This document shows, one piece after another, positions 1-64,000 of a DNA stretch of 64,000 bases. Within the stretch, counting starts at the first letter, position 1; every line of letters begins with the position of its first letter. The notes under the pieces are model-generated. The model did no database searches. It worked only from the letters and a program-made list of their open reading frames with translations, and had not been told where the DNA came from. The position numbers and the translations under genes were made by a program. Source of the DNA: Saccharopolyspora shandongensis (GTDB lineage: Bacteria > Actinomycetota > Actinomycetes > Mycobacteriales > Pseudonocardiaceae); NCBI RefSeq assembly GCF_900106995.1, contig NZ_FNOK01000029.1:1-64000 (forward strand). The letters run 5' to 3'.

Positions 1-2
1 CC

Positions 3-326
3 TCCAGCTTCAAGTCCTCCGCCCACCTCGCCGCCTACGCCGGAATCGCCCCAGTCACCCGCAGTTCGGGCTCCTCCATCAAGGGCGAACACCCGGCCAG
101 AACCGGCAACCGCAAACTCAAACGAGCGTTCTTCCTGGCTGCGTTCGCGGCCTTGTCCGATCCCACCAGCAGGACCTACTACCAGCGGAAACGCGATGAA
201 GGGAAGAAACACAACGCCGCGCTGATCTGCCTGGCCCGGCGCCGCTGCGACGTCCTGTTCGCCATGCTCCGCAACAAGACCTACTACCGGCACCCCCATC
301 CAGACGCCGCGCCCGCTGCGGCTTGA
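3..326 (+). CDS. IS110-family transposase, C-terminal part (5' end outside window)
   Basis: The open frame enters from the left edge and ends with TGA at 324-326, giving 107 residues. The sequence YAGIAPVTRSSGSSIKGEHP followed by a Lys/Arg-rich stretch and RTYYQRKRDEGKKHNAAL is the C-terminal Transposase_20 region of IS110/IS116/IS902 transposases, which carries the conserved serine step of these DEDD enzymes. The N-terminal catalytic part lies outside the window, so intactness cannot be judged. The gene sits just upstream of an unrelated importer operon and marks an insertion-sequence boundary near position 330. Confidence 0.85.
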   Translation, partial: SSFKSSAHLAAYAGIAPVTRSSGSSIKGEHPARTGNRKLKRAFFLAAFAALSDPTSRTYYQRKRDEGKKHNAALICLARRRCDVLFAMLRNKTYYRHPHPDAAPAAA

Positions 327-373
327 CAACCACATAGGGACACCCCCCCGCACAGCGTCTCCGCTGGTCAACA

Positions 374-424
374 CCCGTGCGTGGTTTTCGTCGCCATAGC
401 AGCAAAAAGTGCGCACGGCACCTG
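374..424. repeat. 51-bp extragenic palindromic element, copy 1
   Basis: Arms CCGTGCG and CGCACGG flank T-rich and A-rich inner arms around ATAGCAGCA. The same 51-bp layout, alignable without gaps, recurs at 17590-17640 (copy 2). It lies between the transposase stop and the ssuC-like start and may act as a terminator. Confidence 0.7.
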
Positions 425-511
425 AGCAGCGGAACCGGGGCTCCGGTGATCCTCCAGCGCGGCCCATCCGTCGTGGCCGTGCTGCGCCCTCATGCCCTCC
501 GGAGAGTGCAG

Positions 512-1372
512 ATGACTGTATCCACCGAACGCGCGCCCACCGGCGCGCCGACCGATCGAGATCCGATCCCCGTCACGACCGTGCAAACCCGCACCGCGCG
601 GCGCGAAAACCGCGTTCCCCGCTGGATTTTCAAGCTGATCAGCCCCATCGCGCTGGTGGTGCTCTGGCAGGCCCTCAGCAGCACCGGCGTGCTCAGCGAC
701 GACACCCTCGCGTCGCCCGCCACGGTCGCCGGGACCGCCGTGGAGATGTGGGACGAAGGGCGGCTGCAGGAGGCGATCGCCGCCTCGCTGCAACGCGTCG
801 GCGCCGGCCTGGTGATCGGCGTCGGCGTCGCGATCGTGCTGGCGACGCTGTCCGGCCTGTTCCGCCGCGGCGAGGACCTCATCGACGCGCCGATGCAGAT
901 GCTGCGCACGGTGCCGGTGATCGGCCTCATCCCGCTGCTGATCATCTGGTTCGGCATCGGCGAGCAGCCCAAGATCGTGCTGATCGCGCTGGCCGTGATC
1001 TTCCCGCTGTACATGAACATCTACGGCGGCATCCGCAACGTCGACGCGGGCCTGGTGGAGGCGGCCAAGACGCTCGGGCTCGGCTGGTTCGCCCAGGTGC
1101 GGCACATCATCCTGCCCGCCGCGATGCCCAACGCCCTGGTGGGGCTGCGGTACTCGCTGGGCTCGGCGTGGCTGGCGCTGGTCTTCGGCGAGACGATCAA
1201 CGCCACCGCGGGCATCGGCTACGAGATGAACATGGCCCGCGAGTTCTTCCAGACCGACGTGATCGTGGTCTGCCTGGTGCTGTACGCACTCCTCGGCCTC
1301 GTCGCCGACTTCATCGTCCGACTGCTGGAAAGGACCTTGCTGGCATGGCGACCGGCGTTCAGCGGAGCGTAG
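512..1372 (+). CDS. ssuC: ABC transporter permease, SsuC/TauC type
   Basis: This is an inner-membrane permease of the nitrate/sulfonate/taurine importer family (BPD_transp_1), 286 residues, with about six hydrophobic segments. The EAA loop is visible as EAAKTLGLGWFAQVRHIILP near residues 180-200. ATG 512 is chosen because GGAGAG precedes it at 501-506; longer upstream readings would run through the palindrome at 374-424. It is the first gene of a seven-gene plus-strand unit and overlaps the ATPase gene. Sulfonate-type substrate is inferred from the SsuD-like monooxygenase two genes downstream; nitrate-, taurine- or pyrimidine-type substrates are possible in this family. Confidence 0.85.
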   Translation: MTVSTERAPTGAPTDRDPIPVTTVQTRTARRENRVPRWIFKLISPIALVVLWQALSSTGVLSDDTLASPATVAGTAVEMWDEGRLQEAIAASLQRVGAGLVIGVGVAIVLATLSGLFRRGEDLIDAPMQMLRTVPVIGLIPLLIIWFGIGEQPKIVLIALAVIFPLYMNIYGGIRNVDAGLVEAAKTLGLGWFAQVRHIILPAAMPNALVGLRYSLGSAWLALVFGETINATAGIGYEMNMAREFFQTDVIVVCLVLYALLGLVADFIVRLLERTLLAWRPAFSGA

Positions 1373-2082
1373 TGAAACCCGCCTCGGTGCGCGGCCTGAG
1401 CCGGCGTTTCGGCGACCGCACCGTGCTCGACGACCTCGACCTGGAGATCGAGCCCGGCCAGTTCGTGGCGCTGCTCGGCCCGAGCGGCTGCGGCAAGAGC
1501 ACGCTGCTGCGGATCCTGGCCGACCTCGACCGCGAGGTGACCGGCGAGGTCGAGGTGGCCGTGCGGCGCGCGGTGGCGTTCCAGGCGCCGCGGCTGATGC
1601 CGTGGAAACGCGTGTGGCGCAACGTGATCCTCGGCCTGTCCGGTCGCCCGGACAAGAAGCGGGCGGTGGCCGCGCTGGAGGAGGTCGGCCTCGGCCACCG
1701 GGTGGACGTCTGGCCGAAGGTGCTCTCCGGCGGCGAGGCGCAGCGGGCGTCGCTGGCGCGTGCGCTGGTGCGCGAACCGGACCTGTTGCTGCTGGACGAG
1801 CCGTTCTCGGCGCTGGACGCGCTGACCCGCATCAAGGCGCAGCAGCTGGTCGGCGAGCTGTGGCAGCGCCACGGCTGCGCGATCTTGCTCGTCACGCACG
1901 ACGTGGAGGAGGCGCTGCTGCTGGCCGACCGGGTGCTGGTGATGCGCGACGGCCGCATCGGCTACGACCAGGTGCTGGACCTGGACCGCCCGCGCGATGT
2001 CACCGACCCGGCCTTCCTGGCGCTGCGCGCGGAGTTGCTGTCCTGGCTGGGCGTCGGGACCGGAGAGAGGAGTTCCTCATGA
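1345..2082 (+). CDS. ssuB: ABC transporter ATP-binding protein, SsuB type
   Basis: The importer ATPase shows Walker A GPSGCGKST, the signature LSGGEAQRASLARAL, Walker B LLLLDEPFSALD and the switch histidine in LVTHDVEEA, in the usual order. ATG 1345 is preceded by GGAAAGGA; GTG 1372, which overlaps the permease stop codon by one base, is an equally possible start and would give a protein nine residues shorter. It ends in an ATGA overlap with the monooxygenase gene, indicating translational coupling. It energises the permease encoded immediately upstream, acting at the cytoplasmic face. Confidence 0.88.
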   Translation: MATGVQRSVVKPASVRGLSRRFGDRTVLDDLDLEIEPGQFVALLGPSGCGKSTLLRILADLDREVTGEVEVAVRRAVAFQAPRLMPWKRVWRNVILGLSGRPDKKRAVAALEEVGLGHRVDVWPKVLSGGEAQRASLARALVREPDLLLLDEPFSALDALTRIKAQQLVGELWQRHGCAILLVTHDVEEALLLADRVLVMRDGRIGYDQVLDLDRPRDVTDPAFLALRAELLSWLGVGTGERSSS

Positions 2083-3179
2083 CCGTCGAGTTCATCGGGA
2101 TGATCGGGGCGCAGCACGTCTCGGAGATCCACGCCGCGGACGGACCGGCGGTCAACCCGGCGTTCCTGCGGAAGTTCGCCCAGGCCCACGAGGCGGCCGG
2201 GTTCGACCGGGTGCTGATCGGCTACGGGTCGAGCAGCCCGGAGAACACCCAGCTCGCCGCCTACGCCGCCGCGCACACCGAGCGGCTGGGATTCCTGATC
2301 GCGCACCGCCCGGGCTTCGTGGCCCCGACGCTGGCGGCCCGCACCTTCGCCACCGCCGACCACCTCACCGGCGGCCGGATCGCGGTGCACATCATCACCG
2401 GCGGCAACGACGCGGACCAGCGCCGCGACGGCGACTACCTGGGCAAGGAGGAGCGCTACGCGCGGACCGACGAGTACCTGGACGTCCTCCGCAGGGTGTG
2501 GGCCGCCGAGGAACCGGTGAGCCATTCCGGCGAGCACTACCGCTTCGAGGACTACAACGCGGCCGTCCGCCCGGTGCGGCAGCCGGGGATTCCGCTGTAC
2601 TTCGGTGGTTCCTCGGCGGCCGCCCTGCGGGTCGGCGGCAAGCACGCCGACGTCTTCGCGATGTGGGGCGAGCCGCTGGCGCAGACCGCCGAGCAGATCG
2701 CCGCGGTCCGGCAGGCCGCCGCGGCGGCGGGACGGGCGGAACCGCCGCGGATCAGCGTGTCGTTCCGGCCGATCCTGGGCGCGACCGAGGAGCAGGCGTG
2801 GGAGCGGGCGCACCGCATCCTCGACCGGATCAACGCGGCGCGCGGCGGGCTGGCGTCCTTCACCGGGCCGAAGACGCTGAACCCGGGCCGGCAGGTCGCC
2901 AACGTCGGTTCGCAGCGACTCCTCGCCGCCGCAGCGGCGGGCGAGCTGCACGACCGTGCACTGTGGACGCCCACGGCGGCGGCCACCAACGCGGCGGGCA
3001 ACTCCACGGCGCTGGTGGGCACCCCGGAGACGGTGGCGGCGGCGCTGCTGGACTACGTCGACATCGGCGTGACGACGCTGCTGATCCGCGGCTACGACCC
3101 GTTCGACGACGCGGTCGACTACGGCCGCGAGCTGATCCCGCTGGTACGCCAGGAAATCGCCCGCCGCGTCGCCGCCTGA
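2079..3179 (+). CDS. FMNH2-dependent alkanesulfonate monooxygenase-like protein (LLM family)
   Basis: A 366-residue bacterial-luciferase-like flavin monooxygenase. The segments GFLIAHRPGFVAPTLAARTF, DHLTGGRIAVHIITGG, GEHYRFEDYNAAV and PLYFGGSSAAAL correspond to the blocks conserved in SsuD and related C-S bond-cleaving enzymes, which use reduced flavin and O2 to release sulfite from sulfonates. The start overlaps the ATPase stop (ATGA). No dedicated flavin reductase (SsuE type) is encoded nearby, so reduced FMN must come from elsewhere. Location beside SsuABC-like genes supports an organosulfur role. SfnG, or another LLM activity on a non-sulfur substrate, cannot be excluded. Confidence 0.8.
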   Translation: MTVEFIGMIGAQHVSEIHAADGPAVNPAFLRKFAQAHEAAGFDRVLIGYGSSSPENTQLAAYAAAHTERLGFLIAHRPGFVAPTLAARTFATADHLTGGRIAVHIITGGNDADQRRDGDYLGKEERYARTDEYLDVLRRVWAAEEPVSHSGEHYRFEDYNAAVRPVRQPGIPLYFGGSSAAALRVGGKHADVFAMWGEPLAQTAEQIAAVRQAAAAAGRAEPPRISVSFRPILGATEEQAWERAHRILDRINAARGGLASFTGPKTLNPGRQVANVGSQRLLAAAAAGELHDRALWTPTAAATNAAGNSTALVGTPETVAAALLDYVDIGVTTLLIRGYDPFDDAVDYGRELIPLVRQEIARRVAA

Positions 3180-3189
3180 CCCGCGGTGC

Positions 3190-3252
3190 GGCGATTTCGC
3201 GCGAAATCGCCGCCTGCCAGGCGTGCCGAACGGCGATTCGCGCGAAATCTCC
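3190..3252. repeat. Paired palindrome element with TTCGCGCGAA core, copy A
   Basis: A perfect 22-bp palindrome at 3190-3211 (arms GGCGATTTCGC / GCGAAATCGCC) and a near-palindrome at 3232-3252 have centres about 42 bp apart, joined by a spacer ending GCGTGCCGAAC. The inverse complement of 23554-23617 has the same layout and spacer end. Here it lies between the monooxygenase and aldolase-like genes of one operon. Confidence 0.85.
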
Positions 3253-3293
3253 ATCGATCGGCGCCGAGACACCAACAACCTTATGGAGAACAC

Positions 3294-4106
3294 ATGACCA
3301 CCGTCGCATCCGGGCGATCCGAGTTCGCTCGGTCGCTTTCCCCGCGGCAGAACAGCTTCCCCGCCCGCCCGGTCTTCGAGGATGTCGAGGACGAGCGCCG
3401 GTTCCGCAAGCAGCGGCTGGCCGCGGCGCTGCGGATCTTCGGCAAGCTCGGCTACAGCGAGGGCGCCGCCGGGCACATCACGGTCCGCGACCCGGAGCTG
3501 CCGGACCACTTCTGGGTAAACCCGCTGGGCCGGGCCTTCAGCCGGATCAAGGCGTCCGAGCTGCTGCTGGTCAACCACGACGGCGAGATCGTGCACGGGG
3601 ACCTCCCGGTCAACCAGGCCGCGTTCGCCATCCACTCGCAGATCCACCAGGCCCGCCCGGACGTCGACGCGGCCGCGCACAGCCACTCCATCTGGGGCAA
3701 GGCGCTCGCCGCGCTGGGCACCGAACTGCTGCCCATCTCGCAGGACAGCGCCCAGTTCTACGAGGACAACGTGATCGTGCCGGACTTCTCCGGGGTCGTG
3801 CTCGACCTGGAGGAGGGCCGCCGGATCGCCGCCACGCTCGGGCAGCGCAGGCTGGCGATCCTGGCCAACCACGGGCTGCTCACCGTCGGCCGCAGCCTGG
3901 AGGAGGCGGTGTCGCTGTACGTGGCCGCCGAGCGGAATTCGAAGGTGCAGGTCGTCGCCCAGGCGGCCGGGCAGCTGCAGCCGATCCCGCACGAGATCGC
4001 GCGGCACACCAGGCAGCAGTACCAGCAGCACCGCGACCCGGGCTGGGTGACCTTCGCCCCGCTCTTCGAAGAGATCGTGCACGAGCAGCCGGATCTGCTC
4101 GACTGA
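3294..4106 (+). CDS. Class II aldolase/adducin family protein
   Basis: A 270-residue class II aldolase-fold protein. The metal-binding histidines appear in AAAHSHSIWGKALAAL and in ILANHGLLTVG; SEGAAGHITVRDPE near the N-terminus is the conserved substrate-loop region. This clade includes L-fuculose-phosphate-type aldolases and the adducin-like non-haem iron oxygenase CloR, so either carbon-carbon cleavage or an oxidative decarboxylation is possible. ATG 3294 is chosen for the GGAG about six bases upstream. A palindromic element separates it from the monooxygenase gene, and the binding-protein gene follows 16 bp downstream. It may process the aldehyde or keto product of the upstream monooxygenase; that link is inference. 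Confidence 0.75.
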   Translation: MTTVASGRSEFARSLSPRQNSFPARPVFEDVEDERRFRKQRLAAALRIFGKLGYSEGAAGHITVRDPELPDHFWVNPLGRAFSRIKASELLLVNHDGEIVHGDLPVNQAAFAIHSQIHQARPDVDAAAHSHSIWGKALAALGTELLPISQDSAQFYEDNVIVPDFSGVVLDLEEGRRIAATLGQRRLAILANHGLLTVGRSLEEAVSLYVAAERNSKVQVVAQAAGQLQPIPHEIARHTRQQYQQHRDPGWVTFAPLFEEIVHEQPDLLD

Positions 4107-4122
4107 GACTGGAGACAACGAA

Positions 4123-5088
4123 GTGCGTACGACCAGAATCCTGGTGTCGGTGCTGGCCGCGGTGCTGCTCACCGTGGCCGGCTGCGCCGGGGGCAGCTCG
4201 CCCAAGTCGCTGTCCGACGTGACCCTGGTGCTCGGCGACCAGGCGGGCGGGCTGCGAGCCAGGGTGGAAGCATCCGGGGCGTTCGAGGACGCCCCGTACA
4301 AGATCCGCTGGGCCAACTTCCAAGGCGCGGCACCGCTTTTCGAGGCCATGCGCTCCGGCGACGTGGACACCGCGACCGCGGCGGACGCGCCCACGGTGCA
4401 GGCCATCGCCGGTGGCGTGCCGGCGCGACCGGCCGTGGCGACCGCGGCGTCCCCGGCGGCGACGGCGATCATCGTGCCGCCGGGATCGCCGATCCGCACC
4501 GTCGCCGACCTGCGCGGCAAGCACCTCGTGGTCTCCACCGCGCCAGGCAGCGTCTCGCACTACACCGCGCTCGGCGCGCTGGAGGAGGCCGGGCTGACGC
4601 AGCAGGACGTGCAGATCACCTTCAGCCTGCCGACCGACGCGCAGGCGGGCTTCAGCGCCGGGCACATCGACGCCTGGGCGACCTTCGACCCGTACCTGGC
4701 GATCGCGGAGAGCGCCGGGGCGCGGGTGATCCGCGACGGCGAAGGCATCAACGGCCGCAACGGCATCCTGTCGGTGTCGACCGCGTCCGCGGCGGATCCG
4801 CTCAAGCGCGAGGCGCTGGCCGACGCGATGCGGCGGTTCGAGGCGGCGTGGCGGTGGAGCGACGAGCATCCCGCGGAGTACCAGCGCGTCTACGAGAAGC
4901 TGACGTCGCTGGAACCGCCGGTGGCGCAGAAGATCCTGACCCGGACCAAGCAGGAGGTCCGGCCGTTGACCGATGATGTGGTCGCCGACCTGCAGGCCGT
5001 GGCGGATCGCTACCTCCAGGCGGGCGTGCTGCGCGAGAAGGTGGACGTGGCGAAGGCCTGCGAGCGGGATCTGTACCCCGGCGAGTGA
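4123..5088 (+). CDS. ssuA: ABC transporter substrate-binding lipoprotein, SsuA/TauA type
   Basis: A 321-residue exported binding protein with a lipoprotein signal: a hydrophobic stretch ending in a lipobox (TVAGC, Cys about residue 26). The mature part follows the NMT1/SsuA-like type II periplasmic-binding fold, with VADLRGKHLVVSTAPGS and HIDAWATFDPYLA typical of sulfonate/nitrate/taurine binding proteins. It starts at GTG 4123 after GGAGACAACGAA. Unusually it lies three genes after the permease and ATPase rather than beside them, but on the same strand with short gaps, so it is presumably the captor for this importer. Confidence 0.83.
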   Translation: MRTTRILVSVLAAVLLTVAGCAGGSSPKSLSDVTLVLGDQAGGLRARVEASGAFEDAPYKIRWANFQGAAPLFEAMRSGDVDTATAADAPTVQAIAGGVPARPAVATAASPAATAIIVPPGSPIRTVADLRGKHLVVSTAPGSVSHYTALGALEEAGLTQQDVQITFSLPTDAQAGFSAGHIDAWATFDPYLAIAESAGARVIRDGEGINGRNGILSVSTASAADPLKREALADAMRRFEAAWRWSDEHPAEYQRVYEKLTSLEPPVAQKILTRTKQEVRPLTDDVVADLQAVADRYLQAGVLREKVDVAKACERDLYPGE

Positions 5089-5100
5089 GAGGAGCCTGAG

Positions 5101-6132
5101 ATGACCCGGAACTGGGAGCCGGACGGGCCTTGCCGCGGCACCGTGGTGGTGCTGCCGGGCAGGGGCGAGAACCCCGCCGTCTACCAGCGCTTCGGCCGGC
5201 GGCTGTCCGCGGACGGCTACGCCGTGGTGGTGCCGGACCCGGACACCGATCCCGGGACGTGGTTCCGGCCCGGGGCGGCGCGATTCCTGGCCGGCACCGA
5301 TGTCGGGGCGCTGCGCGCCTGGGCGCTCGCGCTGGAGGTCGAGGTGGACGGCCTGATCCTGGCGGGCACCCCGCTCGCGCCGGGGCAGCAGCCCGCCGAC
5401 CGGGACGAGGAGATCGGGGTGCGCACATCGTGCCCGGTGCACCGCGAGCTGCTGCAGAACGACCCGGAGTTCCAGTGGGGCCGGCTGGGCGACGACGTCC
5501 CAGAGCCGCCGAAGCGGCTGCCGGACGTGCCGACCCTGCTGCTGCACGGCGATGCGGACACGCTCGCACCGGTCGCCCCGGTGACGTCGCTGGCGGCCAA
5601 GCACCCGCAGAGCTCGGTCGCGGTGTTCAAGGACGGCGTGCACGACATCCTCAACGACAAGTTCCACCGCAGCGTGGCCGCGCGCATCGTGCTGTTCTGC
5701 GAGGAGGTCGCCAAAGGCGCGGTGCTGCTGCCCGAGACGCCGGCCGCACCGCGGGCTCGCCGGTCGGCTCCGGTGCACATCTCGGCGCGCACCGACTACT
5801 CGGTGCGGGCGCTGCGGGACCTGGCGGGCGGCGGCCCCGAGCCGGTCAAGTGCGAGGTGATCGCCCGGCGGCAGGGCATCCCGCTGAACTCGCTGGTCAA
5901 CCTGATGATCGAGCTGCGGCGGGCCGGGCTGGTCACCAGCCAGCGCGGCTGCGACGGGGGCTACTCGCTGGCGCGACCGGCAGGCGAAATCACGATCGGC
6001 GAGGTTGTGCGCGCGGTGGAGGGTGAGGTTACCTCGGTGCACAACGATTCACCCGGCGCCGAGGTGTGGCGCGAACTCGGCCGGCAGGTCGGCGAGTTCC
6101 TCGACGGGGCGCCGCTGGTCGGCGATCGGTGA
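5101..6132 (+). CDS. Fusion of alpha/beta-hydrolase domain with C-terminal Rrf2-type regulator
   Basis: This 343-residue protein has two parts. Residues 1-215 resemble an alpha/beta-hydrolase: the nucleophile elbow position reads GTDVG (Asp67 in place of Ser/Cys), with possible acid residues Asp151/153 in LLHGDADTLAP and His181 in KDGVHDILND. Residues 226-343 are an Rrf2 winged helix: ISARTDYSVRALRDLAG, a recognition-helix region EVIARRQGIPLNSLVNLMIELR, and the Gly-rich wing RGCDGGYSLARPAGEITIGEVV. Only Cys251 and Cys284 are present in this domain, so a canonical three-Cys Fe-S site is not evident. Rrf2 proteins include the cysteine regulator CymR. A regulator that directly senses a hydrolase substrate of this pathway is an inference. 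ATG 5101 follows GAGAGGAGCC. Confidence 0.8.
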   Translation: MTRNWEPDGPCRGTVVVLPGRGENPAVYQRFGRRLSADGYAVVVPDPDTDPGTWFRPGAARFLAGTDVGALRAWALALEVEVDGLILAGTPLAPGQQPADRDEEIGVRTSCPVHRELLQNDPEFQWGRLGDDVPEPPKRLPDVPTLLLHGDADTLAPVAPVTSLAAKHPQSSVAVFKDGVHDILNDKFHRSVAARIVLFCEEVAKGAVLLPETPAAPRARRSAPVHISARTDYSVRALRDLAGGGPEPVKCEVIARRQGIPLNSLVNLMIELRRAGLVTSQRGCDGGYSLARPAGEITIGEVVRAVEGEVTSVHNDSPGAEVWRELGRQVGEFLDGAPLVGDR

Positions 6133-6151
6133 ACAAGGGAGAAGGATTCTG

Positions 6152-6631
6152 ATGACCCAGCACGACGCGTTCCACCCCGATCTGCCGACCCGGGTGTCCG
6201 AGGAGCAGCGCCGCTCGCTGCGCACCCGGCTGCACCACGTCCGGGCCGCCGATCTGGACAACAAGACGGCGCAGACGGAGGGCATGCGGCGGCTCGCGGC
6301 GATCAGCGGCGACCTGGTCGGCTCGGAGCGGATCTGGATGGGCGAGACGCACGTCGGCCCGTCGACGGCCTCGGACAACCACCACCACGGCGAGTCGGAG
6401 ACGGCGATCTACGTGGTCAGCGGCCACCCCGAGTTCGTCTTCCACGACGGCACCGAGGAGGTGCGGATCAAGACGGAACCGGGCGACTACATCTTCGTGC
6501 CGCCGTTCGTCCCGCACCGCGAGGAGAACCCGGACCCGAACGACCCGGCGGAGGTGGTGATCGCCCGCAGCACGCAGGAGGCGATCGTGGTCAACCTCCC
6601 CGAGCTCTACCACCTGGAGCAGGACCACTGA
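6152..6631 (+). CDS. Cupin-domain protein
   Basis: A 159-residue single-domain cupin. The first motif is represented by DNHHHGESETAIYVVSGHPEFV and the second by EPGDYIFVPPFVPHREENP, giving three to four His and Glu metal ligands. ATG 6152 is preceded by AAGGGAGAAGG. It is the last gene of the plus-strand unit and is followed by a strong stem-loop. Small cupins in such loci are often metal-dependent dioxygenases or isomerases acting on a small carboxylic intermediate; no specific reaction can be assigned. Confidence 0.75.
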   Translation: MTQHDAFHPDLPTRVSEEQRRSLRTRLHHVRAADLDNKTAQTEGMRRLAAISGDLVGSERIWMGETHVGPSTASDNHHHGESETAIYVVSGHPEFVFHDGTEEVRIKTEPGDYIFVPPFVPHREENPDPNDPAEVVIARSTQEAIVVNLPELYHLEQDH

Positions 6632-6853
6632 TCAGGTGAGCGGCGAAGGGGCTCTTTGAGCGCGCTCGGGGAACCTGGTCCGCGGGAACGGGTTCCCGGC
6701 GGCAGCCGGACCCGTTTCGGTCGGCCGGTCGTCGATCTGGAAGGTGGCGCTCATCGCTTCTCCGACCACTTGTCGACCGCCCCGCGCGGACGCCATCGGG
6801 GGCGGTGCGCGGCCCCGCTCGCTGATCCGGTTACGTCCTGGGGCACGCCACGA

Positions 6854-6887
6854 GGGACGTGTCCTCCTGCATCGGAGGGCACGTCCC
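6854..6887. terminator. Stem-loop terminator between convergent genes
   Basis: Arms GGGACGTG/CACGTCCC and CCTCC/GGAGG close a six-base loop. It lies in the 291-bp gap between the cupin (+) and the phospholipase D-like gene (-); nothing else is evident in that gap. Confidence 0.75.
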
Positions 6888-6922
6888 GCATCGTCCGGGG
6901 CGATCGCGTGACCGAGGCGGCC

Positions 6923-8149
6923 TCACTCGGCCAGTTCGGCGCTGCTGAACATCCGGTCGAAGGCGGCTGAGTACGCCGCGACCATGGCGGGCTGGTGCAA
7001 CGTGAGGGTGGCCTCGTCGTTGCGGCGCAGCGACGTATGCGTCCAGTTCTGGCTGCCGGTGCTCACCCAGCCGGCGGCAGCACCGCTGCGACCGTGGTCG
7101 ACCACGACGTACTTGGAGTGGACGGTGCCGGGCAGGGTCTCGTTCTTCAGCTTGCGGACCTCGATGGCGGGCGTGGCGTCGATCAGCGCCTGCCCCTTGG
7201 GTTCAAGGCTGCCGTGGACCATGCGGACCTGGCAACCGGCGTTGGACAGGCGGACCAGCTGTTCCACCGCGGCCAGGCGGGTGTCGTCGATCTCGGACAT
7301 CCCCACGCTGATCCGGGTGGCCGGCGTGCAGCGGACACGTGCGAGTTGCTCGGTGACGGGGTCCCCCTGGGGTACTGGCGAGAAGTACACGTCGACCGGG
7401 CCCTCGGGCATGCCGGTGTGGAAGGTCCCCATGGTGGCGGACGTGCGCTTCTCCGCAGCGAGTTCGGTGAAGTACCGGTCGTACACGCGGTAGAGCTGCG
7501 GGTTGTCCCGCAGAACGACGGCGTTGTTCCAGTAGGTCCGCGAGTTGACGTCGGTGAGGTTGGACGACGACTGCATCACCACGTTCCGCTGTCCTCCCGT
7601 CTCGGAGAAGAGCGCGAACTTGTTGTGGTTTCCCTTGGTGCCCAGGCAGGAGGAGGTGTTGCCCTCCGGCGAGATGTTGCTGCACACGTGGAGCCAGGAG
7701 AGCTGCTCCTGATCGGTGCCGAGTTCCGCCAGGATGGCCTGCGCCGGGGGTTTGTCGTCCTGCCAGCCGTCGAGCACCATTTGGATCTGGACGCCGCGAC
7801 GGTGGGCGTCGCTGAGCACCTCGGCGAAGTCGGCCCCCGCCTTGCCGCTCACCACGAAGTGGGCGATCCGGATCCGGGATCCGGCCGGTGCCTGCTTGAT
7901 GAGTGAGCACAGCCGGCTCATGATCGTCGCCGGTTCGCCGGCCGCAGGGTCGTTGAACACGGCCGTGGTTCGCACGGGTGCCTCTTCGGCGTTCGTGCAG
8001 GCCTTCATCGGGTCGTTCTCCACAGTGGCCGCAGGTGCGGTGAGCTGGGCCGGATCCGGGTTCGCTGCTGCGGTGGAGAAGCCCCCGATTCCAGTGGCGG
8101 CCGTGACGGCCAAACCGGTGGACAGGCAGAGCATTTTGATGCGTGACAC
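6923..8149 (-). CDS. Secreted phospholipase D-like protein
   Basis: A 408-residue protein with a Sec-type signal peptide (MSRIKMLCLSTGLAVTAATG followed by an Ala-rich cleavage region). Two HKD-like motifs are visible: GNHNKFALFSE with the following QSSSNLT, and TVHSKYVVVDHG with the following STGSQNWT, as expected for the two half-sites of the PLD superfamily. The start is GTG 8149 because GGGAGAA lies just upstream; an alternative upstream start at 8185 would place extra charged residues before the signal. It probably acts outside the cell on phosphodiester bonds of lipids or nucleic acids. It is transcribed alone, towards the terminator at 6854-6887. Confidence 0.85.
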   Translation of the reverse strand: MSRIKMLCLSTGLAVTAATGIGGFSTAAANPDPAQLTAPAATVENDPMKACTNAEEAPVRTTAVFNDPAAGEPATIMSRLCSLIKQAPAGSRIRIAHFVVSGKAGADFAEVLSDAHRRGVQIQMVLDGWQDDKPPAQAILAELGTDQEQLSWLHVCSNISPEGNTSSCLGTKGNHNKFALFSETGGQRNVVMQSSSNLTDVNSRTYWNNAVVLRDNPQLYRVYDRYFTELAAEKRTSATMGTFHTGMPEGPVDVYFSPVPQGDPVTEQLARVRCTPATRISVGMSEIDDTRLAAVEQLVRLSNAGCQVRMVHGSLEPKGQALIDATPAIEVRKLKNETLPGTVHSKYVVVDHGRSGAAAGWVSTGSQNWTHTSLRRNDEATLTLHQPAMVAAYSAAFDRMFSSAELAE

Positions 8150-8229
8150 GGGTTCTCCCTTGCGTGCGCAGGATAATGCGAGCAAAACATAAGGGCCACC
8201 GATGAATCCGAGTGGGCGTCAAGGTAGCC

Positions 8230-8272
8230 GATGGGCACTTTTCGTCAAGCTGGTTGGTGAAAAGTGCCCATC
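8230..8272. terminator. Perfect 14-bp stem-loop
   Basis: GATGGGCACTTTTC at 8230-8243 pairs exactly with GAAAAGTGCCCATC at 8259-8272. It lies just downstream of the minus-strand transporter stop at 8292 and upstream of the phospholipase D-like gene. Confidence 0.75.
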
Positions 8273-8291
8273 ACGCACCAGTAGTGAGTTC

Positions 8292-9587
8292 TCAGGCTTC
8301 GGCGTAGGAAGGATTTCCCTTGAACCGCAAGTGTTCCGGCTCCACGACCAGCAGAGCGCCGAGTGTGGAAAGCAGGCACAGCGCCGAACACAGAACGACG
8401 ATGCTCCAGTAACCGGCGGTCCACTCGCTCAGCTGCGCCGCGACGAACGGCAGGCAGCCGCCGACCACCGCGCCGACGAGTTCACGGCTGAAGGTGACTC
8501 CGGTGTAGCGGTACCGCACGTCGAAGAGTTCCGACAGCATCGTCGCCTGGGAGGCGAGGGTCAGGTCGTTGCAGAGCGTGAACACGAGGACGAAGGCGGC
8601 CCACACCAGTACCGGGGTGCCGGTGTCGAGCATGACGAAGAAGGGGTAGAACATCGCCGCGCCGGCGGCCGAGCCGGTGATCATCACCGGCCGCCGGCCG
8701 AACCGGTCGCACAGCCATCCCGCGGTGGGTACGGTCACCAGCTTGACCAGGTTGGCGATGACGATGCCGGTGAGCCCGATCCACGCCGGTGCGCCGACGT
8801 TCTTGGCCAGGTAGGTCAGCGCGTAGACCGACGGCACGTAGCTGATGACGTTCGGGGCGACGCTGATGAGCATGCCTGCGAAGACCTGACGGCGGGAGGT
8901 CGTCAGCAGGTCGCGCAGGGGCGTCCGGGAGACGCCGTTGTCCTCCTTGGCTTCGTGGAATTCGGGGCTGTCGGAGATCTTCAGGCGGATGAGCAGGCCG
9001 GCGACCCCGATGAAGCAGCTGATCAGGAAGGGAATCCGCCAGCCGAAGGAGAGGAACTGCTCTTCGGACATGACCGCGGCGGTCAGCCCGAAGGCGCCCG
9101 TGGCGATCAGCGCCCCGACCGCGTTGCCGAGCGTCGGAGCGCTGGCGTTCAGACCTCGTGAGCGGCGGTCGGCGTGCTCGGCCGACATCAGCATCGCGCC
9201 GGCGTATTCGCCGCCCGCGCCGATGCCTTGCAGGACGCGGAGGGCGATGAGCAGGATGGGCGCGGCGACGCCGATGCTCGCATAGCTGGGCAGGCAGCCG
9301 ATCAGCGTTGAGGAAATCGCCATCAGCACCAGCGTCAGGAACAGCATGGTCCGGCGGCCGATGCGGTCGCCCATGATGCCGATGAGCACGCCGCCGACGG
9401 GACGTGCGAGGAAGCCGACCGCGAAGGTCGCCAGCGAGGACAACGTGGCGGCGAAGCCGTCGCCCGCTGGGAAGAACACGGCCGGGAACACGAGTGCGGC
9501 GGCCGTGCCGTAGAGGGAGAAGTCGTACCACTCCAGAGCTGTGCCGATCGTGGAAGCGACCGTCGCTCGGCTGATTCTTCGTGCCAT
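8292..9587 (-). CDS. MFS transporter, metabolite:H+ symporter (MHS) type
   Basis: A 431-residue major facilitator with about twelve hydrophobic segments. The opening TIGTALEWYDFSLYGTAAAL and the loop motif GDRIGRRTMLFLTLVLM are characteristic of MHS symporters such as ShiA, ProP and KgtP. ATG 9587 has GAGGT about six bases upstream; GTG 9599 would be longer. It is divergent from the unknown operon beginning at 9744, and a LacI-type operator lies upstream of its start, so it probably imports the inducer or substrate of that locus under the LacI regulator at 11078. Confidence 0.87.
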   Translation of the reverse strand: MARRISRATVASTIGTALEWYDFSLYGTAAALVFPAVFFPAGDGFAATLSSLATFAVGFLARPVGGVLIGIMGDRIGRRTMLFLTLVLMAISSTLIGCLPSYASIGVAAPILLIALRVLQGIGAGGEYAGAMLMSAEHADRRSRGLNASAPTLGNAVGALIATGAFGLTAAVMSEEQFLSFGWRIPFLISCFIGVAGLLIRLKISDSPEFHEAKEDNGVSRTPLRDLLTTSRRQVFAGMLISVAPNVISYVPSVYALTYLAKNVGAPAWIGLTGIVIANLVKLVTVPTAGWLCDRFGRRPVMITGSAAGAAMFYPFFVMLDTGTPVLVWAAFVLVFTLCNDLTLASQATMLSELFDVRYRYTGVTFSRELVGAVVGGCLPFVAAQLSEWTAGYWSIVVLCSALCLLSTLGALLVVEPEHLRFKGNPSYAEA

Positions 9588-9618
9588 CGAGTACCTCACG
9601 TAGCGGAGCAGAAGAGCC

Positions 9619-9631
9619 CTAAACGTTCATG
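9619..9631. promoter_or_regulatory. LacI-type operator O1
   Basis: CTAAACGTTCATG contains the AACGTT centre, with the central CG step usual for LacI-family sites. It is 32 bp from the transporter start, where repressor would block the minus-strand promoter. It matches O2 at 9694-9707. Confidence 0.6.
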
Positions 9632-9693
9632 TTGATCGATGAGAGTACGGCTGGACATCCGGCAGAACAAGGGGTTAGCCTCTCGTTCATCGA

Positions 9694-9707
9694 CATGAAC
9701 GTTAATG
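9694..9707. promoter_or_regulatory. LacI-type operator O2
   Basis: CATGAACGTTAATG is a near-perfect palindrome about AACGTT, 37 bp upstream of the start at 9744. The flanks of O1 and O2 share GTTGAT-type sequence. The likely ligand is the LacI protein encoded downstream. Confidence 0.62.
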
Positions 9708-9743
9708 TTGATGGCCTCGAACACGACACGAGATGGAGATCAG

Positions 9744-10700
9744 ATGACCACCGCCTCAGTTCGGCGGGAGGGTGCCCAGCGCTCCTTTCCTCCTGGGCAC
9801 GACGTGGAGCTGTCCAAGTTCAACCCGCTGCCGCGCGTCCTCTGCTACGACAAGTTCGACTCGAGCACGCACGGGTGGACGGAGTTGCTCGGCAACTACG
9901 ACGGGACCGGTGATCTCGACACGGTCGACGACCACATGTGGGACTTCCGTCCGCCGCAGTTGTCCACGTGTTCGTTCTTCGACGTGGGTACGCACGGCAC
10001 TCTCAGCGGAGACTACGCACTCAAGCTCGCCACCCGCCCGCACAAGGGGCACACGGCTGTCGCCATCCGCCGGCTGACGATGGCCGGGCGGGGACTGGTG
10101 CAGATCGAGACCCACTTCGCGTTCAAGGCGGAGGCGAACGTCGGCGCGCCGCGGCAGTCGGCCCGGGCGGTGAGCTGGGACGGCAACCACCACCCCTCGG
10201 AGGCGGAGTTCGGCGCGTTCACCGTGGCGACCGACATCTGCGCCGACAACGGGGTGCGCTACCACAACGTCGCTCGTTACCAGAACACCAACATGGACAA
10301 CGAGATGACCCAGCGGTGGATGTACCCCACCGTGCCCGAGCCGACCCCGAGGGACCACTTCGAGGGCAAGTTCGCGCTGCCCTACGCCAGCGACTTCACC
10401 GCGCCGGACCCGAACGACTGGCGCACCTTCGGCGAGCCCCTCGACCTGTGCGTCAACGAGGTCCCGACCAAGATCAACTGGCACTACCTGCGCTGGCAGA
10501 TCGACACCGAGTCCAGGACGAACGTCGAACTGCAGATCAACGACAAGATCATGGACATGCGGGACGTCCCGGTCCCGGTGTACCCGGATCGGTACCGGAC
10601 GCTGGACAACCTGCTGAACTTCTACTTCTCCGTACGCACCCACGCCGATGTCCGGAACTTCCTGTTCCTCGACTCGGTCCTCATCTCGGTGGACTGGTGA
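9744..10700 (+). CDS. Uncharacterised 318-residue protein, beta-sandwich/lectin-like in appearance
   Basis: No family is recognised with certainty. There is no signal peptide. The pattern VLCYDKFDSSTHGWTELLGN, SGDYALKLATRPH and RGLVQIETHFAFKAE, together with alternating hydrophobic strands and a closing NFLFLDSVLISVDW, resembles concanavalin/laminin-G-like jelly rolls that bind carbohydrates. ATG 9744 has GGAG at 9735-9738. It is the first gene after operator O2, is followed two bases later by the next small gene, and then by a LacI regulator. Sugar or glycoside metabolism is suggested by the regulator and the divergent symporter only. Confidence 0.6.
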   Translation: MTTASVRREGAQRSFPPGHDVELSKFNPLPRVLCYDKFDSSTHGWTELLGNYDGTGDLDTVDDHMWDFRPPQLSTCSFFDVGTHGTLSGDYALKLATRPHKGHTAVAIRRLTMAGRGLVQIETHFAFKAEANVGAPRQSARAVSWDGNHHPSEAEFGAFTVATDICADNGVRYHNVARYQNTNMDNEMTQRWMYPTVPEPTPRDHFEGKFALPYASDFTAPDPNDWRTFGEPLDLCVNEVPTKINWHYLRWQIDTESRTNVELQINDKIMDMRDVPVPVYPDRYRTLDNLLNFYFSVRTHADVRNFLFLDSVLISVDW

Positions 10701-10701
10701 C

Positions 10702-11046
10702 ATGCTCTCGATGCGATCAACGACGACGGCGGTTCTGGAGCGCAAGGCCAAGGTGCGCACGTCGTTCACCACTGAGCCCTACGAACTGCCGTGGGCCGGC
10801 GAGGCCCGCTTCTTCGTCCACGCGCTGGAGTTCGACGGGGACGATACGAGTCTGGAGTTCATCACGCAGATCTCGCCGGACGGCTTGCACTGGTGCGATC
10901 TCGACGACGTGCGGCACCGGGTGGACTCGGTCGGTGTCACGAGCTGGCTGGTCACCGGGTTCGGGCAGTGGCTGCGGCTAAGCTGTCGAGTGACCGGTCC
11001 GGAGCCGGCCGCGACGGTGCGGATCTACCTGGTCGGCAAGAGCTGA
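10702..11046 (+). CDS. Uncharacterised 114-residue protein
   Basis: A small soluble protein rich in predicted beta strands (SLEFITQISPDGLHWCDLDDV, WLVTGFGQWLRLSCRVTG, AATVRIYLVGKS). It begins at ATG 10702 one base after the stop of the 318-residue protein, so the two are co-translated; ATG 10711 is an alternative start. No catalytic motif is visible. The constant pairing with the preceding protein and the LacI gene implies one function, possibly a two-part carbohydrate-binding or isomerase-like complex. This is a guess from context. Confidence 0.6.
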   Translation: MLSMRSTTTAVLERKAKVRTSFTTEPYELPWAGEARFFVHALEFDGDDTSLEFITQISPDGLHWCDLDDVRHRVDSVGVTSWLVTGFGQWLRLSCRVTGPEPAATVRIYLVGKS

Positions 11047-11077
11047 GCAGCTGGCTGGGTTTGGTGTAGGGGAGTTC

Positions 11078-12127
11078 ATGGTTCGTTCGCGGCGCGTGAC
11101 GCTTCAGGATGTTGCCGACAAGGTCGGTCTGTCGGTCAACACGGTCTCGCGCGCGCTCGCCGGCAAGAGCCAGGTGAGTGAGCAGACCCGCAACGCCATC
11201 CGGGCCGAAGCCAGCCGGCTCGGCTACGTCCCCAACAGCCAGGCCCGCTCGCTCGTGTCCGGCCGGACGATGGTCATCGGCCTGGTCATCACCAATCCCT
11301 CCAACCCGTTCTACGCCGCGTTGATCTCGGCCGTAGAGCAGCGCTGCCGCAGGTCCGGCTATTCGGTGCTGTTGTTGGTCACCGAGGAGTCGGAGGGGAA
11401 CGAGGAGGAGGCGGTCCAGCAGCTGCTGACCTACGGCGTCGATGGACTCATCGGGATTCCAGTGCAGGACAAGGGCGACAGCTGGTCCCGGCTGGCGGCC
11501 GCGAAGGTCCCCGTGGTCTTCGTCAGCCGGGACATCCCCGAGTTCGGCTTCGACTTCGTGGGCATCGACGCCGGAACCGGGATCGCCGATGCCGTCGAGC
11601 GCGTTTCCGGCGGGATCGCCCGGGCTTGGCTGTTCGAAGAGGATCTGCGGATCAGCACGACGGAGGCGCGGATCGCCGGGTTCCGGCGTGCGCTGGAATC
11701 CGCTGAGATCGATCAGCAGCGCTCGCTGGTGATCAAGGTGCAGACCCGGCGCACGGCGGGCGCGAGCCTGCCGTGGCGGCCGGACGACGCGTACCAGATG
11801 GCGGCGAACCTGATCACCGCGCAGAACTTCCCCGATCTCATCGTCGCGGGCAACGACTACTTCGCGCTCGGCATTCTCAAGGCGCTGCGGGAATGCGGCC
11901 TGACCGTGCCGGACGACGTGATGGTCGTGGGGTACGGCGACCACCCGTTCGCGGCGTACCTGGAGCCCGCTTTGACAACGCTCCGGCTGCCCGCCGAGGA
12001 AGTGGGTGCCACCGCCGTGGACTACCTGCTCGAACGCATCGCCGATCCGGCCGGACCGCGCAAGACCCGGTTGCTCAGCCCCGAGCTGGTGGAGCGAGGT
12101 TCAACCCGGCGTCCGCGGTCTGCTTAG
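11078..12127 (+). CDS. LacI-family transcriptional regulator
   Basis: A 349-residue repressor. The N-terminal helix-turn-helix reads VTLQDVADKVGLSVNTVSRA, followed by the hinge helix YVPNSQARSLVSGRT. The effector domain begins VIGLVITNPSNPFYAALISA and has the usual periplasmic-binding-like layout with GNDYFALGILKALRECGL and VVGYGDHPFAAYLEPALTT near the end. ATG 11078 follows GGGGAG. It lies 31 bp after the 114-residue protein gene and probably controls that operon and the divergent MHS transporter through the AACGTT operators at 9619-9631 and 9694-9707. Confidence 0.85.
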   Translation: MVRSRRVTLQDVADKVGLSVNTVSRALAGKSQVSEQTRNAIRAEASRLGYVPNSQARSLVSGRTMVIGLVITNPSNPFYAALISAVEQRCRRSGYSVLLLVTEESEGNEEEAVQQLLTYGVDGLIGIPVQDKGDSWSRLAAAKVPVVFVSRDIPEFGFDFVGIDAGTGIADAVERVSGGIARAWLFEEDLRISTTEARIAGFRRALESAEIDQQRSLVIKVQTRRTAGASLPWRPDDAYQMAANLITAQNFPDLIVAGNDYFALGILKALRECGLTVPDDVMVVGYGDHPFAAYLEPALTTLRLPAEEVGATAVDYLLERIADPAGPRKTRLLSPELVERGSTRRPRSA

Positions 12128-12170
12128 CTCCCGAGCCCTACCGCCTGGAGTCGGGGGAGAGCTGACGCGT

Positions 12171-12231
12171 GCGGGTGGTCGTGGCCGGCCCCGACCACCC
12201 GCTCCTGGCCGACCACGCGGTGTGGTCGGCC
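12171..12231. terminator. Tandem stem-loops after the LacI gene
   Basis: Hairpin one pairs GCGGGTGGTCG (12171-12181) with CGACCACCCGC (12192-12202). Hairpin two pairs GGCCGACCAC (12207-12216) with GTGGTCGGCC (12222-12231). They occupy the first part of the 330-bp gap 12128-12457 and should isolate the next operon. Confidence 0.65.
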
Positions 12232-12329
12232 GATGTGGAACGAGGTCGCGTTCGGCGCGAGTCGTCACGTGCGGTGGCCGACCGTTCCTTTTCTGGTGCA
12301 AACACGGGGTTTTCCCGGTCAATCGGGCA

Positions 12330-12358
12330 TTTCGGGTGTGCTGGTCCGGGTTTACGAT
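12330..12358 (+). promoter_or_regulatory. Possible promoter of the ATP-grasp cassette
   Basis: A TACGAT -10-like hexamer at 12353-12358 lies 17 bp after a weak TTTCGG at 12330-12335. It is the only sigma-70-like pair noticed in the 12232-12457 gap; the fit is poor and a special sigma factor or activator is possible. Confidence 0.25.
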
Positions 12359-12457
12359 GGTCTCGACCCCAGGTGCGGACGGCCGTAGTCGTCGCGGGGT
12401 GGCGCTGTGGTCAGCATCCCGCTCTGGGAGTCGTGTAAGCGTCTCAGGGGGATCGTC

Positions 12458-12859
12458 ATGAGCGCGCAGAAGACCAACGAACTTTCGGAACTGCTGGAGC
12501 GGCTCGACAAGCAGTCTTCCGACCTGTGGAAGCGAGTCGTGCTGGAAGGGCGGCCGGTGAGCCGCGATGACGGCAACATCCACCTCGCGATCGAATCGGG
12601 TGTCGTCGCCATCCCGGTAAAGGAGATCGAGGAGCTCCACCCGATCTTCGGCAGGGCGGAGGCGGTGACGGTCGTGGTCCGCAACGCCGACCACATCGAA
12701 TACCTGCGTCGAACGGAGGATTTCGCGCAGGACGCCGCCGTCGCCGCGAGCGACTCCGACGGCGTGGTGCTGCGGGCGATGCGCTGCGGCGACACCGCGA
12801 CCTGCACGTCCGCGCAGGGGTATGACGCCACCGACGACTACTGCTGCAGGCCGATGTGA
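12458..12859 (+). CDS. Candidate RiPP (graspetide-type) precursor with Cys/Thr/Asp-rich tail
   Basis: A 133-residue protein. Residues 1-96 look like a folded leader: a helical start (ELSELLERLDKQSSDLWKRV), then a small alpha/beta segment IHLAIESGVVAIPVKEIEEL and TVVVRNADHIEYLRR. Residues 97-107 are a short linker, and residues 108-133 form a core-like tail RCGDTATCTSAQGYDATDDY ending CCRPM, with four Cys (110, 116, 129, 130), three Thr, one Ser and four Asp, and no Lys. Mixed hydroxyl and carboxylate residues are what graspetide ligases join as esters or amides. ATG 12458 follows AGGGGG. The gene overlaps the next by 4 bp and an ATP-grasp ligase follows. Family membership is inference from tail and context; the leader is longer than in most described graspetides. 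Confidence 0.6.
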   Translation: MSAQKTNELSELLERLDKQSSDLWKRVVLEGRPVSRDDGNIHLAIESGVVAIPVKEIEELHPIFGRAEAVTVVVRNADHIEYLRRTEDFAQDAAVAASDSDGVVLRAMRCGDTATCTSAQGYDATDDYCCRPM

Positions 12860-13266
12860 ACTCGCGGTCTCCGCTCCGGCGGTGGCTCGAACGCGTGCCG
12901 CGCGCGGACCGGCGAACGTCGTGCCGGCTGGACGGAATCCTGCTCGGCGCACCGTCCGGGATGCTGCGGATCGTGGTCGGAGACCTGTGCCTGGACCTGG
13001 ATCCGGACGATCTGGTTGCCATCGCGGAAGTTCCGGCTCCCGGCGAGCCCTCGCCGCGCTTCGGCATCCGCGTGCGGCTCGAACTCCGCCGCGGTGCCGG
13101 GCTGTGGGGGGTGTCGCCGGGCGCGGCCTACCTCAACTGGTTGTTCCCGCCGCGCCGGCCGTTCGCCATCGCCTGCCGGACCTCGGTCGACGAGGTGCCG
13201 GCAGACCGATTCCGTGCCCAGGAAAAGGAATTCCTCCGGCGGCACGGGCTGGATCCGCCCCGGTGA
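12856..13266 (+). CDS. Uncharacterised small protein in ATP-grasp cassette
   Basis: A 136-residue soluble protein of unknown family, starting at GTG 12856 inside the stop region of the precursor-like gene and ending in a GTGA overlap with the ligase gene. Residues 36-80 (MLRIVVGDLCLDLDPDDLVA then FGIRVRLELRR) have the same strand and turn pattern as residues 40-85 of the precursor-like protein, so the two may share a small domain. An aromatic/Pro-rich segment AAYLNWLFPPRRPFAIACRT and a basic C-terminus follow. It could be a leader-recognition or scaffold subunit, or an additional peptide substrate with an unusual fold. No enzyme motif is visible. Confidence 0.6.
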   Translation: MNSRSPLRRWLERVPRADRRTSCRLDGILLGAPSGMLRIVVGDLCLDLDPDDLVAIAEVPAPGEPSPRFGIRVRLELRRGAGLWGVSPGAAYLNWLFPPRRPFAIACRTSVDEVPADRFRAQEKEFLRRHGLDPPR

Positions 13267-14207
13267 TCCTCGTCGTTTCCAGTCCGCACGACGTGCACGC
13301 GCGCGTGGTCGCGGATCGCCTCCGGCGGCGCGGGAAGCCGGTGGCGATCCTCGACATGAGCACTCTCGCGGCGGACGAATTCCTCTCGTATCCGATAGGC
13401 CGCGCGGGGATCGCCCCGCGCATCACCGCCGCCGATGGGCGCGTGGTCGATTTCGGGGCCGTCGAGGCGATTTGGTACCGGCGGTTCCACGAGGTCGCCA
13501 TTCCGCCGGACGTCGGCGACGCGGACGACCGGGCGTTCGTGCGGCACGAGTGGCAGGACGCCCTCAACGGCATCTTCCTCGGCCTGAAGTGCCGCAGCAT
13601 CAACCCACTACTGGGGCAGCTCGCCGCGACGAAACCCCGTCAGCTGGAACTGGCGCGGCGAACGGGTCTCCGCGTTCCCGAAACGCTGATCACCAACGAT
13701 CCGGATCGTCTCGAAGGCTTCCTCGAACGCCACCGCGGGCGGGTCGTGCACAAGGCCATGAGCGCCCCCGCGAACCACTTCGTCGACACCCGGCGCTGGG
13801 CTGACGCGGACCGAACGGCGCTGCCCGATCTCCCGCTCGCGCCGACGATCTTCCAGGAGGAGATCACCGGCCCCAGCGACGTGCGCGTCACCGTGGTCGG
13901 CGGCCAGGTCTTCGCCGCGCGCATCGACACGGCCGAGGGACGATCGGACCTGGACTCCCGGCTCGACCTGGACGCTCCGTGCCACCCGCACGCGTTGCCG
14001 CCGGAAGTGCGCGAACGGCTGCTCGGCCTGATGCGCGCGCTCGGCCTCCGCTTCGGCACCGTCGACCTGAAGATCACCGAGCAGGGCGAGCACGTCTTCT
14101 TCGAGGTGAACCCGCAGGGCCAGTTCCTCTACATCGAGATCCTGACGGGGCTGGGGATCAGCGCCGCGATGGCCGGGCTCCTCGCCGGCGACCAGCGCCG
14201 CTCCTGA
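13263..14207 (+). CDS. ATP-grasp ligase, MvdC/MvdD (graspetide maturase) like
   Basis: A 314-residue ATP-grasp enzyme. The N-terminal preATP-grasp part ends with AIWYRRFHE, the analogue of the W-x-R-R motif of MvdC/MvdD-type ligases. It is followed by SINPLLGQLAATKPRQLELA and GLRVPETLITNDP, typical of peptide-maturing ATP-grasp proteins. The nucleotide-site Lys is in RVVHKAMSAP; the metal ligands are in FGTVDLKI and VFFEVNPQGQFLYIEI. These enzymes phosphorylate Asp/Glu side chains of a precursor and form macrolactones or macrolactams with Ser/Thr/Lys. The GTG start overlaps the stop of the previous gene by four bases. No protease, transporter, acetyltransferase or methyltransferase lies adjacent. 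Confidence 0.78.
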   Translation: MILVVSSPHDVHARVVADRLRRRGKPVAILDMSTLAADEFLSYPIGRAGIAPRITAADGRVVDFGAVEAIWYRRFHEVAIPPDVGDADDRAFVRHEWQDALNGIFLGLKCRSINPLLGQLAATKPRQLELARRTGLRVPETLITNDPDRLEGFLERHRGRVVHKAMSAPANHFVDTRRWADADRTALPDLPLAPTIFQEEITGPSDVRVTVVGGQVFAARIDTAEGRSDLDSRLDLDAPCHPHALPPEVRERLLGLMRALGLRFGTVDLKITEQGEHVFFEVNPQGQFLYIEILTGLGISAAMAGLLAGDQRRS

Positions 14208-14330
14208 TCCGCCGGGAAGTCCCGGTGTTGACACCCGCCTGGTTCTTCACGAGGCTGGACGCCAGGAACCGACTGGTCGGTATGCATCGGTGCGGTCCGG
14301 CAGGCGCAGTGCGGCGCGGAGGAGGCGTGG

Positions 14331-17300
14331 ATGGGCATCGGGGAGCCGTTCGGGACGTTGCTGGTCGCGAACCGGGGCGAGATCGCGTTGCGGGTCTTCC
14401 GCGCCGCCGCGGTGCTGGGCGTCGGCACGGTCGGCGTGCACGCGGCGGATGACGCCGACTCGCTGCACGTGGCCCGCTGCGACGAGGCCGTGCCGCTGCC
14501 CCAGAACGGCGCCGCCGCGTACCTCGACGTCGCCGCGATCATCGAAGCGGCCCGCAAGACCGGCGCCCAGGCCATCCACCCCGGATACGGGTTCCTCTCG
14601 GAGAACCCCGCCCTGGCCAGGGCCTGCGCCGACGCGGGCATCGCCTTCGTCGGCCCGGACCCGAGCGCGCTGGAACTCTTCGGCGACAAGGCGAAAGCCC
14701 GCGCGCTCGCCACCGAACTGGAGATCCCGACGCTGCCCGGCACGGCGGTGGCGACGCTCGCCGGCATGGAACGCTTCCTGGACACCCTCGAACCGGACCT
14801 CTCGCGCGGGCGCGGCGCGGCGGTGATCAAGGCCGTCGCCGGTGGCGGCGGCCGGGGCATGCGCGTGGTGCGCGGCCGGGACGAGCTCGCCGAGGCGTTC
14901 CGGGCCTGCGAGGCCGAGGCGCTCGCCGCGTTCGGCTCCGGTGACCTCTACATCGAACGGCTGCTCACCGACGCCCGGCACATCGAGGTCCAGGTGATCG
15001 GCGACGGCCAGGCAGTCGCGCACCTCTGGGACCGCGACTGCAGCGTGCAGCGGCGGCACCAGAAGCTGATCGAGGTCGCGCCCGCCCAGGGGCTCGACCA
15101 GCGGCTGCGGCAGGACGTGCTGCAGGCCGCGACCCGGCTGGTCGGCGCTGCCGCCTACCGGGGCGTGGCGACCGTGGAATTCCTGGTCAGCGGCCAGGAG
15201 TTCTTCTTCATGGAGGTCAACCCGCGGCTCCAGGTGGAGCACACCGTCACCGAGGAGGTGCTCGGCCTGGACCTGGTGCGCAGCCAGCTGGAGATCGCCG
15301 CCGGCGCGAGCCTCGCCGACCTCGGTCTCGACCAGGATCGGGTGCCGTGCCCGCGCGGCAGCGCGATCCAGATCCGGATCAACGCCGAGACGATGACCGC
15401 CGACGGGCAGGTCCTGCCGCAGTCGGGCGTGCTCGATCGGTTCGCGATGCCCGCGGGGCGCGGCATCCGCGTCGACACGGCCGGCTATCCGGGATACCGC
15501 ACCAACCCGGGTTTCGACTCCCTGCTAGCCAAGATCGTGGTGCACGACGCGGCGGGATTCACGGCGGCCCGCAGGCTGGCGGTCCAGGCGCTCGACGAGC
15601 TGCAGATCACCGGGGTCGCCACGAACCTCCCGCTGCAGCAGGCGATCCTGCGCACCGACGAGTTCGCCGCCGGGCGCTGCGCGACGTCCTATGTGGATAA
15701 CCACCGCGCCGAGCTCTTGGAAGCCGCGCCGAACGCCGTGCCGGACGCGCCCCTCGGCGCCACCGTCGCGCCGATGAGCGGCTCGGTCGTCGCGGTGGAG
15801 GTGTCGCTCGGCGACGTGGTCGCGCGCGGGCAGGTCGTGATGGTGCTGGAAGCGATGAAGATGCAGCACGTCATCCGCGCGGACAGCGGTGGTGAGGTGA
15901 CGCAGATCCGCTTCCGGGAAGGCGACGTGGTCGACGCCGGGGAACCGGTGGTGATCGTCTCCGGCAACGACGGGCCAGGCCTCGCCGATCTCGCGGACGA
16001 GCGCATCGACCCCGACCACATCCGGCCGGACCTGGCCCGCGTGCTGGAGCGCAAGAGCCTGTGGGCCGACGAGAACCGGCCCGAAGCGGTGCAAAAACGC
16101 CACTCGCGGGGCATGCGCACCGCGCGCGAGAACGTGACCGACCTGGTCGACGAAGGCACGTTCACCGAGTACGGCGGCTTCGCCATCGCCGCGCAGCGCA
16201 AGCGCCGCGAGCTCGACGACCTGCTGCGCAACACACCCGCCGACGGCATGATAACCGGCGTCGGCCAGGTCAACGGCGCGCAGTTCGGGCCGGAGCGCAG
16301 CACCTGCGCGGTGCTCGCCTACGACTACACCGTGCTGGCGGGCACGCAGGGCTACTTCAACCACCGCAAGACCGACCGGATCCTGGAGGTCGCGCGGCAG
16401 CAGCAGTACCCGGTGGTGCTGTTCGCCGAGGGCGGCGGCGGCCGGCCGGGCGACGTCGACATCCCCAAGGGCGGCGGGCTGATCACCCCGTCGTTCCTGG
16501 CGCTGGGCGAGCTCAGCGGCCGGGTTCCGACGATCGGCATCGCGGCGGGCCGCTGCTACGCGGGCAACGCCGCGCTGCTGGGCACCTGCGACGTGGTGAT
16601 CGCGACCCGCGACGCCAACATCGGCATGGGCGGCCCGGCGATGATCGAGGGCGGCGGGCTCGGCGTGTTCGCCCCCGAGGAGATCGGCCCGATCGACGTG
16701 CAGACGGCCAACGGCGTGGTCGACGTGGCGGTCGAGGACGAGGCCGAAGCGGTCGCGGTGGCCAAGCGCTACCTGTCCTACTTCCAGGGCGATGTCACCG
16801 ACTACTCCGAGCCGGACCAGCGCGGACTGCGCCACGTGGTGCCGGAGAACCGCAAGCGCGCCTACGACGTGCACACCGCGATCGACGTCCTCTGCGACGA
16901 GGGCTCGGTGCTGGAGCTGCGGCCGGAGTTCGGTCGCTGCACGATCACCGCGCTGGTGCGCATCGCGGGCCGGCCGATGGGGCTCATCGCGAACAACCCG
17001 ATGGTGCTCGGCGGCGCGATCGACGCCGACGGCGCCGACAAGCTGGCGCGGATGCTGCAACTGTGCGAGGTGTTCGGGCTGCCGGTGGTTTCGCTCTGCG
17101 ACACACCGGGATTCATGGTCGGCCCGGAGTCGGAGAAGACGGCGACGGTGCGGCACTTCGGCCGGATGTTCGTGCACGGCGCGCGCCTGACCGTGCCGAT
17201 GGCGACGGTGGTGCTGCGCAAGAGCTACGGTCTCGGCGCGATGGCCATGGCCGGCGGCACGATGGTGAAACCGGCGTTGACGGTCGCGTGGCCGAGCGGC

Positions 17301-17576
17301 GAGGTCGGCGGCATGGGCCTGGAAGGCGCGGTGCGCCTGGGCTTCCGCCGCGAGCTGGAGGCGATCGCCGACCCGTCGCAGCGCCGGCGGCGCTACGACG
17401 AGCTGGTGGCCCAGATGTACGAAACGGGCAGCGCGATCAACACGGCGATGCACCTGGAGATCGACGACGTCGTCGACCCGGCCGACACCCGGGATCTCCT
17501 GCTGCGAGCCCTCCCGCCGGTAGCGCGAACGGGCTGGACCAACCCCCGAGCGCGAGCCGTCATCGACGCCTGGTAG
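14331..17576 (+). CDS. Single-chain biotin-dependent acyl-CoA carboxylase (long-chain type)
   Basis: A 1081-residue multidomain enzyme: biotin carboxylase about 1-450 (GGGGRGMRVV glycine loop, SVQRRHQKLIE, EVNPRLQVEH), a biotin carboxyl carrier domain about 475-545 with EAMKMQ and biotinyl Lys510, and carboxyltransferase about 570-1081 with AYDYTVLAGTQGYFNHRKTD, SLCDTPGFMVG and GAMAMAGGTMVKP. Domain order and length match the single-chain long-chain acyl-CoA carboxylases known from mycobacteria, which accept acyl-CoAs of varied chain length. ATG 14331 follows GGAGGAGGCG. It is transcribed alone, after a 123-bp gap, and is followed by a palindromic element. Exact acyl-CoA preference cannot be read from the sequence. 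Confidence 0.9.
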   Translation: MGIGEPFGTLLVANRGEIALRVFRAAAVLGVGTVGVHAADDADSLHVARCDEAVPLPQNGAAAYLDVAAIIEAARKTGAQAIHPGYGFLSENPALARACADAGIAFVGPDPSALELFGDKAKARALATELEIPTLPGTAVATLAGMERFLDTLEPDLSRGRGAAVIKAVAGGGGRGMRVVRGRDELAEAFRACEAEALAAFGSGDLYIERLLTDARHIEVQVIGDGQAVAHLWDRDCSVQRRHQKLIEVAPAQGLDQRLRQDVLQAATRLVGAAAYRGVATVEFLVSGQEFFFMEVNPRLQVEHTVTEEVLGLDLVRSQLEIAAGASLADLGLDQDRVPCPRGSAIQIRINAETMTADGQVLPQSGVLDRFAMPAGRGIRVDTAGYPGYRTNPGFDSLLAKIVVHDAAGFTAARRLAVQALDELQITGVATNLPLQQAILRTDEFAAGRCATSYVDNHRAELLEAAPNAVPDAPLGATVAPMSGSVVAVEVSLGDVVARGQVVMVLEAMKMQHVIRADSGGEVTQIRFREGDVVDAGEPVVIVSGNDGPGLADLADERIDPDHIRPDLARVLERKSLWADENRPEAVQKRHSRGMRTARENVTDLVDEGTFTEYGGFAIAAQRKRRELDDLLRNTPADGMITGVGQVNGAQFGPERSTCAVLAYDYTVLAGTQGYFNHRKTDRILEVARQQQYPVVLFAEGGGGRPGDVDIPKGGGLITPSFLALGELSGRVPTIGIAAGRCYAGNAALLGTCDVVIATRDANIGMGGPAMIEGGGLGVFAPEEIGPIDVQTANGVVDVAVEDEAEAVAVAKRYLSYFQGDVTDYSEPDQRGLRHVVPENRKRAYDVHTAIDVLCDEGSVLELRPEFGRCTITALVRIAGRPMGLIANNPMVLGGAIDADGADKLARMLQLCEVFGLPVVSLCDTPGFMVGPESEKTATVRHFGRMFVHGARLTVPMATVVLRKSYGLGAMAMAGGTMVKPALTVAWPSGEVGGMGLEGAVRLGFRRELEAIADPSQRRRRYDELVAQMYETGSAINTAMHLEIDDVVDPADTRDLLLRALPPVARTGWTNPRARAVIDAW

Positions 17577-17589
17577 CGGCTGCTCAGGG

Positions 17590-17640
17590 CCCGTGCGTAC
17601 TTTGTGCTGTTATAGCAACAGAAAGTACGCACGGGGCCTG
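17590..17640. repeat. 51-bp extragenic palindromic element, copy 2 (probable terminator)
   Basis: CCCGTGCGTACTTT (17590-17603) pairs perfectly with AAAGTACGCACGGG (17622-17635) around CTGTTATAGCAACAG. It aligns without gaps to 374-424. It lies between the carboxylase stop and the convergent 68-residue gene. Confidence 0.8.
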
Positions 17641-17675
17641 GCCTGGCCGAACAGGTCCAAGACCGTAGCCTTCGG

Positions 17676-17882
17676 CTACTGCTCCTCTTGAGCCCTGAGT
17701 TCACGGAGCTCCCGAAGGGCGTCGGTCGCCCTGGCGACGAGCTTTGCGAGTCCTGCCTCGGTGGTGAAGAGATCGAAGCCGGACTGACCGCCGATCTCGA
17801 ACTCGACCTCGTCCTGGCAGACCGTATAGCTGATCGAGCACTCGTCCATGCTGACCCAGGTGCCGACCTTGGTTCCGCCCAT
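17676..17882 (-). CDS. Small protein of unknown function divergent from XRE regulator
   Basis: A 68-residue acidic protein (MGGTKVGTWVSMDECSISYT, then a Glu-rich middle and a helical, charged C-terminus ALRELRELRAQEEQ). ATG 17882 is preceded by GAAGGAG. No domain is recognised. Small proteins of this sort often accompany XRE/DUF397 pairs in actinomycetes; here it is divergently transcribed from that pair across about 200 bp. It may be a partner of the regulator, but no function can be assigned. Confidence 0.6.
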   Translation of the reverse strand: MGGTKVGTWVSMDECSISYTVCQDEVEFEIGGQSGFDLFTTEAGLAKLVARATDALRELRELRAQEEQ

Positions 17883-18086
17883 GCTCGCTCCTTCGCTTCC
17901 GTGGGTCGCTGACACAGCCGCGACCTGGCCTTGTATCGTCGAGCCCTGCTTTGACCGGCGGCCTCGACCTTGCCTTTGAAATCAAACAGTTCGGGATCAA
18001 TACAGGCAACGCGACGCGGCGTCCCGTTCGGGTGATCTGTCAGCGCAAGGCTGCTGATGCTCGCTGCCGTGTCCAGGAGGAGCAAA

Positions 18087-18980
18087 GTGATCACATCATC
18101 CCCGGCGGTCGTCCGGTACTACCTCGCGCTGCGGCTGTCCCAACTGCGTGCGGAATCGGGATTGACCAAGCAGCAGGCGGGAAAGCGGATCGGCCGTACC
18201 GGGCAGACCATCGCCAACCTGGAGAAGGGCCTCCACGCACCGACGCAATCCGATCTTGAGAAACTCCTGGAGCATTACGGCGCGGCGGAACAGATCCCGG
18301 AGCTGCGAGACCTGCTCCCGGTTGCGCGCAAGCGCACGCCGAAGCGCGCGGCACCGATCCCGGAGGACTACGACCTCCGGTTGAACCTCGAAATCGACAT
18401 GGCCCGACTCGACATCGTGGAAACCTCGCTGGTGCCAGGACTTCTGCAGACGCCGAAATATGCAGCGGCGGTGTTTCGGGCGGACCCGAATCACTCAGAT
18501 GCCGAGATTCAACAGCTCGTTGATGCTCGGATGGAGCGCAAGCAGGTCTTCATGCGGGCAGAACGTCCGGCCGAACTGCACGTGGTCCTCGACGAAAGTG
18601 TGCTGTACCGGGTGCGCGGAGGAAATGGTGTGATGCGCGAACAGCTCGACTACCTCCAGGAGGTTGCTCGGACTTCCACCGTCGATCTGCAAGTCTTGCC
18701 GCTCGATGCAGGGGCCTTCCGCGGGCAGGGCAAGTCGTGGACGCTGATGACTTTCCCGGAATCGTTGCAGGAACATCCCGGCATGGTGTGTCTGGACCTG
18801 TTGGAGGAGTCCAGGTACGTGGATGATGTGACTCTGGTCGACCTGTACCGCCGGACCTGGCGGCACGTTCTCGGCGCAGCGGCGTCGATTGACCGTTCGT
18901 TGCAACTGATTCGCAAGGCAAGGAAAGAATGCGGTGGGGACTGTGAAGAACTTGGCCGGATGGAGGAAATCCAGTCGTAG
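18087..18980 (+). CDS. XRE-family regulator with DUF5753 domain
   Basis: A 297-residue protein. The helix-turn-helix spans about residues 14-60 (LSQLRAESGLTKQQAGKRIG and QTIANLEKGLHAPTQSDLEK). The long C-terminal DUF5753 part has VPGLLQTPKYAAAVFRAD and RKQVFMRAERPAELHVVLDE, as in WhiJ-like regulators of actinomycetes. GTG 18087 is chosen for the AGGAGG six bases upstream over ATG 18057. Its 3' end overlaps the DUF397 gene by 47 bp in another frame. Such pairs influence development and antibiotic production in Streptomyces; a role here is inferred from that family only. Confidence 0.85.
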   Translation: MITSSPAVVRYYLALRLSQLRAESGLTKQQAGKRIGRTGQTIANLEKGLHAPTQSDLEKLLEHYGAAEQIPELRDLLPVARKRTPKRAAPIPEDYDLRLNLEIDMARLDIVETSLVPGLLQTPKYAAAVFRADPNHSDAEIQQLVDARMERKQVFMRAERPAELHVVLDESVLYRVRGGNGVMREQLDYLQEVARTSTVDLQVLPLDAGAFRGQGKSWTLMTFPESLQEHPGMVCLDLLEESRYVDDVTLVDLYRRTWRHVLGAAASIDRSLQLIRKARKECGGDCEELGRMEEIQS

Positions 18981-19137
18981 CGACGAAAAGCGTGACTGCG
19001 TCGAGGTCGGGTTCGCACCTGGGATCGTCGGGGTCCGAGACACCAAGGATCGCGAAGGCGGAACATTAGCCTTCAACCGGTCCGCCTGGCGCGCCTTCAC
19101 CGGCGGGCTTCACTCCGGTGCGTTCGACGTGCGTTGA
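18934..19137 (+). CDS. DUF397 protein
   Basis: A 67-residue protein with the DUF397 core WRKSSRSDEKRDCVEVGF, then GIVGVRDTKDREGGTLAFNRSAWRAF. It begins inside the XRE gene (GTG 18934, or GTG 18943 giving MKNLAGWRKSSRS), so translation is coupled. DUF397 proteins are the usual small partners of XRE/DUF5753 regulators and are thought to modulate them. A bidirectional stem-loop follows at 19142-19192. Confidence 0.85.
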   Translation: MGTVKNLAGWRKSSRSDEKRDCVEVGFAPGIVGVRDTKDREGGTLAFNRSAWRAFTGGLHSGAFDVR

Positions 19138-19141
19138 CGTG

Positions 19142-19192
19142 AGGTGAAGGGCGTCTTGTGTCGAATTACTCGACCAAAGATGCCCTTCACCT
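19142..19192. terminator. Bidirectional stem-loop
   Basis: AGGTGAAGGGC (19142-19152) pairs with GCCCTTCACCT (19182-19192), with further pairing inside. It sits between the convergent DUF397 and biotin-carrier genes. Confidence 0.75.
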
Positions 19193-19197
19193 GCAGC

Positions 19198-19413
19198 TCA
19201 CTTGTCGGAGACGACGGCGATGAGGTCGCCTTCGTTGACCGCGTCGCCTTCGGCGACCGCCAGGCGGGTCACCACGCCGTCGGTTTCGCTGAGCACCGGG
19301 ATCTCCATCTTCATCGACTCCAGGACCGCCAGCTCCTGGTCGGCCTTGACCGCCGTGCCCTCGGTCACCAGCACCTTCCAGACGTTGGCGACCATTTCCG
19401 CCTTGATCTCCAT
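19198..19413 (-). CDS. Biotin carboxyl carrier protein
   Basis: A stand-alone 71-residue biotinyl domain with the attachment motif ESMKMEI; Lys35 should carry biotin. It is the last gene of a nine-gene minus-strand operon and follows the biotin carboxylase gene by 15 bp. It shuttles carboxybiotin between the carboxylase encoded at 19429 and the carboxyltransferase at 21940. In most actinobacterial acyl-CoA carboxylases the carrier is fused to the carboxylase subunit, so the split form is notable. Confidence 0.9.
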   Translation of the reverse strand: MEIKAEMVANVWKVLVTEGTAVKADQELAVLESMKMEIPVLSETDGVVTRLAVAEGDAVNEGDLIAVVSDK

Positions 19414-19428
19414 GTTGTTCCCTTCCCG

Positions 19429-20751
19429 TCAGCGGGCGGCGATGATCCGGTCGACCACGCCGGTGTCGTAGTTCCCGGCGGCGAACTCCGGGGCGTCCAG
19501 CACTTCGGCCAGGAACGGCAGGTTGCACTTCGGGCCCTGCACGACGAACTCCGCGACCGCCCGCCGCGCCCGGGCCAGGGCGTCCGCGCGGTCGGCGCCG
19601 TGCACCACGATCTTCGCCAGCAGCGGGTCGAAGTGCGGGCTCACCTCGGTGCCGGCCGCGTAGCCCGACTCGACCCGCACCCCGGCCGGCTCGGCCCACC
19701 CGGTGATCCGCCCGGGCCGGGGCAGGAAGCGGACCGGGTCCTCCGCGTAGACCCGCAGCTCGACGGCATGCCCGCGCGGCGCGGGGAAGTCCGCCGGGAC
19801 GTCCGCTCCCGCGGCGATCCGCAGCTGCAGCTCCACCAGGTCGATGCCGTGCACCTCCTCGGTGATCGGGTGCTCCACCTGCAGCCTGGTGTTCACCTCC
19901 AGGAAGAAGAACTCCCCGGTGCCGGGATCGAGCAGGAACTCCACGGTGCCCACGTTGCGGTACCCGACGCTCTCGGCCGCCCGAACCGCAGCCGCGCACA
20001 GCCGGGAGCGCAGCGCGGCATCCACGGCCGGGGAAGGGCATTCCTCCACGACCTTCTGGTGCCGCCGCTGCACCGAGCAGTCCCGCTCGCCGAACGTGCG
20101 CACCGAGCCGTCGGGCATGCCGACGACCTGCACCTCCACGTGCCGGGCGCGCGGCACGTACCGCTCCAGCAGGATCCGGGCGTCGCCGAACGCGCTGCCG
20201 CCCCGCGACAGCGCGGTCCGCACCGCGCGTTCCAGGGACTCGGCATCGCGAGCGATGCCCATCCCGATGCCGCCGCCACCGGAAACCGCCTTGACCATCA
20301 GCGGAAAACCCAGCTCCGAGGCCGCGGCGTCGGCCTCGGCGGCCGACGCGATCCCGGAGCTGCCCGGCAGCACCGGAACCCCGGCCGACGCCATGTGCGC
20401 CCGCGCCGCAGCCTTGTCGGCCAGCAGCTCCATCGCCTTCGGCGACGGACCGACCCAGACCAGGCCCGCTGCCGCGCAGCGGCGGGCGAAATCCGGATTC
20501 TCCGACAAGAACCCGTAGCCCGGATGCACCGCCGTCGCCCCGGTCTTCCGCGCCACCGCGAGGATCGCCTCCGCCGAGAGGAAGTCGCGCGGCGAGTCCA
20601 GCGGGACCGCCTCGTCGGCTTCGGCGACGTAGGGCAGCCCGGTGTCCACTTCGGAATGGATCGCGATGGTCCGCACCCCGAGCCGGCGGGCGGTCCGGAT
20701 GATCCGCCGCGCGATCTCGCCCCTGTTGGCCACCAGCAGGCCGTCGATCAC
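19429..20751 (-). CDS. Biotin carboxylase subunit of acyl-CoA carboxylase
   Basis: A 440-residue biotin carboxylase: N-terminal LLVANRGEIARRIIRTAR, ATP-grasp loop SGGGGIGMGIA, ERDCSVQRRHQKVVEE, FLEVNTRLQVEH and the C-terminal DPLLAKIVVHG. It lacks a biotinyl domain, which is encoded separately downstream. GTG 20751 overlaps the stop of the CoA-transferase gene by four bases. It carboxylates the biotin of the carrier with bicarbonate and ATP. The upstream frame remains open but encodes the CoA-transferase in a different phase. Confidence 0.88.
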   Translation of the reverse strand: MIDGLLVANRGEIARRIIRTARRLGVRTIAIHSEVDTGLPYVAEADEAVPLDSPRDFLSAEAILAVARKTGATAVHPGYGFLSENPDFARRCAAAGLVWVGPSPKAMELLADKAAARAHMASAGVPVLPGSSGIASAAEADAAASELGFPLMVKAVSGGGGIGMGIARDAESLERAVRTALSRGGSAFGDARILLERYVPRARHVEVQVVGMPDGSVRTFGERDCSVQRRHQKVVEECPSPAVDAALRSRLCAAAVRAAESVGYRNVGTVEFLLDPGTGEFFFLEVNTRLQVEHPITEEVHGIDLVELQLRIAAGADVPADFPAPRGHAVELRVYAEDPVRFLPRPGRITGWAEPAGVRVESGYAAGTEVSPHFDPLLAKIVVHGADRADALARARRAVAEFVVQGPKCNLPFLAEVLDAPEFAAGNYDTGVVDRIIAAR

Positions 20752-21935
20752 GAGGCCCTCCCGGTGACGTTGTCCCGGTGCAACGCGCTGATCCGCTCCG
20801 CCGAGTAACCGAGCTGCGCCAGCACCTCGTCGGTGTGCTCGCCCAGCCCCGGCGGGCGTCCGGGGGAGCGGGCCGGGGTGTCTGCCAGCCGCAGCGCCGG
20901 GCCGGGCACCGTCGCGTGCACGCCGTCGCGCAACGGCACCTCCACCGCGATGCCCCGGGCCCGCACCTGCGGATCCGACACCAGGTCGGCCACCGATTGC
21001 ACCGGGCCGCACACCACTCCGTCGGCCTGCAGCGCCGCCACGACCTCGGCCTTCGTGCGGCCCCGGGTCCACTCGACGACCTGCGCGTCGATCCGCTCGC
21101 GCTCCCGCACCCGCCAGCCGCGCTCGGCGGCCTCCTGCTCCGCCCACTCCGGGTGGCCGAGCAGGGCGCTGAAGGACTCCCACATCTTCGGCGTGATCGG
21201 CGCGATGTACACCCAGCCGTCGCCCGCCGGGTACAGCCCCGAGTAGTTCGTCGGCAGCGCCGAGCCCCACCGCGTCGGCTCGCCGATGCCCGCCGCCGCG
21301 ACCGACAGGTGGTGCGCCAGCAGCGGGAACATCGAATCCAGCATGCCCACGTCGATCAGCTGGCCCCGGCCGGTTCGCTCCCGCGCCAGCAGGCCGAGCA
21401 TGGCCGCCATCGCTGCCTGCATGCCGGTGACGTTGTCGGCGACGAACGGCCCCGCGATGGTCGGCGCGCCGTCGGGCTCGCCGGTCATGTCGGCCAGCCC
21501 GCTCATCGCCTGGATGATGCCGTCGTAGGCCACCCACGACGAATACGGCCCGGTGCGGCCGAATCCGGTGATGTGCACCATCACGGCCCGCGGGTTGATC
21601 CGGTGTACCTCGTCGAAGCCGAAACCGAGCCGGTCCGGCACGCCGTTGGCGTAGTTGGTCACCAGCACGTCGGCCCGGCCGATCAGCTCGTGCAGGACCT
21701 CCTTGCCCTGCTCGCTGCGCAGGTCGAGGGTGATGGCGCGCTTGGTGCGGTTGTTCGCGGCGAAGTAGAGGCTGTCGCCGTCGTGGACCGGCTGGGCGCG
21801 GCGACCCATCTCGCCGTCCGGCGGCTCGACCTTGATCACCTCGGCGCCGTGGTCGGCGAGGATCTGGCAGCACTGCGGTCCGGCGATGTAGTGCGCGATC
21901 TCCAGCACGCGCACCCCGCTCATGGCGCTGATCAT
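20748..21935 (-). CDS. CaiB/BaiF family CoA-transferase
   Basis: A 395-residue class III CoA-transferase. The N-terminus GVRVLEIAHYIAGPQCCQIL, the block ADHGAEVIKVEPPDGEMGRR and NRTKRAITLDLRSEQGKEVL are diagnostic, and the catalytic Asp is in GQLIDVGMLDSMFP or ENVTG-equivalent FVADNVTGMQAAMAAMLG. It moves CoA from a donor thioester to a carboxylic acid. ATG 21935 lies four bases after the carboxyltransferase stop; ATG 21923 is a possible alternative. Its location between carboxyltransferase and biotin carboxylase suggests that it activates the acid whose CoA ester is then carboxylated. Confidence 0.88.
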   Translation of the reverse strand: MISAMSGVRVLEIAHYIAGPQCCQILADHGAEVIKVEPPDGEMGRRAQPVHDGDSLYFAANNRTKRAITLDLRSEQGKEVLHELIGRADVLVTNYANGVPDRLGFGFDEVHRINPRAVMVHITGFGRTGPYSSWVAYDGIIQAMSGLADMTGEPDGAPTIAGPFVADNVTGMQAAMAAMLGLLARERTGRGQLIDVGMLDSMFPLLAHHLSVAAAGIGEPTRWGSALPTNYSGLYPAGDGWVYIAPITPKMWESFSALLGHPEWAEQEAAERGWRVRERERIDAQVVEWTRGRTKAEVVAALQADGVVCGPVQSVADLVSDPQVRARGIAVEVPLRDGVHATVPGPALRLADTPARSPGRPPGLGEHTDEVLAQLGYSAERISALHRDNVTGRAS

Positions 21936-21939
21936 CGCG

Positions 21940-23472
21940 TCACCCCCGGAAGTGCCAGGTCGAACGGCCCGCGGCGCGCAGCGGTGCGGCCAGTTCGGCG
22001 AACTCGCACAGCAGCGGCCTGGTGTCGCGGGGATCGATGATCTCCTCGATGTTGAACGCCTCCGCCGTGCGGAACGGGGAGCGGATCGCGTTCATCTTCT
22101 CGGTGATCTCGTCCAGCAGTGCCTGCCGGTCCTCGGCGGCGTCCAGGTCGGCCCGGTACGCGGCCTCGACGCCGCCCTCGATGGGCAGGGAACCCCAGTC
22201 CGCCGATGGCCACGCGTATCGGTAGTGCACCCGCGCGGCGTTGGTGTGCGCGGCACCCGCGACGCCGAAGACCTTGCGCAGGATCACCGACGCCCACGGC
22301 ACCTTCGCCTGGTAAACGGCGTTGAGCGCCCGCACACCGTAGCGCATGGTGCCCGCCTTCTCGGCCTCCACGCCGATGACGAAGCCGGGCTGGTCCACCA
22401 GGTGCACCACCGGCAGGTGGAACGTCTCGGCGAGGTCCACCAGCCACTCGATCTTGCGGCTGGAGTCGGCGGTCATGCCGCCGCCGTAGACCATCGGGTC
22501 GCTGGCCAGCACCGCCACCGGCCAACCGTTCAGCCGCGCCAGGCCGCCGACCGCCGACCGGCCGAAACCCCTGCCCAGCTCCAGGAACGAGCCCTGGTCT
22601 ACCAGAGCGTTGATGATCGGGCGGATGCGGTAGGGGCGGCGCCGGTCGCGCGGGATGGCCTCGATCAGCCAGTCCTCGCGGCGCTCGGTGTCGTCGCCGC
22701 ACTCCGCGCGCGGCGGCAGCTGGTGCACCGACGGCGGCAGGTAGGACAGGAAGCGGCGGGTGCGGTCGAAGGCCTCCTTCTCGGAGTCGACCACGTCGAA
22801 CACCACGCCGTTGCGGCCGTGGATGTCGCTGCCGCCCAGCTCCTCCTTGGTGACGGCCTGCCCGAGCCGCGCCACCAGCGGCGGCCCGGCGGCGAAGACC
22901 TGCGAGATGCCGCGCACCATCACCGAGTAGTGGCTGGCGGCCACCCGCGCGGCGCCGAGCCCGGCGACCGAACCGAGCGCCAGCGCCACTACTGGCACGG
23001 TGCCCAGGTTCGCCGCGACCCACTCCCAGCCCGGGTTGGCTGGGACGTAGGTGCGGCCGATGGTCTCCAGCGAGCGGATCGAACCGCCGCCACCGGTGCC
23101 GTCGACCAGCCGCACCAGCGGGATCTGCAGCTCGTTGGCCAGCTGCTCGGCCATGATCTGCTTCTCCCGGATCGAGGCGTCCGACGCGCCGCCGCGCACC
23201 GTGAAGTCGTCGCCGCCGACCACGACCGGCCGGGCGTCCAGCCGCCCGCGGCCGAACACGAAGTTCGCGGGCTGGAACGCGCCGTCCGGCTGGAACTTCC
23301 CGGCGATGGCGCCGATCTCGCGGAAGCTGCCGGGATCCAGCAGCTCGTCGATGCGTTCCCGGACGGTCAGCTTGCCGTGGTCGTGCTGCCGCTTGACCTT
23401 CTCCGGCCCGCCCATGCGCTGCGCGAGCTCCTCGCGCCGCCGCAGTTCGTCGATTTCCGGTTGCCAGGACAA
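21940..23472 (-). CDS. Acyl-CoA carboxylase carboxyltransferase subunit
   Basis: A 510-residue carboxyltransferase of the PccB/AccD type: GKLTVRERIDELLDPGSF, then VRLVDGTGGGGSIRS, GLGAARVAASHYSVMV in the N-half, and VHLVDQPGFVIGVEAEKAG and VILRKVFGVAGAAH in the C-half. TTG 23472 is chosen because GGAGGGA lies directly upstream and homologues begin near SWQPEIDELRRREE; no ATG is available nearby. It is the fourth-last gene of the minus-strand operon. A paired palindrome (23554-23617) lies in the 219-bp gap before it. The acceptor acyl-CoA is unknown. Confidence 0.88.
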   Translation of the reverse strand: MSWQPEIDELRRREELAQRMGGPEKVKRQHDHGKLTVRERIDELLDPGSFREIGAIAGKFQPDGAFQPANFVFGRGRLDARPVVVGGDDFTVRGGASDASIREKQIMAEQLANELQIPLVRLVDGTGGGGSIRSLETIGRTYVPANPGWEWVAANLGTVPVVALALGSVAGLGAARVAASHYSVMVRGISQVFAAGPPLVARLGQAVTKEELGGSDIHGRNGVVFDVVDSEKEAFDRTRRFLSYLPPSVHQLPPRAECGDDTERREDWLIEAIPRDRRRPYRIRPIINALVDQGSFLELGRGFGRSAVGGLARLNGWPVAVLASDPMVYGGGMTADSSRKIEWLVDLAETFHLPVVHLVDQPGFVIGVEAEKAGTMRYGVRALNAVYQAKVPWASVILRKVFGVAGAAHTNAARVHYRYAWPSADWGSLPIEGGVEAAYRADLDAAEDRQALLDEITEKMNAIRSPFRTAEAFNIEEIIDPRDTRPLLCEFAELAAPLRAAGRSTWHFRG

Positions 23473-23553
23473 TGTCCCTCCAAAGTGGTCACGGGGGTCG
23501 GTCGGTGTAGGCGCGTCAGCGCGCACCCGGTGCGGCACGCGGGCCGGGGGAGA

Positions 23554-23617
23554 CGCCGTTTTCGCGCGAAACGGCGTTCGGCACGCGTGGCGCGCGCCGT
23601 TTTCGCGCGAAAACGGC
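23554..23617. repeat. Paired palindrome element with TTCGCGCGAA core, copy B (inverted)
   Basis: A perfect 22-bp palindrome at 23596-23617 (arms GCCGTTTTCGC / GCGAAAACGGC) and a near-perfect one at 23554-23576 lie 41-42 bp apart. The complement strand carries the spacer end GCGTGCCGAAC as in copy A. Arms differ from copy A but changes are compensated. It is in a gap within the minus-strand operon. Confidence 0.85.
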
Positions 23618-23691
23618 AACTCGCGAGCGGGCATGTGGACGGGCGGACGGCGTGGTGTCGGGAGCCTTGCGCGACGCATTCGGGTTAGCTC

Positions 23692-24549
23692 CTAGCGGTT
23701 CCGGCGCGGGTCGAGGGCCTGTTGCGCGACGTCGCCGAGGACGTTGAACGCCAGCGCGGTCGCGGCGATCGCGATGCCGGGCACCAGCATCTGCAGCGGT
23801 GCCTGGTAGAGGAACGTGTAGGCGCGGGCCAGCATCGAGCCCCAGCTCGGGTCGGGTGGCTGCACGCCGAGGCCGAGGAAGCTCAGGCTGGCCTCGGCGA
23901 TCAGCGCGTGCGCCAGCAGCAGGCTGGACTGCACGAGCACCGGCTGGATCGCGTTCGGCACCAGGTGCCGCAGCACGAGGTGCCGGCCCCGGCTGCCGAA
24001 GCTGCGCGCCGCCTCGACGTAGGTCTCCTCCTTCACCGCGAGGACCTGCGCGCGCATCAAGCGGGCCACCGAAGGCGCGAACACGATGCCGACCGAGATC
24101 ATCGAGTTGACCAGGCTCGGCTGCAGGGCCGCCGTGATCGCGATCGCGAGGATGATCGCCGGGAACGACAGCAGCGTGTCCACCACGCGCATCACCGCGC
24201 TGTCGACGATGCCGCCGAGGTAGCCCGCGGCCAGCCCGAGCGGGATGCCGATCAGCAACGCCACGCCGACCGCCAGGAAGCTGGCCAGCAGCGACGCCTG
24301 CGCGCCGTGGATCAGCCTGCTGAGCACGTCCCGGCCGAGGTCGTCGCTGCCCAGCAGGTAGCCGGGCGTACCCGCCGGGGCGAGGATGGCGTCGAAGTTC
24401 TGCGCGTTGGGTTCGTGCGCGGTCACCACCGGTGCCAGCAGCGCCAGCGCCACCAGCACCACGAGGTACCCGGCGGACGCCAGGCCGCGCCAGTCCCGCA
24501 CGACCAGCCACAGCCGGTTCTCCCGGCGCGGTGGGGAAAGCGTGGTCAT
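23692..24549 (-). CDS. ABC transporter permease, DppC/OppC type
   Basis: A 285-residue membrane protein with the N-terminal OppC_N segment, GYLLGSDDLGRDVLSRLIHGAQ, about six hydrophobic stretches and the EAA loop EAARSFGSRGRHLVLRHLVPN. It partners the permease encoded four bases upstream in one peptide/nickel-type importer. It is followed by 219 bp, holding a palindromic element, before the carboxyltransferase gene, which is in the same direction and so probably cotranscribed. Confidence 0.88.
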   Translation of the reverse strand: MTTLSPPRRENRLWLVVRDWRGLASAGYLVVLVALALLAPVVTAHEPNAQNFDAILAPAGTPGYLLGSDDLGRDVLSRLIHGAQASLLASFLAVGVALLIGIPLGLAAGYLGGIVDSAVMRVVDTLLSFPAIILAIAITAALQPSLVNSMISVGIVFAPSVARLMRAQVLAVKEETYVEAARSFGSRGRHLVLRHLVPNAIQPVLVQSSLLLAHALIAEASLSFLGLGVQPPDPSWGSMLARAYTFLYQAPLQMLVPGIAIAATALAFNVLGDVAQQALDPRRNR

Positions 24550-24553
24550 GGCA

Positions 24554-25534
24554 TCACTCCGAGATACGCGGGTCGATGAACCGGTAGGCGAGGTCGACCA
24601 CCAGGTTCGTGAGCAGCACCAGCAGCGCGGTGATCAGCACGACGCCCTGGATCACCGGGTAGTCGCGCTGGGTGGTCGCCTCCACGACGAGCGTGCCGAG
24701 GCCGGGAATCGCGAACAGCGTCTCCACCACGACGCTCGCGCCGAGCACCCGGCTGACCAGCAGCCCGATGATCGTCGCCAGCGGCAGCCCGGCGTTCTTC
24801 AAGGCGTGCCGCCAGACCATCGTCCGGTGCGACAGGCCTTTCGCCCGGTGGGTGCGCATGAAGTCCGACCGCAGCACCTCGATCAGCGCGCTGCGCAGCT
24901 GGCGGCACACCTCGGCGGCGCCGACCATGCCGAGCGCGATCGCGGGCAGGACCACGTATTGCACCGTCTGCAGGGGATTCTCGGTGAGGCCGACGAATCC
25001 CGTCGCGGGCAACCACTGCAGCTGGACGGCGAAGACCAGCACCAGCACCATGCCGATCCAGAAGTTCGGCACCGCGATGCCCAGCGTCGCCGCGCCGGTG
25101 ATGGCGGTGTCGGCCGGTCGCCCCTGCCGCAGCGCGGCTGCCACCCCGAGCGGCACGCCCAGGCCAACGGCCACCAGCAGCGCCGCCGCGCCGAGCGTCA
25201 GCGTGGTGGGAAGCCGTTGCCAGATCAGCGATCCCACGCTCTCGCCGGTGCTCAGCGAGGAGCCGAGATCGCCGGTGATCGCGTGCCGCAGCCAGTCGAG
25301 GTACTGGACCGCGAACGGCTGGTCCAGCCCGAGCTGGGCGCGGATCTCGGCCAGCCGCTCCGGGGTGGCGTGCTCCCCGGCGATGGCCTGCGCCGGGTCG
25401 CCGGGGATCAGGTGCAGCAGGCCGAACACCACGAACGTCGCCAGCACCAGGGTCGGGACGGCGACCAGGACCCGCCGGCCGATCATGCGCAGCAGCGCGG
25501 TGTCCCGGCCCGGTCGCAAAGCCAGCGCGGTCAT
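24554..25534 (-). CDS. ABC transporter permease, DppB/OppB type
   Basis: A 326-residue permease. The N-terminal hydrophobic segment is followed by FGLLHLIPGDPAQAIAGEHA and LGLDQPFAVQYLDWL, the hallmark of DppB-type subunits; the EAA-like loop is RTHRAKGLSHRTMVWRHALKN. ATG 25534 overlaps the stop of the binding-protein gene by four bases. It forms the heterodimeric membrane channel with the next gene product. Confidence 0.88.
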   Translation of the reverse strand: MTALALRPGRDTALLRMIGRRVLVAVPTLVLATFVVFGLLHLIPGDPAQAIAGEHATPERLAEIRAQLGLDQPFAVQYLDWLRHAITGDLGSSLSTGESVGSLIWQRLPTTLTLGAAALLVAVGLGVPLGVAAALRQGRPADTAITGAATLGIAVPNFWIGMVLVLVFAVQLQWLPATGFVGLTENPLQTVQYVVLPAIALGMVGAAEVCRQLRSALIEVLRSDFMRTHRAKGLSHRTMVWRHALKNAGLPLATIIGLLVSRVLGASVVVETLFAIPGLGTLVVEATTQRDYPVIQGVVLITALLVLLTNLVVDLAYRFIDPRISE

Positions 25535-27039
25535 CGTTGGATCCTCACGGTGGTGAACTTGGGTTTGCCCAGCAAGTTCGGTTCGAAGCCCTGCACGTGC
25601 TCGCGGTAGGCGGCGACCGCGTCCGGGAAGATCAGCGGCACGAAGAGCGACTGGTCGGCCACGATCCGGGCCACCGCGCCCAGCTTCTCCGACCGCTGGG
25701 CCAGATCCGCGGTGCCGTTCGCGGCGTTGAGCGCCTCGTCGATGCCGGGCGTGGCGACGTGCCCGGCGTTGTAGTAGCCGCGCTCGGTGAACATCAGCTT
25801 GTAGGTCAGGCCCGGATCCGGCCGCCCGGTCCAGGCCGACAGCAGCGCCGGGTACTTGCGCTCGTTGAAGAACTCGCTGCTGGCCTGCGTCAGCTCGGTC
25901 GGGATCAGGTCGATCTGCACGCCGACCTTGCCGAGCTGGTACTTCAGCACTTCGGCCAGCCGCACGTTGACCGGATCCGGGTAGGTGAGCAGCGGGAACC
26001 GCAGGCCGTCGGCGTGACCGGCTTCGGCGAGCAGCCGCCTGGCCCGGTCGGGGTCGTGCGGGTAGGTGGGCACCGCGGACTTCGGGAACGCCCAGTGGTC
26101 CGACGGCAGCGGCGTCCAGCCCGGTTCGCCCTGCCCGAACTGCGTGACCTTGAGGATCTGCTCGCGGTCCAGCGCCAGGTTCAGCGCCTCGCGGACCCGC
26201 CGGTCGCGGAACACCGGCGCGCTCAGGTCCAGGTAGATGATCAGCTGGTACAGCTGCGGTCCCGCGGCGACCTTCGTGCCCTTCGCCGCGCTGAGCAGCC
26301 CGACGTCCTGCGGTGGCGGGTTGAACACCATGTCCTGCTGGCCGGAGCGCAGCGCGTTCACCGCGGTCGAGCCGTCCTTCATGATCGTGAAGTCGATGCT
26401 GTCCAGGTGCGGCAGCCCGCGCTGCCAGTAGCCGAGGAAGCGCTCCACCCGCACCAGCTGGCCGTAGCGCCATTCGACGAACTTCCAGGGCCCGGCGCCG
26501 ACGGGATTGCGTTCGAAGGCGTCGCCCTCGCGCTCGGCGGCGGTGGGGGAGACCAGCATCCCGGCGCGGTCGGCGAGCGTGAGCAGCAGCGAGCTGTCCG
26601 GCCGGGTCAGGTTCAGCCGCACCGTCCGCACGTCGAGCACGTCGACGCCGGTCACGGCGGCCACATCGGACTTGATGTTGGACTTGGGGCCCTTGGCGCG
26701 CTCGATGTTGTACTTGACGGCCTGCGCGTCGACCGGCGTGCCGTCGTGGAACCGCACGTCCGGGCGCAGGTGCAGCACCAGCGCGGTCGGGTCGTCCTGG
26801 TTCCAGGACTCGGCCAGTCCCGGCGCGGGCTCCAGGGTCTTCGGGTCGAACGACACCAGGGTGTCGTACATGGTGTAGAGGATCGCGTGGTCCGAACCGG
26901 AGTTGCCGCGCTGCGGGTCCAATGAGGACGGATTGGACCGCCACGCCACCCGCAGGTGCTGCCCGCCCTCGGCGGCTCCGCTGCCGCACGCGGTCAGCGC
27001 CAGCAGCAACACCCAGACCACTGCGGCGATGCGCTTCAC
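25531..27039 (-). CDS. ABC transporter substrate-binding lipoprotein, peptide type (family 5)
   Basis: A 502-residue binding protein with a lipobox (LALTAC, Cys about residue 16) and the SBP_bac_5 fold: NPSSLDPQRGNSGSDHAILY, LAESWNQDDPTALVLHLRPD, VRFHDGTPVDAQAVKYNIER. GTG 27039 follows GGAGG and overlaps the stop of the ATPase gene by four bases. Family-5 proteins bind peptides, nickel-chelator complexes, oligosaccharides and various acids, so the ligand is open; the downstream CoA-transferase suggests a carboxylic acid or a small peptide that yields one. Confidence 0.88.
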   Translation of the reverse strand: MKRIAAVVWVLLLALTACGSGAAEGGQHLRVAWRSNPSSLDPQRGNSGSDHAILYTMYDTLVSFDPKTLEPAPGLAESWNQDDPTALVLHLRPDVRFHDGTPVDAQAVKYNIERAKGPKSNIKSDVAAVTGVDVLDVRTVRLNLTRPDSSLLLTLADRAGMLVSPTAAEREGDAFERNPVGAGPWKFVEWRYGQLVRVERFLGYWQRGLPHLDSIDFTIMKDGSTAVNALRSGQQDMVFNPPPQDVGLLSAAKGTKVAAGPQLYQLIIYLDLSAPVFRDRRVREALNLALDREQILKVTQFGQGEPGWTPLPSDHWAFPKSAVPTYPHDPDRARRLLAEAGHADGLRFPLLTYPDPVNVRLAEVLKYQLGKVGVQIDLIPTELTQASSEFFNERKYPALLSAWTGRPDPGLTYKLMFTERGYYNAGHVATPGIDEALNAANGTADLAQRSEKLGAVARIVADQSLFVPLIFPDAVAAYREHVQGFEPNLLGKPKFTTVRIQR

Positions 27040-28019
27040 GCCTGGCCTCCTTCGACGCCGCGCAGCGGCAGGGATTCGGGGAAGTGGCACGCGGACCAGC
27101 GGCCCGGCTCGACCTCCGCCCACTTCGGGACCTCCTCGGCGCACCGCTGCTGCGCGTAGCGGCACCGGGTGCGGAACCGGCAGCCCGAGGGCGGGTCCAC
27201 CGGGCTCGGGATGTCGCCTTCGAGGACGATCCGGTCGCGCTGCTGCGAGCCGATCCGCGGCTGCGCCGAGACCAGTGCCTCGGTGTAGGGGTGCAGCGGC
27301 CGCTCCACCACCTCGTCCACCGGGCCGAGCTCCATCAGCCGGCCCAGGTACATCACGGCGACCCGGTCGGCGATGTTCGAGACCACCGCCAGGTCGTGGG
27401 TGATGAACAGGTAGGACAGCCCGAGGCCGGCCTGCAGCCGGCGCAGCAGGTCGAGGATCTCCGCCTGCAGAGCCACGTCCAGCGCGGACACCGGTTCGTC
27501 GCAGACCACCAGCGCCGGATCCAGGACGAGCGCGCGGGCGATGTTGACCCGCTGCTTCTGGCCGCCGGAGAGCTCGTGCGGGTAGCGCTCGCCGTGTTCG
27601 GCCGACAGGCCGACCGACTCCAGTGCCGCCAGCGCGCGGGTCCTGCGCTCGGCGTGATTCCCCTTGCCCTGCACCAGGAGCGGCTCCTCGACGCTGGACG
27701 CGATGCGCATCCGCGGGTCCAGCGACGCGTTCGGGTCCTGGAACACCATCTGCAAGCGGGTCAGCGCCTCGCGCCGGGCCCTGCCGCGCAGCGTCGCCAG
27801 GTCCGCGCCCGCGAGGCGCACCTCGCCGCCGCTGGGACGCACCAGTTGCAGCAGCGCTCGGCTGAGCGTGGACTTGCCGGAGCCCGATTCGCCGATCAGA
27901 CCGAGCGTTTCTCCTTCACGCAGTGCGAAGGAGACCCCGTCGACGGCGCGCACTCGCTCGCCCTTGCGTTTGGTCGCGAACGACACCGCGAGGTCATCGA
28001 CCTGAAGCAACTCGCTCAC
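27036..28019 (-). CDS. ABC transporter ATP-binding protein, DppF/OppF type
   Basis: A 327-residue ATPase with Walker [10 protein letters not shown], signature [16 protein letters not shown], Walker [13 protein letters not shown] and the C-terminal oligopeptide-transporter extension containing [20 protein letters not shown], a Cys cluster that in related proteins may bind an Fe-S centre. GTG 28019 overlaps the previous gene by four bases. It pairs with the DppD-like ATPase. Confidence 0.9.
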
Positions 28020-29026
28020 CGGGCGACCCCCGGCAGCGTCAGGTCGGCGGTGCGGACGCAGCGCACCGTGCGCGCGCCGGCGACTGGGAGCAGCTCGGGC
28101 CGGTGGTCCCGGCAATCGTCGGTGGTGAAGTCGCAGCGCGGGTGGAAGACGCATCCCGGCGGCGGGGCGTCCGGCGGCGGCACCCGGCCGGGGATCGCCT
28201 TGAGCTCGGCGTGGCGGGCCTCGATCCGAGGGATCGCCTGCAGCAGCCGCGAGGTGTAGGGGTGCCGGGGCGCGCCGAGCACGTCGGAAACGGGCCCGCT
28301 CTCGACGGTTTCGCCCGCGTAGAGGGTGACCATCCGGTCGCAGAGCTCGGCGACGACGCCGAGGTCGTGGGTGATGAACAGGACCGCCGTGCCGTGCTGC
28401 CGCGTCAGGTCCCGCAGCAGTTCGAGGATCTGCGCCTGGATCGTCACGTCGACGGCGGTGGTGGGTTCGTCGGCGATCAGCAGCCGGGGGCGGCAGATCA
28501 GCGCGATCGCGATCACCACGCGCTGCCGCATCCCGCCGGAGAGCTGGTGCGGGTACTCGCCGAAGCGCTGCTCCGGCAACGGGATCCCGACGGCTTCGAG
28601 CATCTCGACCGCGGCCTTGCGGGCGGCCCGCTTGCCCATGCCGCGATGCGCGAGCAGGCATTCGGTGAGCTGGTGGCCGACGGTGAACACCGGGTCCAGC
28701 GCGCTCATCGGTTCCTGGAAGACCATGCCGAGTTCGCTGCCGCGCAGCCGCTGCCGCTCCGGCTGCGAGAGGCGGAGCAGGTCGGTGCCCGCGAAGCGGA
28801 TCCGGCCGTCGATCACCGCGGGCGGCGTGGGCAGCAGGCCCATCACGGCGAGCGCGGTCAGGGACTTGCCGCTGCCGCTTTCGCCCGCCATGCCGACGAT
28901 CTCGCCGGCACCGACGTCGAAGGACACGTCGCGCACGGCGGTGGTGCGGGATTTCCGGCCGAGGAAGGAGATGTTCAGGTGCTCGACTTCCAGCACCCGG
29001 TCCGGGGAATTGCGGGGGAGTGTCAA
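28016..29026 (-). CDS. ABC transporter ATP-binding protein, DppD/OppD type
   Basis: A 336-residue ATPase with Walker [10 protein letters not shown], signature QLSGGMRQRVVIAIAL, Walker B LLIADEPTTAVD and a C-terminal GCVFHPRCDFTTDDCRDHRP extension. Walker A ends in Ser-Leu rather than Ser-Thr, common in DppD-type subunits. TTG 29026 is chosen for the GGGAGG about seven bases upstream; a longer reading to 29122 would run into the promoter and lacks an RBS. It is the first gene of the nine-gene operon. Confidence 0.87.
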   Translation of the reverse strand: MTLPRNSPDRVLEVEHLNISFLGRKSRTTAVRDVSFDVGAGEIVGMAGESGSGKSLTALAVMGLLPTPPAVIDGRIRFAGTDLLRLSQPERQRLRGSELGMVFQEPMSALDPVFTVGHQLTECLLAHRGMGKRAARKAAVEMLEAVGIPLPEQRFGEYPHQLSGGMRQRVVIAIALICRPRLLIADEPTTAVDVTIQAQILELLRDLTRQHGTAVLFITHDLGVVAELCDRMVTLYAGETVESGPVSDVLGAPRHPYTSRLLQAIPRIEARHAELKAIPGRVPPPDAPPPGCVFHPRCDFTTDDCRDHRPELLPVAGARTVRCVRTADLTLPGVAR

Positions 29027-29058
29027 CGCTGGCCTCCCGAGGGTGTGTGACGCCGGGC

Positions 29059-29088
29059 ACTCTAAGCTGTGTGTAAAACTGACGTCAA
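29059..29088 (-). promoter_or_regulatory. Promoter and likely TetR operator of the transporter/carboxylase operon
   Basis: On the minus strand TTGACG (29083-29088) and TAGAGT (29059-29064) are separated by 18 bp. The palindrome TGACGTCA at 29080-29087 overlaps the -35 box and is a candidate site for the divergent TetR protein. Confidence 0.45.
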
Positions 29089-29150
29089 TATCAATTTTTC
29101 GGGATGCGCTAGGTTGGCGCATCTCTGTACCGAGTCACCAGGAGGAAGCG

Positions 29151-29771
29151 GTGGCCGTTGAGCGGCTGCAACCGGTAGCCAGCCCGAAGACGCCGAAGGG
29201 GCGCGGTTCCAAGGAATCGCTGCTGCGCGCGGCGCGCACGGTGTTCGGCCGGTCGGGCTTCGCGGCGTCCCGTGTCGCCGACATCGCGGCCGAGGCGGGC
29301 ATGTCCAACGGCGCGTTCTACCGGTACTACACGGACAAGCGCGAAGCGCTGGTCGAGCTGATGACGGAGCTGCTGGACGGCCTCTTCGGCCAGTCGCGCG
29401 CCCGGTGGAACCCGGGAGACGCGATCGAGTCCGTGGTGATCAGCACGGAGCGCTACTTCCGCTACTACGAGGACAACGCCGACCTGTTCCGGGTCCTGCA
29501 CGAGACGGCGCAGACGGACCCGGAGATCGAAGCGATGCAGGCCGAGATGCGGCGCACGTTCCACGACCGCATCACGCGGATGGCCCGCAAGGGCATCGAA
29601 CGGGGCCTGATCCGCCCGAGCCTCGACCCGGAGCTCGGTGCGGCGTTCCTGGGCGGCATGACGGAGCACTACGCCTACACGCGCTTCGTCCTCCACCGCT
29701 ACCCGGAACGCGAGATCCACGAGGTGAGCCGGGAACTGGCGAACCTCTGGGCCCACGGAGCCCTCGCCTGA
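29151..29771 (+). CDS. TetR/AcrR-family transcriptional regulator
   Basis: A 206-residue regulator with N-terminal helix-turn-helix SKESLLRAARTVFGRSGFAA, RVADIAAEAGMSNGAFYRYY and a helical ligand-binding domain without recognised signature. GTG 29151 follows GGAGGA directly. It is divergent from the transporter/CoA-transferase/carboxylase operon and probably represses it, with an acyl-CoA or the transported acid as possible inducer. This last point is inference. Confidence 0.88.
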   Translation: MAVERLQPVASPKTPKGRGSKESLLRAARTVFGRSGFAASRVADIAAEAGMSNGAFYRYYTDKREALVELMTELLDGLFGQSRARWNPGDAIESVVISTERYFRYYEDNADLFRVLHETAQTDPEIEAMQAEMRRTFHDRITRMARKGIERGLIRPSLDPELGAAFLGGMTEHYAYTRFVLHRYPEREIHEVSRELANLWAHGALA

Positions 29772-29916
29772 CAACCCGAACCGCGGGCCGTTCGCTGACG
29801 GAAGGTGTCAGTGGGCCGAACCTAGGGTCCGGGCCATGGAAAGAGCCGACGAACACGGCACCGGCGGCAACGCCGAAGGCGCTTGCAACGCCTTGGTTGC
29901 CGGGCGGTAGCGCCCG

Positions 29917-31557
29917 TCAGCCGCGCGACGTCCAGGAGTGCTCGCGAGACGGGGCGGTGGCCGCGAGGATCTCGTAGGACGTGCGCTCGGTGTCGAGGAC
30001 TTCTCGGGTGCGGGTGTTGCGGTGCCAGAGTTCGCCTTCGGCGACCGCGTGGGCGTTCCGGAGCGCGAACAGGGACCGCATCAGGCGGGCGCGTGCATCG
30101 TCCACAGTGGTCTTCTGCGCGGAGACCGCTTCGCGGAGCGCTTCTTGCGCGTCGAGGCAGTCGGCGAGAGCCAGGTCGAGGCGGCGGGTGGTGTGGCGGT
30201 CGATCAGGAGGAGGCTCATCGCCGCCGCGATCAGCGCGCCGAGCACCGTGGTGCCGATCCGCTCGGCGACCAGGGCGTTGTGCGCCGCCGGGTTGCCGAG
30301 CGAGCTGAGGCCGAGGGCCAGGGGAGTCACGAACATCAGGCCCAGCGCGTAGTTGGCCTGCACCACCAGTTCGGCGGCCAGTTGGCAGATCACCACCAGG
30401 ACGAGGATCGCCATCGGACCCGGGTGGAAGCCGAACATCACCAGCGCCGGCAGGGCCCCGGCGATGGTCCCGGTCGTGCGCTGGACCGTCCGGTGCCAGG
30501 TGCTCGTCGCGTTCGCCGACTGCAGCACCGCGCTGGCCGACACGATCGCCCAGTACTCGTGCCCGAGCCCGAGCGCGCCGGTGATCAGCCCGGCGAGCAG
30601 GCACGCGACGACCATCCGCCCGGCGCCGGGCAGCAACGGCCCGACCCGCCGCAGCCGCTGGGTGGTCCGCGGTTTCAATTGAAACCGCGAACCGCCGGTC
30701 CTCGTCTGCGGTTTCAATTGAAACTGCGGTTCCGGGGGTCGGTGTGGTGCGGCCGGGACTCGGCAGCGGTGGATCTTCCGGGAGAGGGCCCGGAGTTCGA
30801 CGGCGGCGTCGGCGGGGTGGTGGAGCAGGGTTTCCGCGTGGGCCACGTGGGCGCGGATGCGGTCGAACGTGCCGCGGTGGGGCTTGCCGCGCAGCGTCGC
30901 CGACGCCCGGTGCACCGCGAGGTGCGCGCGGTGGCGGGTGGCGTGGCTCGGGGTTTCGAGGTGGTCCGCGACGGCCGCCAGGGCGCGGGCGGCGGCCACC
31001 CGGTGGGGCCCGGTCGGGTGCAGCAGGTAGCCGAGCAGGCTCAGCGCCACCGACAGCGCCGCCGATGCGGCGGTGACCGCGATGTGCAGGCCGACGGTGG
31101 ACCAGCCGTGCGAGGCGTACGCGGCCGCGCCGGCCGCGAAGACGAACATCAGGCCGCCGGGCGGGCCGAAGTCGAGCACGTCCGACGCCAGCTTCCCCAG
31201 CGCCGCGATCGCGGTGAGCACGACGACCCCGGCCAGCGGATGGTCCGTGGCGGCGGCGATCATCGTTGCCGCCGCCACGCTCGCGACCAAGCCCAGCGCG
31301 ATCAGCGACAGCAGGCGCGCCCGGCGGGACCACGTGTCCACCCGGCAGTACAGCGACGTGAAGGCGCCGAACGCGGCGAAGGGGACGAGATCGATGCGGT
31401 TCAGGGCCACCAGCGCGACCATCGGCGTGGCGAACGACACGCCCACGCGCGCCGCGGGCACCACCACGCCGCCGACCGTCCAGTTCAACCGCAGCGCTTC
31501 GCGGGTGCGCAGGGTCCGGCGGAGGCGGGAGAAGGCGGTGCGGGAAAAGACGTTCAC
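29917..31557 (-). CDS. FUSC-family integral membrane protein
   Basis: A 546-residue protein with two blocks of hydrophobic segments: about residues 30-170 (PMVALVALNRIDLVPFAAFG, VASVAAATMIAAATDHPLAG) and about 310-450 (GPLLPGAGRMVVACLLAGLI), each followed by a charged helical cytoplasmic part, as in FUSC/ArAE-like efflux proteins. GTG 31557 is chosen because longer readings would cross the MarR operator. An in-frame paired palindrome encodes two copies of FQLKP at about residues 277-297, between the blocks. It is divergent from a MarR gene and may export an aromatic acid or another toxic compound; the substrate is unknown. Confidence 0.78.
   Translation of the reverse strand: MNVFSRTAFSRLRRTLRTREALRLNWTVGGVVVPAARVGVSFATPMVALVALNRIDLVPFAAFGAFTSLYCRVDTWSRRARLLSLIALGLVASVAAATMIAAATDHPLAGVVVLTAIAALGKLASDVLDFGPPGGLMFVFAAGAAAYASHGWSTVGLHIAVTAASAALSVALSLLGYLLHPTGPHRVAAARALAAVADHLETPSHATRHRAHLAVHRASATLRGKPHRGTFDRIRAHVAHAETLLHHPADAAVELRALSRKIHRCRVPAAPHRPPEPQFQLKPQTRTGGSRFQLKPRTTQRLRRVGPLLPGAGRMVVACLLAGLITGALGLGHEYWAIVSASAVLQSANATSTWHRTVQRTTGTIAGALPALVMFGFHPGPMAILVLVVICQLAAELVVQANYALGLMFVTPLALGLSSLGNPAAHNALVAERIGTTVLGALIAAAMSLLLIDRHTTRRLDLALADCLDAQEALREAVSAQKTTVDDARARLMRSLFALRNAHAVAEGELWHRNTRTREVLDTERTSYEILAATAPSREHSWTSRG
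30668..30728. repeat. Paired palindrome inserted in the FUSC coding sequence
   Basis: A perfect 22-bp palindrome centred at 30678/30679 (CGCGGTTTCAA / TTGAAACCGCG) and a second at 30708-30727 with TTTCAATTGAAA core are 39 bp apart. Size and spacing match the elements at 3190 and 23554, and the TTTC-N4-GAAA core is shared. The host frame stays open. Confidence 0.75.
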
Positions 31558-31586
31558 TAGTAAAATATTACCAGATGGTTTACTTG
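31558..31586. promoter_or_regulatory. Probable MarR operator in divergent promoter
   Basis: AGTAAA (31559-31564) and TTTACT (31579-31584) form an inverted repeat in an AT-rich island directly before the FUSC start, 14 bp from the MarR start. The location fits autorepression and control of the FUSC gene. Confidence 0.5.
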
Positions 31587-31599
31587 TGAAGGAGTTGCG

Positions 31600-32091
31600 T
31601 TGGGCGACGTGGTCGGACGGATCAGCGCGCAATGGCGCGAGCAGCGCCCGGACCTGGACGTGTCCCCGATCGACGTGATCGGCAGGGTGCGGCGGCTGGG
31701 TGCGCTGACCAACCAGCTCGACGAGTCCGCGTTCGCCGACTCCGGGCTGTCGCGGATGGAGTTCGAGGTGCTCAGCGCGCTGCGGCGGGCCGGCGGCGGG
31801 CTGCGGCCGAGCCAGCTCACCAGGGAGACGCTGTCCTCCGGCGCGGCCACCACCAAGCGGCTGGCCCGGCTGGAGACCGAGGGGCTGATCACCCGCACCT
31901 CGTCCCGGCGCGACCGGCGGGAGATCGACGTGCGGCTCACCGAGCGCGGGCTGGAGCTGATCGACCGGCTGTTCCCGGCGCAGCTGGAACGCGAACGCGA
32001 CCTGCTCGCGCCGTTGGCGCCCGACGAACGGGAGAAACTGGGCGAGCTGCTCGCCAAGGTGCTGGAATCACTCGACGGAACCGCGCGATGA
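31600..32091 (+). CDS. MarR-family transcriptional regulator
   Basis: A 163-residue winged-helix protein: GLSRMEFEVLSALRRAGGGL, the recognition region TRETLSSGAATTKRLARLET and the wing SRRDRREIDVRLTERG. The TTG start at 31600 has AGGAG seven bases upstream; no better start is in frame. It is divergent from the FUSC-type membrane protein, the usual arrangement for a MarR regulator and its exporter. The inducer is unknown. Confidence 0.88.
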   Translation: MGDVVGRISAQWREQRPDLDVSPIDVIGRVRRLGALTNQLDESAFADSGLSRMEFEVLSALRRAGGGLRPSQLTRETLSSGAATTKRLARLETEGLITRTSSRRDRREIDVRLTERGLELIDRLFPAQLERERDLLAPLAPDEREKLGELLAKVLESLDGTAR

Positions 32092-32212
32092 CCCGCTGTC
32101 CTGCGGCGAGGCGAGTGCGGGCAGCTGATCTCGTTGGGTTAGAGTTCTTCGGTTCATCACGGGTGTTTCCCGCGACCTGGCGAACTCGGAGTGATCGCTC
32201 GATCACGAAGCG

Positions 32213-33526
32213 GTGGTCGACGTCGGTCGCCTGATCGAGAGGACCCAGTTGGCCACGGTGCAGTTCGAGTCCGGCCGTGCTGTCCTGAACCTCGGCGGCC
32301 TGCCGGACCGGCTTCGCGGAATCGTCGTGAACCACTCCCGCGCCGTCATCGCGGTCTCGGTGCCGCTGCTGATCGCGTCCTTCGCGCTGCTGGTGCTGAT
32401 GCGCCGGGCCGGGCTGGACCAGGGCTCCGGCATCGACTACCAGGTGTACCGCTGGGCGGTGCACACCTGGCTGGCCGGCGGCGACATCATGAACACCGCC
32501 CCGACCGTCAGCATCGGCCGGGTGCTGCCCTGGGTGTACCCGCCGTTCGCGCTCCTGCCGCTGCTGCCGTTCGCGCTGCTGCCGTTCGTCGCCGGGTTGG
32601 TCGCGCTCTACGCCGTGGACCTGCTCGCCATCGGCGCGGCGCTGTACCTGGTCACCCGCCACCTGTGGCCGGTGGTCGGCAAGCGCGGCGCGCTCGCGGT
32701 GGCGATGGCGCTGCTGCCCTGGACGTTGTTCCTGGAGCCGGTGTACGCCTCGTTCGGGCTGGGCCAGATCAACATCGCGCTGATGGGGCTGGTCATCGTC
32801 GACTGCCTGGCGCCCAACCCGCGCTGGCCGCGCGGCATGCTGATCGGCATCGCCGCGGCGATCAAGCTCACGCCCGCCGCATTCCTGCTGTTCTTCCTGT
32901 TCCGCAAGGACTTCCGCGCCGTCGGCGTCGCGGTGGCGACGGCCGTGCTCGGCACGCTGGCGGGCTTCGCGCTGAACTACCGGGCCGCCGTGGAGTACTG
33001 GTTCGGCAAGGGCCCGGCGCACGGCGTCAGCGGCTCGGCCTTCCACACCAACCAGTCGATCATGGGTGGGCTGGCCCGGCTGGAACTGGCCCCGGTGGCG
33101 CAGAACGGGATGTGGCTGGTGCTCGCGCTGGCCTGCGCGGCCGTCGTGGCCTACGCGATCCGCCGGACCGAGCCGGCGCTCGCCGTGGTCGCCAACGGCC
33201 TGCTCGCGCTGCTGGTGTCGCCCACGTCGTGGTCGGATCACTGGGTCTGGTGCGCGCCGGGACTCCTGGTGCTCCTCGGCTACGCCGTTCGGCTGCGCAG
33301 CCCGGGCTGGCTGCTCGCCGCCGGGGTGACGCTGGTGACCGTGCTCGTCGCCTCGTTCCGGATGCTGCCCACGGGCCCGCCATGGGCGCCGTTGCAGCAC
33401 CTTTTCGGCAATCCCTATCTATTGCTCGGATTTGCACTGCTTGCGCTTCTCGGTCGTTTTGCCCGGAATTTCCCGAGCCCGATTGCGCCGGAAGGACCAC
33501 TCGCTGCGGCCGCGTTGCGGAGCTGA
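32213..33526 (+). CDS. GT87-family polyprenol-phosphate mannosyltransferase-like protein
   Basis: A 437-residue integral membrane protein with about ten hydrophobic segments, matching the DUF2029/GT87 alpha-mannosyltransferases of actinobacteria (PimE and arabinofuranan-related enzymes). The extracytoplasmic loop after the first segment carries GSGIDYQVYRWAVHTWLAGG with the conserved catalytic-type Asp, and GLGQINIALMGLVIVDCL and AAAIKLTPAAFLLFFLFRK are typical later blocks. GTG 32213 is used as start; an internal start is possible. It would transfer mannose from polyprenyl-phosphate-mannose to a lipid or glycan outside the membrane. It stands alone between MarR and gltB. Confidence 0.82.
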   Translation: MVDVGRLIERTQLATVQFESGRAVLNLGGLPDRLRGIVVNHSRAVIAVSVPLLIASFALLVLMRRAGLDQGSGIDYQVYRWAVHTWLAGGDIMNTAPTVSIGRVLPWVYPPFALLPLLPFALLPFVAGLVALYAVDLLAIGAALYLVTRHLWPVVGKRGALAVAMALLPWTLFLEPVYASFGLGQINIALMGLVIVDCLAPNPRWPRGMLIGIAAAIKLTPAAFLLFFLFRKDFRAVGVAVATAVLGTLAGFALNYRAAVEYWFGKGPAHGVSGSAFHTNQSIMGGLARLELAPVAQNGMWLVLALACAAVVAYAIRRTEPALAVVANGLLALLVSPTSWSDHWVWCAPGLLVLLGYAVRLRSPGWLLAAGVTLVTVLVASFRMLPTGPPWAPLQHLFGNPYLLLGFALLALLGRFARNFPSPIAPEGPLAAAALRS

Positions 33527-33986
33527 GCCGGGCCTCCGGCTCGACAGTGGACGGTCCGCGGCCGCGAACTCGTTGGCAATCGGGTGGGTTCGCCGTGCTG
33601 TACCCGGGGTGTCCGGTCGAACACGGAAAACACTTGTTCTGAACCGAATCCGAACTCGTAGTTCGAAGATTCGGTGGTGCGCAAGAAGATCGTGAACAAT
33701 GCCACTTGGGGCTTGGAACAGTCGCGTATGGACACTGTCGTGGTGCAGAATTCCCGAGCCCGCCGGGTTTGCGACAACGGTGTCCCAATGGCTGGGAGCT
33801 CCGTAATCTTCGTTTAACTTCGCGTTACTCAGCGGTAGCTTTCCGGCCGCTCGCTATGTAGAGTGCCTCAAACTGACCAAGAGTGCAACGGCGCATCCTT
33901 TTGTCAGTGCCCCCAAAGGCTCTTGCGGGATCGCAGTGGGTGAGTCATGCCCTGCTGCGACCTGCGGCCTGACGACGGGAGGTCTG
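33527..33986. other. 460-bp region between mannosyltransferase and gltB
   Basis: The region is less GC-rich than its neighbours and has no convincing gene. It holds the stem-loop at 33643-33675 and, further right, an AT-richer stretch (33800-33870) likely to contain the gltB promoter, though no consensus pair was secure. Confidence 0.5.
33643..33675. terminator. Stem-loop after the mannosyltransferase gene
   Basis: ACCGAATC and CGAACT (33643-33656) pair with AGTTCG and GATTCGGT (33660-33675), interrupted by a two-base bulge, with a three-base loop. It lies 117 bp after the stop codon. Confidence 0.5.
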
Positions 33987-36900
33987 ATGCCCCGATCCCA
34001 CCATGCAAGAAAATTGGCGCAGCGAAGCGCCGCTTCCCAGGGTCTTTACGACCCGGCCAATGAACACGACGCTTGCGGTGTCGCGTTCGTCGCCGACCTG
34101 CGCGGTCGGCGCAGCCACGACCTGGTGGCCAAAGCGCTGACGGCGCTGCGCAACCTGGAGCACCGCGGTGCCAAGGGTGCCGACCCGGACACCGGGGACG
34201 GCGTCGGGCTGCTGACCCAGATCCCGGACGAGTTCTTCCGCGCCGTCGTGCCGTTCGACCTGCCCGAACGCGGCGGCTACGCGGTAGGCACCGCGTTCCT
34301 GCCCGCAGACCCCGACGAAGCGGCGCGGGCCGCGGCGGCCATCGAGCGCATCGTGGCCGAGGAAGGCCTGCGGCTGCTCGGCTGGCGCGAACTCCCGGTG
34401 GAGTCCAGCTGCGCCGGCAGCTCGGCGCGCGAGACCATGCCGGGCTTCCGCCAGCTCTTCGTCGGCCACGGCACCGATGCCGCGCACTGCGAGACGGCGC
34501 TGGAGTTCGAGCGGCGCGCGTTCTGCGTCCGCAAGCGGGCCGAGCACGAAGCCGACGTGTACTTCCCGAGCCTGTCGGCGCGCACCATCGTCTACAAGGG
34601 GATGCTGACCGAAGCGCAGCTCGGCGCGTTCTACCCCGACCTGCACGACGAGCGGTTCGCCAGCGCGATCGGCCTGGTGCACAGCCGCTTCTCCACCAAC
34701 ACGTTCCCGTCCTGGCCGCTGGCGCACCCGTACCGGTTCATCGCGCACAACGGCGAGATCAACACGGTCAAGGGCAACCGCAACTGGATGCGGACCCGCG
34801 AGAGCATGCTGGCCACCGACCTGATCCCCGGTGACCTGCAGCGGCTGTACCCGATCGCGACGCCCGGCGCCAGCGACTCGGCGACCTTCGACGAGGTGCT
34901 GGAACTGCTGCACCTGGGCGGCCGGTCGCTGCCGCACGCGGTGCTGATGATGATCCCCGAGGCGTGGGAGAACCACGCCGAGATGGACCCGGCCCGCCGC
35001 GCGTTCTACGAGTTCCACAACTACCTGATGGAGCCCTGGGACGGCCCCGCGCTGGTGGCGTTCACCGACGGCACCCAGATCGGCGCGGTCCTCGACCGCA
35101 ACGGGCTGCGGCCCGGGCGCTACTGGGTCACCGAGGACGGGCTCGTGGTGCTGGCCAGCGAGGTCGGCGTGCTGGAGGTCGACGCGGACAAGGTCGTCCG
35201 CAAGGGCCGCCTGCAGCCGGGCCGGATGTTCCTCGTCGACACCGGCGAGGGCCGCATCATCGACGACGACGAGATCAAGGGCGAGCTCGCCGCCGAATTC
35301 CCGTACCAGGACTGGCTCGACGAGGGCGTGGTGCACCTCGCCGACCTGCCGGACCGCGAGCGCGAGCTGCCCTCGCACGACTCGCTGGTGCACCGGCAGC
35401 AGGTCTTCGGCTACGCGCAGGAAGAGCTGGGCGTCCTGCTCAAGCCGATGGCAAGCACCGGGGCCGAGCCGATCGGCTCGATGGGCAACGACGTGCCCTT
35501 CGCCGCGTTCTCCGAGCGGCCGCGGCAGCTTTTCGACTACTTCACCCAGCTGTTCGCACAGGTCACCAACCCGCCGCTGGACGCGATCCGGGAAGAGCTG
35601 GTCACCTCGCTGAGCACGCACGTCGGGCCCGAGCACAACCTGCTCGACCACGATCCGCGGGCCTGCCACAACCTGGCGCTGCCGTTCCCGGTGCTGGACA
35701 ACGACGAGCTCGCCAAGATCGTGCACGTCGACGACGACGGCGACCACCCGGGCCTCAAGCCCGCGGTGATCGACGCGACGTTCCGCGTCGCCGGCGGCGG
35801 CGAGGCGCTTCGCGCGCGCCTCGACGAGATCTGCGACGAGGTGTCGGCCGCGGTGGCGAGCGGGGCGCACGTGCTGGTGCTCTCGGACCGCTCGGCCGAC
35901 GTCGAGCGCGCGCCGATCCCGTCGCTGCTGACGACCGGTGCCGTGCACCACCACCTGGTGCGCGAGAAGAAGCGCACCCAGGTGGGCCTGATCGTCGAAG
36001 CCGGCGACGTCCGGGAAGTGCACCATGTCGCTCTTCTCATCGGTTACGGCGCCGCTGCCGTTAACCCGTATGTGGCGATGGCCACCGTCGAAGATCTGGT
36101 GCGCGGTGGCGTGATCCAGGGCATCGACGCCAAGCAGGCCACCGCGAACCTCATCAAGGCGCTGGGCAAGGGCGTCCGCAAGACCATGTCCAAGATGGGC
36201 GTGTCCACTGTGGCCTCCTACACGGGCGCGCAGATCTTCGAGGCCATCGGCCTCGGCGACGAGGTCGTGCGGCAGTGCTTCACCGGCACCACTTCGCGGC
36301 TCGGCGGCGTCGGATTCGACGTGCTGGCCGAGGAGGTCGCCGACCGGCACCGGCGGGCGTACCCCGCCGACGGCGTCGCGGCACCGCACCGGTCGCTGCA
36401 GATCGGCGGCGAGTACCAGTGGCGGCGCGAAGGCGAGCCGCACCTGTTCAACCCGCAGACGGTGTTCAAGCTCCAGCACTCCACCCGCAGCGGCCGCTAC
36501 GAGGTGTTCAAGGAGTACACCAACGCCGTCGACGACCAGTCGCGGGAGCTGATGACCCTGCGCGGGCTGTTCAAGTTCCGCGAGGGCGCGCGCAAGCCGG
36601 TGCCGATCGACGAGGTCGAGCCGGTGTCGTCGATCGTCAAGCGGTTCGCCACCGGCGCCATCTCCTACGGGTCGATCTCGCAGGAGATGCACGAGGTGCT
36701 GGCCATCGCGATGAACCGGTTGGGCGGCAAGTCCAACACCGGCGAGGGCGGCGAGGACGCCGACCGGTTCACCCCGGACGCAGGCGGCGATTCGCGGCGC
36801 TCGGCGATCAAGCAGGTCGCCAGCGGCCGGTTCGGCGTGACCAGCGAGTACCTGGTCAACTCCGACGACATCCAGATCAAGATGGCGCAGGGCGCGAAGC

Positions 36901-38552
36901 CCGGCGAGGGCGGGCAGCTGCCCGGCCACAAGGTGTACCCGTGGGTGGCCAAGACCCGGCACTCCACGCCGGGCGTGGGCCTCATCTCGCCGCCGCCGCA
37001 CCACGACATCTACTCGATCGAGGACCTGGCGCAGCTGATCCACGACCTGAAGAACGCCAACCCCAGGGCGCGGATCCACGTCAAGCTGGTGTCCGAGGTC
37101 GGCGTCGGCACGGTCGCCGCGGGCGTGTCGAAGGCGCACGCCGACGTGGTGCTGATCTCCGGCCACGACGGCGGCACCGGTGCCTCGCCGCTGTCGTCGA
37201 TCAAGCACGCCGGCGGCCCGTGGGAGCTCGGGCTGGCGGAGACGCAGCAGACGCTGCTGGCCAACGACCTGCGCGACCGGATCGTGGTGCAGACCGACGG
37301 CCAGCTCAAGACCGGGCGCGACGTGGTGATCGCGGCCCTGCTCGGGGCCGAGGAGTTCGGGTTCGCCACGGCGCCGCTGGTGGTCTCCGGCTGCATCATG
37401 ATGCGGGTCTGCCACCTCGACACCTGCCCGGTGGGCGTGGCGACGCAGAACCCGCAGCTGCGCGAGAAGTTCACCGGCAAGGCCGAGTACGTGGTGAACT
37501 TCTTCGAGTTCATCGCGCAGGAGGTGCGGGAATACCTGGCGGAGCTGGGATTCCGGTCGCTGGCCGAGGCCATCGGGCACGCCGACCTGATCGACACCTC
37601 CGATGCGGTGCGGCACTGGAAGACCCAGGGCCTCGACCTCACGCCGATCACGCACGTGCCGGAGCTGCCGCGCGGCGCGGCGCGGCACCAGACCACCGAG
37701 CAGGACCACGGTCTGGAGAAGGCGCTGGACAACACGCTGATCCAGCTGTGCGAGGGTGCGCTGAAGGAAGGCAACCCGGTGCGGCTGGACATGCCGGTGC
37801 GCAACGTCAACCGCACGGTCGGCACCATGCTCGGCTCGGAGCTGACGCGGCGGTGGGGCGGCGAAGGTCTGCCGGACGACACCATCGACGTGACGTTCAC
37901 CGGCTCGGCCGGGCAGTCCTTCGGCGCGTTCGTGCCGCGCGGCATCACCCTGCGGCTGCTGGGCGACGCCAACGACTACGTCGGGAAGGGCTTGTCCGGC
38001 GGGCGGATCGTGGTTCGCCCGGACGCGTCCGCGCCGTTCGCGGCCGAGCAGAACATCATCGCGGGCAACGTGCTGCTCTACGGCGCGACCAGCGGTGAGC
38101 TGTTCGTCCGCGGCGTCGTCGGCGAGCGGTTCTGCGTGCGCAACTCCGGCGCCGTGGCCGTCGTCGAAGGCGTCGGCGACCACGGTTGCGAGTACATGAC
38201 CGGCGGTCGCGTGGTGATCCTCGGCGAGACGGGGCGCAACTTCGCGGCCGGTATGTCCGGTGGCGTCGCGTACCTGCTGGACCTGGACACCAGGCGGATC
38301 AACCCCGAGATGGTCGACCTGGACCCGCTAGACGACGCCGACCGCGAGTTCCTGCACGACCGGGTGCGGCGGCACTTCGAGCAGACCGAGTCTGCGGTGG
38401 CGCGCCGGCTGCTGGCCGATTGGGACGCCGCCGTCGAGCGCTTCGGCAAGGTCATGCCGAGGGACTTCAAGCGGGTGCTCGCGGCCCGGACCGCCGCCGA
38501 GCGCGACGGGCGCGACGTCAACGAGGCGATCATGGAGGCCGCACATGGCTGA
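33987..38552 (+). CDS. gltB: Glutamate synthase (NADPH) large subunit
   Basis: A 1521-residue subunit. The N-terminal glutaminase domain has the nucleophile Cys30 in [14 protein letters not shown], normally exposed by removal of a propeptide. The central and FMN-binding synthase domains carry [13 protein letters not shown] and [20 protein letters not shown], and the 3Fe-4S cluster Cys are in [20 protein letters not shown]. The C-terminal beta-helix domain ends the protein. It transfers the amide of glutamine to 2-oxoglutarate. ATG 33987 follows GGGAGG; an upstream GTG at 33936 would lengthen the propeptide. gltD overlaps by eight bases. Confidence 0.97.
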
Positions 38553-39996
38553 TCCCAAGGGATTCATGACGACGCCGCGGGAAACGCCGCTGCGTCGCCC
38601 GGTGGACGTGCGCATCAAGGACTGGCGCGAGGTCTACCTGGAGTTCGAACAGCCCAAGCTGCAGAAGCAGGCCGGCCGCTGCATGGACTGCGGGATCCCG
38701 TTCTGCCACCAGGGTTGTCCGCTGGGCAACCTGATCCCGGAGTGGAACGACCTGGTGTGGCGGGACGACTGGCAGGAGGCCGCGGAGCGGCTGCACGCCA
38801 CGAACAACTTCCCGGAGTTCACCGGGACGTTGTGCCCCGCGCCGTGCGAGGCGGCCTGCGTGGTCGGCATCAACTCCGACCCGGTCAGCATCAAGCAGGT
38901 CGAGATCACCATCATCGACAAGGCCTGGGAAGCCGGTCACGTCCGCCCGCAGCTGCCCCGCGCGGGCACGGGCAAGACGGTCGCCGTGGTCGGCTCCGGG
39001 CCCGCCGGGCTCGCCGCGGCGCAGCAGCTGACCCGCGTGGGCCACAACGTCGTGGTCTACGAGCGGGCGGACCGCATCGGCGGGCTGCTGCGCTACGGCA
39101 TCCCGGAGTTCAAGATGGAGAAGCACCGGCTGGACCGGCGGCTGGGCCAGATGCGGGCCGAGGGAACCGAATTCCGCACCGGCGTGAACGTCGGCGTGGA
39201 CGTGACGGTGGAGCAGCTGCGCGAGGACTACGACGCGGTGGTCCTCGCCGGCGGTGCGACGCAGGCACGGGACCTGCCGGTGACAGGGCGCGAGCTGGAC
39301 GGCGTCCACCAGGCGATGGAGTACCTGCCGCTGGCGAACAGGGTGCAGGAGGGCGACCTCGCGCGCTCGCCGATCCACGCCGAGGGCAAGCACGTGGTCG
39401 TCATCGGCGGCGGTGACACGGGCGCGGACTGCGTCGGCACGGCGCACCGGCAGGGTGCGGCTTCGGTGACGCAGCTGGAGATCATGCCGATGCCGCCGGA
39501 GTCGCGCTCCGAGGCGCACCCGTGGCCGACCTACCCGATGATCTACCGGGTGTCCTCGGCGCACGAGGAGGGCGGCGAGCGCCTGTACTCGGTCAACACC
39601 CAGGAGTTCCTGGGCGATGACCAGGGCCGCGTGCGGGCGCTGCGGCTGGTGGAGGTGCGGCGCACCGACACCGGCTTCGAGCCGGTCGAGGGCACGGAGC
39701 GGGAGCTGCCCGCGCAGCTGGTGCTGCTCGCGATGGGCTTCGTCGGCCCGGAACGAGCGGGTCTGCTGGAGGATCTCGGCGTGTCCCTGGACGCCCGCGG
39801 CAACGTCGCCCGGGACGAGAACTTCATGTCCAGTGTGGACGGGATCTTCTCGGCGGGGGACATGGGCCGCGGCCAGTCCCTGATCGTCTGGGCGATCGCC
39901 GAGGGCCGGTCCGCGGCGGCGGGAGTCGACCGCTACCTGGCGGGCCGCAAGATCCTGCCGACTCCGATCGCACCCACCGATCGTCCGCTGGTGTGA
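38545..39996 (+). CDS. gltD: Glutamate synthase small subunit
   Basis: A 483-residue FAD/NADPH subunit. The N-terminal 4Fe-4S region has [17 protein letters not shown] and [11 protein letters not shown]; the FAD-binding Rossmann loop is [15 protein letters not shown] and the NADPH-site loop is [16 protein letters not shown]. It passes electrons from NADPH to GltB. The ATG overlaps the end of gltB, so the subunits are co-translated. A very stable stem-loop follows at 40016-40071. Confidence 0.97.
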
Positions 39997-40015
39997 TCGA
40001 AGCCCGCTGAGGCGA

Positions 40016-40071
40016 GGAACATCGGAGGCCGTGGGTCCGCTGCACAGCGGACCCACGGCCTCCGATGTTCC
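40016..40071. terminator. Bidirectional terminator with 27-bp perfect stem
   Basis: From GGAACATCGGAGGCC rightwards the arm pairs without mismatch to GGCCTCCGATGTTCC at the right end, leaving only two central bases. It separates convergent gltD and the SDR gene. Confidence 0.9.
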
Positions 40072-40075
40072 GTCA

Positions 40076-41035
40076 TCAGGCGAAGGCGTCGACGCCGGTC
40101 AGCTCGGCGGAGAGCGCCCACAGCCGGGCCGCCTGGTCCGGGTCGGTCGCGTGGTCGCGCACGCCGGTCCAGCCTTCGGTGCTGTCGGTGGGTTCGGCGA
40201 TGTCGCAGTCCTCGCAGTAGGCGCCGCCCATCCCCGCCAGGCGCGGCGATGCCGCCGCCCAGACCTGCGTCGCCGCGCCCTGCTCGGGCGTCTTGAAGTC
40301 GCTGTTCACCAGGTTGCCCGCCGCGTCGATCCAGCCCGCCGCGACCATCTCCTCCTTGGGCAGGTGGCGCACCAGCGGCGTGAGGATGGCGCCCGGGTGC
40401 AGCGAGAACGCCCGCACCCCGCGATCCCGGCCGAGCGCGTCGAGGTGGGTGGCGAACAGGGCGTTCGCGGTCTTCGACTGCCCGTAGGCCAGGAACCTGT
40501 CGTAGCCGCGCCCGAAGTGCGGGTCGTCCCACCGGATCCCGGAGAACTGGTGGCCCGCCGAGGAAACCGAGACGACGCGCGCGCCCGGCGCGATCGCCGG
40601 CCACAGCAGGTTGATCAGCGCGAAGTGGCCGAGGTGGTTCACCGCGAACTGCATCTCCCAGCCCGGGCCGACCCGCGTCTCCGGGCAGGCCATGGTCCCG
40701 GCGCTGTTGATGACCAGGTCGATGCGGCGGCCGGTGGCGAGGAACCGTTCGGCGAAGCTGCGGACGCTGTCCAGGTCGGCGAGGTCCATCCCGGCCACCT
40801 CGACATCACCGAGGGCTTCCCGCGCCTCGGCCACCCGGCGCGCGGGGACTACGACGTGCGCGCCGGCGTCGGTGAGCGCGCGGGTGGTCGCCAGGCCGAT
40901 GCCGGAGTAGCCGCCGGTGACGATCGCGAGCTTGCCGGTGAGATCGATCCCGCGCAGGACTTCGGCGGCGGTGCTGCGGGCGCCGAACCCGGACCCGATC
41001 TTGCCCTGGGGTGTTGCGGTCGGTGTTGCTGTCAT
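40076..41035 (-). CDS. Short-chain dehydrogenase/reductase
   Basis: A 319-residue SDR of the WWOX/retinol-dehydrogenase-like group: cofactor loop TGGYSGIGLATTRAL, NSAG, catalytic Ser in VVSVSSAGH, and the YGQSK catalytic Tyr-Lys pair. The N-terminal extension before the Rossmann fold is about 30 residues. A promoter with a MerR-type dyad in its spacer lies right at the start, so the message may be nearly leaderless. It is divergent from a MerR gene, which probably controls it. The substrate is unknown. Confidence 0.87.
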   Translation of the reverse strand: MTATPTATPQGKIGSGFGARSTAAEVLRGIDLTGKLAIVTGGYSGIGLATTRALTDAGAHVVVPARRVAEAREALGDVEVAGMDLADLDSVRSFAERFLATGRRIDLVINSAGTMACPETRVGPGWEMQFAVNHLGHFALINLLWPAIAPGARVVSVSSAGHQFSGIRWDDPHFGRGYDRFLAYGQSKTANALFATHLDALGRDRGVRAFSLHPGAILTPLVRHLPKEEMVAAGWIDAAGNLVNSDFKTPEQGAATQVWAAASPRLAGMGGAYCEDCDIAEPTDSTEGWTGVRDHATDPDQAARLWALSAELTGVDAFA

Positions 41036-41044
41036 GCGGCGGAC

Positions 41045-41073
41045 GCTATGAGCTAGAGCCCGCTCTAGGTCAA
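41045..41073 (-). promoter_or_regulatory. MerR-type promoter of the SDR gene
   Basis: On the minus strand TTGACC (41068-41073) and CATAGC (41045-41050) are 17 bp apart, and the dyad CTAGAGC-N2-GCTCTAG (41053-41068) fills the spacer, the classical position for MerR-family control. Confidence 0.6.
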
Positions 41074-41090
41074 CTCAGTAGGCTCGCGGC

Positions 41091-41522
41091 ATGTCCCCAA
41101 GCGCCTCGGAACTCAGCATCGGGCAGGTCGTGGAACGCACCGGGCTGAGCGTCCACGCCCTGCGCTTCTACGAACGCGAAGGCCTGCTGATCGGCCCGGT
41201 GCGGCGCAATTCCGGCGGCCGTCGCGTCTACCGCCAGATCGACGTGGAATGGCTGCTCAACTGCACGAAGTTCCGCGCCTCCGGGATGCCGCTGGCCACC
41301 ATCCGGCGCTTCGCCGAGCTGGTCCGCAGCGGCCCCGGCAACGAGGACGAGCGGCTCGCGCTGCTGCGCGAGCACCAGCGGCAGGTCGTCGAGCGGATCA
41401 ACGAGCTCACCGACTGCCTCGCCCTGATCGACCACAAGGTCGAGGTCTACGAGGAGCACCTGTCCAACGGCACCGCGAACGGCCTCTGGAACCTGCCGGA
41501 ATCCGCCGATCAGGCGGGCTGA
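41091..41522 (+). CDS. MerR-family transcriptional regulator
   Basis: A 143-residue regulator with the N-terminal domain SIGQVVERTGLSVHALRFYE and REGLLIGPVRRNSGGRRVYR, then a long dimerisation helix (HQRQVVERINELTDCLALID). No metal-binding Cys pair is present, so a small organic effector or the SoxR/YfmP-type stress group is more likely than a metal sensor. It has no clear RBS at ATG 41091, suggesting a leaderless or weakly translated message. It is divergent from the SDR gene. Confidence 0.87.
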   Translation: MSPSASELSIGQVVERTGLSVHALRFYEREGLLIGPVRRNSGGRRVYRQIDVEWLLNCTKFRASGMPLATIRRFAELVRSGPGNEDERLALLREHQRQVVERINELTDCLALIDHKVEVYEEHLSNGTANGLWNLPESADQAG

Positions 41523-41572
41523 CGCGGAGTTCCCGGTGCTCCCTTGTCGGCGGAGCCGGGCCGTGGCACTCT

Positions 41573-41593
41573 TTGTTGTCGTTGACAACAAAA
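41573..41593. promoter_or_regulatory. Inverted repeat upstream of the GH30 gene
   Basis: TTTGTTGTC (41573-41581) and GACAACAAA (41585-41593) are exact complements with a 3-bp centre, 33 bp before the GH30 start. It looks like a repressor operator; no cognate regulator is obvious in the window. Confidence 0.5.
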
Positions 41594-41626
41594 TGCCGGT
41601 ACGTCCCGCCCGCCGAGGAGCCGACC

Positions 41627-43552
41627 ATGATCTCCGCGCACCGAAAACCACTGGGAAGACTGGTAATCCTGCGCCGCGCCGCGTCGCTCGCGGTCGTCGG
41701 CGCCGCCCTGCCCGCGCAGGCCGCCGGTGAGATCGTGGACATCTGGCTCACCACCACGTCCGATCCCGGCGGCCGCGTCGTCACCCGAGGCCTGGAGCAG
41801 CAGGCGCCGGTCGAGTTCGGGCCCGGCGGCGGAACCGGCCAGGTCACCATCGGCGTCGACGAATCCCGTGCCTACCAGGAGTTCGAGGGTGCCGGCGCGT
41901 CGTTCACCGACACCGCGGCGTGGCTGATGAACTCCAGCGGCGCGTTGTCCGAAGCCACCCGCGAGGACACCATGCGCCGCCTGTTCGACCCGAACGCCGG
42001 AATCGGGTTGTCGTTCCTGCGCAACCCGATGGGCTCGTCCGACCTCGCGAGGTTCGACTACTCCTTCGACGACACCTGCTGCGACGTCGGAGACTTCTCC
42101 ATCGAGCACGACCTGGCCGACGTGCTGCCGCTGACCAAGCGCGCGAAGGAGCTCAACCCGGCGATGAAGATCATGGCCTCGCCGTGGAGCGCGCCCGCGT
42201 GGATGAAGGACAACGGCAGCATGCACCAGGGCTGGCTGCAGGCGCAGTACTACGGCGAATACGGCCGGTACTTCGCCAAGTACGTGCAGGAGTACCAGGC
42301 GCGCGGCGTGCCGATCGACTACGTGTCGCCGCAGAACGAACCCGGTTGCTGCCCCGGTTATCCGTCGATGCAGTGAGGTTTTTCCAACCTCGTTCTGCGT
42401 GGCGGTGCGGGTGGCGGAACCTCAGCGCCCGCCTGGCTGTGGGTGCCCTGACTTGTGTATGCCCAATACACGGCGTCAGGGCCGTCCTCGCCAGGCGAAC
42501 GCTGAGAACCCGCGGCGGTGCCAGTTGCGAAGGGGCCCGAAAGCGCCTGACGGCGCTTGGCGACGGCACGCACGCAGGCGCAGGTCAGACACCGCAGCTG
42601 CGGTACCCGACCAGGATGAAAAACCCTCAGTGGAACACCGAAGGCCTGATGTACTTCGCCAAGAGCGCGCTGTGGCCCGCGTTCCGTGAAGCCGGGATCG
42701 GCACCAAGACGCTGATCATGGACTGGAACTGGGACGGCTACGACACCTGGGCCCGCCCGCAGCTGCAGGACCCGCAGATCGTCGGCGATCCGCTGTTCGG
42801 CGGCATCGCCTGGCACGGCTACGGCGGCGACGTGTCCGCGCAGACCCGAGCGCACGACGAGTTCCCCGACGTGAAGTCCTACGACACCGAGCATTCCGGC
42901 GGCACCTGGATCGGCGACCAGCAGGCCGAGGACATGCTCAACATCATCGACTACACGCGGAACTGGGGCCGCAGCGTGGTGAAGTGGAACCTTCGCGGTG
43001 GACCAGAACCGCGGCCCGCACAACGGCGGCTGCGACGTCTGCACCGGGCTGATCACCGTCCACAACGGAGACGACCGGCACGGCGAGGTGGACTACGCGA
43101 TCGAGTACTACTCGACGGGCCACCTGACCAAGTTCGTCAAGCCCGGCGCGGTGCGCATCGAGTCCGACGACGACACCTCGGTGCGCAACGTCGCCTGGCG
43201 CAACCCGGACGGTTCCAAGGCGCTGATCGCCTTCAACACCACCGATGCCACGCAGAACGTGGTGGTGAACTGGGCGGGGCAGTCCTTCGCCTACGACCTG
43301 CCGGCCAACACCACGGCGACGTTCACCTGGGGCGGCGCGGCCGCCCACCCCGTGAGCGCGGGCGGGGCGAGGCTGCTGCGCTGCCGGCCGGCGCGACCCG
43401 GCGGGACGGTCGCCGTCGGGCGGCCTGAGCAGGACTGCGAGCGGGTGCCGGGCGGGGAGAGTCCGGCACCCGTCCTGGCGGTCCACATTGGAACTCGCGC
43501 GGCACGTTCACCGATCCGGACCAAGCTTTTGAGCCGAAGGTGTTGCAGATGA
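41627..43552 (+). pseudogene. GH30-family glycosidase, disrupted by MITE and frameshift
   Basis: The first part (from ATG 41627) has a signal peptide and the GH30 barrel start YQEFEGAGASFTDTAAWLMN, IMASPWSAPAWMKDNG and YVSPQNEPGCCPGYPSMQ with the acid/base Glu. It stops at 42374-42376 because a 252-bp element is inserted. Removing the element and one CAGTG copy restores MQWNTEGLMYF; the nucleophile Glu follows in SYDTEHSGGTW. A further one-base insertion near 42989-42991 shifts the frame after VVKWNL, and the ricin-free C-terminal beta domain continues from 42998 in the next frame. The tail beyond about 43345 may also be altered. The intact ancestor would be a secreted glucosylceramidase or endo-beta-glucanase. 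Confidence 0.85.
42376..42627. mobile_element. MITE-like element, copy 1 (252 bp) in the GH30 gene
   Basis: The element is flanked by CAGTG at 42371-42375 and 42628-42632, a 5-bp target duplication. Imperfect terminal inverted repeats are AGGTTTTTCCAACCT at the left and, read inwards from the right, AGGGTTTTTCATCCT. It encodes no transposase. Its first ~110 bp are closely similar to the complement of 55119-55380. Confidence 0.88.
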
Positions 43553-43595
43553 TCAGCGGGCCTCGGCGGCCCGGCCGCGCTGCCAGAATCGAGGC

Positions 43596-44438
43596 ATGTC
43601 GCAGTCCCGCGGAAACAGGACGCCGTTCGATGAGATCTACGACCAGCCCGACCCCCGCGCCTACTTCAGCACCCTCGGCCGGTACGGCTACCGGACGCCG
43701 CACCACGCCCAACCGGTGTTCCGCCGCCTCCTGGCGGAACGTGCGAAGTCCGGGCGGGTGACGGTGCTGGACCTGTGCTGCTCGTACGGCATCAACGCTG
43801 CGCTGCTCAACCACGACCTGACCTTCGACGACCTCCACGCCCACTACGCCTCGCCGGGCGTAGCCGAGCTGGGCACCGCCGAACTGATCGAGCGCGACAA
43901 GGACTTCTACGCGGCCCGCCGACGCGCGGACGCGGTCCCGGTGGTGGGCCTGGACATCGCCGCTCCCGCGATCGACTACGCGGTGTCCGTCGGCCTGCTC
44001 GACGCCGGTTTCACCGAGAACCTGGAGGCGGCGTCCGCGTCTCCGGCGTTCTTGCGGGCCGCCGCTTCGACGAACCTGATCACTGTGACCGGCGGCATCA
44101 GCTTCCTCTCCGCCCGGACCTTCCACCAACTGCTGCAGGCCGCCGCCGAACCGGTGTGGGTGGCCGCCTTCGTCCTGCGCACCGGGACCTACCGGCCGAT
44201 CGCCGACGCCCTAGCCGAACACGGACTCGTCACGGAGGTCGCCGTGGACCGCACCTTCGAGCAACGCCGGTTCACCGACCCGGAAGAGCAGCGCTACGCC
44301 ATCGCCGCCGTCGAGGCCGCCGGAGCGGATCCCGCCGGGAAGGAGACCGAGGGCGGCTACCACACCGCACTGCACCTGTCCCGCCCGCCGCAACACCTGG
44401 CCACGCCGCACGGCAGCTTCGTCTGGCCGGGAAGCTGA
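43596..44438 (+). CDS. Class I SAM-dependent methyltransferase-like protein
   Basis: A 280-residue protein. The glycine-rich SAM loop is represented by VTVLDLCCSYGINAALL (residues about 50-66), with an unusual Cys-Cys-Ser in place of the usual Gly-x-Gly, and the next acidic residue region is VVGLDIAAPAIDYAVSVG. An N-terminal segment FDEIYDQPDPRAYFSTLGRY precedes the fold. ATG 43596 has weak RBS support. It is transcribed alone and ends at a bidirectional stem-loop. Substrate unknown; loss of methyltransferase activity cannot be ruled out because of the altered loop. Confidence 0.65.
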   Translation: MSQSRGNRTPFDEIYDQPDPRAYFSTLGRYGYRTPHHAQPVFRRLLAERAKSGRVTVLDLCCSYGINAALLNHDLTFDDLHAHYASPGVAELGTAELIERDKDFYAARRRADAVPVVGLDIAAPAIDYAVSVGLLDAGFTENLEAASASPAFLRAAASTNLITVTGGISFLSARTFHQLLQAAAEPVWVAAFVLRTGTYRPIADALAEHGLVTEVAVDRTFEQRRFTDPEEQRYAIAAVEAAGADPAGKETEGGYHTALHLSRPPQHLATPHGSFVWPGS

Positions 44439-44468
44439 ACCGCCGCCGCAGGGTTGTGCGGCGGCGGT
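44439..44468. terminator. Bidirectional stem-loop
   Basis: ACCGCCGCCGCA pairs with TGCGGCGGCGGT across a six-base loop, between the convergent methyltransferase and amidohydrolase genes. Confidence 0.75.
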
Positions 44469-44478
44469 CGCGGTGCGC

Positions 44479-46131
44479 TCAGGCGATCTTCAACGCCCCG
44501 GTGTCGTGGGCGATCCGCCCGCCGACGACCGTCGCGCCCACCGTGAGCTCGCCGATGCGTTCCGGCGCCACGCGCAGCAGGTCGTCGCTGAGGACCGTGA
44601 AGTCGGCGAGCATGCCCCGGGCGAGGGTGCCCTTGACGTGCTCCTCGTGGACGGCGTGGGCCGAGCCGATCGTGTAGGCGCGCAGCGCCTCGTGGGTCGT
44701 CACCGCCTCGTCCAGGCCGATCGGCGCGCCCGAGGCGGTTCGCCGGTTCACCATGTCGTGGATGCTCAGCAGCGGGTCGGGCGCGACCACCGGCGCATCC
44801 GTGGAGCCCGGCAGCACCACGCCCGCGTCCAGGAACGAGCGCATCCGGTAGGCGAGCCGGCTTCGCTCCGGGCCGAGGGCCGCCAGCATCCCGTCGCCGA
44901 TCTCCGACAGGAACCGGCCCTGCGGCACCGGGATCAGGCCGAGCTCGGCGATCCGGGCTACCTGCTCGGCGCTCGTCACCGCCGCGTGCTCGATCCGGTG
45001 CCGCACGTCGGTGCGCGGGTGCAGCCGCTGCGCCTCCTCGTAGGAGTCGAGGACGACGTCCAGGGCGGCATCGCCGATGGCGTGCGTGGCGACCTGCCAG
45101 CCGCAGCGGTGCGCCTCGACGATGTAGCGGCGGATCTGCTCCCGTTCGTACTGCAGCAGGCCGCTGTTGCCGGGGGAGTCGTGGTAGTCGCAGCACATCG
45201 CCGCGGACCGGCCGATCAGCGAGCCGTCGGAGAGGATCTTGGTCGGCCCGATGCGCAGCCACTCGTCGCCGAACCCGGTGCGCAGGCCGAGGTCGAGGCC
45301 GTACCAGGTGTTGCCCGGCTCCAGCGCGCCGCAGTCGTGCAGCGCGGTGATGTAGGGCATGACCGTCATCCGGACGCCGAGCAGCCCCCGTTCCCGCGCG
45401 CGCATGTAGGCGTCCAGGTCGGCGGGGCCGTTGCCGATGCCGTCGACGACGCCGATGCCCGGCTCCGTCGCGCTGGTCAGCCCGATCGCGAGCGCGGCTT
45501 CCGAGGCGGCGGCGATGTTGGCGACCCACTCCTCGGACGGCTCCGGCCGGAGCACGTGCTCGACCAGCTGCATCGCGGTCTCCTGGAGCAGCCCCGCCGC
45601 GCGCCCGTCCGCGTCGCGCACGACGTGGCCGCCCGGCATGTCCGGCACGTTCGCGAGGTCGCCGAACCCGGCCCGCGCGAACGCCTCCGTGTTGGCCACG
45701 GCCATGTGGTGCGAGGTGTGCATCAGCCACACCGGGCGGCCCTGCGCGGCCCGGTCGAGCGCTTCGGCGGTCGGGTGGGCGCCGATCTTGTTCTGGTCGT
45801 AGCCCGAGCCCGTCACCCACGCGTCGGCCGGCAGCGTCGCCGCCCGCTCGGCCACCGCCTGGTAGAGCGCGTCGAGGCTCGGCGCGGCCTCGTAGGAGAC
45901 GTCCAGTTCGCGCAGCCCCTTGCCGACCAGGCTGAGGTGGTGATGCGCGTCGTTGAAGCCCGGCACGGCGTGCGCGCCGCCGAGATCGACCACCACGTCG
46001 GAGGCACAGGCCGCCGCCTCGTCGTCGAGCGCGGCGATCCGGCCGCCCAGCACGCCGATGGTGTGGGCCGCGGGGCGGTCCGGGTCGAGGGTGGTGAACC
46101 GTCCATTGTGGAAGATCGCGTCGAGGCGCAC
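44479..46131 (-). CDS. Amidohydrolase, YtcJ-like (metallo-dependent hydrolase)
   Basis: A 550-residue amidohydrolase_3 protein. The metal-binding HxH is in GFNDAHHHLSLVGK; later ligands include the His residues in VATHAIGDAALDVVL and HRIEHAAVTS, and the Asp in LPGSTDAPVV. GTG 46131 is chosen because no ATG is near and GAAGGAG lies 12 bases upstream, a rather long spacing. It is 29 bp after the MHS-type transporter gene on the same strand and probably hydrolyses the imported compound (an N-acyl or amide-containing molecule). The divergent LysR gene likely controls both. Confidence 0.87.
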   Translation of the reverse strand: MRLDAIFHNGRFTTLDPDRPAAHTIGVLGGRIAALDDEAAACASDVVVDLGGAHAVPGFNDAHHHLSLVGKGLRELDVSYEAAPSLDALYQAVAERAATLPADAWVTGSGYDQNKIGAHPTAEALDRAAQGRPVWLMHTSHHMAVANTEAFARAGFGDLANVPDMPGGHVVRDADGRAAGLLQETAMQLVEHVLRPEPSEEWVANIAAASEAALAIGLTSATEPGIGVVDGIGNGPADLDAYMRARERGLLGVRMTVMPYITALHDCGALEPGNTWYGLDLGLRTGFGDEWLRIGPTKILSDGSLIGRSAAMCCDYHDSPGNSGLLQYEREQIRRYIVEAHRCGWQVATHAIGDAALDVVLDSYEEAQRLHPRTDVRHRIEHAAVTSAEQVARIAELGLIPVPQGRFLSEIGDGMLAALGPERSRLAYRMRSFLDAGVVLPGSTDAPVVAPDPLLSIHDMVNRRTASGAPIGLDEAVTTHEALRAYTIGSAHAVHEEHVKGTLARGMLADFTVLSDDLLRVAPERIGELTVGATVVGGRIAHDTGALKIA

Positions 46132-46160
46132 GGTTTTGGTCAACTCCTTCTCTGGATGGG

Positions 46161-47489
46161 TCAGGCGATGGCTTGCGCGGGCTGTTCCTGGGCCGCTCGC
46201 CGCGCGCCGAAGCGGGCGAGACCGGCCACGCTCGCGGTCGTGATCAGCAGCAGGGTCACGTAGAACCCGGCCACCGGCCAGAAGGAACCGCCGCTGGAGG
46301 TCAGCAGGGCTTGGGCCGCGAACGGCGTCGTGCCGCCGATGAGCGTCGAGCAGAGCTGGTAGGCCAGCGAGATCCCGGTGTAGCGGATCCGGGAGGGGAA
46401 GGCTCGGGCGAGGAAGCCGGCCAGCACGGCGTAGTACCCGGAGCCGCTGACGATGGCGAGCGCGATGCCGGCGAAGACCAGCAGCGGCTGCGCGGTGTTG
46501 ATCAGCAGGAACATCGGGACGGCAACGACGGCGTTGACCAGCAGCGAGCACACCATGAACCGGGCCTCGCCGACGCGCTCGGAGATCAGCGCGGCGATCG
46601 GTTGCCACGCGAACTGCACCACCGAGATCGCGAGCAGGACGTACAGCATCGTCTGCCGGTTCATGTGCAGCTCGTTGGTGGTCCAGGAGAGCACGAACGT
46701 GTTGGTGAAGTAGGCGGTCGAGATGCCCATGATCGAGGCGCCGATGCCGAGCAGCACGGTCCGCCAGGCGGTGCGCAGCACCTCGGCGACCGGCAGCCGC
46801 ACCACGTCGCCGCTGGACTTGACCCGTTCGAACTCGCCGGACTCCTCGACCTTCATGCGGATCAGCAGGCCGACCACGACGAGGACCCCGGACAGCAGGA
46901 ACGGCACGCGCCAGCCCCACGCGAGGAAGGCGGCGTCGTCCAGGGTGCCCGCGGCCAGGAAGACCAGCGTGGCCAGGATCGCCCCGGCCGGGGAGCCCTG
47001 CTGCACCAGCATCGCGAAGAAGGAGGCCCGGCCCTTCGGCGCGCTCTCGGAGGCCATCAGGACCGCGCCGCCCCACTCGCCGCCGACGGCGATGCCCTGG
47101 ACGGCGCGCAGCAGCGCCAGCAGGAACGGGGCGGCGACGCCGATCTGCGCGTGGGTGGGCAGCACGCCGATCATGAAGGTGGCGACGCCCATCAGCAGCA
47201 GCGTGGTGACCAGCGTGCCCTTGCGGCCCATGCGGTCGCCGAAGTGGCCGAAGATGATGCCGCCCAGCGGCCGGGCGAGGAAGCCGACCCAGAAGGTGGC
47301 GAAGGAGGCGAGCACGCCCGCGGCGGGCGAGACCTCGGGGAAGAACAGCTTCCCGAAGACCAGCGCGGACGCCGTTCCGTAGATGTAGAAGTCGTACCAC
47401 TCGATGGTGGTGCCGACGAACGAGGCGAGACCGGCGCGGCGGGCTTGGCCAGAGGCGCGGGCAACCCCGGCGGGGCGTGGGACGTTCAT
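46161..47489 (-). CDS. MFS transporter, metabolite:H+ symporter (MHS) type
   Basis: A 442-residue major facilitator with FVGTTIEWYDFYIYGTASAL, GHFGDRMGRKGTLVTTLLLM and about twelve hydrophobic segments, as in MHS symporters. ATG 47489 follows GGAGA. It is upstream of the amidohydrolase gene and cotranscribed with it, and the LysR gene is divergent, so an import-and-hydrolysis pair is the natural reading. Confidence 0.88.
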   Translation of the reverse strand: MNVPRPAGVARASGQARRAGLASFVGTTIEWYDFYIYGTASALVFGKLFFPEVSPAAGVLASFATFWVGFLARPLGGIIFGHFGDRMGRKGTLVTTLLLMGVATFMIGVLPTHAQIGVAAPFLLALLRAVQGIAVGGEWGGAVLMASESAPKGRASFFAMLVQQGSPAGAILATLVFLAAGTLDDAAFLAWGWRVPFLLSGVLVVVGLLIRMKVEESGEFERVKSSGDVVRLPVAEVLRTAWRTVLLGIGASIMGISTAYFTNTFVLSWTTNELHMNRQTMLYVLLAISVVQFAWQPIAALISERVGEARFMVCSLLVNAVVAVPMFLLINTAQPLLVFAGIALAIVSGSGYYAVLAGFLARAFPSRIRYTGISLAYQLCSTLIGGTTPFAAQALLTSSGGSFWPVAGFYVTLLLITTASVAGLARFGARRAAQEQPAQAIA

Positions 47490-47598
47490 GGGGTCTCCGG
47501 CGGTAGCGGAGCCTTCGGTGCGGGTTCTCACCGGAGGAGCCGGGTGGGTGTTGGACAGCCCATAGTTTGAGTTCGGCCACCGATGTCGTCTAATACTT

Positions 47599-47630
47599 GA
47601 TTGCTAGCAATCTGATGCCTCAGAGGCATC
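47599..47630. promoter_or_regulatory. Probable LysR operator and adjacent dyad
   Basis: GATTGCTAGCAATC (47599-47612) is a perfect palindrome containing a T-N11-A type LysR box; GATGCCT and AGGCATC (47614-47630) form a second dyad with a 3-bp centre, just before the LysR start. The position suits control of both divergent units. Confidence 0.55.
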
Positions 47631-47647
47631 GCCGAAGGGAGGGCGAC

Positions 47648-48547
47648 GTGGAGCTGCGGGTGCTGCGCTACTTCCTCGCCGTCGCGGAGTCCGAGTCGGT
47701 CACGGCCGCGGCCCGCATGGTGCACGTCGCGCAGCCGTCCCTGTCCCGCCAGCTGAGCGCCTTGGAGCGAGACCTGGGGGTATCGCTGTTCACGCGCCGC
47801 CCCGGGTCGCTGACGCTCAACGCCGCCGGCCGCCGCTTCCGCCCGGTCGCCCAGGACTTGGTGCGCCGTGCGGAGCAGGCCGCCGAGACGATGGCCGCCA
47901 TGGGCGAGGGGGAGGAGGCGGCGCTCACCGTGGTCGCCGCGCCCGCCACGGTCGCGTCCCTGCTGGCCCCGTTCATGGCCGGCGGCGGCGCGGCGGGGCC
48001 CACGCTCCGCGATGCCATCCAGGAGGAGCCGAGCCGGGTCTTCGACACCCTGATGCGCAGCGACGCCGACCTCGGCATCTCGACGTTCCCGGCCCCGGCC
48101 TCGCTGGAGTCGGCGTTCCTGGGGCGCACCCCGGTGCTGGCCCAGGTCCCCGCCGATCACCCCCTGGGCGGGCGCACCACGATCGACCTCGCCGAGCTGG
48201 TCGCCGAGCCGCTGATCGTGATGACCCGGTCGAACGTGGCCCGGCTGGTCGTCGACGAGGCCATCAGCCGGGAGGGCCTGACGCCGGCCGGCGTCGTCGA
48301 GACCGGCTCCTCGGCCTTCGCCCAGGCCCTCGCCGCGGCTGGCCGGGGGATCTGCCTGGTCACCGACGAGGCCCGGTTCGGCCTGCGGGACCTGATCGTG
48401 CGTACCGGCGAAGGCCCGCTGACGGTGCCGCTCCACGCGGGCTGGGACGCCGCGCACTACGCGCTGCCTTCCATCCACGCCCTGGTCGACGGCTTGCGCG
48501 TCTACTGCGTGGAGCGCACGCGGCGGTTCCCGGGACTGCAGCCCTGA
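47648..48547 (+). CDS. LysR-family transcriptional regulator
   Basis: A 299-residue regulator with N-terminal helix-turn-helix VLRYFLAVAESESVTAAARM and HVAQPSLSRQLSALERDLGV, linker helix, and a two-lobed effector domain. GTG 47648 follows GGGAGGG, so the longer reading from 47597, which would include the operator-like palindrome, is rejected. It is divergent from the MHS transporter/amidohydrolase pair and likely activates it when the substrate is present. Convergent with an MFS gene whose stop lies 25 bp away. Confidence 0.88.
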   Translation: MELRVLRYFLAVAESESVTAAARMVHVAQPSLSRQLSALERDLGVSLFTRRPGSLTLNAAGRRFRPVAQDLVRRAEQAAETMAAMGEGEEAALTVVAAPATVASLLAPFMAGGGAAGPTLRDAIQEEPSRVFDTLMRSDADLGISTFPAPASLESAFLGRTPVLAQVPADHPLGGRTTIDLAELVAEPLIVMTRSNVARLVVDEAISREGLTPAGVVETGSSAFAQALAAAGRGICLVTDEARFGLRDLIVRTGEGPLTVPLHAGWDAAHYALPSIHALVDGLRVYCVERTRRFPGLQP

Positions 48548-48571
48548 ACCATCAGAGTCCCTTGTGGACGT

Positions 48572-49765
48572 TCATCGCGGGGCCGTCGGGAATCGGGATC
48601 CGCCCACCACGAACAGGGCGAGGACGGCGAGCGCCGCGCCGAACCACAGCACGCTCGCGGTGCCGATGCCGTCGACGGCCAGGCCGCCGACGAGCGAGCC
48701 GAGCGCGATGGACAGGTTGAACGTGGAGACGTACAGCGAGGATGCGGCCTCGGTGGTCTCCGGCGCGGCCTTGAGGATCCAGGTCTGGAAGGTGACCGGC
48801 AGCGCGCCGTAGCCCGCGCCCCACAGCACCAGGACGCCGGCCGCGGTGACGGCGGTGTTGTCGACGACGGCGAGGACGACCATGGCCAGGGCGAGGATCG
48901 CGGCGATGCCCGCGGCGGTCTGCCGCATCCGCCTGGCGATGAGCGCGCCGGCGACGAAGTTGCCGCAAAGCCCGGCGAGGCCGAACGCCAGCAGCAGCAC
49001 GCCGATCAGCGCGCCGTCGACGCCGTCGGCCTGGAGGATCGGACGGACGAACGTGTAGGCCAGGAAGTGGCCGGTGACGCCGAGGAACGTGATGGCGATG
49101 CCGGCCCGCACGCCCGCGTTGCCGAAGAAGACCCGCGGCAGGTCGGCGAATCCGATGGTCTGCCGGGCCGGCACCTTCGGCATCAACAGGGCGATGCAGA
49201 CCAGCGAAACGAGCCCGAGGACGCCCACGGCCGCGAACGCGTTGCGCCAGCCGGTGAGGTCGCCGAGGAACGTGCCGATGGGAACGCCGAACACGGACGC
49301 GGTTTCGACGCCGCCGAAGATGACCGCGGTCGCCCGGGCCACGTGGCGCTCCGGCACCAGTCGCAGCGCGATTCCGCCGGAGATGGACCAGAATCCGCCG
49401 ACGCTGATGCCGATCAGGAAGCGGGCGATCAGCACGGTGGTGAAGCCGGTCGCGAAGGCGGAGGCGAGGTTGGCGGCACCGACCAGGCCGATCAGTGTAG
49501 CCAGCACGACGCGGCGGTCGAGCCGGCCGGTCGCGACCGTGACCAGCGGTGCCGAGGCGGTGGCGACGAGGCCGGGAACGGTCAGCATCAGGCCCGCGGT
49601 GCCTTCCGACACGTCCAGCTCGGAGCCGACCGGCGTGAGCAGTCCCACCGGCAGCAGTTCGGAGGTCATCAGGGAGAAGATGCCCAGTGCCACGGCCAGC
49701 ACGGCGAGCCAACCCCTGGCGGTCGACCGGCCGGTCTGGGGCACCGAATCCTCGCAGGTCGTCAC
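48572..49765 (-). CDS. MFS transporter, DHA1 (AraJ/YdhP-like) type
   Basis: A 397-residue twelve-segment major facilitator. The first helix LAVALGIFSLMTSELLPVGL, the loop ATGRLDRRVVLATLIGL and GGFWSISGGIALRLVP are typical of sugar-efflux/arabinose-polymer and chloramphenicol-type exporters. The divergent or upstream side has a 366-bp gap (49766-50131) in which no gene or convincing site was found. It is probably a drug or metabolite exporter. The substrate is unknown. Confidence 0.82.
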   Translation of the reverse strand: MTTCEDSVPQTGRSTARGWLAVLAVALGIFSLMTSELLPVGLLTPVGSELDVSEGTAGLMLTVPGLVATASAPLVTVATGRLDRRVVLATLIGLVGAANLASAFATGFTTVLIARFLIGISVGGFWSISGGIALRLVPERHVARATAVIFGGVETASVFGVPIGTFLGDLTGWRNAFAAVGVLGLVSLVCIALLMPKVPARQTIGFADLPRVFFGNAGVRAGIAITFLGVTGHFLAYTFVRPILQADGVDGALIGVLLLAFGLAGLCGNFVAGALIARRMRQTAAGIAAILALAMVVLAVVDNTAVTAAGVLVLWGAGYGALPVTFQTWILKAAPETTEAASSLYVSTFNLSIALGSLVGGLAVDGIGTASVLWFGAALAVLALFVVGGSRFPTAPR

Positions 49766-50131
49766 GACTCTGAAAACCTTTCTCGGGGAGAGCGATCCGC
49801 GGCGCGCCGCCGGCGGTCAGGCGGTGACGAGGACGGCGGAGGAGTCCATGCGCTGTGGCACCGGGAAAGCTGTCACGCCACGACCCTAAGCGCTGGAACG
49901 ACCGCGGATCTGGTGCATTCCCGTGCGGGGAACACGGGCCAATTCGCCGCCGGACAGCCCGGCTGGAACTCGCGCACGCTCGGAACCCCGGTTTCGGCCG
50001 GTGCCGCACCCGGTCGGGCCTGGCGCCAGCAGGTGCCGCCGACGTCCGCGACCGCTGGGTCGTTGCCGATGCAAGGGAATTCGGCTCCGGATCTTGTGGT
50101 GCGGCCGTTCGGCGGGGCAGACTCCTGCGTC
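49766..50131. other. 366-bp gap between divergent genes
   Basis: No gene is supported. It must hold the promoters of the MFS exporter (-) and the M14 peptidase (+), but no clear consensus pair, operator or repeat was identified. Confidence 0.4.
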
Positions 50132-51145
50132 ATGGTGAAGTCGACGCGCATAGCGCTGCTTTCCGTTGTCGTAGCGGTCCTTTCGATCCTGGGGTTCGTC
50201 GCGCCTTCGCAGGCCGCGCCGCCCGGCCGGGTCGACCCGCGGCCTAGCACGGAGAAGCTCGCCCGGGAGCTGCAGGAGCTCCAGTGGCGCAGCCGTGGTG
50301 CGATCCAGGTGAACGCGATCGGCGAGTCCAACCAGGGCAGGCCGGTGTGGAGCGCGCGGGTCGGCGACGGGCCGTTGCGCATCCTCTACGTCACCCAGCA
50401 GCACGGTGACGAGCCGCTCGGCACGCCCGCCGCGCTGGAGTTCCTGCGCGACGTCGGCGTCGGCCAGAGCAACTACCAGCGCTGGTTGCGGTCGCAGGTG
50501 ACCGTCGACATCGTGGTGCGGGCGAATCCCGATGGTCACGAGCAGAACTGGCGCTACAACTACGCGCCCGACGCCACCCCCGAGTACGGCGAGGCGGGCA
50601 AGGGCTACGACATCAACCGCTACCACGACCCGGCGGTTGCGCCCGAGGACAACCCGGCCACCGAGGCGGGCCTGATCCAGCGGCACTACGCGCAGTTCCA
50701 GCCGCAGATCGTGGTCGACTACCACATGCAGGGCCGCTACGTCGACGGCTCGGGGCGCGAGATCACCGCGTCGCTGCTGTGGCCGACGAACCAGGGCGTT
50801 GCGGCGGACGACATCGCGCTGGCCAAGCAGATCTCGGTGGTGGCGCAGCGGTCGATGACCGAGGGCGGCGCGAACGTGTCGCAGTACCCGGGCGGCGACT
50901 ACCAGGGCATCGCCCGCAACGCCTACGGGCTGCGCGGCAGCGGTAGCGTGCTCATCGAGCTGAGCGACATGGGCGCGGAGCACGAGCAGGCGCAGATCGA
51001 ATCGGCGCTGCGGTCGATGCTGGCCATCGCGCACAGCGCGGCCGATGGCTCGCTGACGAAGGTCGATCCGGCCGGGGCCGACGCGATCCCGCCGCGCGGG
51101 ACGCCGCTGCCGCAGGCCGCGGCGAGCAGCGTGCACTCCGACTGA
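50132..51145 (+). CDS. Secreted M14-family zinc carboxypeptidase
   Basis: A 337-residue protein with a Sec signal peptide (cleavage near SQA-AP, residue 29). Zinc ligands are His91 and Glu94 in TQQHGDEPLG and His198 in DYHMQGRY; the catalytic Glu276 is in VLIELSDMG, and ANPDGHEQNW supplies the usual substrate-site Asn/Arg region. ATG 50132 immediately precedes the signal. It is transcribed alone and ends at a strong stem-loop. M14 enzymes remove C-terminal amino acids or process peptidoglycan peptides. Nothing links it to a specific partner. Confidence 0.9.
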   Translation: MVKSTRIALLSVVVAVLSILGFVAPSQAAPPGRVDPRPSTEKLARELQELQWRSRGAIQVNAIGESNQGRPVWSARVGDGPLRILYVTQQHGDEPLGTPAALEFLRDVGVGQSNYQRWLRSQVTVDIVVRANPDGHEQNWRYNYAPDATPEYGEAGKGYDINRYHDPAVAPEDNPATEAGLIQRHYAQFQPQIVVDYHMQGRYVDGSGREITASLLWPTNQGVAADDIALAKQISVVAQRSMTEGGANVSQYPGGDYQGIARNAYGLRGSGSVLIELSDMGAEHEQAQIESALRSMLAIAHSAADGSLTKVDPAGADAIPPRGTPLPQAAASSVHSD

Positions 51146-51153
51146 GTCGGCAA

Positions 51154-51196
51154 CGGAGCACACGGCCTGCGGTTGCGCAGGCCGTGTGCTTCTCCG
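51154..51196. terminator. Stem-loop after the carboxypeptidase gene
   Basis: GCACACGGCCTGC (51158-51170) pairs with GCAGGCCGTGTGC (51177-51189); outer CGGAG/CTCCG pairs extend it. Confidence 0.82.
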
Positions 51197-51214
51197 TTTC
51201 CGGGCTCAGGTGCG

Positions 51215-51400
51215 CTAGCGATTCGCCGGCACGCCGAAGGATTCCAGCACTGTGTCCACATAGGATTCGGCGTACTCGGGTGCGGCGTCAGCGCTGTTCA
51301 GCGCGACCGTGCCGAGGTAGACCGCGTACGCGGCGGCGGCGAGATGCCGGGCCTGGTCGGCGGGCGGGCCAGGTTCGGCAAGTGCGGGTTTTGCGGGGCA
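51215..51400 (-). pseudogene. C-terminal remnant of a TetR-family regulator
   Basis: On the minus strand a frame ending at TAG 51215-51217 reads ARHLAAAAYAVYLGTVALNS then YAESYVDTVLESFGVPANR, which looks like the last helices of a TetR/AcrR protein. No start or DNA-binding domain precedes it, since the MFS stop lies at 51407. It is about 60 residues and probably the leftover of a regulator of the neighbouring exporter. Confidence 0.5.
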
Positions 51401-51406
51401 GGTGCG

Positions 51407-52801
51407 TTAGGCATAGCGCCGGAATCCGGTTACCGCGGTGATAGCTCCGAGACCGGCGAGGATACCGATAGCGGCGAATGCGGTGTGGAAGCCGCCGAGG
51501 CCGGTTCCGGCCACGAGGACAGTTGACACGGCCGCGACGCCTGCCGCGCCGCCGATCTCACGCATCGTCTCGATCAAGCCCGAAGCGAGTCCTGATTCCG
51601 ATTCCGTGACGCCGGACAGCGCGCCGATCTGCAGCGAGGGCGCGCAGAGCCCGAAGCCGAGTCCAGCGAGCAAGAACGCCGGAAGCAGGTCGGAGACGTA
51701 GTCGACGTCGGCGGGGACCCGCGTAAGCCACACCATTCCGACGGTCACGAGCATCAGGCCGATCACCAGCAGGCGCCGGACGCTCACGGCGGCTGCGAGG
51801 CGGCCCGCGGCGGACGATGCCACGAAGACGGTCGTTGTCGTGGCAAGCCACGCCAGACCAGTATGCGTCGGCGAGTAGCCGAGTTCCTGTTGCATCAGCA
51901 GCGATCCGAGGAAGATGAACGAGAAGAACGCACCGAACACGAGCAAAGCGGTGAGGTTCGCCGCGACGAGCGTGCGATTCCTCAGTGCCCTGGCCGGCAC
52001 GAGCGGGGCTGGTGAACGCTTCTCGAGCCAGACGAACGCGGCTGTCAGCCCGCCCGCCGCGATGAACCACGCCAGTGTGATGGCGGAGGTCCATCCGTGG
52101 GTGGAGGCATGGTGGAGTGCGTAGACGAATGTCAGCAATCCGCCGGTCACCGTGCTCGCCGCTGCGACGTCGAGCCGCCCGGAACGGCCACGGGGCTCAT
52201 CGGCCGCAAGGCAGATGGTGGCGAGTGCGATGAGCACGAGTCCTGCGGGAACGTTGATGAAGAACGCCCACCGCCAGCCCGGACCAGCGGCAATGAGACC
52301 ACTCGCGACAACGCCGACCGTTCCGCCTACGCTGGCGACGGCTCCGAGGATGCCGAAAGCCCGATTGCGTTCCCGCCCTTCGCGGAAGGTGACGGCCAGC
52401 AGCGACAAGGCTGCCGGTGCGATGAGTGCGCCGCCCAACCCTTGGAGCCCACGGGCTGCGATCAGCATGCCGACGTGCTGCGCCACGCCCGCCAACAGCG
52501 ATGCGGCGGTGAACAAGCCAAGGCCGGCGAGCATGATGCGGCGTCGTCCCAGCAGGTCGGTTATCCGACCACCGACGAGGAGGAATCCGCCGAGCAGGAG
52601 GCCGTAGGCGACGACAATCCACTGCAGACTGGCTTGGCTGACGTCGAGGTCTCGCTGGATCGAGGGCAGGGCCACGTTCACGATGGCGATGTCAACGCCC
52701 ACCATCGCCTGGGCGGCGCCCGCCAGTACCAGCACGAGGCCTTGGCGAGGGCGTGCCTTCTTCTCGCGAGTGGTTTCCACGGTGCTTTCCATGGCAGACA
52801 T
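51407..52801 (-). CDS. MFS exporter, DHA2 (EmrB/QacA) type
   Basis: A 464-residue protein with about fourteen hydrophobic segments. Motifs VGVDIAIVNVALPSIQRDLD, GGRITDLLGRRRIMLAGLGL and GAVASVGGTVGVVASGLIAA are characteristic of DHA2 drug:H+ antiporters. ATG 52801 is used; ATG 52792 would remove three residues. The SRPBCC gene lies 29 bp upstream on the same strand, so they may be cotranscribed. A truncated TetR fragment lies just downstream. Confidence 0.87.
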   Translation of the reverse strand: MSAMESTVETTREKKARPRQGLVLVLAGAAQAMVGVDIAIVNVALPSIQRDLDVSQASLQWIVVAYGLLLGGFLLVGGRITDLLGRRRIMLAGLGLFTAASLLAGVAQHVGMLIAARGLQGLGGALIAPAALSLLAVTFREGRERNRAFGILGAVASVGGTVGVVASGLIAAGPGWRWAFFINVPAGLVLIALATICLAADEPRGRSGRLDVAAASTVTGGLLTFVYALHHASTHGWTSAITLAWFIAAGGLTAAFVWLEKRSPAPLVPARALRNRTLVAANLTALLVFGAFFSFIFLGSLLMQQELGYSPTHTGLAWLATTTTVFVASSAAGRLAAAVSVRRLLVIGLMLVTVGMVWLTRVPADVDYVSDLLPAFLLAGLGFGLCAPSLQIGALSGVTESESGLASGLIETMREIGGAAGVAAVSTVLVAGTGLGGFHTAFAAIGILAGLGAITAVTGFRRYA

Positions 52802-52830
52802 AGGTTCGGTGTCCTTCAACTCGCGGCGGT

Positions 52831-53343
52831 TCACCGGCGGTAGCTCGCCATGGGCTGGCCGGCACCGGTGGTGATCAGCTGCGACAGGCTCTTGGTGATG
52901 AAGAAGGTCCAGGCGCGCGAGCACGCTTCGAAGCAGGCGGATTCCGCCGCGGTGAGGCCTTCGTGCGTGAAATGCAGCGTCGTGCCCTGCGCGTCGGTGG
53001 TGATGTCGAAGATGACGTTGGTGTCGGTCCACTCGTCGCGGTCGTCGCTGAAGGTGCGGTCGGAGGGCAGCGAACGCACGCAGTCCACGACGTGCCAGAC
53101 CACCCGTCGGCCGGGCACGACCTCGGTGATCTGGAACCGGGCGAAACGGATGCCCCCCTTGGCTCGGGCGGTCTCACCGGCGTATTCGGTGTCGTCGGTG
53201 AAGACGAACTCGTCGTGCAGGGCGGCAGAGTGGCCGATGAGGTTCTCGCTCCACCAGCCGCGGGCGTTGGTAATGGCCTCGAAGACCTGCTCCGGCGTCC
53301 GGTCGACGGTCATGGTGGCGGTCAGGTACTCGGTGTCCGACAT
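52831..53343 (-). CDS. SRPBCC (AHSA1-like) domain protein
   Basis: A 170-residue START/SRPBCC-fold protein: TVDRTPEQVFEAITNARGWW opens the fold and FFITKSLSQLITTGAGQPM closes it with the long C-terminal helix. It lies upstream of the DHA2 exporter on the same strand. The AHSA1-like group binds hydrophobic ligands, and in actinobacteria is often linked to resistance or stress. Its function here is unknown; it begins about 110 bp from the ECF sigma gene, which is in the same direction. Confidence 0.8.
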   Translation of the reverse strand: MSDTEYLTATMTVDRTPEQVFEAITNARGWWSENLIGHSAALHDEFVFTDDTEYAGETARAKGGIRFARFQITEVVPGRRVVWHVVDCVRSLPSDRTFSDDRDEWTDTNVIFDITTDAQGTTLHFTHEGLTAAESACFEACSRAWTFFITKSLSQLITTGAGQPMASYRR

Positions 53344-53457
53344 CGTCCTTGCCTCTCTCTCGGGTGGTTTCGCCCCACCGACGAAGGAGGCCGCCCGGGA
53401 TCGACATCGACCGGGAAGAAACTTCGAAAAATTCGGCCGCGATGACCTTTGTGCTGG

Positions 53458-54675
53458 TCAGAGCTCGGAAAGACGACCCGACAGATAGCGACGTTCGGCG
53501 TCGGTCGGCGCCAGTTTCAGCGCCTCCTCGTAGGACGTCGCGGCCTCGGCGAGGCGGCCGTCCCGGCGGAGGAGATCGGCCCGTGTCGCGGGCAGCAGGT
53601 AGTAGCCATCGAGCTCGCCGGACTCGGTGAGATCGTCGACGAGGGCGAGTCCGGCGGGGATGCCGTCGGCCATCGCGATCGCCACGGCGCGGTTGAGGTC
53701 CACCACGGGAGATGGCGCCAACCGCATGAGCTCCGCATAGAGGGCGGCGATCTGCGGCCAGTCGGTAGCCGCGGCGGCGGGCGCTGTGGCGTGACAGGCG
53801 GCAATCGCGGCCTGCACCTGATACGGCCCGGAGCGCCGCACGGCCAAAGCTTGGTCAAGCGTCGTAAGGCCTTCGGCGATCAGCGCGCGATCCCACTGGG
53901 ATCGGTCCTGGTTCTCCAACGTGACCAGCACGCCGTCATCGGTGCGATGCGCGCGGCGGGCCTCGAGCAGCAGCATCAACGCCAACAGGCCGCGCGCCTC
54001 AGGCTCGGTCGGCATCAGCCGGACCAGCGTCCGGGCGAGGTGGATCCCCTCAGCGGCCAGTGCCCTGCGCCCGTCTTCTTCGTCGTAGCCCTCGTTGAAG
54101 ATCAGGTACAGCACCGCGAGGACAGCTGTCAGCCGGCGCGGCAGGAGCTCCGCCGGTGGAACTCGGTACGGTATCCCGGCCTCGACGATCTTGCGCTTGG
54201 CGCGCACCAGGCGTTGCGCCATCGTCGGTTCGGCGGTCAGGAACGCCTTGGCGATCTCACCCGTGCTCAGCCCCGCCAGCGTGCGTAGCGTCAGGGCCAC
54301 CCGGGCAGGGAACGGCAGCGCGGGATGACAGCACGTGAAGATCAGTCGCAATCGCTCGTCAGGAATCTCCTCCGCCGACGGCTCGATCGGATCCCGCTCC
54401 AGCACAGCAAGCTGCCGCACCTTCGCCGCCCCCACCGTGTCACGCCGCAGCCGATCGGTCGCCCGGTGACGTGCCGTCGTCGTCAGCCACGCACCCGGAC
54501 GAGCTGGAATTCCATCGCGCGCCCACGTCGCCAACGCGGCGGCGAACGCGTCCTGCGCGCAGTCCTCCGCCAGGTCCCAGTTCCCGGTCAGCCCGATCAG
54601 CGTGGCGACCACTTGGCCCCACTCGTCCCGATACGCCGCATCGACCGCGGCACGAACCGCCTCCGGCGCGGTCAT
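53458..54675 (-). CDS. ECF sigma factor, ECF42-like with C-terminal helical extension
   Basis: A 405-residue protein. Sigma region 2 lies at residues about 10-75 (VVATLIGLTGNWDLAEDCAQ, AWLTTTARHRATDRLRR) and region 4 at about 120-180 (LRTLAGLSTGEIAKAFLTAE, PTMAQRLVRAKRKI). The remaining ~220 residues form a helical, TPR-like extension (SYEEALKLAPTDAERRYLSG), as in ECF42. In that group the extension is needed for activity and the gene sits beside a DGPF/YCII gene, as here with an ATGA overlap. No anti-sigma factor is present, consistent with the group. Confidence 0.88.
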   Translation of the reverse strand: MTAPEAVRAAVDAAYRDEWGQVVATLIGLTGNWDLAEDCAQDAFAAALATWARDGIPARPGAWLTTTARHRATDRLRRDTVGAAKVRQLAVLERDPIEPSAEEIPDERLRLIFTCCHPALPFPARVALTLRTLAGLSTGEIAKAFLTAEPTMAQRLVRAKRKIVEAGIPYRVPPAELLPRRLTAVLAVLYLIFNEGYDEEDGRRALAAEGIHLARTLVRLMPTEPEARGLLALMLLLEARRAHRTDDGVLVTLENQDRSQWDRALIAEGLTTLDQALAVRRSGPYQVQAAIAACHATAPAAAATDWPQIAALYAELMRLAPSPVVDLNRAVAIAMADGIPAGLALVDDLTESGELDGYYLLPATRADLLRRDGRLAEAATSYEEALKLAPTDAERRYLSGRLSEL

Positions 54676-55007
54676 TCCCAGACGGGGCGGACCTCGACAC
54701 AACCCCGGCTCGCGTAGGGGTGCCGTGCCGCGATCGCGATCGCCTCGTCCAGATCGACGCACTCGATGATGTCAATACCGCCGATGAAGTCCTTCGTCTC
54801 CGCGAACGGGCCATCGGACACCAGCGTCTCCCCATCACGGACACGGACCGTCGTCGCATCCGCCACCGGACGCAGCCGCGCACCACCGAGAATGGCTCCC
54901 CGCCGATCCACCTCCACCCCATACGCCTGATACGCCGGGTCCGCCGCAATCTCCTCCATGGTCGGCGACACCTTCTCGTCGTCACAGATCAGCAACACGT
55001 ACTTCAT
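54672..55007 (-). CDS. YCII/DGPF-domain protein, partner of the ECF sigma factor
   Basis: A 111-residue protein of the YCII-related fold with the name-giving motif SDGPFAETKDFIGG and the C-terminal EVRPVWE. It starts at ATG 55007 and overlaps the sigma-factor gene by four bases, which is the conserved context of ECF42 sigma factors. DGPF proteins are suspected targets or sensors of these sigma factors; their biochemistry is not settled. Confidence 0.88.
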   Translation of the reverse strand: MKYVLLICDDEKVSPTMEEIAADPAYQAYGVEVDRRGAILGGARLRPVADATTVRVRDGETLVSDGPFAETKDFIGGIDIIECVDLDEAIAIAARHPYASRGCVEVRPVWE

Positions 55008-55118
55008 GATCCCACTATGCCCGACCTGCCCGATCCGCTCGAACGCCACACCTCTGCCGAACGATCGGCTGCCGCCCTACCCGGCGTTCGGACGTTCACC
55101 GCTGCCTGCACGCCATTG

Positions 55119-55380
55119 AGCGTTTTTCATCCTGGTGAGCCCGCAGTCGCGGGTCGCAAAGCTGCACGTCGATGGGGTGTCGCATGCGCCGCAGGCGCAT
55201 AACCCACCTACGACGCTTGCACCGCCGCGGGTTCACGGTGCCCACCCCTTCGGGGTTCCCTCGGCGAGGACGGCCCCGACGCCGTGTATCGGACATACAT
55301 AAGGAAGGGCACCCACAGACCAGGAAGCCTCTGAGGTTCCGCCACCCGCACCGCCACGCAAACTGAGGTTGGAAAAACCT
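55119..55380. mobile_element. MITE-like element, copy 2 (262 bp)
   Basis: CATTG at 55114-55118 and 55381-55385 forms a 5-bp target duplication. The right end, read inwards on the minus strand, is AGGTTTTTCCAACCTCA; the left end is AGCGTTTTTCATCCTGG. It is inverted relative to copy 1 at 42376-42627. It fills most of the 490-bp gap 55008-55497, which holds no gene. Confidence 0.88.
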
Positions 55381-55497
55381 CATTGGAAAGGGCTGATTTC
55401 GAGGGCGAGAAGTGGGATCTGGCCCGCATTCCTCGTGATCGACACGGCTCCGCGAATTGTGGGCCAGATCCCAGAACGAGGGCGCGTTCGTGGCCCC

Positions 55498-55932
55498 TCA
55501 GTCGAGACAGAACTCGTTGCCCTCGATGTCCTGCATCACGATGCACGACTCGTTGTCTTCATCGGCAAGCAGTAGCCGCACGCGTACCGCGCCGAGCGCG
55601 ACCAGTCGTTCGCACTCGGCCTCGAGTGTGGCGAGACGCTCTTCGCCCACGAGCCCGGTGCCGACCCGCACGCAAAGGTGCAGCCGATTCTTGACGACCT
55701 TGCCTTCGGGAACGCGCTGGAAGTACAGCCGCGGGCCCACACCTGAGGGATCACTGCAGGCGAACGCTGAACCCTGACGCTCGGGCGGCAGCGAGCGATC
55801 GAAATCGTCCCAAGTAGCAAATCCTTCCGGTAGCGGCGGTACGACGTACCCCAAGATCTCGCACCAGAAACGAGCGACGCGCTCAGGTTCTGCGCAGTCG
55901 AAGGTGACTTGGAACTGCTTGACCGACGTCAT
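55498..55932 (-). CDS. VOC (glyoxalase/bleomycin-resistance-like) family protein
   Basis: A 144-residue single-repeat-pair VOC protein: VTFDCAEPERVARFWCEILG opens module one, and KNRLHLCVRVGT and DIEGNEFCLD provide the second-module motifs including the terminal Glu-x-Asn-Glu-Phe-Cys. This type is common in actinobacteria as glyoxalase-like proteins of unknown substrate. ATG 55932 lies near the end of a 159-bp gap that separates it from the HAD gene. A 5' promoter was not resolved. Confidence 0.85.
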   Translation of the reverse strand: MTSVKQFQVTFDCAEPERVARFWCEILGYVVPPLPEGFATWDDFDRSLPPERQGSAFACSDPSGVGPRLYFQRVPEGKVVKNRLHLCVRVGTGLVGEERLATLEAECERLVALGAVRVRLLLADEDNESCIVMQDIEGNEFCLD

Positions 55933-56091
55933 CGGTCCACCATAGTGGCGCGTGTTGTTCACCGAGCCCCCGGATGTCATCGCCGCACTTGCGTTCCGGG
56001 CGTCACGGCACGTGCCCGCGTCTTTTTCGGGAACGGCTCCTGAATTCGTGGGCCGCGGACACTGTGCTTGGTCGACCGCGGTGGGCGTGGA

Positions 56092-56793
56092 TCAGCGTGT
56101 TCGCCCCGCCGTCAGCGCGGTGGCCAGGTCGTCCAGGTCGTCGAACCGCCCGTCGAAGGTGTCGGTGCTCGTCGGCGGATCTCCTCCCGGCCGGTGGACG
56201 TAGGCGGTCCGCATGCCGGTCGCCTGGGCGCCGCGGAGGTCCCAGGCGTGGGCGGCCACCATGAGCACGCGTTCTGGCGGGCAGCCCGCGGTGTCGATCG
56301 CGAGCCGGTAGACCTCCTGCGCAGGCTTGTAGACCAGGACGGCTTCGCCGGACGACGTCTGGTGCCAGCGCAATCCCGCATGTGCGCTGAGCCGCAGCAG
56401 TGCGGTGCGGCTGGCGTTGGAGAGCCCGAGCACGGCGAAGTGGTCCGCGAGCCGTTCGAGGCCGGCGACGGTGTCGCCCCAGGGCGGCAATCTTTGACCC
56501 GCCGTGGCCAGCCGGGCGATGGCCGCCGGATCGGCGAGCCCGGCGCGTTCGGCCACCAGCCGGGCGGCCTCCCGGTCGATGATCTCGGAATTGGCGTATG
56601 GGCGGTGTCCTTGCGCGATGCGTTGCTGTTCGAGCTCGACGTGCTCCAGCCACGAGGTGAGCAGCTCGTCGACCGTCGCATCGTCGGACGTGGGCGCCGC
56701 GTCGCGAATCGCCGCTCGCAGCCCGCCAGGTTCGTCGACCAATGTTCCGAGGACGTCGAAGACGACGATCTCGACGTCGCGGATGTCTGCCAC
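56092..56793 (-). CDS. HAD-superfamily hydrolase, haloacid dehalogenase type II-like
   Basis: A 233-residue HAD protein. Motif I FDVLGTLVDEPGG carries one of the two nucleophile-type Asp; motif II is in VLGLSNASRTAL; motif III Lys is in VLVYKPAQEVYRLA; motif IV is in VLMVAAHAWDLRGAQATGM, giving the L-2-haloacid dehalogenase type pattern. GTG 56793 follows AGGAGGAG, whereas the reading from 56859 would cross one operator. It is divergent from a CGNR regulator, and two identical operators lie between them. Dehalogenase, phosphatase or epoxide-type chemistry are all possible. Confidence 0.85.
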   Translation of the reverse strand: MADIRDVEIVVFDVLGTLVDEPGGLRAAIRDAAPTSDDATVDELLTSWLEHVELEQQRIAQGHRPYANSEIIDREAARLVAERAGLADPAAIARLATAGQRLPPWGDTVAGLERLADHFAVLGLSNASRTALLRLSAHAGLRWHQTSSGEAVLVYKPAQEVYRLAIDTAGCPPERVLMVAAHAWDLRGAQATGMRTAYVHRPGGDPPTSTDTFDGRFDDLDDLATALTAGRTR

Positions 56794-56815
56794 GCGATCT
56801 CCTCCTGGAACTGGC

Positions 56816-56836
56816 GTCACCGGTTTGACAGGTGAC
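56816..56836. promoter_or_regulatory. CGNR-regulator operator 1
   Basis: GTCACC (56816-56821) and GGTGAC (56831-56836) with a 9-bp centre that contains TTGACA, a -35-like hexamer on the plus strand. Confidence 0.65.
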
Positions 56837-56854
56837 GAGTTTGCTCCCAGGTTC

Positions 56855-56875
56855 GTCACCGGTCAAGATGGTGAC
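56855..56875. promoter_or_regulatory. CGNR-regulator operator 2
   Basis: GTCACC (56855-56860) and GGTGAC (56870-56875) with a 9-bp centre containing the complement of TTGACC. Centres of the two operators are 39 bp apart. It ends at the base before the CGNR start codon. Confidence 0.65.
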
Positions 56876-57415
56876 GTGGATTTCGCCTTCGTGAGCGGCA
56901 ACCCGGCCCTCGACCTGGCCGGCACCGTGGGGTCTCGCCGGGACGAGCCCATCGACGCCCTGGTCGCGCCCGCGGACCTGGAGCGGTGGGTGGCCGAATG
57001 CGCCGAGCTGCCGGACCAGGTCACCGCCGACTTCGCAACCTTCGAGTTCACGCTGGCACTGCGAGAGGCGCTCTACCGGCTCGCGCTCGATCGCGTGCTC
57101 GATCGGCCCTTCGACCCGGGCAGCCTCGAAATCGTCAACGGCGCGGCCGCCGCGCCGCTGCCCGCGATCAAGCTCAGCGACGCGGGTCTGCGCACTTCGG
57201 GAGATCTCCGCGCCGTGCTGGCACAAATAGCCAGGAGTGGTATCGCCGTGCTCGGCGATCCCCACGCCTGCCTCAAGGAATGCGGTCGCAACGACTGCAC
57301 CCGCATCTACCTCGACCGCTCGCGCGGCGCCCGGCGCACCTGGTGCGGGATGGACGAGTGCGGCAACCGCGTCAAGGCCGCGGCCTACCGAGCGCGCCGA
57401 CGGGCCAAGGCCTGA
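56876..57415 (+). CDS. CGNR zinc-finger / ABATE-domain transcriptional regulator
   Basis: A 179-residue protein: an N-terminal ABATE-like domain (SGNPALDLAGTVGSRRDEPI) and a C-terminal zinc finger with CLKECGRNDCTRIYLD, RRTWCGMDECGNRVKAAAYR, in which the CGNR motif is seen as CGN-R in ECGNR. GTG 56876 is chosen because DFAFVSGNPALD is the family start; longer readings enter the operators. It probably represses itself and the HAD gene through the repeated GTCACC-N9-GGTGAC sites. Confidence 0.87.
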   Translation: MDFAFVSGNPALDLAGTVGSRRDEPIDALVAPADLERWVAECAELPDQVTADFATFEFTLALREALYRLALDRVLDRPFDPGSLEIVNGAAAAPLPAIKLSDAGLRTSGDLRAVLAQIARSGIAVLGDPHACLKECGRNDCTRIYLDRSRGARRTWCGMDECGNRVKAAAYRARRRAKA

Positions 57416-57426
57416 GCAGAACGAAC

Positions 57427-57457
57427 GATCGCGCCGCAGGCGAGCCGCGGCGCGATC
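57427..57457. terminator. Bidirectional stem-loop
   Basis: GATCGCGCCGC (57427-57437) pairs with GCGGCGCGATC (57447-57457), between convergent CGNR and ferredoxin genes. Confidence 0.78.
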
Positions 57458-57464
57458 ACCGGCG

Positions 57465-57659
57465 TCAGTCCTCCACGACGATGGCCAGCGCCGGGCACAA
57501 CACCGCGGCCTGCCGGACGTCCTCCGCGAGTCCGGCGGGCGGATTCGCGTTGAGCAGCACCACGACGCCGTCCTCGTCGCGCTGGTCGAAGACCTCTTCC
57601 GCGGCCAGCACGCACTGACCCGACGAGACGCACTTGTCCTGGTCGATGGTCACCTTCAT
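57465..57659 (-). CDS. 3Fe-4S-type ferredoxin (P450 partner)
   Basis: A 64-residue ferredoxin with Cys10, Cys16 and Cys55: MKVTIDQDKCVSSGQCVLAA and AAVLCPALAIVVED. The spacing, with Cys missing at the fourth ligand position of 4Fe-4S proteins, is the 3Fe-4S pattern common beside actinobacterial P450s. ATG 57659 lies 24 bp after the P450 stop. It is the last gene of the minus-strand redox operon. Confidence 0.9.
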   Translation of the reverse strand: MKVTIDQDKCVSSGQCVLAAEEVFDQRDEDGVVVLLNANPPAGLAEDVRQAAVLCPALAIVVED

Positions 57660-57682
57660 CGGAACTCCTCGGGTTCGGGCGG

Positions 57683-58900
57683 TCACCAGGTGACCGGTAG
57701 GCGGTAGACGCCGTAGACGGCACCGTCGTGCTTGAACGGGATCTGCGCGAGGTCCTCGGCCAGCCGCAGGGTGGGGACGCGCCGGTAGAGCGTGCTGTAG
57801 ACCACCTGCAGCTCCATCCGCGCGAGCGGCTGCCCGAGGCACTGGTGCACGCCGAACCCGAAGGCCACGTGGTGGCGGGCGTCGCGGGTGAGGTCCAGCC
57901 GGTCGGGATCGGGGAAGGCCTCGGGATCGCGGTTGCCGATGTCGTTGGCCATGATCAGGCCCTCGCCGGCGCGGATGACCTGGCCGCCGATCTCGATGTC
58001 CTCCAGCGCCACCCGGCGTCGCCCGTTGTGCGTGATGTGCAGGTAGCGCAGCAGTTCCTCGACCGCGCCGGCGACCAGCTTCGGATCGTCTGTCTCGCGC
58101 AGCAGCGCCAGCTGTGCTGGGTGCTCCAGCAGGGCGAGCGTGCCGAGGGCGATCATGTTCGCGGTGGTCTCGTGCCCGGCGATCAGCAGCAGCACGCCGA
58201 TCCGCGCCGCTTCGGCCCGGGCCAGTTCCCCGGCAGCGACCCGCTCGGTCAGCCGGGACAGCAGGTCGTCGCCGGGGTTCGCGAGTTTCGCACCGACGAG
58301 TTCGTCCAGGTAACCGGCCAGCCGGCCCATCGCGGCGGTGCGGTCTTCGGGACTCGCGTCCCGCTTGATGATGGTCTTGCTGTTCTCCTGGAAGAAGTCG
58401 TGATCGGAGTACGGGACGCCGAGCAGTTCGCAGATCACCAGCGAGGGCACCGGCAGCGCGAACGCCTCGACCAGGTCCACCGGGTTCGGGCCGGCGAGCA
58501 TCTCGTCGATCAGGTCGTCCACGATCTTCTGCACCGCCGGCCGCATCGCGGCCACCCGCTTGACGGTGAACGGCGCGGTCACCATCCGCCGCAGCCTGGC
58601 GTGCTCGGGATCGTCCATCAGGATGAAGCTGACGCCGGAACCGTCCGGCCTGATCGGTGCCGAGCTGGGGTAGCCGGGCCGCATGATGTCGGCGCTGACC
58701 CGCGGATCGGCCAGCAGCGTCCGCTGCTCCGCGTAGCGGGTCACCAGCCACGGGGTGCTGCCGTCCCACAGCCGGACCTTCGCGAGCGGCCCCGCTTCCT
58801 GCCGGGACCGCAGGCCGGGCGGCGGGTCGAACGGGCAGCCCGCCGCCCGGGCCATCGGGAACTCCGGGACATCCGCCGATTCCTCGCGAACTGGGATCAT
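57683..58900 (-). CDS. Cytochrome P450 (first of two)
   Basis: A 405-residue P450 of the bacterial CYP105/107-like size class. I-helix AGHETT lies at 241-246, the ExxR pair is Glu282-Arg285 (EELLRYLH), and the haem-binding loop is FGFGVHQCLGQ with Cys354. Start ATG 58900; the N-terminus is polar, so it is soluble. It is followed by a ferredoxin and preceded by a ferredoxin reductase, so its electron chain is local. Substrate unknown. Confidence 0.93.
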   Translation of the reverse strand: MIPVREESADVPEFPMARAAGCPFDPPPGLRSRQEAGPLAKVRLWDGSTPWLVTRYAEQRTLLADPRVSADIMRPGYPSSAPIRPDGSGVSFILMDDPEHARLRRMVTAPFTVKRVAAMRPAVQKIVDDLIDEMLAGPNPVDLVEAFALPVPSLVICELLGVPYSDHDFFQENSKTIIKRDASPEDRTAAMGRLAGYLDELVGAKLANPGDDLLSRLTERVAAGELARAEAARIGVLLLIAGHETTANMIALGTLALLEHPAQLALLRETDDPKLVAGAVEELLRYLHITHNGRRRVALEDIEIGGQVIRAGEGLIMANDIGNRDPEAFPDPDRLDLTRDARHHVAFGFGVHQCLGQPLARMELQVVYSTLYRRVPTLRLAEDLAQIPFKHDGAVYGVYRLPVTW

Positions 58901-58922
58901 CGCTTGCCTTCCTGCGTCGTCG

Positions 58923-60104
58923 TCACGTGGCCGGTGCGGAAAGCGCCTCGACGACCTCGCCGCGGCGCAGCCGGGTCTGCTTGGGCATGTTCCAGCCGAG
59001 CACGCCGACGGCCGCGCCACCGCGGCGGTACATCGCGACGAATCGCCCGTCCGCCGGGTCTCCGTCCACGATGGTCGCTTCGGCGGCGGCCGTGGGCAGG
59101 CCGTGGACCTGGATCTTGGTGTCGTACTGGTCGGTCCAGAAATGCGGCACGGGGGAGTAGGCCTGGTCTTCGCCGAGGATGTTGGCCGCGACGGCGTTGG
59201 CCTGCATGGTGGCGTTGGTCCGGTTCTCCAGCCGCAGCGAGACGCCGAGCGCGTCGTGCTGCCAGCGGGCCACGTCCCCGGCGCTGTAGATCCCTTCCGC
59301 CGCACGGCAGCGGGAGTCGCAGACGAGCCCGTTGTCCAGCCGCAGCCCGCTTTCCGCGAGCCATTCCGTCGCCGGCGCGGCGCCGAGCGCCACCACGACG
59401 ACGTCGGCGGGCAGTTCGTCGCCGGTGTCCAGGCGCACGCCGGTGACCCTGCCGTCCCGCCCGGTCAGCCCTTCGACGGCCGTGCCCAGCCGCAGCCGGA
59501 CGCCGCGCTCGGCGTGCAGTTCGCCGAGCAGCCCGCCGACCAGGGTGCCGAACTGGCTCGCCATCGGCACCGGCTGCGGGCCGACCAGCGTCACATCCGC
59601 ACCCATTCCCCTTGCCGTGGCGGCGATTTCGGTGCCGAGGACGCCGTCCCCGACCACGACGACCTGCGTCGCGCTCAGCAGGGCGGACCGCAGCGCCAGG
59701 GAGTCGTCGACGGTGCGCAGCACGTGGACGCCGGTCAGGCCGTCCTGCCCCGGCAGCGTGCGGGGCCGCAGGCCCGTCGCCACGACGATGGTTCCGGCGG
59801 TCAAGACGCGGCCGGAGGCGGTGCGGACGGTGCGGGTCGCCGGGTCCAGGCCGACCGCCGGGTCGCCGAGGATGATGTCGGCGTCCAGTTCGGCCAGCTT
59901 CTCCGGCGACCGGAGCCGCACCCGCTCGGCCTCCCAGGTGCCGGAGAGGACCTGCTTGGACAGCGGCGGCCGGTCGTAGGGCAGGTGGCTCTCGGCGCCC
60001 AGGAGGGTCAGGGAATCGCGATATCCCTTGCGGCGCAACGCGTCTGCGGTGGCGATACCGGCGGCGGACGCGCCGACCACCAGCACGCCTGCGGGGGCGC
60101 TCAC
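58923..60104 (-). CDS. NAD(P)H-dependent ferredoxin reductase (FAD)
   Basis: A 393-residue reductase with N-terminal FAD loop VVGASAAGIATADALRRKGY, PYDRPPLSK, NAD loop VVVGDGVLGTEIAATARGMG and the C-terminal Reductase_C domain after GIYSAGDVARWQHDALG, as in terpredoxin/putidaredoxin reductases. GTG 60104 overlaps the ferredoxin stop by four bases. It reduces one or both ferredoxins of this operon for the two P450s. Confidence 0.92.
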   Translation of the reverse strand: MSAPAGVLVVGASAAGIATADALRRKGYRDSLTLLGAESHLPYDRPPLSKQVLSGTWEAERVRLRSPEKLAELDADIILGDPAVGLDPATRTVRTASGRVLTAGTIVVATGLRPRTLPGQDGLTGVHVLRTVDDSLALRSALLSATQVVVVGDGVLGTEIAATARGMGADVTLVGPQPVPMASQFGTLVGGLLGELHAERGVRLRLGTAVEGLTGRDGRVTGVRLDTGDELPADVVVVALGAAPATEWLAESGLRLDNGLVCDSRCRAAEGIYSAGDVARWQHDALGVSLRLENRTNATMQANAVAANILGEDQAYSPVPHFWTDQYDTKIQVHGLPTAAAEATIVDGDPADGRFVAMYRRGGAAVGVLGWNMPKQTRLRRGEVVEALSAPAT

Positions 60105-60307
60105 GCGCTCTCGCCCAGCTCGATCGCCGCCGCCGGGCACACGCCGGCGGCCTCGCGGACCGCGGCGTGCAGCGGCTCGGCCGGTGCCGCGTCGAGCAGG
60201 ATCACGACACCGTCGTCCTCCCGCTGGTCGAACACCTCGGGGACGAGCAGCGCGCATTGCCCTGCGCCGCAACACCTGTCCTCGTCGACGGTCACCTTCA
60301 CGAGCAT
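60101..60307 (-). CDS. 3Fe-4S-type ferredoxin (second)
   Basis: A 68-residue ferredoxin: KVTVDEDRCCGAGQCALLVP and REAAGVCPAAAIELGE. The doubled Cys in RCCGAG gives one more Cys than in the first ferredoxin, but the last ligand pattern is the same. ATG 60307 is used; GTG 60301 would drop two residues. It is between the TetR and reductase genes and coupled to the latter. Confidence 0.9.
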   Translation of the reverse strand: MLVKVTVDEDRCCGAGQCALLVPEVFDQREDDGVVILLDAAPAEPLHAAVREAAGVCPAAAIELGESA

Positions 60308-60343
60308 CCTCCTCGGGCGGATTTCGGCTGGTCCAAACGGAAA

Positions 60344-60988
60344 TCACCGCGTGACCGGTGCCAGCCACATCCCGACGATAGCGTCGATCAAGCCGTTCGC
60401 GGCGTCCCGCCAGTTGTTCCGCGGTGTCGCGGTGCCTTCGGCGAGGGCGCGCTCGCGCTCGGCGCACATGTGCACCATGAGCTGGCGGGCCATGTCGCCG
60501 CGCTCCAGCCGGACGTCGACCGGCAGGTCGGGCAGGCACCTGTTGAGGCCGTCGAGGACCGTTAGCAGCGACGGTGCCGTGAGGGACTCGTCGATCATGA
60601 TCTCGCGCAGCGCGGGATCGGTCATGACCTGCGCCCCGAACCGGGCGAACCAGGTGGGGCTGCCGAGGGCGGCCAGGTGCTCGGTGACCGGGCAGACCAG
60701 GCAGGCCACCCAGTCCCGCACATCGGTGGAGCCGTCGGCCCCGGCGACCATGGTCAGGCGCAGCCGCTCGATCTGCGCGGAGTGCCGGCGCGCGATCGCC
60801 CGCACCAGATCGGCCTTGGTGCCGAAGTGGTAGCCGACCGCGGTGTTGTTGCCCTGCCCCGCGGCCTCGCTGACCTGGCGGTTGGACACGGCGAACACCC
60901 CGTGCTCGGCGAACAGCCGTTCCGCCGCCGCCAGGATCTGCTCCCGCGTCGCGTTGACCCGCTCCGCCCGGACGGTCTTCCCGCTCAT
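60344..60988 (-). CDS. TetR-family transcriptional regulator
   Basis: A 214-residue regulator with DNA-binding domain EQILAAAERLFAEHGVFAVS, RQVSEAAGQGNNTAVGYHFG and the usual helical C-terminal domain. It lies inside the P450 operon between the second P450 and ferredoxin genes, three bases after the former, so it is cotranscribed with its likely targets. A strong inverted repeat in the divergent promoter at 62254-62281 is its probable site. Confidence 0.88.
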   Translation of the reverse strand: MSGKTVRAERVNATREQILAAAERLFAEHGVFAVSNRQVSEAAGQGNNTAVGYHFGTKADLVRAIARRHSAQIERLRLTMVAGADGSTDVRDWVACLVCPVTEHLAALGSPTWFARFGAQVMTDPALREIMIDESLTAPSLLTVLDGLNRCLPDLPVDVRLERGDMARQLMVHMCAERERALAEGTATPRNNWRDAANGLIDAIVGMWLAPVTR

Positions 60989-60990
60989 CG

Positions 60991-62208
60991 TCACCACCGC
61001 ACCGGAAGTTCGCGGAGGCCGCCGACGGCGAGGCCCTCGACCCGGTTGAGGTCGTCCGGCGCCACGGCGAGCTCCAGCGTGGGCAGTCGGCGGAGCAGCA
61101 CGTCGAGCACGGCCTGCAGTTCGGTGCGGGCCAACGCCTGACCCAGGCAGGAGTGCGCCCCGGCGCCGAAGGCCAGGTGCGGGTTCGGGCTGCGCCCGAG
61201 GTCCATCTCGTCGGCGCCGTCGAACGCCGTGGCGTCGCGGTTGGCCGCGGCCATGCTGCACACCACGGTCGTGCCCGCGGAAAGCTGGATGTCGGCGACC
61301 TCGGCGTCTTCGCCGATGTAGCGCGGCATGCCGAAGCCGGGGTTGGCGTCGAACCGCAGCGCCTCTTCCACCGCGGTGCGGACCAGCGACCGGTCCGCGA
61401 GCAGCCGTTCCCACCGCGTGCGGTCGGCCAGCAGCATCGCCACCATCTTGCCGATCATGTTCGCGGTGGTCTCGTGCCCGGCGACCAGCAGGCCCATGCC
61501 GGTGCCCACCAGTTCCGCGTCGCTGAGCCGGCGGCCCTCGGCGTCGGTGCCCGCGATCAGCTCGCTGAGCAGGTCGTCGCCCGGCGCCGCGCGCTTGGCG
61601 GCGATGTGGGCAGCCATGTACTCGACGAACTCGGCCTGCGCCGCGTCGATCTCCGCCTGCTCGTAGCGGGTGAGGTTGAGCAGCGTGTCGGACCAGTGCG
61701 CGAACCGGTCCCGGTCGCTGTCCGGCACGCCGAGCATCGTGCAGATGACCCACACCGGCAGCGGGAACCCGAGGCTCGCCTTCAGGTCCGCCTGGTCGCC
61801 ACGCGCCACCATGTCGTCGATGAGCCGATCGGCCATCGCCTCGATCTCGGGCCGCAGCGCGGTCATCCGCCGAGCGGTGAACCACTTGCCGACCATCCGC
61901 CGCCACCGCTGGTGCGCGTCGCCGGCTTGGGGGAGCGCGGTCGCCAGCGAGCTGTTGAACACGCCGCCGGACTCGTTGGCCGAGATCCGGGCCGCGCCCT
62001 CGGCGCTGAGCTGCCGGGTGAACCGCGGGTCGGACAACACCCGCTTGACGTCGTCGTAGCGGGTGAGCAGCGACGCCTCGTCGCCGCTGGGCAGCGACAC
62101 CCGCGCCACCGGGCACCCCTGCCGCAGCCGCGCCCACTCCGCGGGCGGTTCCAGCGCCGCCGCGCTGGGAATCGGGTAGTCCAGCACCTGTTCGCCCTCG
62201 CCGGTCAT
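60991..62208 (-). CDS. Cytochrome P450 (second)
   Basis: A 405-residue P450: I-helix AGHETT at 243-248, ExxR as Glu282-Arg285 in EEALRFDANP, and haem loop FGAGAHSCLGQ with Cys354. It is the first gene of the minus-strand redox operon, 115 bp from the divergent exporter. Its N-terminal proline-rich region is polar. Two P450s with two ferredoxins and one reductase imply two oxidation steps on one compound; the substrate is unknown. Confidence 0.93.
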   Translation of the reverse strand: MTGEGEQVLDYPIPSAAALEPPAEWARLRQGCPVARVSLPSGDEASLLTRYDDVKRVLSDPRFTRQLSAEGAARISANESGGVFNSSLATALPQAGDAHQRWRRMVGKWFTARRMTALRPEIEAMADRLIDDMVARGDQADLKASLGFPLPVWVICTMLGVPDSDRDRFAHWSDTLLNLTRYEQAEIDAAQAEFVEYMAAHIAAKRAAPGDDLLSELIAGTDAEGRRLSDAELVGTGMGLLVAGHETTANMIGKMVAMLLADRTRWERLLADRSLVRTAVEEALRFDANPGFGMPRYIGEDAEVADIQLSAGTTVVCSMAAANRDATAFDGADEMDLGRSPNPHLAFGAGAHSCLGQALARTELQAVLDVLLRRLPTLELAVAPDDLNRVEGLAVGGLRELPVRW

Positions 62209-62253
62209 GCGCGCTCCTCCCGGTCGGTCTGCGACCAGTTAACCGATCCCGCT

Positions 62254-62281
62254 ACTTTAAGTCAATCAACTGATTTAAAGT
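62254..62281. promoter_or_regulatory. TetR-type operator between P450 operon and exporter
   Basis: ACTTTAA (62254-62260) and TTAAAGT (62275-62281) form the outer arms, and TCA/TGA inner bases extend the dyad. The AT-rich site is 42 bp before the exporter start. Confidence 0.6.
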
Positions 62282-62322
62282 TGCGGACCGGCAATGCCGA
62301 TCACCCCGACGGAGGCCCCGCC

Positions 62323-63753
62323 ATGCCCCACGCCCCAGCCCGAGCCGCCGACACCGTGGTCTCGGGCCCGCCGCGCGCGAACACCGTCGTGGCGGTGCTG
62401 GCCTTCGGCGGGATCGTGGTCTCGCTGATGCAGACCCTGGTCATCCCGCTGATCCCGGTGCTCCCCGCGCTGCTGGGCGCGTCCGCGTCCGACGCCGCCT
62501 GGGCGATCACCGCGACGCTGCTCGCCGGGGCCGTCGCGACCCCGGTCGTGGGCCGGCTGGGGGACATGTACGGCAAGCGGCGCATGCTGCTGATCAGCCT
62601 GGTGCTGCTGGTGGCCGGTTCGGCGGTCTGCGGCCTCAGCGACTCGTTGACGCCCATGGTCGTCGGGCGGGCCCTGCAGGGGCTGGCGGCGGGCGTCATC
62701 CCGCTGGGGATCAGCATCATGCGCGACGAGCTCCCGGCCGACCGGCTCGGCTCGGCCACCGCGACGATGAGCGCCTCGCTGGGCGTCGGCGGCGCGCTCG
62801 GCCTGCCCGCGGCCGCCTTCCTGGCCGAACGCACCGACTGGCACGTGCTCTTCTGGGCGTCCGCGGGCCTGGGCGCCGTCGCGACCGCGCTGGTGCTGGC
62901 ATTCGTGCCCGAATCCGGCGTGCGCAGCGGCGGGCGCTTCGACCTCGTGGGCGCGATCGGGCTGTCGGCCGCGCTGATCTGCCTGCTGCTGGCGATCTCC
63001 AAGGGCGCGGAGTGGGGCTGGGCCGCCACCCGCGCCGGCGGACTGCTCGGCGCGTCGGCGGTGCTGTTCCTGCTGTGGGGCTGGTGGGAGCTGCGCGTCG
63101 CCCGGCCGCTGGTGGACCTGCGCACCACCGCGCGCCGCCAGGTGCTGCTCACCAACATCGCGTCCGCGGTGTTCGGGTTCGCCATGTTCGCGATGTCCCT
63201 GGTGTTGCCGCAGCTCCTGCAGCTGCCCGCGGCCACCGGCTACGGCCTGGCGCAGACGATGTTCGTCGTGGGGCTGGCGATGGGCCCGTCGGGTCTGGTG
63301 ATGATGGCCATGGCGCCGCTGTCCGCGCGCGTTTCGAAGGCCCGGGGCCCGAAGACGACGCTGATGCTGGGCGCCGTCGTGGTGGCCGCCGGCTACTGCC
63401 TGGGCATCGTGCTGATGTCCGCGGTCTGGCAGCTCGTGCTCGTCTCCTGCGTGATCGGCGCCGGCATCGGGCTCTCCTACGGGGCGATGCCCGCGCTCAT
63501 CATGGCGGCGGTGCCCGTCGCGGAGACCGCGGCCGCCAACAGCCTCAACACCCTGATGCGCGCCATCGGCACCTCGGTCTCCAGCGCGGTGGCAGGCGCC
63601 GTGCTCGCGCAGCTGACCGCGACGTTCGGCGCGCTGACCGTGCCGTCCGAGGCCGGTTTCCGGGTGATCATGGCGATGGCCGCCGCCGCGGCCCTCCTCG
63701 CGCTCGCGATCGCCGCCTTCCTGCCCCGGCACGCCGCTCAGCGCGGCTGGTAG
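62323..63753 (+). CDS. MFS exporter, DHA2 type
   Basis: A 476-residue protein with about fourteen hydrophobic segments; QTLVIPLIPVLPALLGASAS, GRLGDMYGKRRMLLISLVLL and ASLGVGGALGLPAAAFLAER are DHA2 features. ATG 62323 follows GGAGG. It is divergent from the P450 operon and shares the TetR operator, so it may export the P450 product or an inhibitor sensed by the TetR. Its end overlaps the convergent L,D-transpeptidase gene by 16 bp. Confidence 0.87.
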   Translation: MPHAPARAADTVVSGPPRANTVVAVLAFGGIVVSLMQTLVIPLIPVLPALLGASASDAAWAITATLLAGAVATPVVGRLGDMYGKRRMLLISLVLLVAGSAVCGLSDSLTPMVVGRALQGLAAGVIPLGISIMRDELPADRLGSATATMSASLGVGGALGLPAAAFLAERTDWHVLFWASAGLGAVATALVLAFVPESGVRSGGRFDLVGAIGLSAALICLLLAISKGAEWGWAATRAGGLLGASAVLFLLWGWWELRVARPLVDLRTTARRQVLLTNIASAVFGFAMFAMSLVLPQLLQLPAATGYGLAQTMFVVGLAMGPSGLVMMAMAPLSARVSKARGPKTTLMLGAVVVAAGYCLGIVLMSAVWQLVLVSCVIGAGIGLSYGAMPALIMAAVPVAETAAANSLNTLMRAIGTSVSSAVAGAVLAQLTATFGALTVPSEAGFRVIMAMAAAAALLALAIAAFLPRHAAQRGW

Positions 63754-64000
63754 AGGGCGCTGCCCTTGACGTACTCGTCGTAGGGGATCGTCCAGTCGGG
63801 GATGTCGCCGTCGGCCGTGGTCAGCGGCCGGTCGGAGCCGACGATCTCCACCGGGTCGCCGATCTGCACGAAGTCGAAGTACCACTTGCCGTTGGCCGGC
63901 GACAGGTTGATGCACCCGTGCGAGACGTTGGCGACTCCCTGCTGCCCGACCGTCGCGGCGTTGACGTGCACGAACTCGCCGTTGTTGGAGATGCGCACGG
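63738..64000 (-). CDS. L,D-transpeptidase (YkuD), C-terminal part, start outside window
   Basis: The frame runs off the right edge. The catalytic segment VANVSHGCINLSPANGKWYF contains the SHGC-x-N/R active-site Cys of YkuD-domain enzymes, here followed by GDPVEIVGSDRPL and the C-terminal extension with DWTIPYDEYVKGSALY, as in actinobacterial LdtMt2-like proteins. These enzymes make 3-3 crosslinks in peptidoglycan outside the membrane. Only about 87 C-terminal residues are visible. Confidence 0.88.
   Translation of the reverse strand, partial: VRISNNGEFVHVNAATVGQQGVANVSHGCINLSPANGKWYFDFVQIGDPVEIVGSDRPLTTADGDIPDWTIPYDEYVKGSALYQPR

Follow-up and report, generated by a model that had tools for sequence, protein, structure and literature searches.

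A graspetide-like gene cassette of Saccharopolyspora shandongensis with a folded-leader precursor candidate and a core-less homologue of that leader

Background

In the current picture of graspetide enzymes, the guide is a short leader peptide fused to the core. In the microviridin and plesiocin types, these leaders are short peptides with a PFFARFL-type helix.

Several published observations bear on the role of the leader. A leader motif, Phhx(1,2)h, is reported in about half of graspetide precursors and is thought to activate the synthetase (PMC8939145). Added leader peptide was reported to act in trans in vitro on microviridin-type synthetases (PMC5934393). In the rosaritide system (MirA/MirB/MirC, group 21), the TIGR04187-type synthetase needs, and co-purifies with, a separate co-encoded protein, MirC, which is roughly 315 residues long and contains a SurA-like domain (TIGR04500); a PCAT transporter is present (PMC13097080).

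We analyzed three coupled genes in a window of 64,000 nucleotides (the whole stretch of DNA considered here) from a host genome of 10.15 Mb. The reading that we favour, and consider fairly probable, is that of a graspetide-like cassette in which gene 1 is a substrate with a folded leader and a core, and gene 2 is a core-less copy of the leader that stays with the synthetase encoded by gene 3.

Results and discussion

The cassette and its surroundings

The original prediction had described a trio of genes coupled by 4-bp overlaps. Both overlaps are present (GTGA at 12856-12859 and 13263-13266) and all frames and lengths agree. The features are distributed as follows, in window positions:

12458..12859, plus strand: gene 1, 133 aa; precursor candidate with an N-terminal helix, a folded leader domain, a linker and a C-terminal core-like tail
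12536..12712, plus strand: gene 1 residues 27-85; leader domain with six predicted strands, a homologue of gene 2
12779..12856, plus strand: gene 1 residues 108-133; core-like tail, modelled at a pLDDT under 50
12856..13266, plus strand: gene 2, 136 aa; core-less leader homologue, proposed trans-acting leader or partner of the synthetase
13153..13182, plus strand: gene 2 residues 100-109 (RRPFAIACRT); candidate leader motif (Pro-Phe-hydrophobic), suggestive only
13263..14207, plus strand: gene 3, 314 aa; graspetide-synthetase-type ATP-grasp ligase
13878..13886, plus strand: gene 3 D206-V-R208; position of the graspetide synthetase 'DFR' motif

A LacI-type regulator and a biotin-dependent carboxylase are encoded right next to the trio; as had been noted, no protease or transporter directly adjoins it. 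For transporters this holds for adjacent genes, but an MFS-like ORF (8292-9599, recognized by eye) lies 2.9 kb upstream on the opposite strand, in a stretch that gives no alignment to the S. spinosa region. Beyond the carboxylase, and not adjoining the cassette, an HTH-DUF5753 and DUF397 gene pair is present at 18057-19137. According to PMC13097080, gene pairs of this kind accompany graspetide groups 11 and 13.

Among 150 genomes the only other carrier of the trio is S. spinosa NRRL 18395, of the same genus, where the trio sits between collinear blocks. Protein identity to this copy is 80% for gene 1, 78% for gene 2 and 78% for gene 3. At the DNA level, identity is 89-93% in the larger aligned blocks, 84-89% in short pieces and 79% in the cassette. 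Two regions of the window are mostly absent at the matching S. spinosa place: 6618-12252 upstream of the cassette (about 5.6 kb against about 0.1 kb) and 14198-30252 downstream of it (about 16 kb against about 1.9 kb). What aligns in the downstream region is limited to short pieces of the gene for the 1081-aa biotin carboxylase-carboxyltransferase (14331-17576).

The synthetase

Judged by profiles, matches to solved structures and the tree described below, gene 3 is a graspetide-synthetase-type ATP-grasp. The W-x-R-R-like and NPxxxxQLA-type blocks claimed for it are found as 'WYRR' and 'NPLLGQLA'. In Pfam it matches PF21068 (MvdD pre-ATP-grasp, 28.2 bits for a cut-off of 27) and PF08443 (RimK, 27.1 for a cut-off of 21). 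The best NCBIfam model is TIGR04187 (GRASP_SAV_5884), with 213.1 bits over residues 2-307, under its cut-off of 350; TIGR04185 (150 of 425) and TIGR04184 (148 of 475) are also under their curated cut-offs, and the MvdC and MvdD models match below cut-off. Six solved graspetide-type ligases match gene 3 at E values of 9e-30 to 1e-16 (the match to 9bou spans residues 2-308, and those to some of the others no more than the last four fifths), and RimK types at 2e-5 and worse. A profile of four relatives reaches 4e-48 with 5ig8 and 2e-45 with 9bou, with the D-x-R and E-V-N-P blocks aligned. D206 and R208 are invariant in the 4 aligned synthetases, and D206-V-R208 aligns with D-I-R of 9bou and E-L-R of 5ig8, at the place named the 'DFR motif' in PMC13097080. 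By profiles and solved structures, gene 3 groups with peptide maturases and not with amino-acid ligases; the latter clustering would have spoken against the original prediction.

Relatives and phylogeny

Relatives were considered among the best 80 of 448 confirmed loci (numbered L044-L123), obtained from 584 stretches by a scan of genome contigs. The whole trio recurs in two Nitrospira-type MAGs (L045 and L046), whose ATP-grasp is 49-50% identical and whose gene 1 encodes 162 aa with a Ser/Thr/Asp-rich tail. In a Burkholderiales MAG (L047), gene 2 and the ATP-grasp are still present; the place of gene 1 is occupied by an unrelated, core-bearing ORF of up to 80 aa, without the folded domain, that ends in a T/S-rich and then D-rich stretch. 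Among the best 80 of 448 loci, all 52 Nocardia loci have a one-piece domain-core protein before the ATP-grasp, 139-184 aa long by script-chosen starts (the Nocardia count refers to L044-L123 only, and these loci lie among L055-L122). Its tail is conserved, ending in CDSLD, CDSID or CDNLD in 46 of the 52 and in SDSFD in the other 6. In 5 of the 52 the tail is shortened (ending TFTFRDGINCDSLD), and the core-like stretch carries an internal deletion of natural origin. A protein similar to the Nocardia type is intact in Halobacillus L072; in Halobacillus halophilus the domain-core gene is interrupted, in two fragments (L054:4440-4976). The HMM search found no separate gene 2 in the Nocardia and Halobacillus loci.

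A tree was built with IQ-TREE on 49 rows: 35 of the 80 loci (all 28 non-Nocardia loci and 7 of the 52 Nocardia loci), the window, and 13 of 20 outgroup rows, the other 7 having been left out as a motif filter missed them. One clade (95/93) unites the synthetases of the window and S. spinosa with those of L047 and of both Nitrospira-type MAGs, and its five members are exactly the loci where gene 2 was found, in each of them directly upstream of the ATP-grasp with a 4-bp overlap. The sequences tie gene 2 to this synthetase clade. Next to it lies the deltaproteobacterial L050 (94/91), in which no gene 2 was seen on a contig that begins 605 bases before the ATP-grasp, so that a gene 2 further upstream would be missed. 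Together with Nocardia, Halobacillus and two alphaproteobacterial loci, the clade and L050 make up a less well supported group (90/89), beside which lies a 19-row group (95/89) where 10 of 11 scanned upstream proteins have a peptidase domain. The 13 actinobacterial outgroup synthetases lie apart (100/100). The distribution over Actinomycetota, Nitrospirota and Pseudomonadota suggests horizontal transfer.

The trio is rare, which counts against our best explanation. Gene 1 was found in 2 of 150 relatives and in 1 of 245 genomes of the Nitrospira-type phylum. Strong gene 2 matches were found in 2 of 150, 2 of 397, 1 of 398, 1 of 296 and 1 of 148 genomes, in sets that overlap and include known carriers.

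A side group of loci has large proteins just upstream of the ATP-grasp (L048, L049, L052, L057, L058, L060, L064, L067, L068, L081, L090, L100, L106, L111 and L123). By eye, these 15 proteins contain Lys/Thr/Asp/Glu-rich repeats or stretches and a PFVLATPH-like motif, mostly near the C-terminus. The pattern is present in 15 of the 10,412 ORF fragments of the best 80 of 448 loci, each ORF ending 0-113 bases before the ATP-grasp. The 11 proteins scanned for domains comprise 10 of these 15 and that of L070: astacin was found in 6, a trypsin-like peptidase in 3 and M43 in 1, and no peptidase domain in L049. Since the PFVLATPH-like motif resembles the graspetide leader motif, these proteins may represent substrates that are linked to a protease and carry a natural follower. 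A follower made by engineering is described in PMC13003496, and peptidase-rich ATP-grasp branches, 7 and 8, without predicted precursors are reported in PMC8939145.

The tail of gene 1

The gene 1 frame is real, the S. spinosa copy being 80% identical across it. As claimed, its product has 133 aa and a 26-residue tail rich in Thr, Asp and Cys; these last 26 residues hold 12 Thr, Asp or Cys, including four Cys (C110, C116, C129 and C130). At least 12 such residues are present in the last 26 of 2 among 216 window ORFs of at least 100 aa, gene 1 included, and 12 are reached by 24 of the 60,302 26-aa stretches of the same ORFs. Searches against Pfam and NCBIfam, NHLP/Nif11 long-leader models included, gave 0 families for gene 1 at E 1 or better.

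Donors (S/T/K) and acceptors (D/E) in the C-terminal tail of a precursor adjacent to a synthetase are a graspetide trait. Here the candidate donors are T113, T115, T117, S118 and T125 and the candidate acceptors D112, D123, D126 and D127, among which T115, S118, D123, T125, D126 and D127 are kept in all 4 aligned gene-1 sequences. Homologues of gene 1 devoid of the tail, which would have argued against the original prediction, were not encountered: a Thr/Ser/Asp tail is present in all 3 homologues found (S. spinosa L044, and L045 and L046 of the Nitrospira type). The tail is a plausible graspetide core. That it is the core of a RiPP locus is supported by its retention and by the synthetase family; the cross-linking itself we infer.

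The tail had also been described as variable, which does not agree with the comparison of the two Saccharopolyspora copies, where it is conserved: 4 of 27 aligned positions differ, and one of the four Cys stands elsewhere, at residue 116 in the window but at the position of residue 122 in S. spinosa. At the codon level, the 27 aligned codons of the tail show 4 amino-acid changes against 7 synonymous-only codons, the 20 codons of the linker 7 against 3, and the 86 codons of the helix and domain 16 against 22. The tail Cys are probably not required for the chemistry, because there are four in both Saccharopolyspora tails and one in the Nitrospira-type tail.

Gene 2 and the leader of gene 1

The extra small protein of the original prediction is indeed present; what is new is its relation to gene 1. 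Sequence comparison by hhalign shows that the folded leader of gene 1 and gene 2 are homologous: the gene-1 family (4 sequences) and the gene-2 family (5 sequences) align with a score of 35.6 (E 2.8e-5), and 100 column-shuffled control alignments have a mean of 11.7 and a maximum of 17.3, none reaching 35.6. Gene 2 is related at a similar level to the Nocardia proteins (35.7, E 2.3e-5, control maximum 19.2, 0 of 100), as are the Nocardia proteins to those of Halobacillus (36.2, E 2.5e-5, control maximum 20.5, 0 of 100). The match between gene 1 and Nocardia is weaker (21.2, E 0.011, control maximum 19.5, 0 of 100), and gene 2 against Halobacillus scores 20.1 for a control maximum of 17.5. For gene 1 and Halobacillus there is no significant match (E 0.12, reached by 10 of 100 controls).

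Profile searches of the 10,412 ORF fragments from the best 80 of 448 loci gave a consistent distribution. At E 0.01 the gene-2 HMM found its own 4 members and 7 Nocardia fragments only (1.7e-4 to 3.9e-3), all 7 just upstream of an ATP-grasp. The Halobacillus profile matched 12 Nocardia fragments and the L054 fragments, and the Nocardia profile all 52 Nocardia loci and L072 (0.0088). Gene 2 gave 0 NCBIfam families at E 1 and so no match to the MirC-type TIGR04500.

The AlphaFold2 model of gene 2, from an alignment of 26 sequences of which 4 are gene-1 rows, has a mean pLDDT of 77.8, with 10-residue means of 81-93 over residues 21-90. The predicted order is a helix, six strands, a helix, a loose stretch (97-115) and a C-terminal helix. 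In this make-up (folded domain, Pro-hydrophobic stretch, helix) gene 2 resembles a Nocardia-type protein minus the core. The gene 1 model is of low confidence (2 sequences; the top one of five models has a mean pLDDT of 58.2, the other four 35-40) and predicts, in one of the five, the same helix and six strands, followed by the tail below pLDDT 50. Structure comparison matched no known fold.

The leader motif was examined with a PSSM built from the protease-fusion group and scored against 2000 shuffles, a poor instrument as two canonical precursors fail it too (1743 and 1819 shuffles reaching their best site). P102 and F103 are invariant in the 5 gene-2 sequences and lie in the low-confidence loop of the gene 2 model. 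In gene 2 the best site falls where it should for the window (63 of 2000), S. spinosa (114) and L047 (196), and so it does in the Nocardia proteins of L055 (80) and L087 (328). The PSSM fails for the Nitrospira gene 2 (764 of 2000) and for Halobacillus (1409), and in L050 its best site (267) differs from the site picked by eye. In gene 1 of the window no leader-motif site was found by this PSSM, which also misses canonical precursors (best gene 1 site reached by 1931 of 2000). In all 52 Nocardia proteins, among the best 80 of 448 loci, the matching part contains RP[LMI]T[LI]. The resemblance of the invariant Pro-Phe of gene 2 to the graspetide leader motif is a lead and only suggestive.

Proposed mechanism and alternatives

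Under the favoured reading, gene 1 would be the substrate, with its helix and folded leader domain, linker and 26-residue core tail. Gene 3 would use ATP to activate Asp side chains of the tail and join them to Thr/Ser side chains as esters, with a loss of 18 Da per ring. Gene 2, as the core-less copy of the leader domain that stays with the synthetase, probably binds gene 3, perhaps the leader domain of gene 1 too, and would present the substrate or activate the enzyme in trans. The product would keep its folded domain or be cut by a protease encoded elsewhere. The chemistry, the complex of the three proteins, the trans activation and the role of the product are all our interpretation. The idea that gene 2 is probably a paralogous, trans-acting leader partner draws mainly on the paralogy of gene 1 and gene 2 and on L047, the one case in which the precursor has changed and gene 2 has remained with the synthetase.

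A more specific scheme, which we put forward tentatively, is a natural split precursor. An ancestral protein with domain, motif, helix and core, as in Nocardia, would have been duplicated, gene 2 losing the core and gene 1 the motif; modification would then need both domains to meet on the synthetase, and gene 2 could serve unrelated precursors, as in the Burkholderiales locus.

Less probable than the favoured reading is that gene 2 acts as a chaperone-type partner that folds or stabilises gene 3, a partner such as MirC is for MirB in rosaritide. Leader recognition would then be the task of gene 1 alone, through its N-terminal LxxLL-type helix and its folded domain, and the paralogy would be a matter of history, not mechanism. 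Partner-dependent graspetide synthetases exist (PMC13097080), but gene 2 is outside the MirC family according to NCBIfam at E 1. Gene 1 retains its own folded domain, as this explanation would have it, and an N-terminal L-x-x-[LIW]-L is present in all 6 sequences examined (genes 1 and 2 from the window and from L045, and the precursors of L047 and L050); against this, L047 keeps gene 2 though its precursor is without the domain, and the domain of Nocardia and Halobacillus has the core-like tail, not the ligase, as its fusion partner.

It is improbable that the ligase cross-links the gene 1 tail to gene 2, to another protein or to a second gene 1 instead of forming rings within the tail. The tail holds both donors and acceptors, like ordinary graspetide cores, and the same protein pair is absent from Nocardia and L047-type loci, although the homologous gene 1 and gene 2 could assemble, cross-linking of assembled protein chains has been reported for ThfB, a graspetide synthetase (PMC12291112), and the lack of a directly adjacent protease or transporter would also fit. 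Least probable is a different peptide ligase, for example one that adds amino acids to the tail, in a cassette that is not graspetide-like: the scores under the curated cut-offs of TIGR04187, TIGR04185 and TIGR04184 would allow it, but solved graspetide-type ligases outscore RimK types and the D-x-R and E-V-N-P blocks are retained.

If the favoured reading of gene 2 as a leader copy staying with the synthetase is true, the guide can be a separate, reusable protein subunit, the question of which leader part activates the ligase becomes directly testable, and the cassette is a possible tool to modify peptides without a leader. Such an arrangement also suggests that, in several phyla, the tails of folded proteins serve as substrates of graspetide-type enzymes.

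Comparison with known systems

In the literature searched, as far as its partial texts go, we found no folded-domain leader that has a core-less homologue lying between the genes for precursor and ligase. Gene 3 shares with the rosaritide synthetase its TIGR04187 type. Unlike MirC, gene 2 has 136 aa, no NCBIfam match and homology to the precursor's own leader, and no PCAT transporter adjoins the cassette.

The LPL proteins of Bacteroidetes (branch 5, PMC8939145) are, like gene 2, small and co-encoded; they carry a motif likened to the leader motif, with precursors that have none, and their interaction with the ATP-grasp was raised as a possibility. They sit directly upstream of a SPASM enzyme, their likeness to gene 2 is by description only, and the available account does not mention homology to the precursor leader, which gene 2 has. 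Proteusins (NHLP leaders, PMC10858898) are likewise RiPP precursors with a long, structured leader, whose structured part was reported to be dispensable in the proteusin studied. The proteusin leader belongs to another HMM family, and gene 1 has no NCBIfam match at E 1.

The one-piece proteins of Nocardia and Halobacillus have, as here, a related domain, a core-like tail and a graspetide-type ATP-grasp next door; they differ in keeping domain and tail on one chain, with no separate gene 2 found. With the microviridin and plesiocin type (MdnC, PsnB) the cassette shares a homologous ATP-grasp, a core of Thr/Ser and Asp/Glu and, in the proposed scheme, an activating N-terminal leader; here, by contrast, the leader is a predicted folded domain, and a core-less copy of it is encoded as a separate gene.
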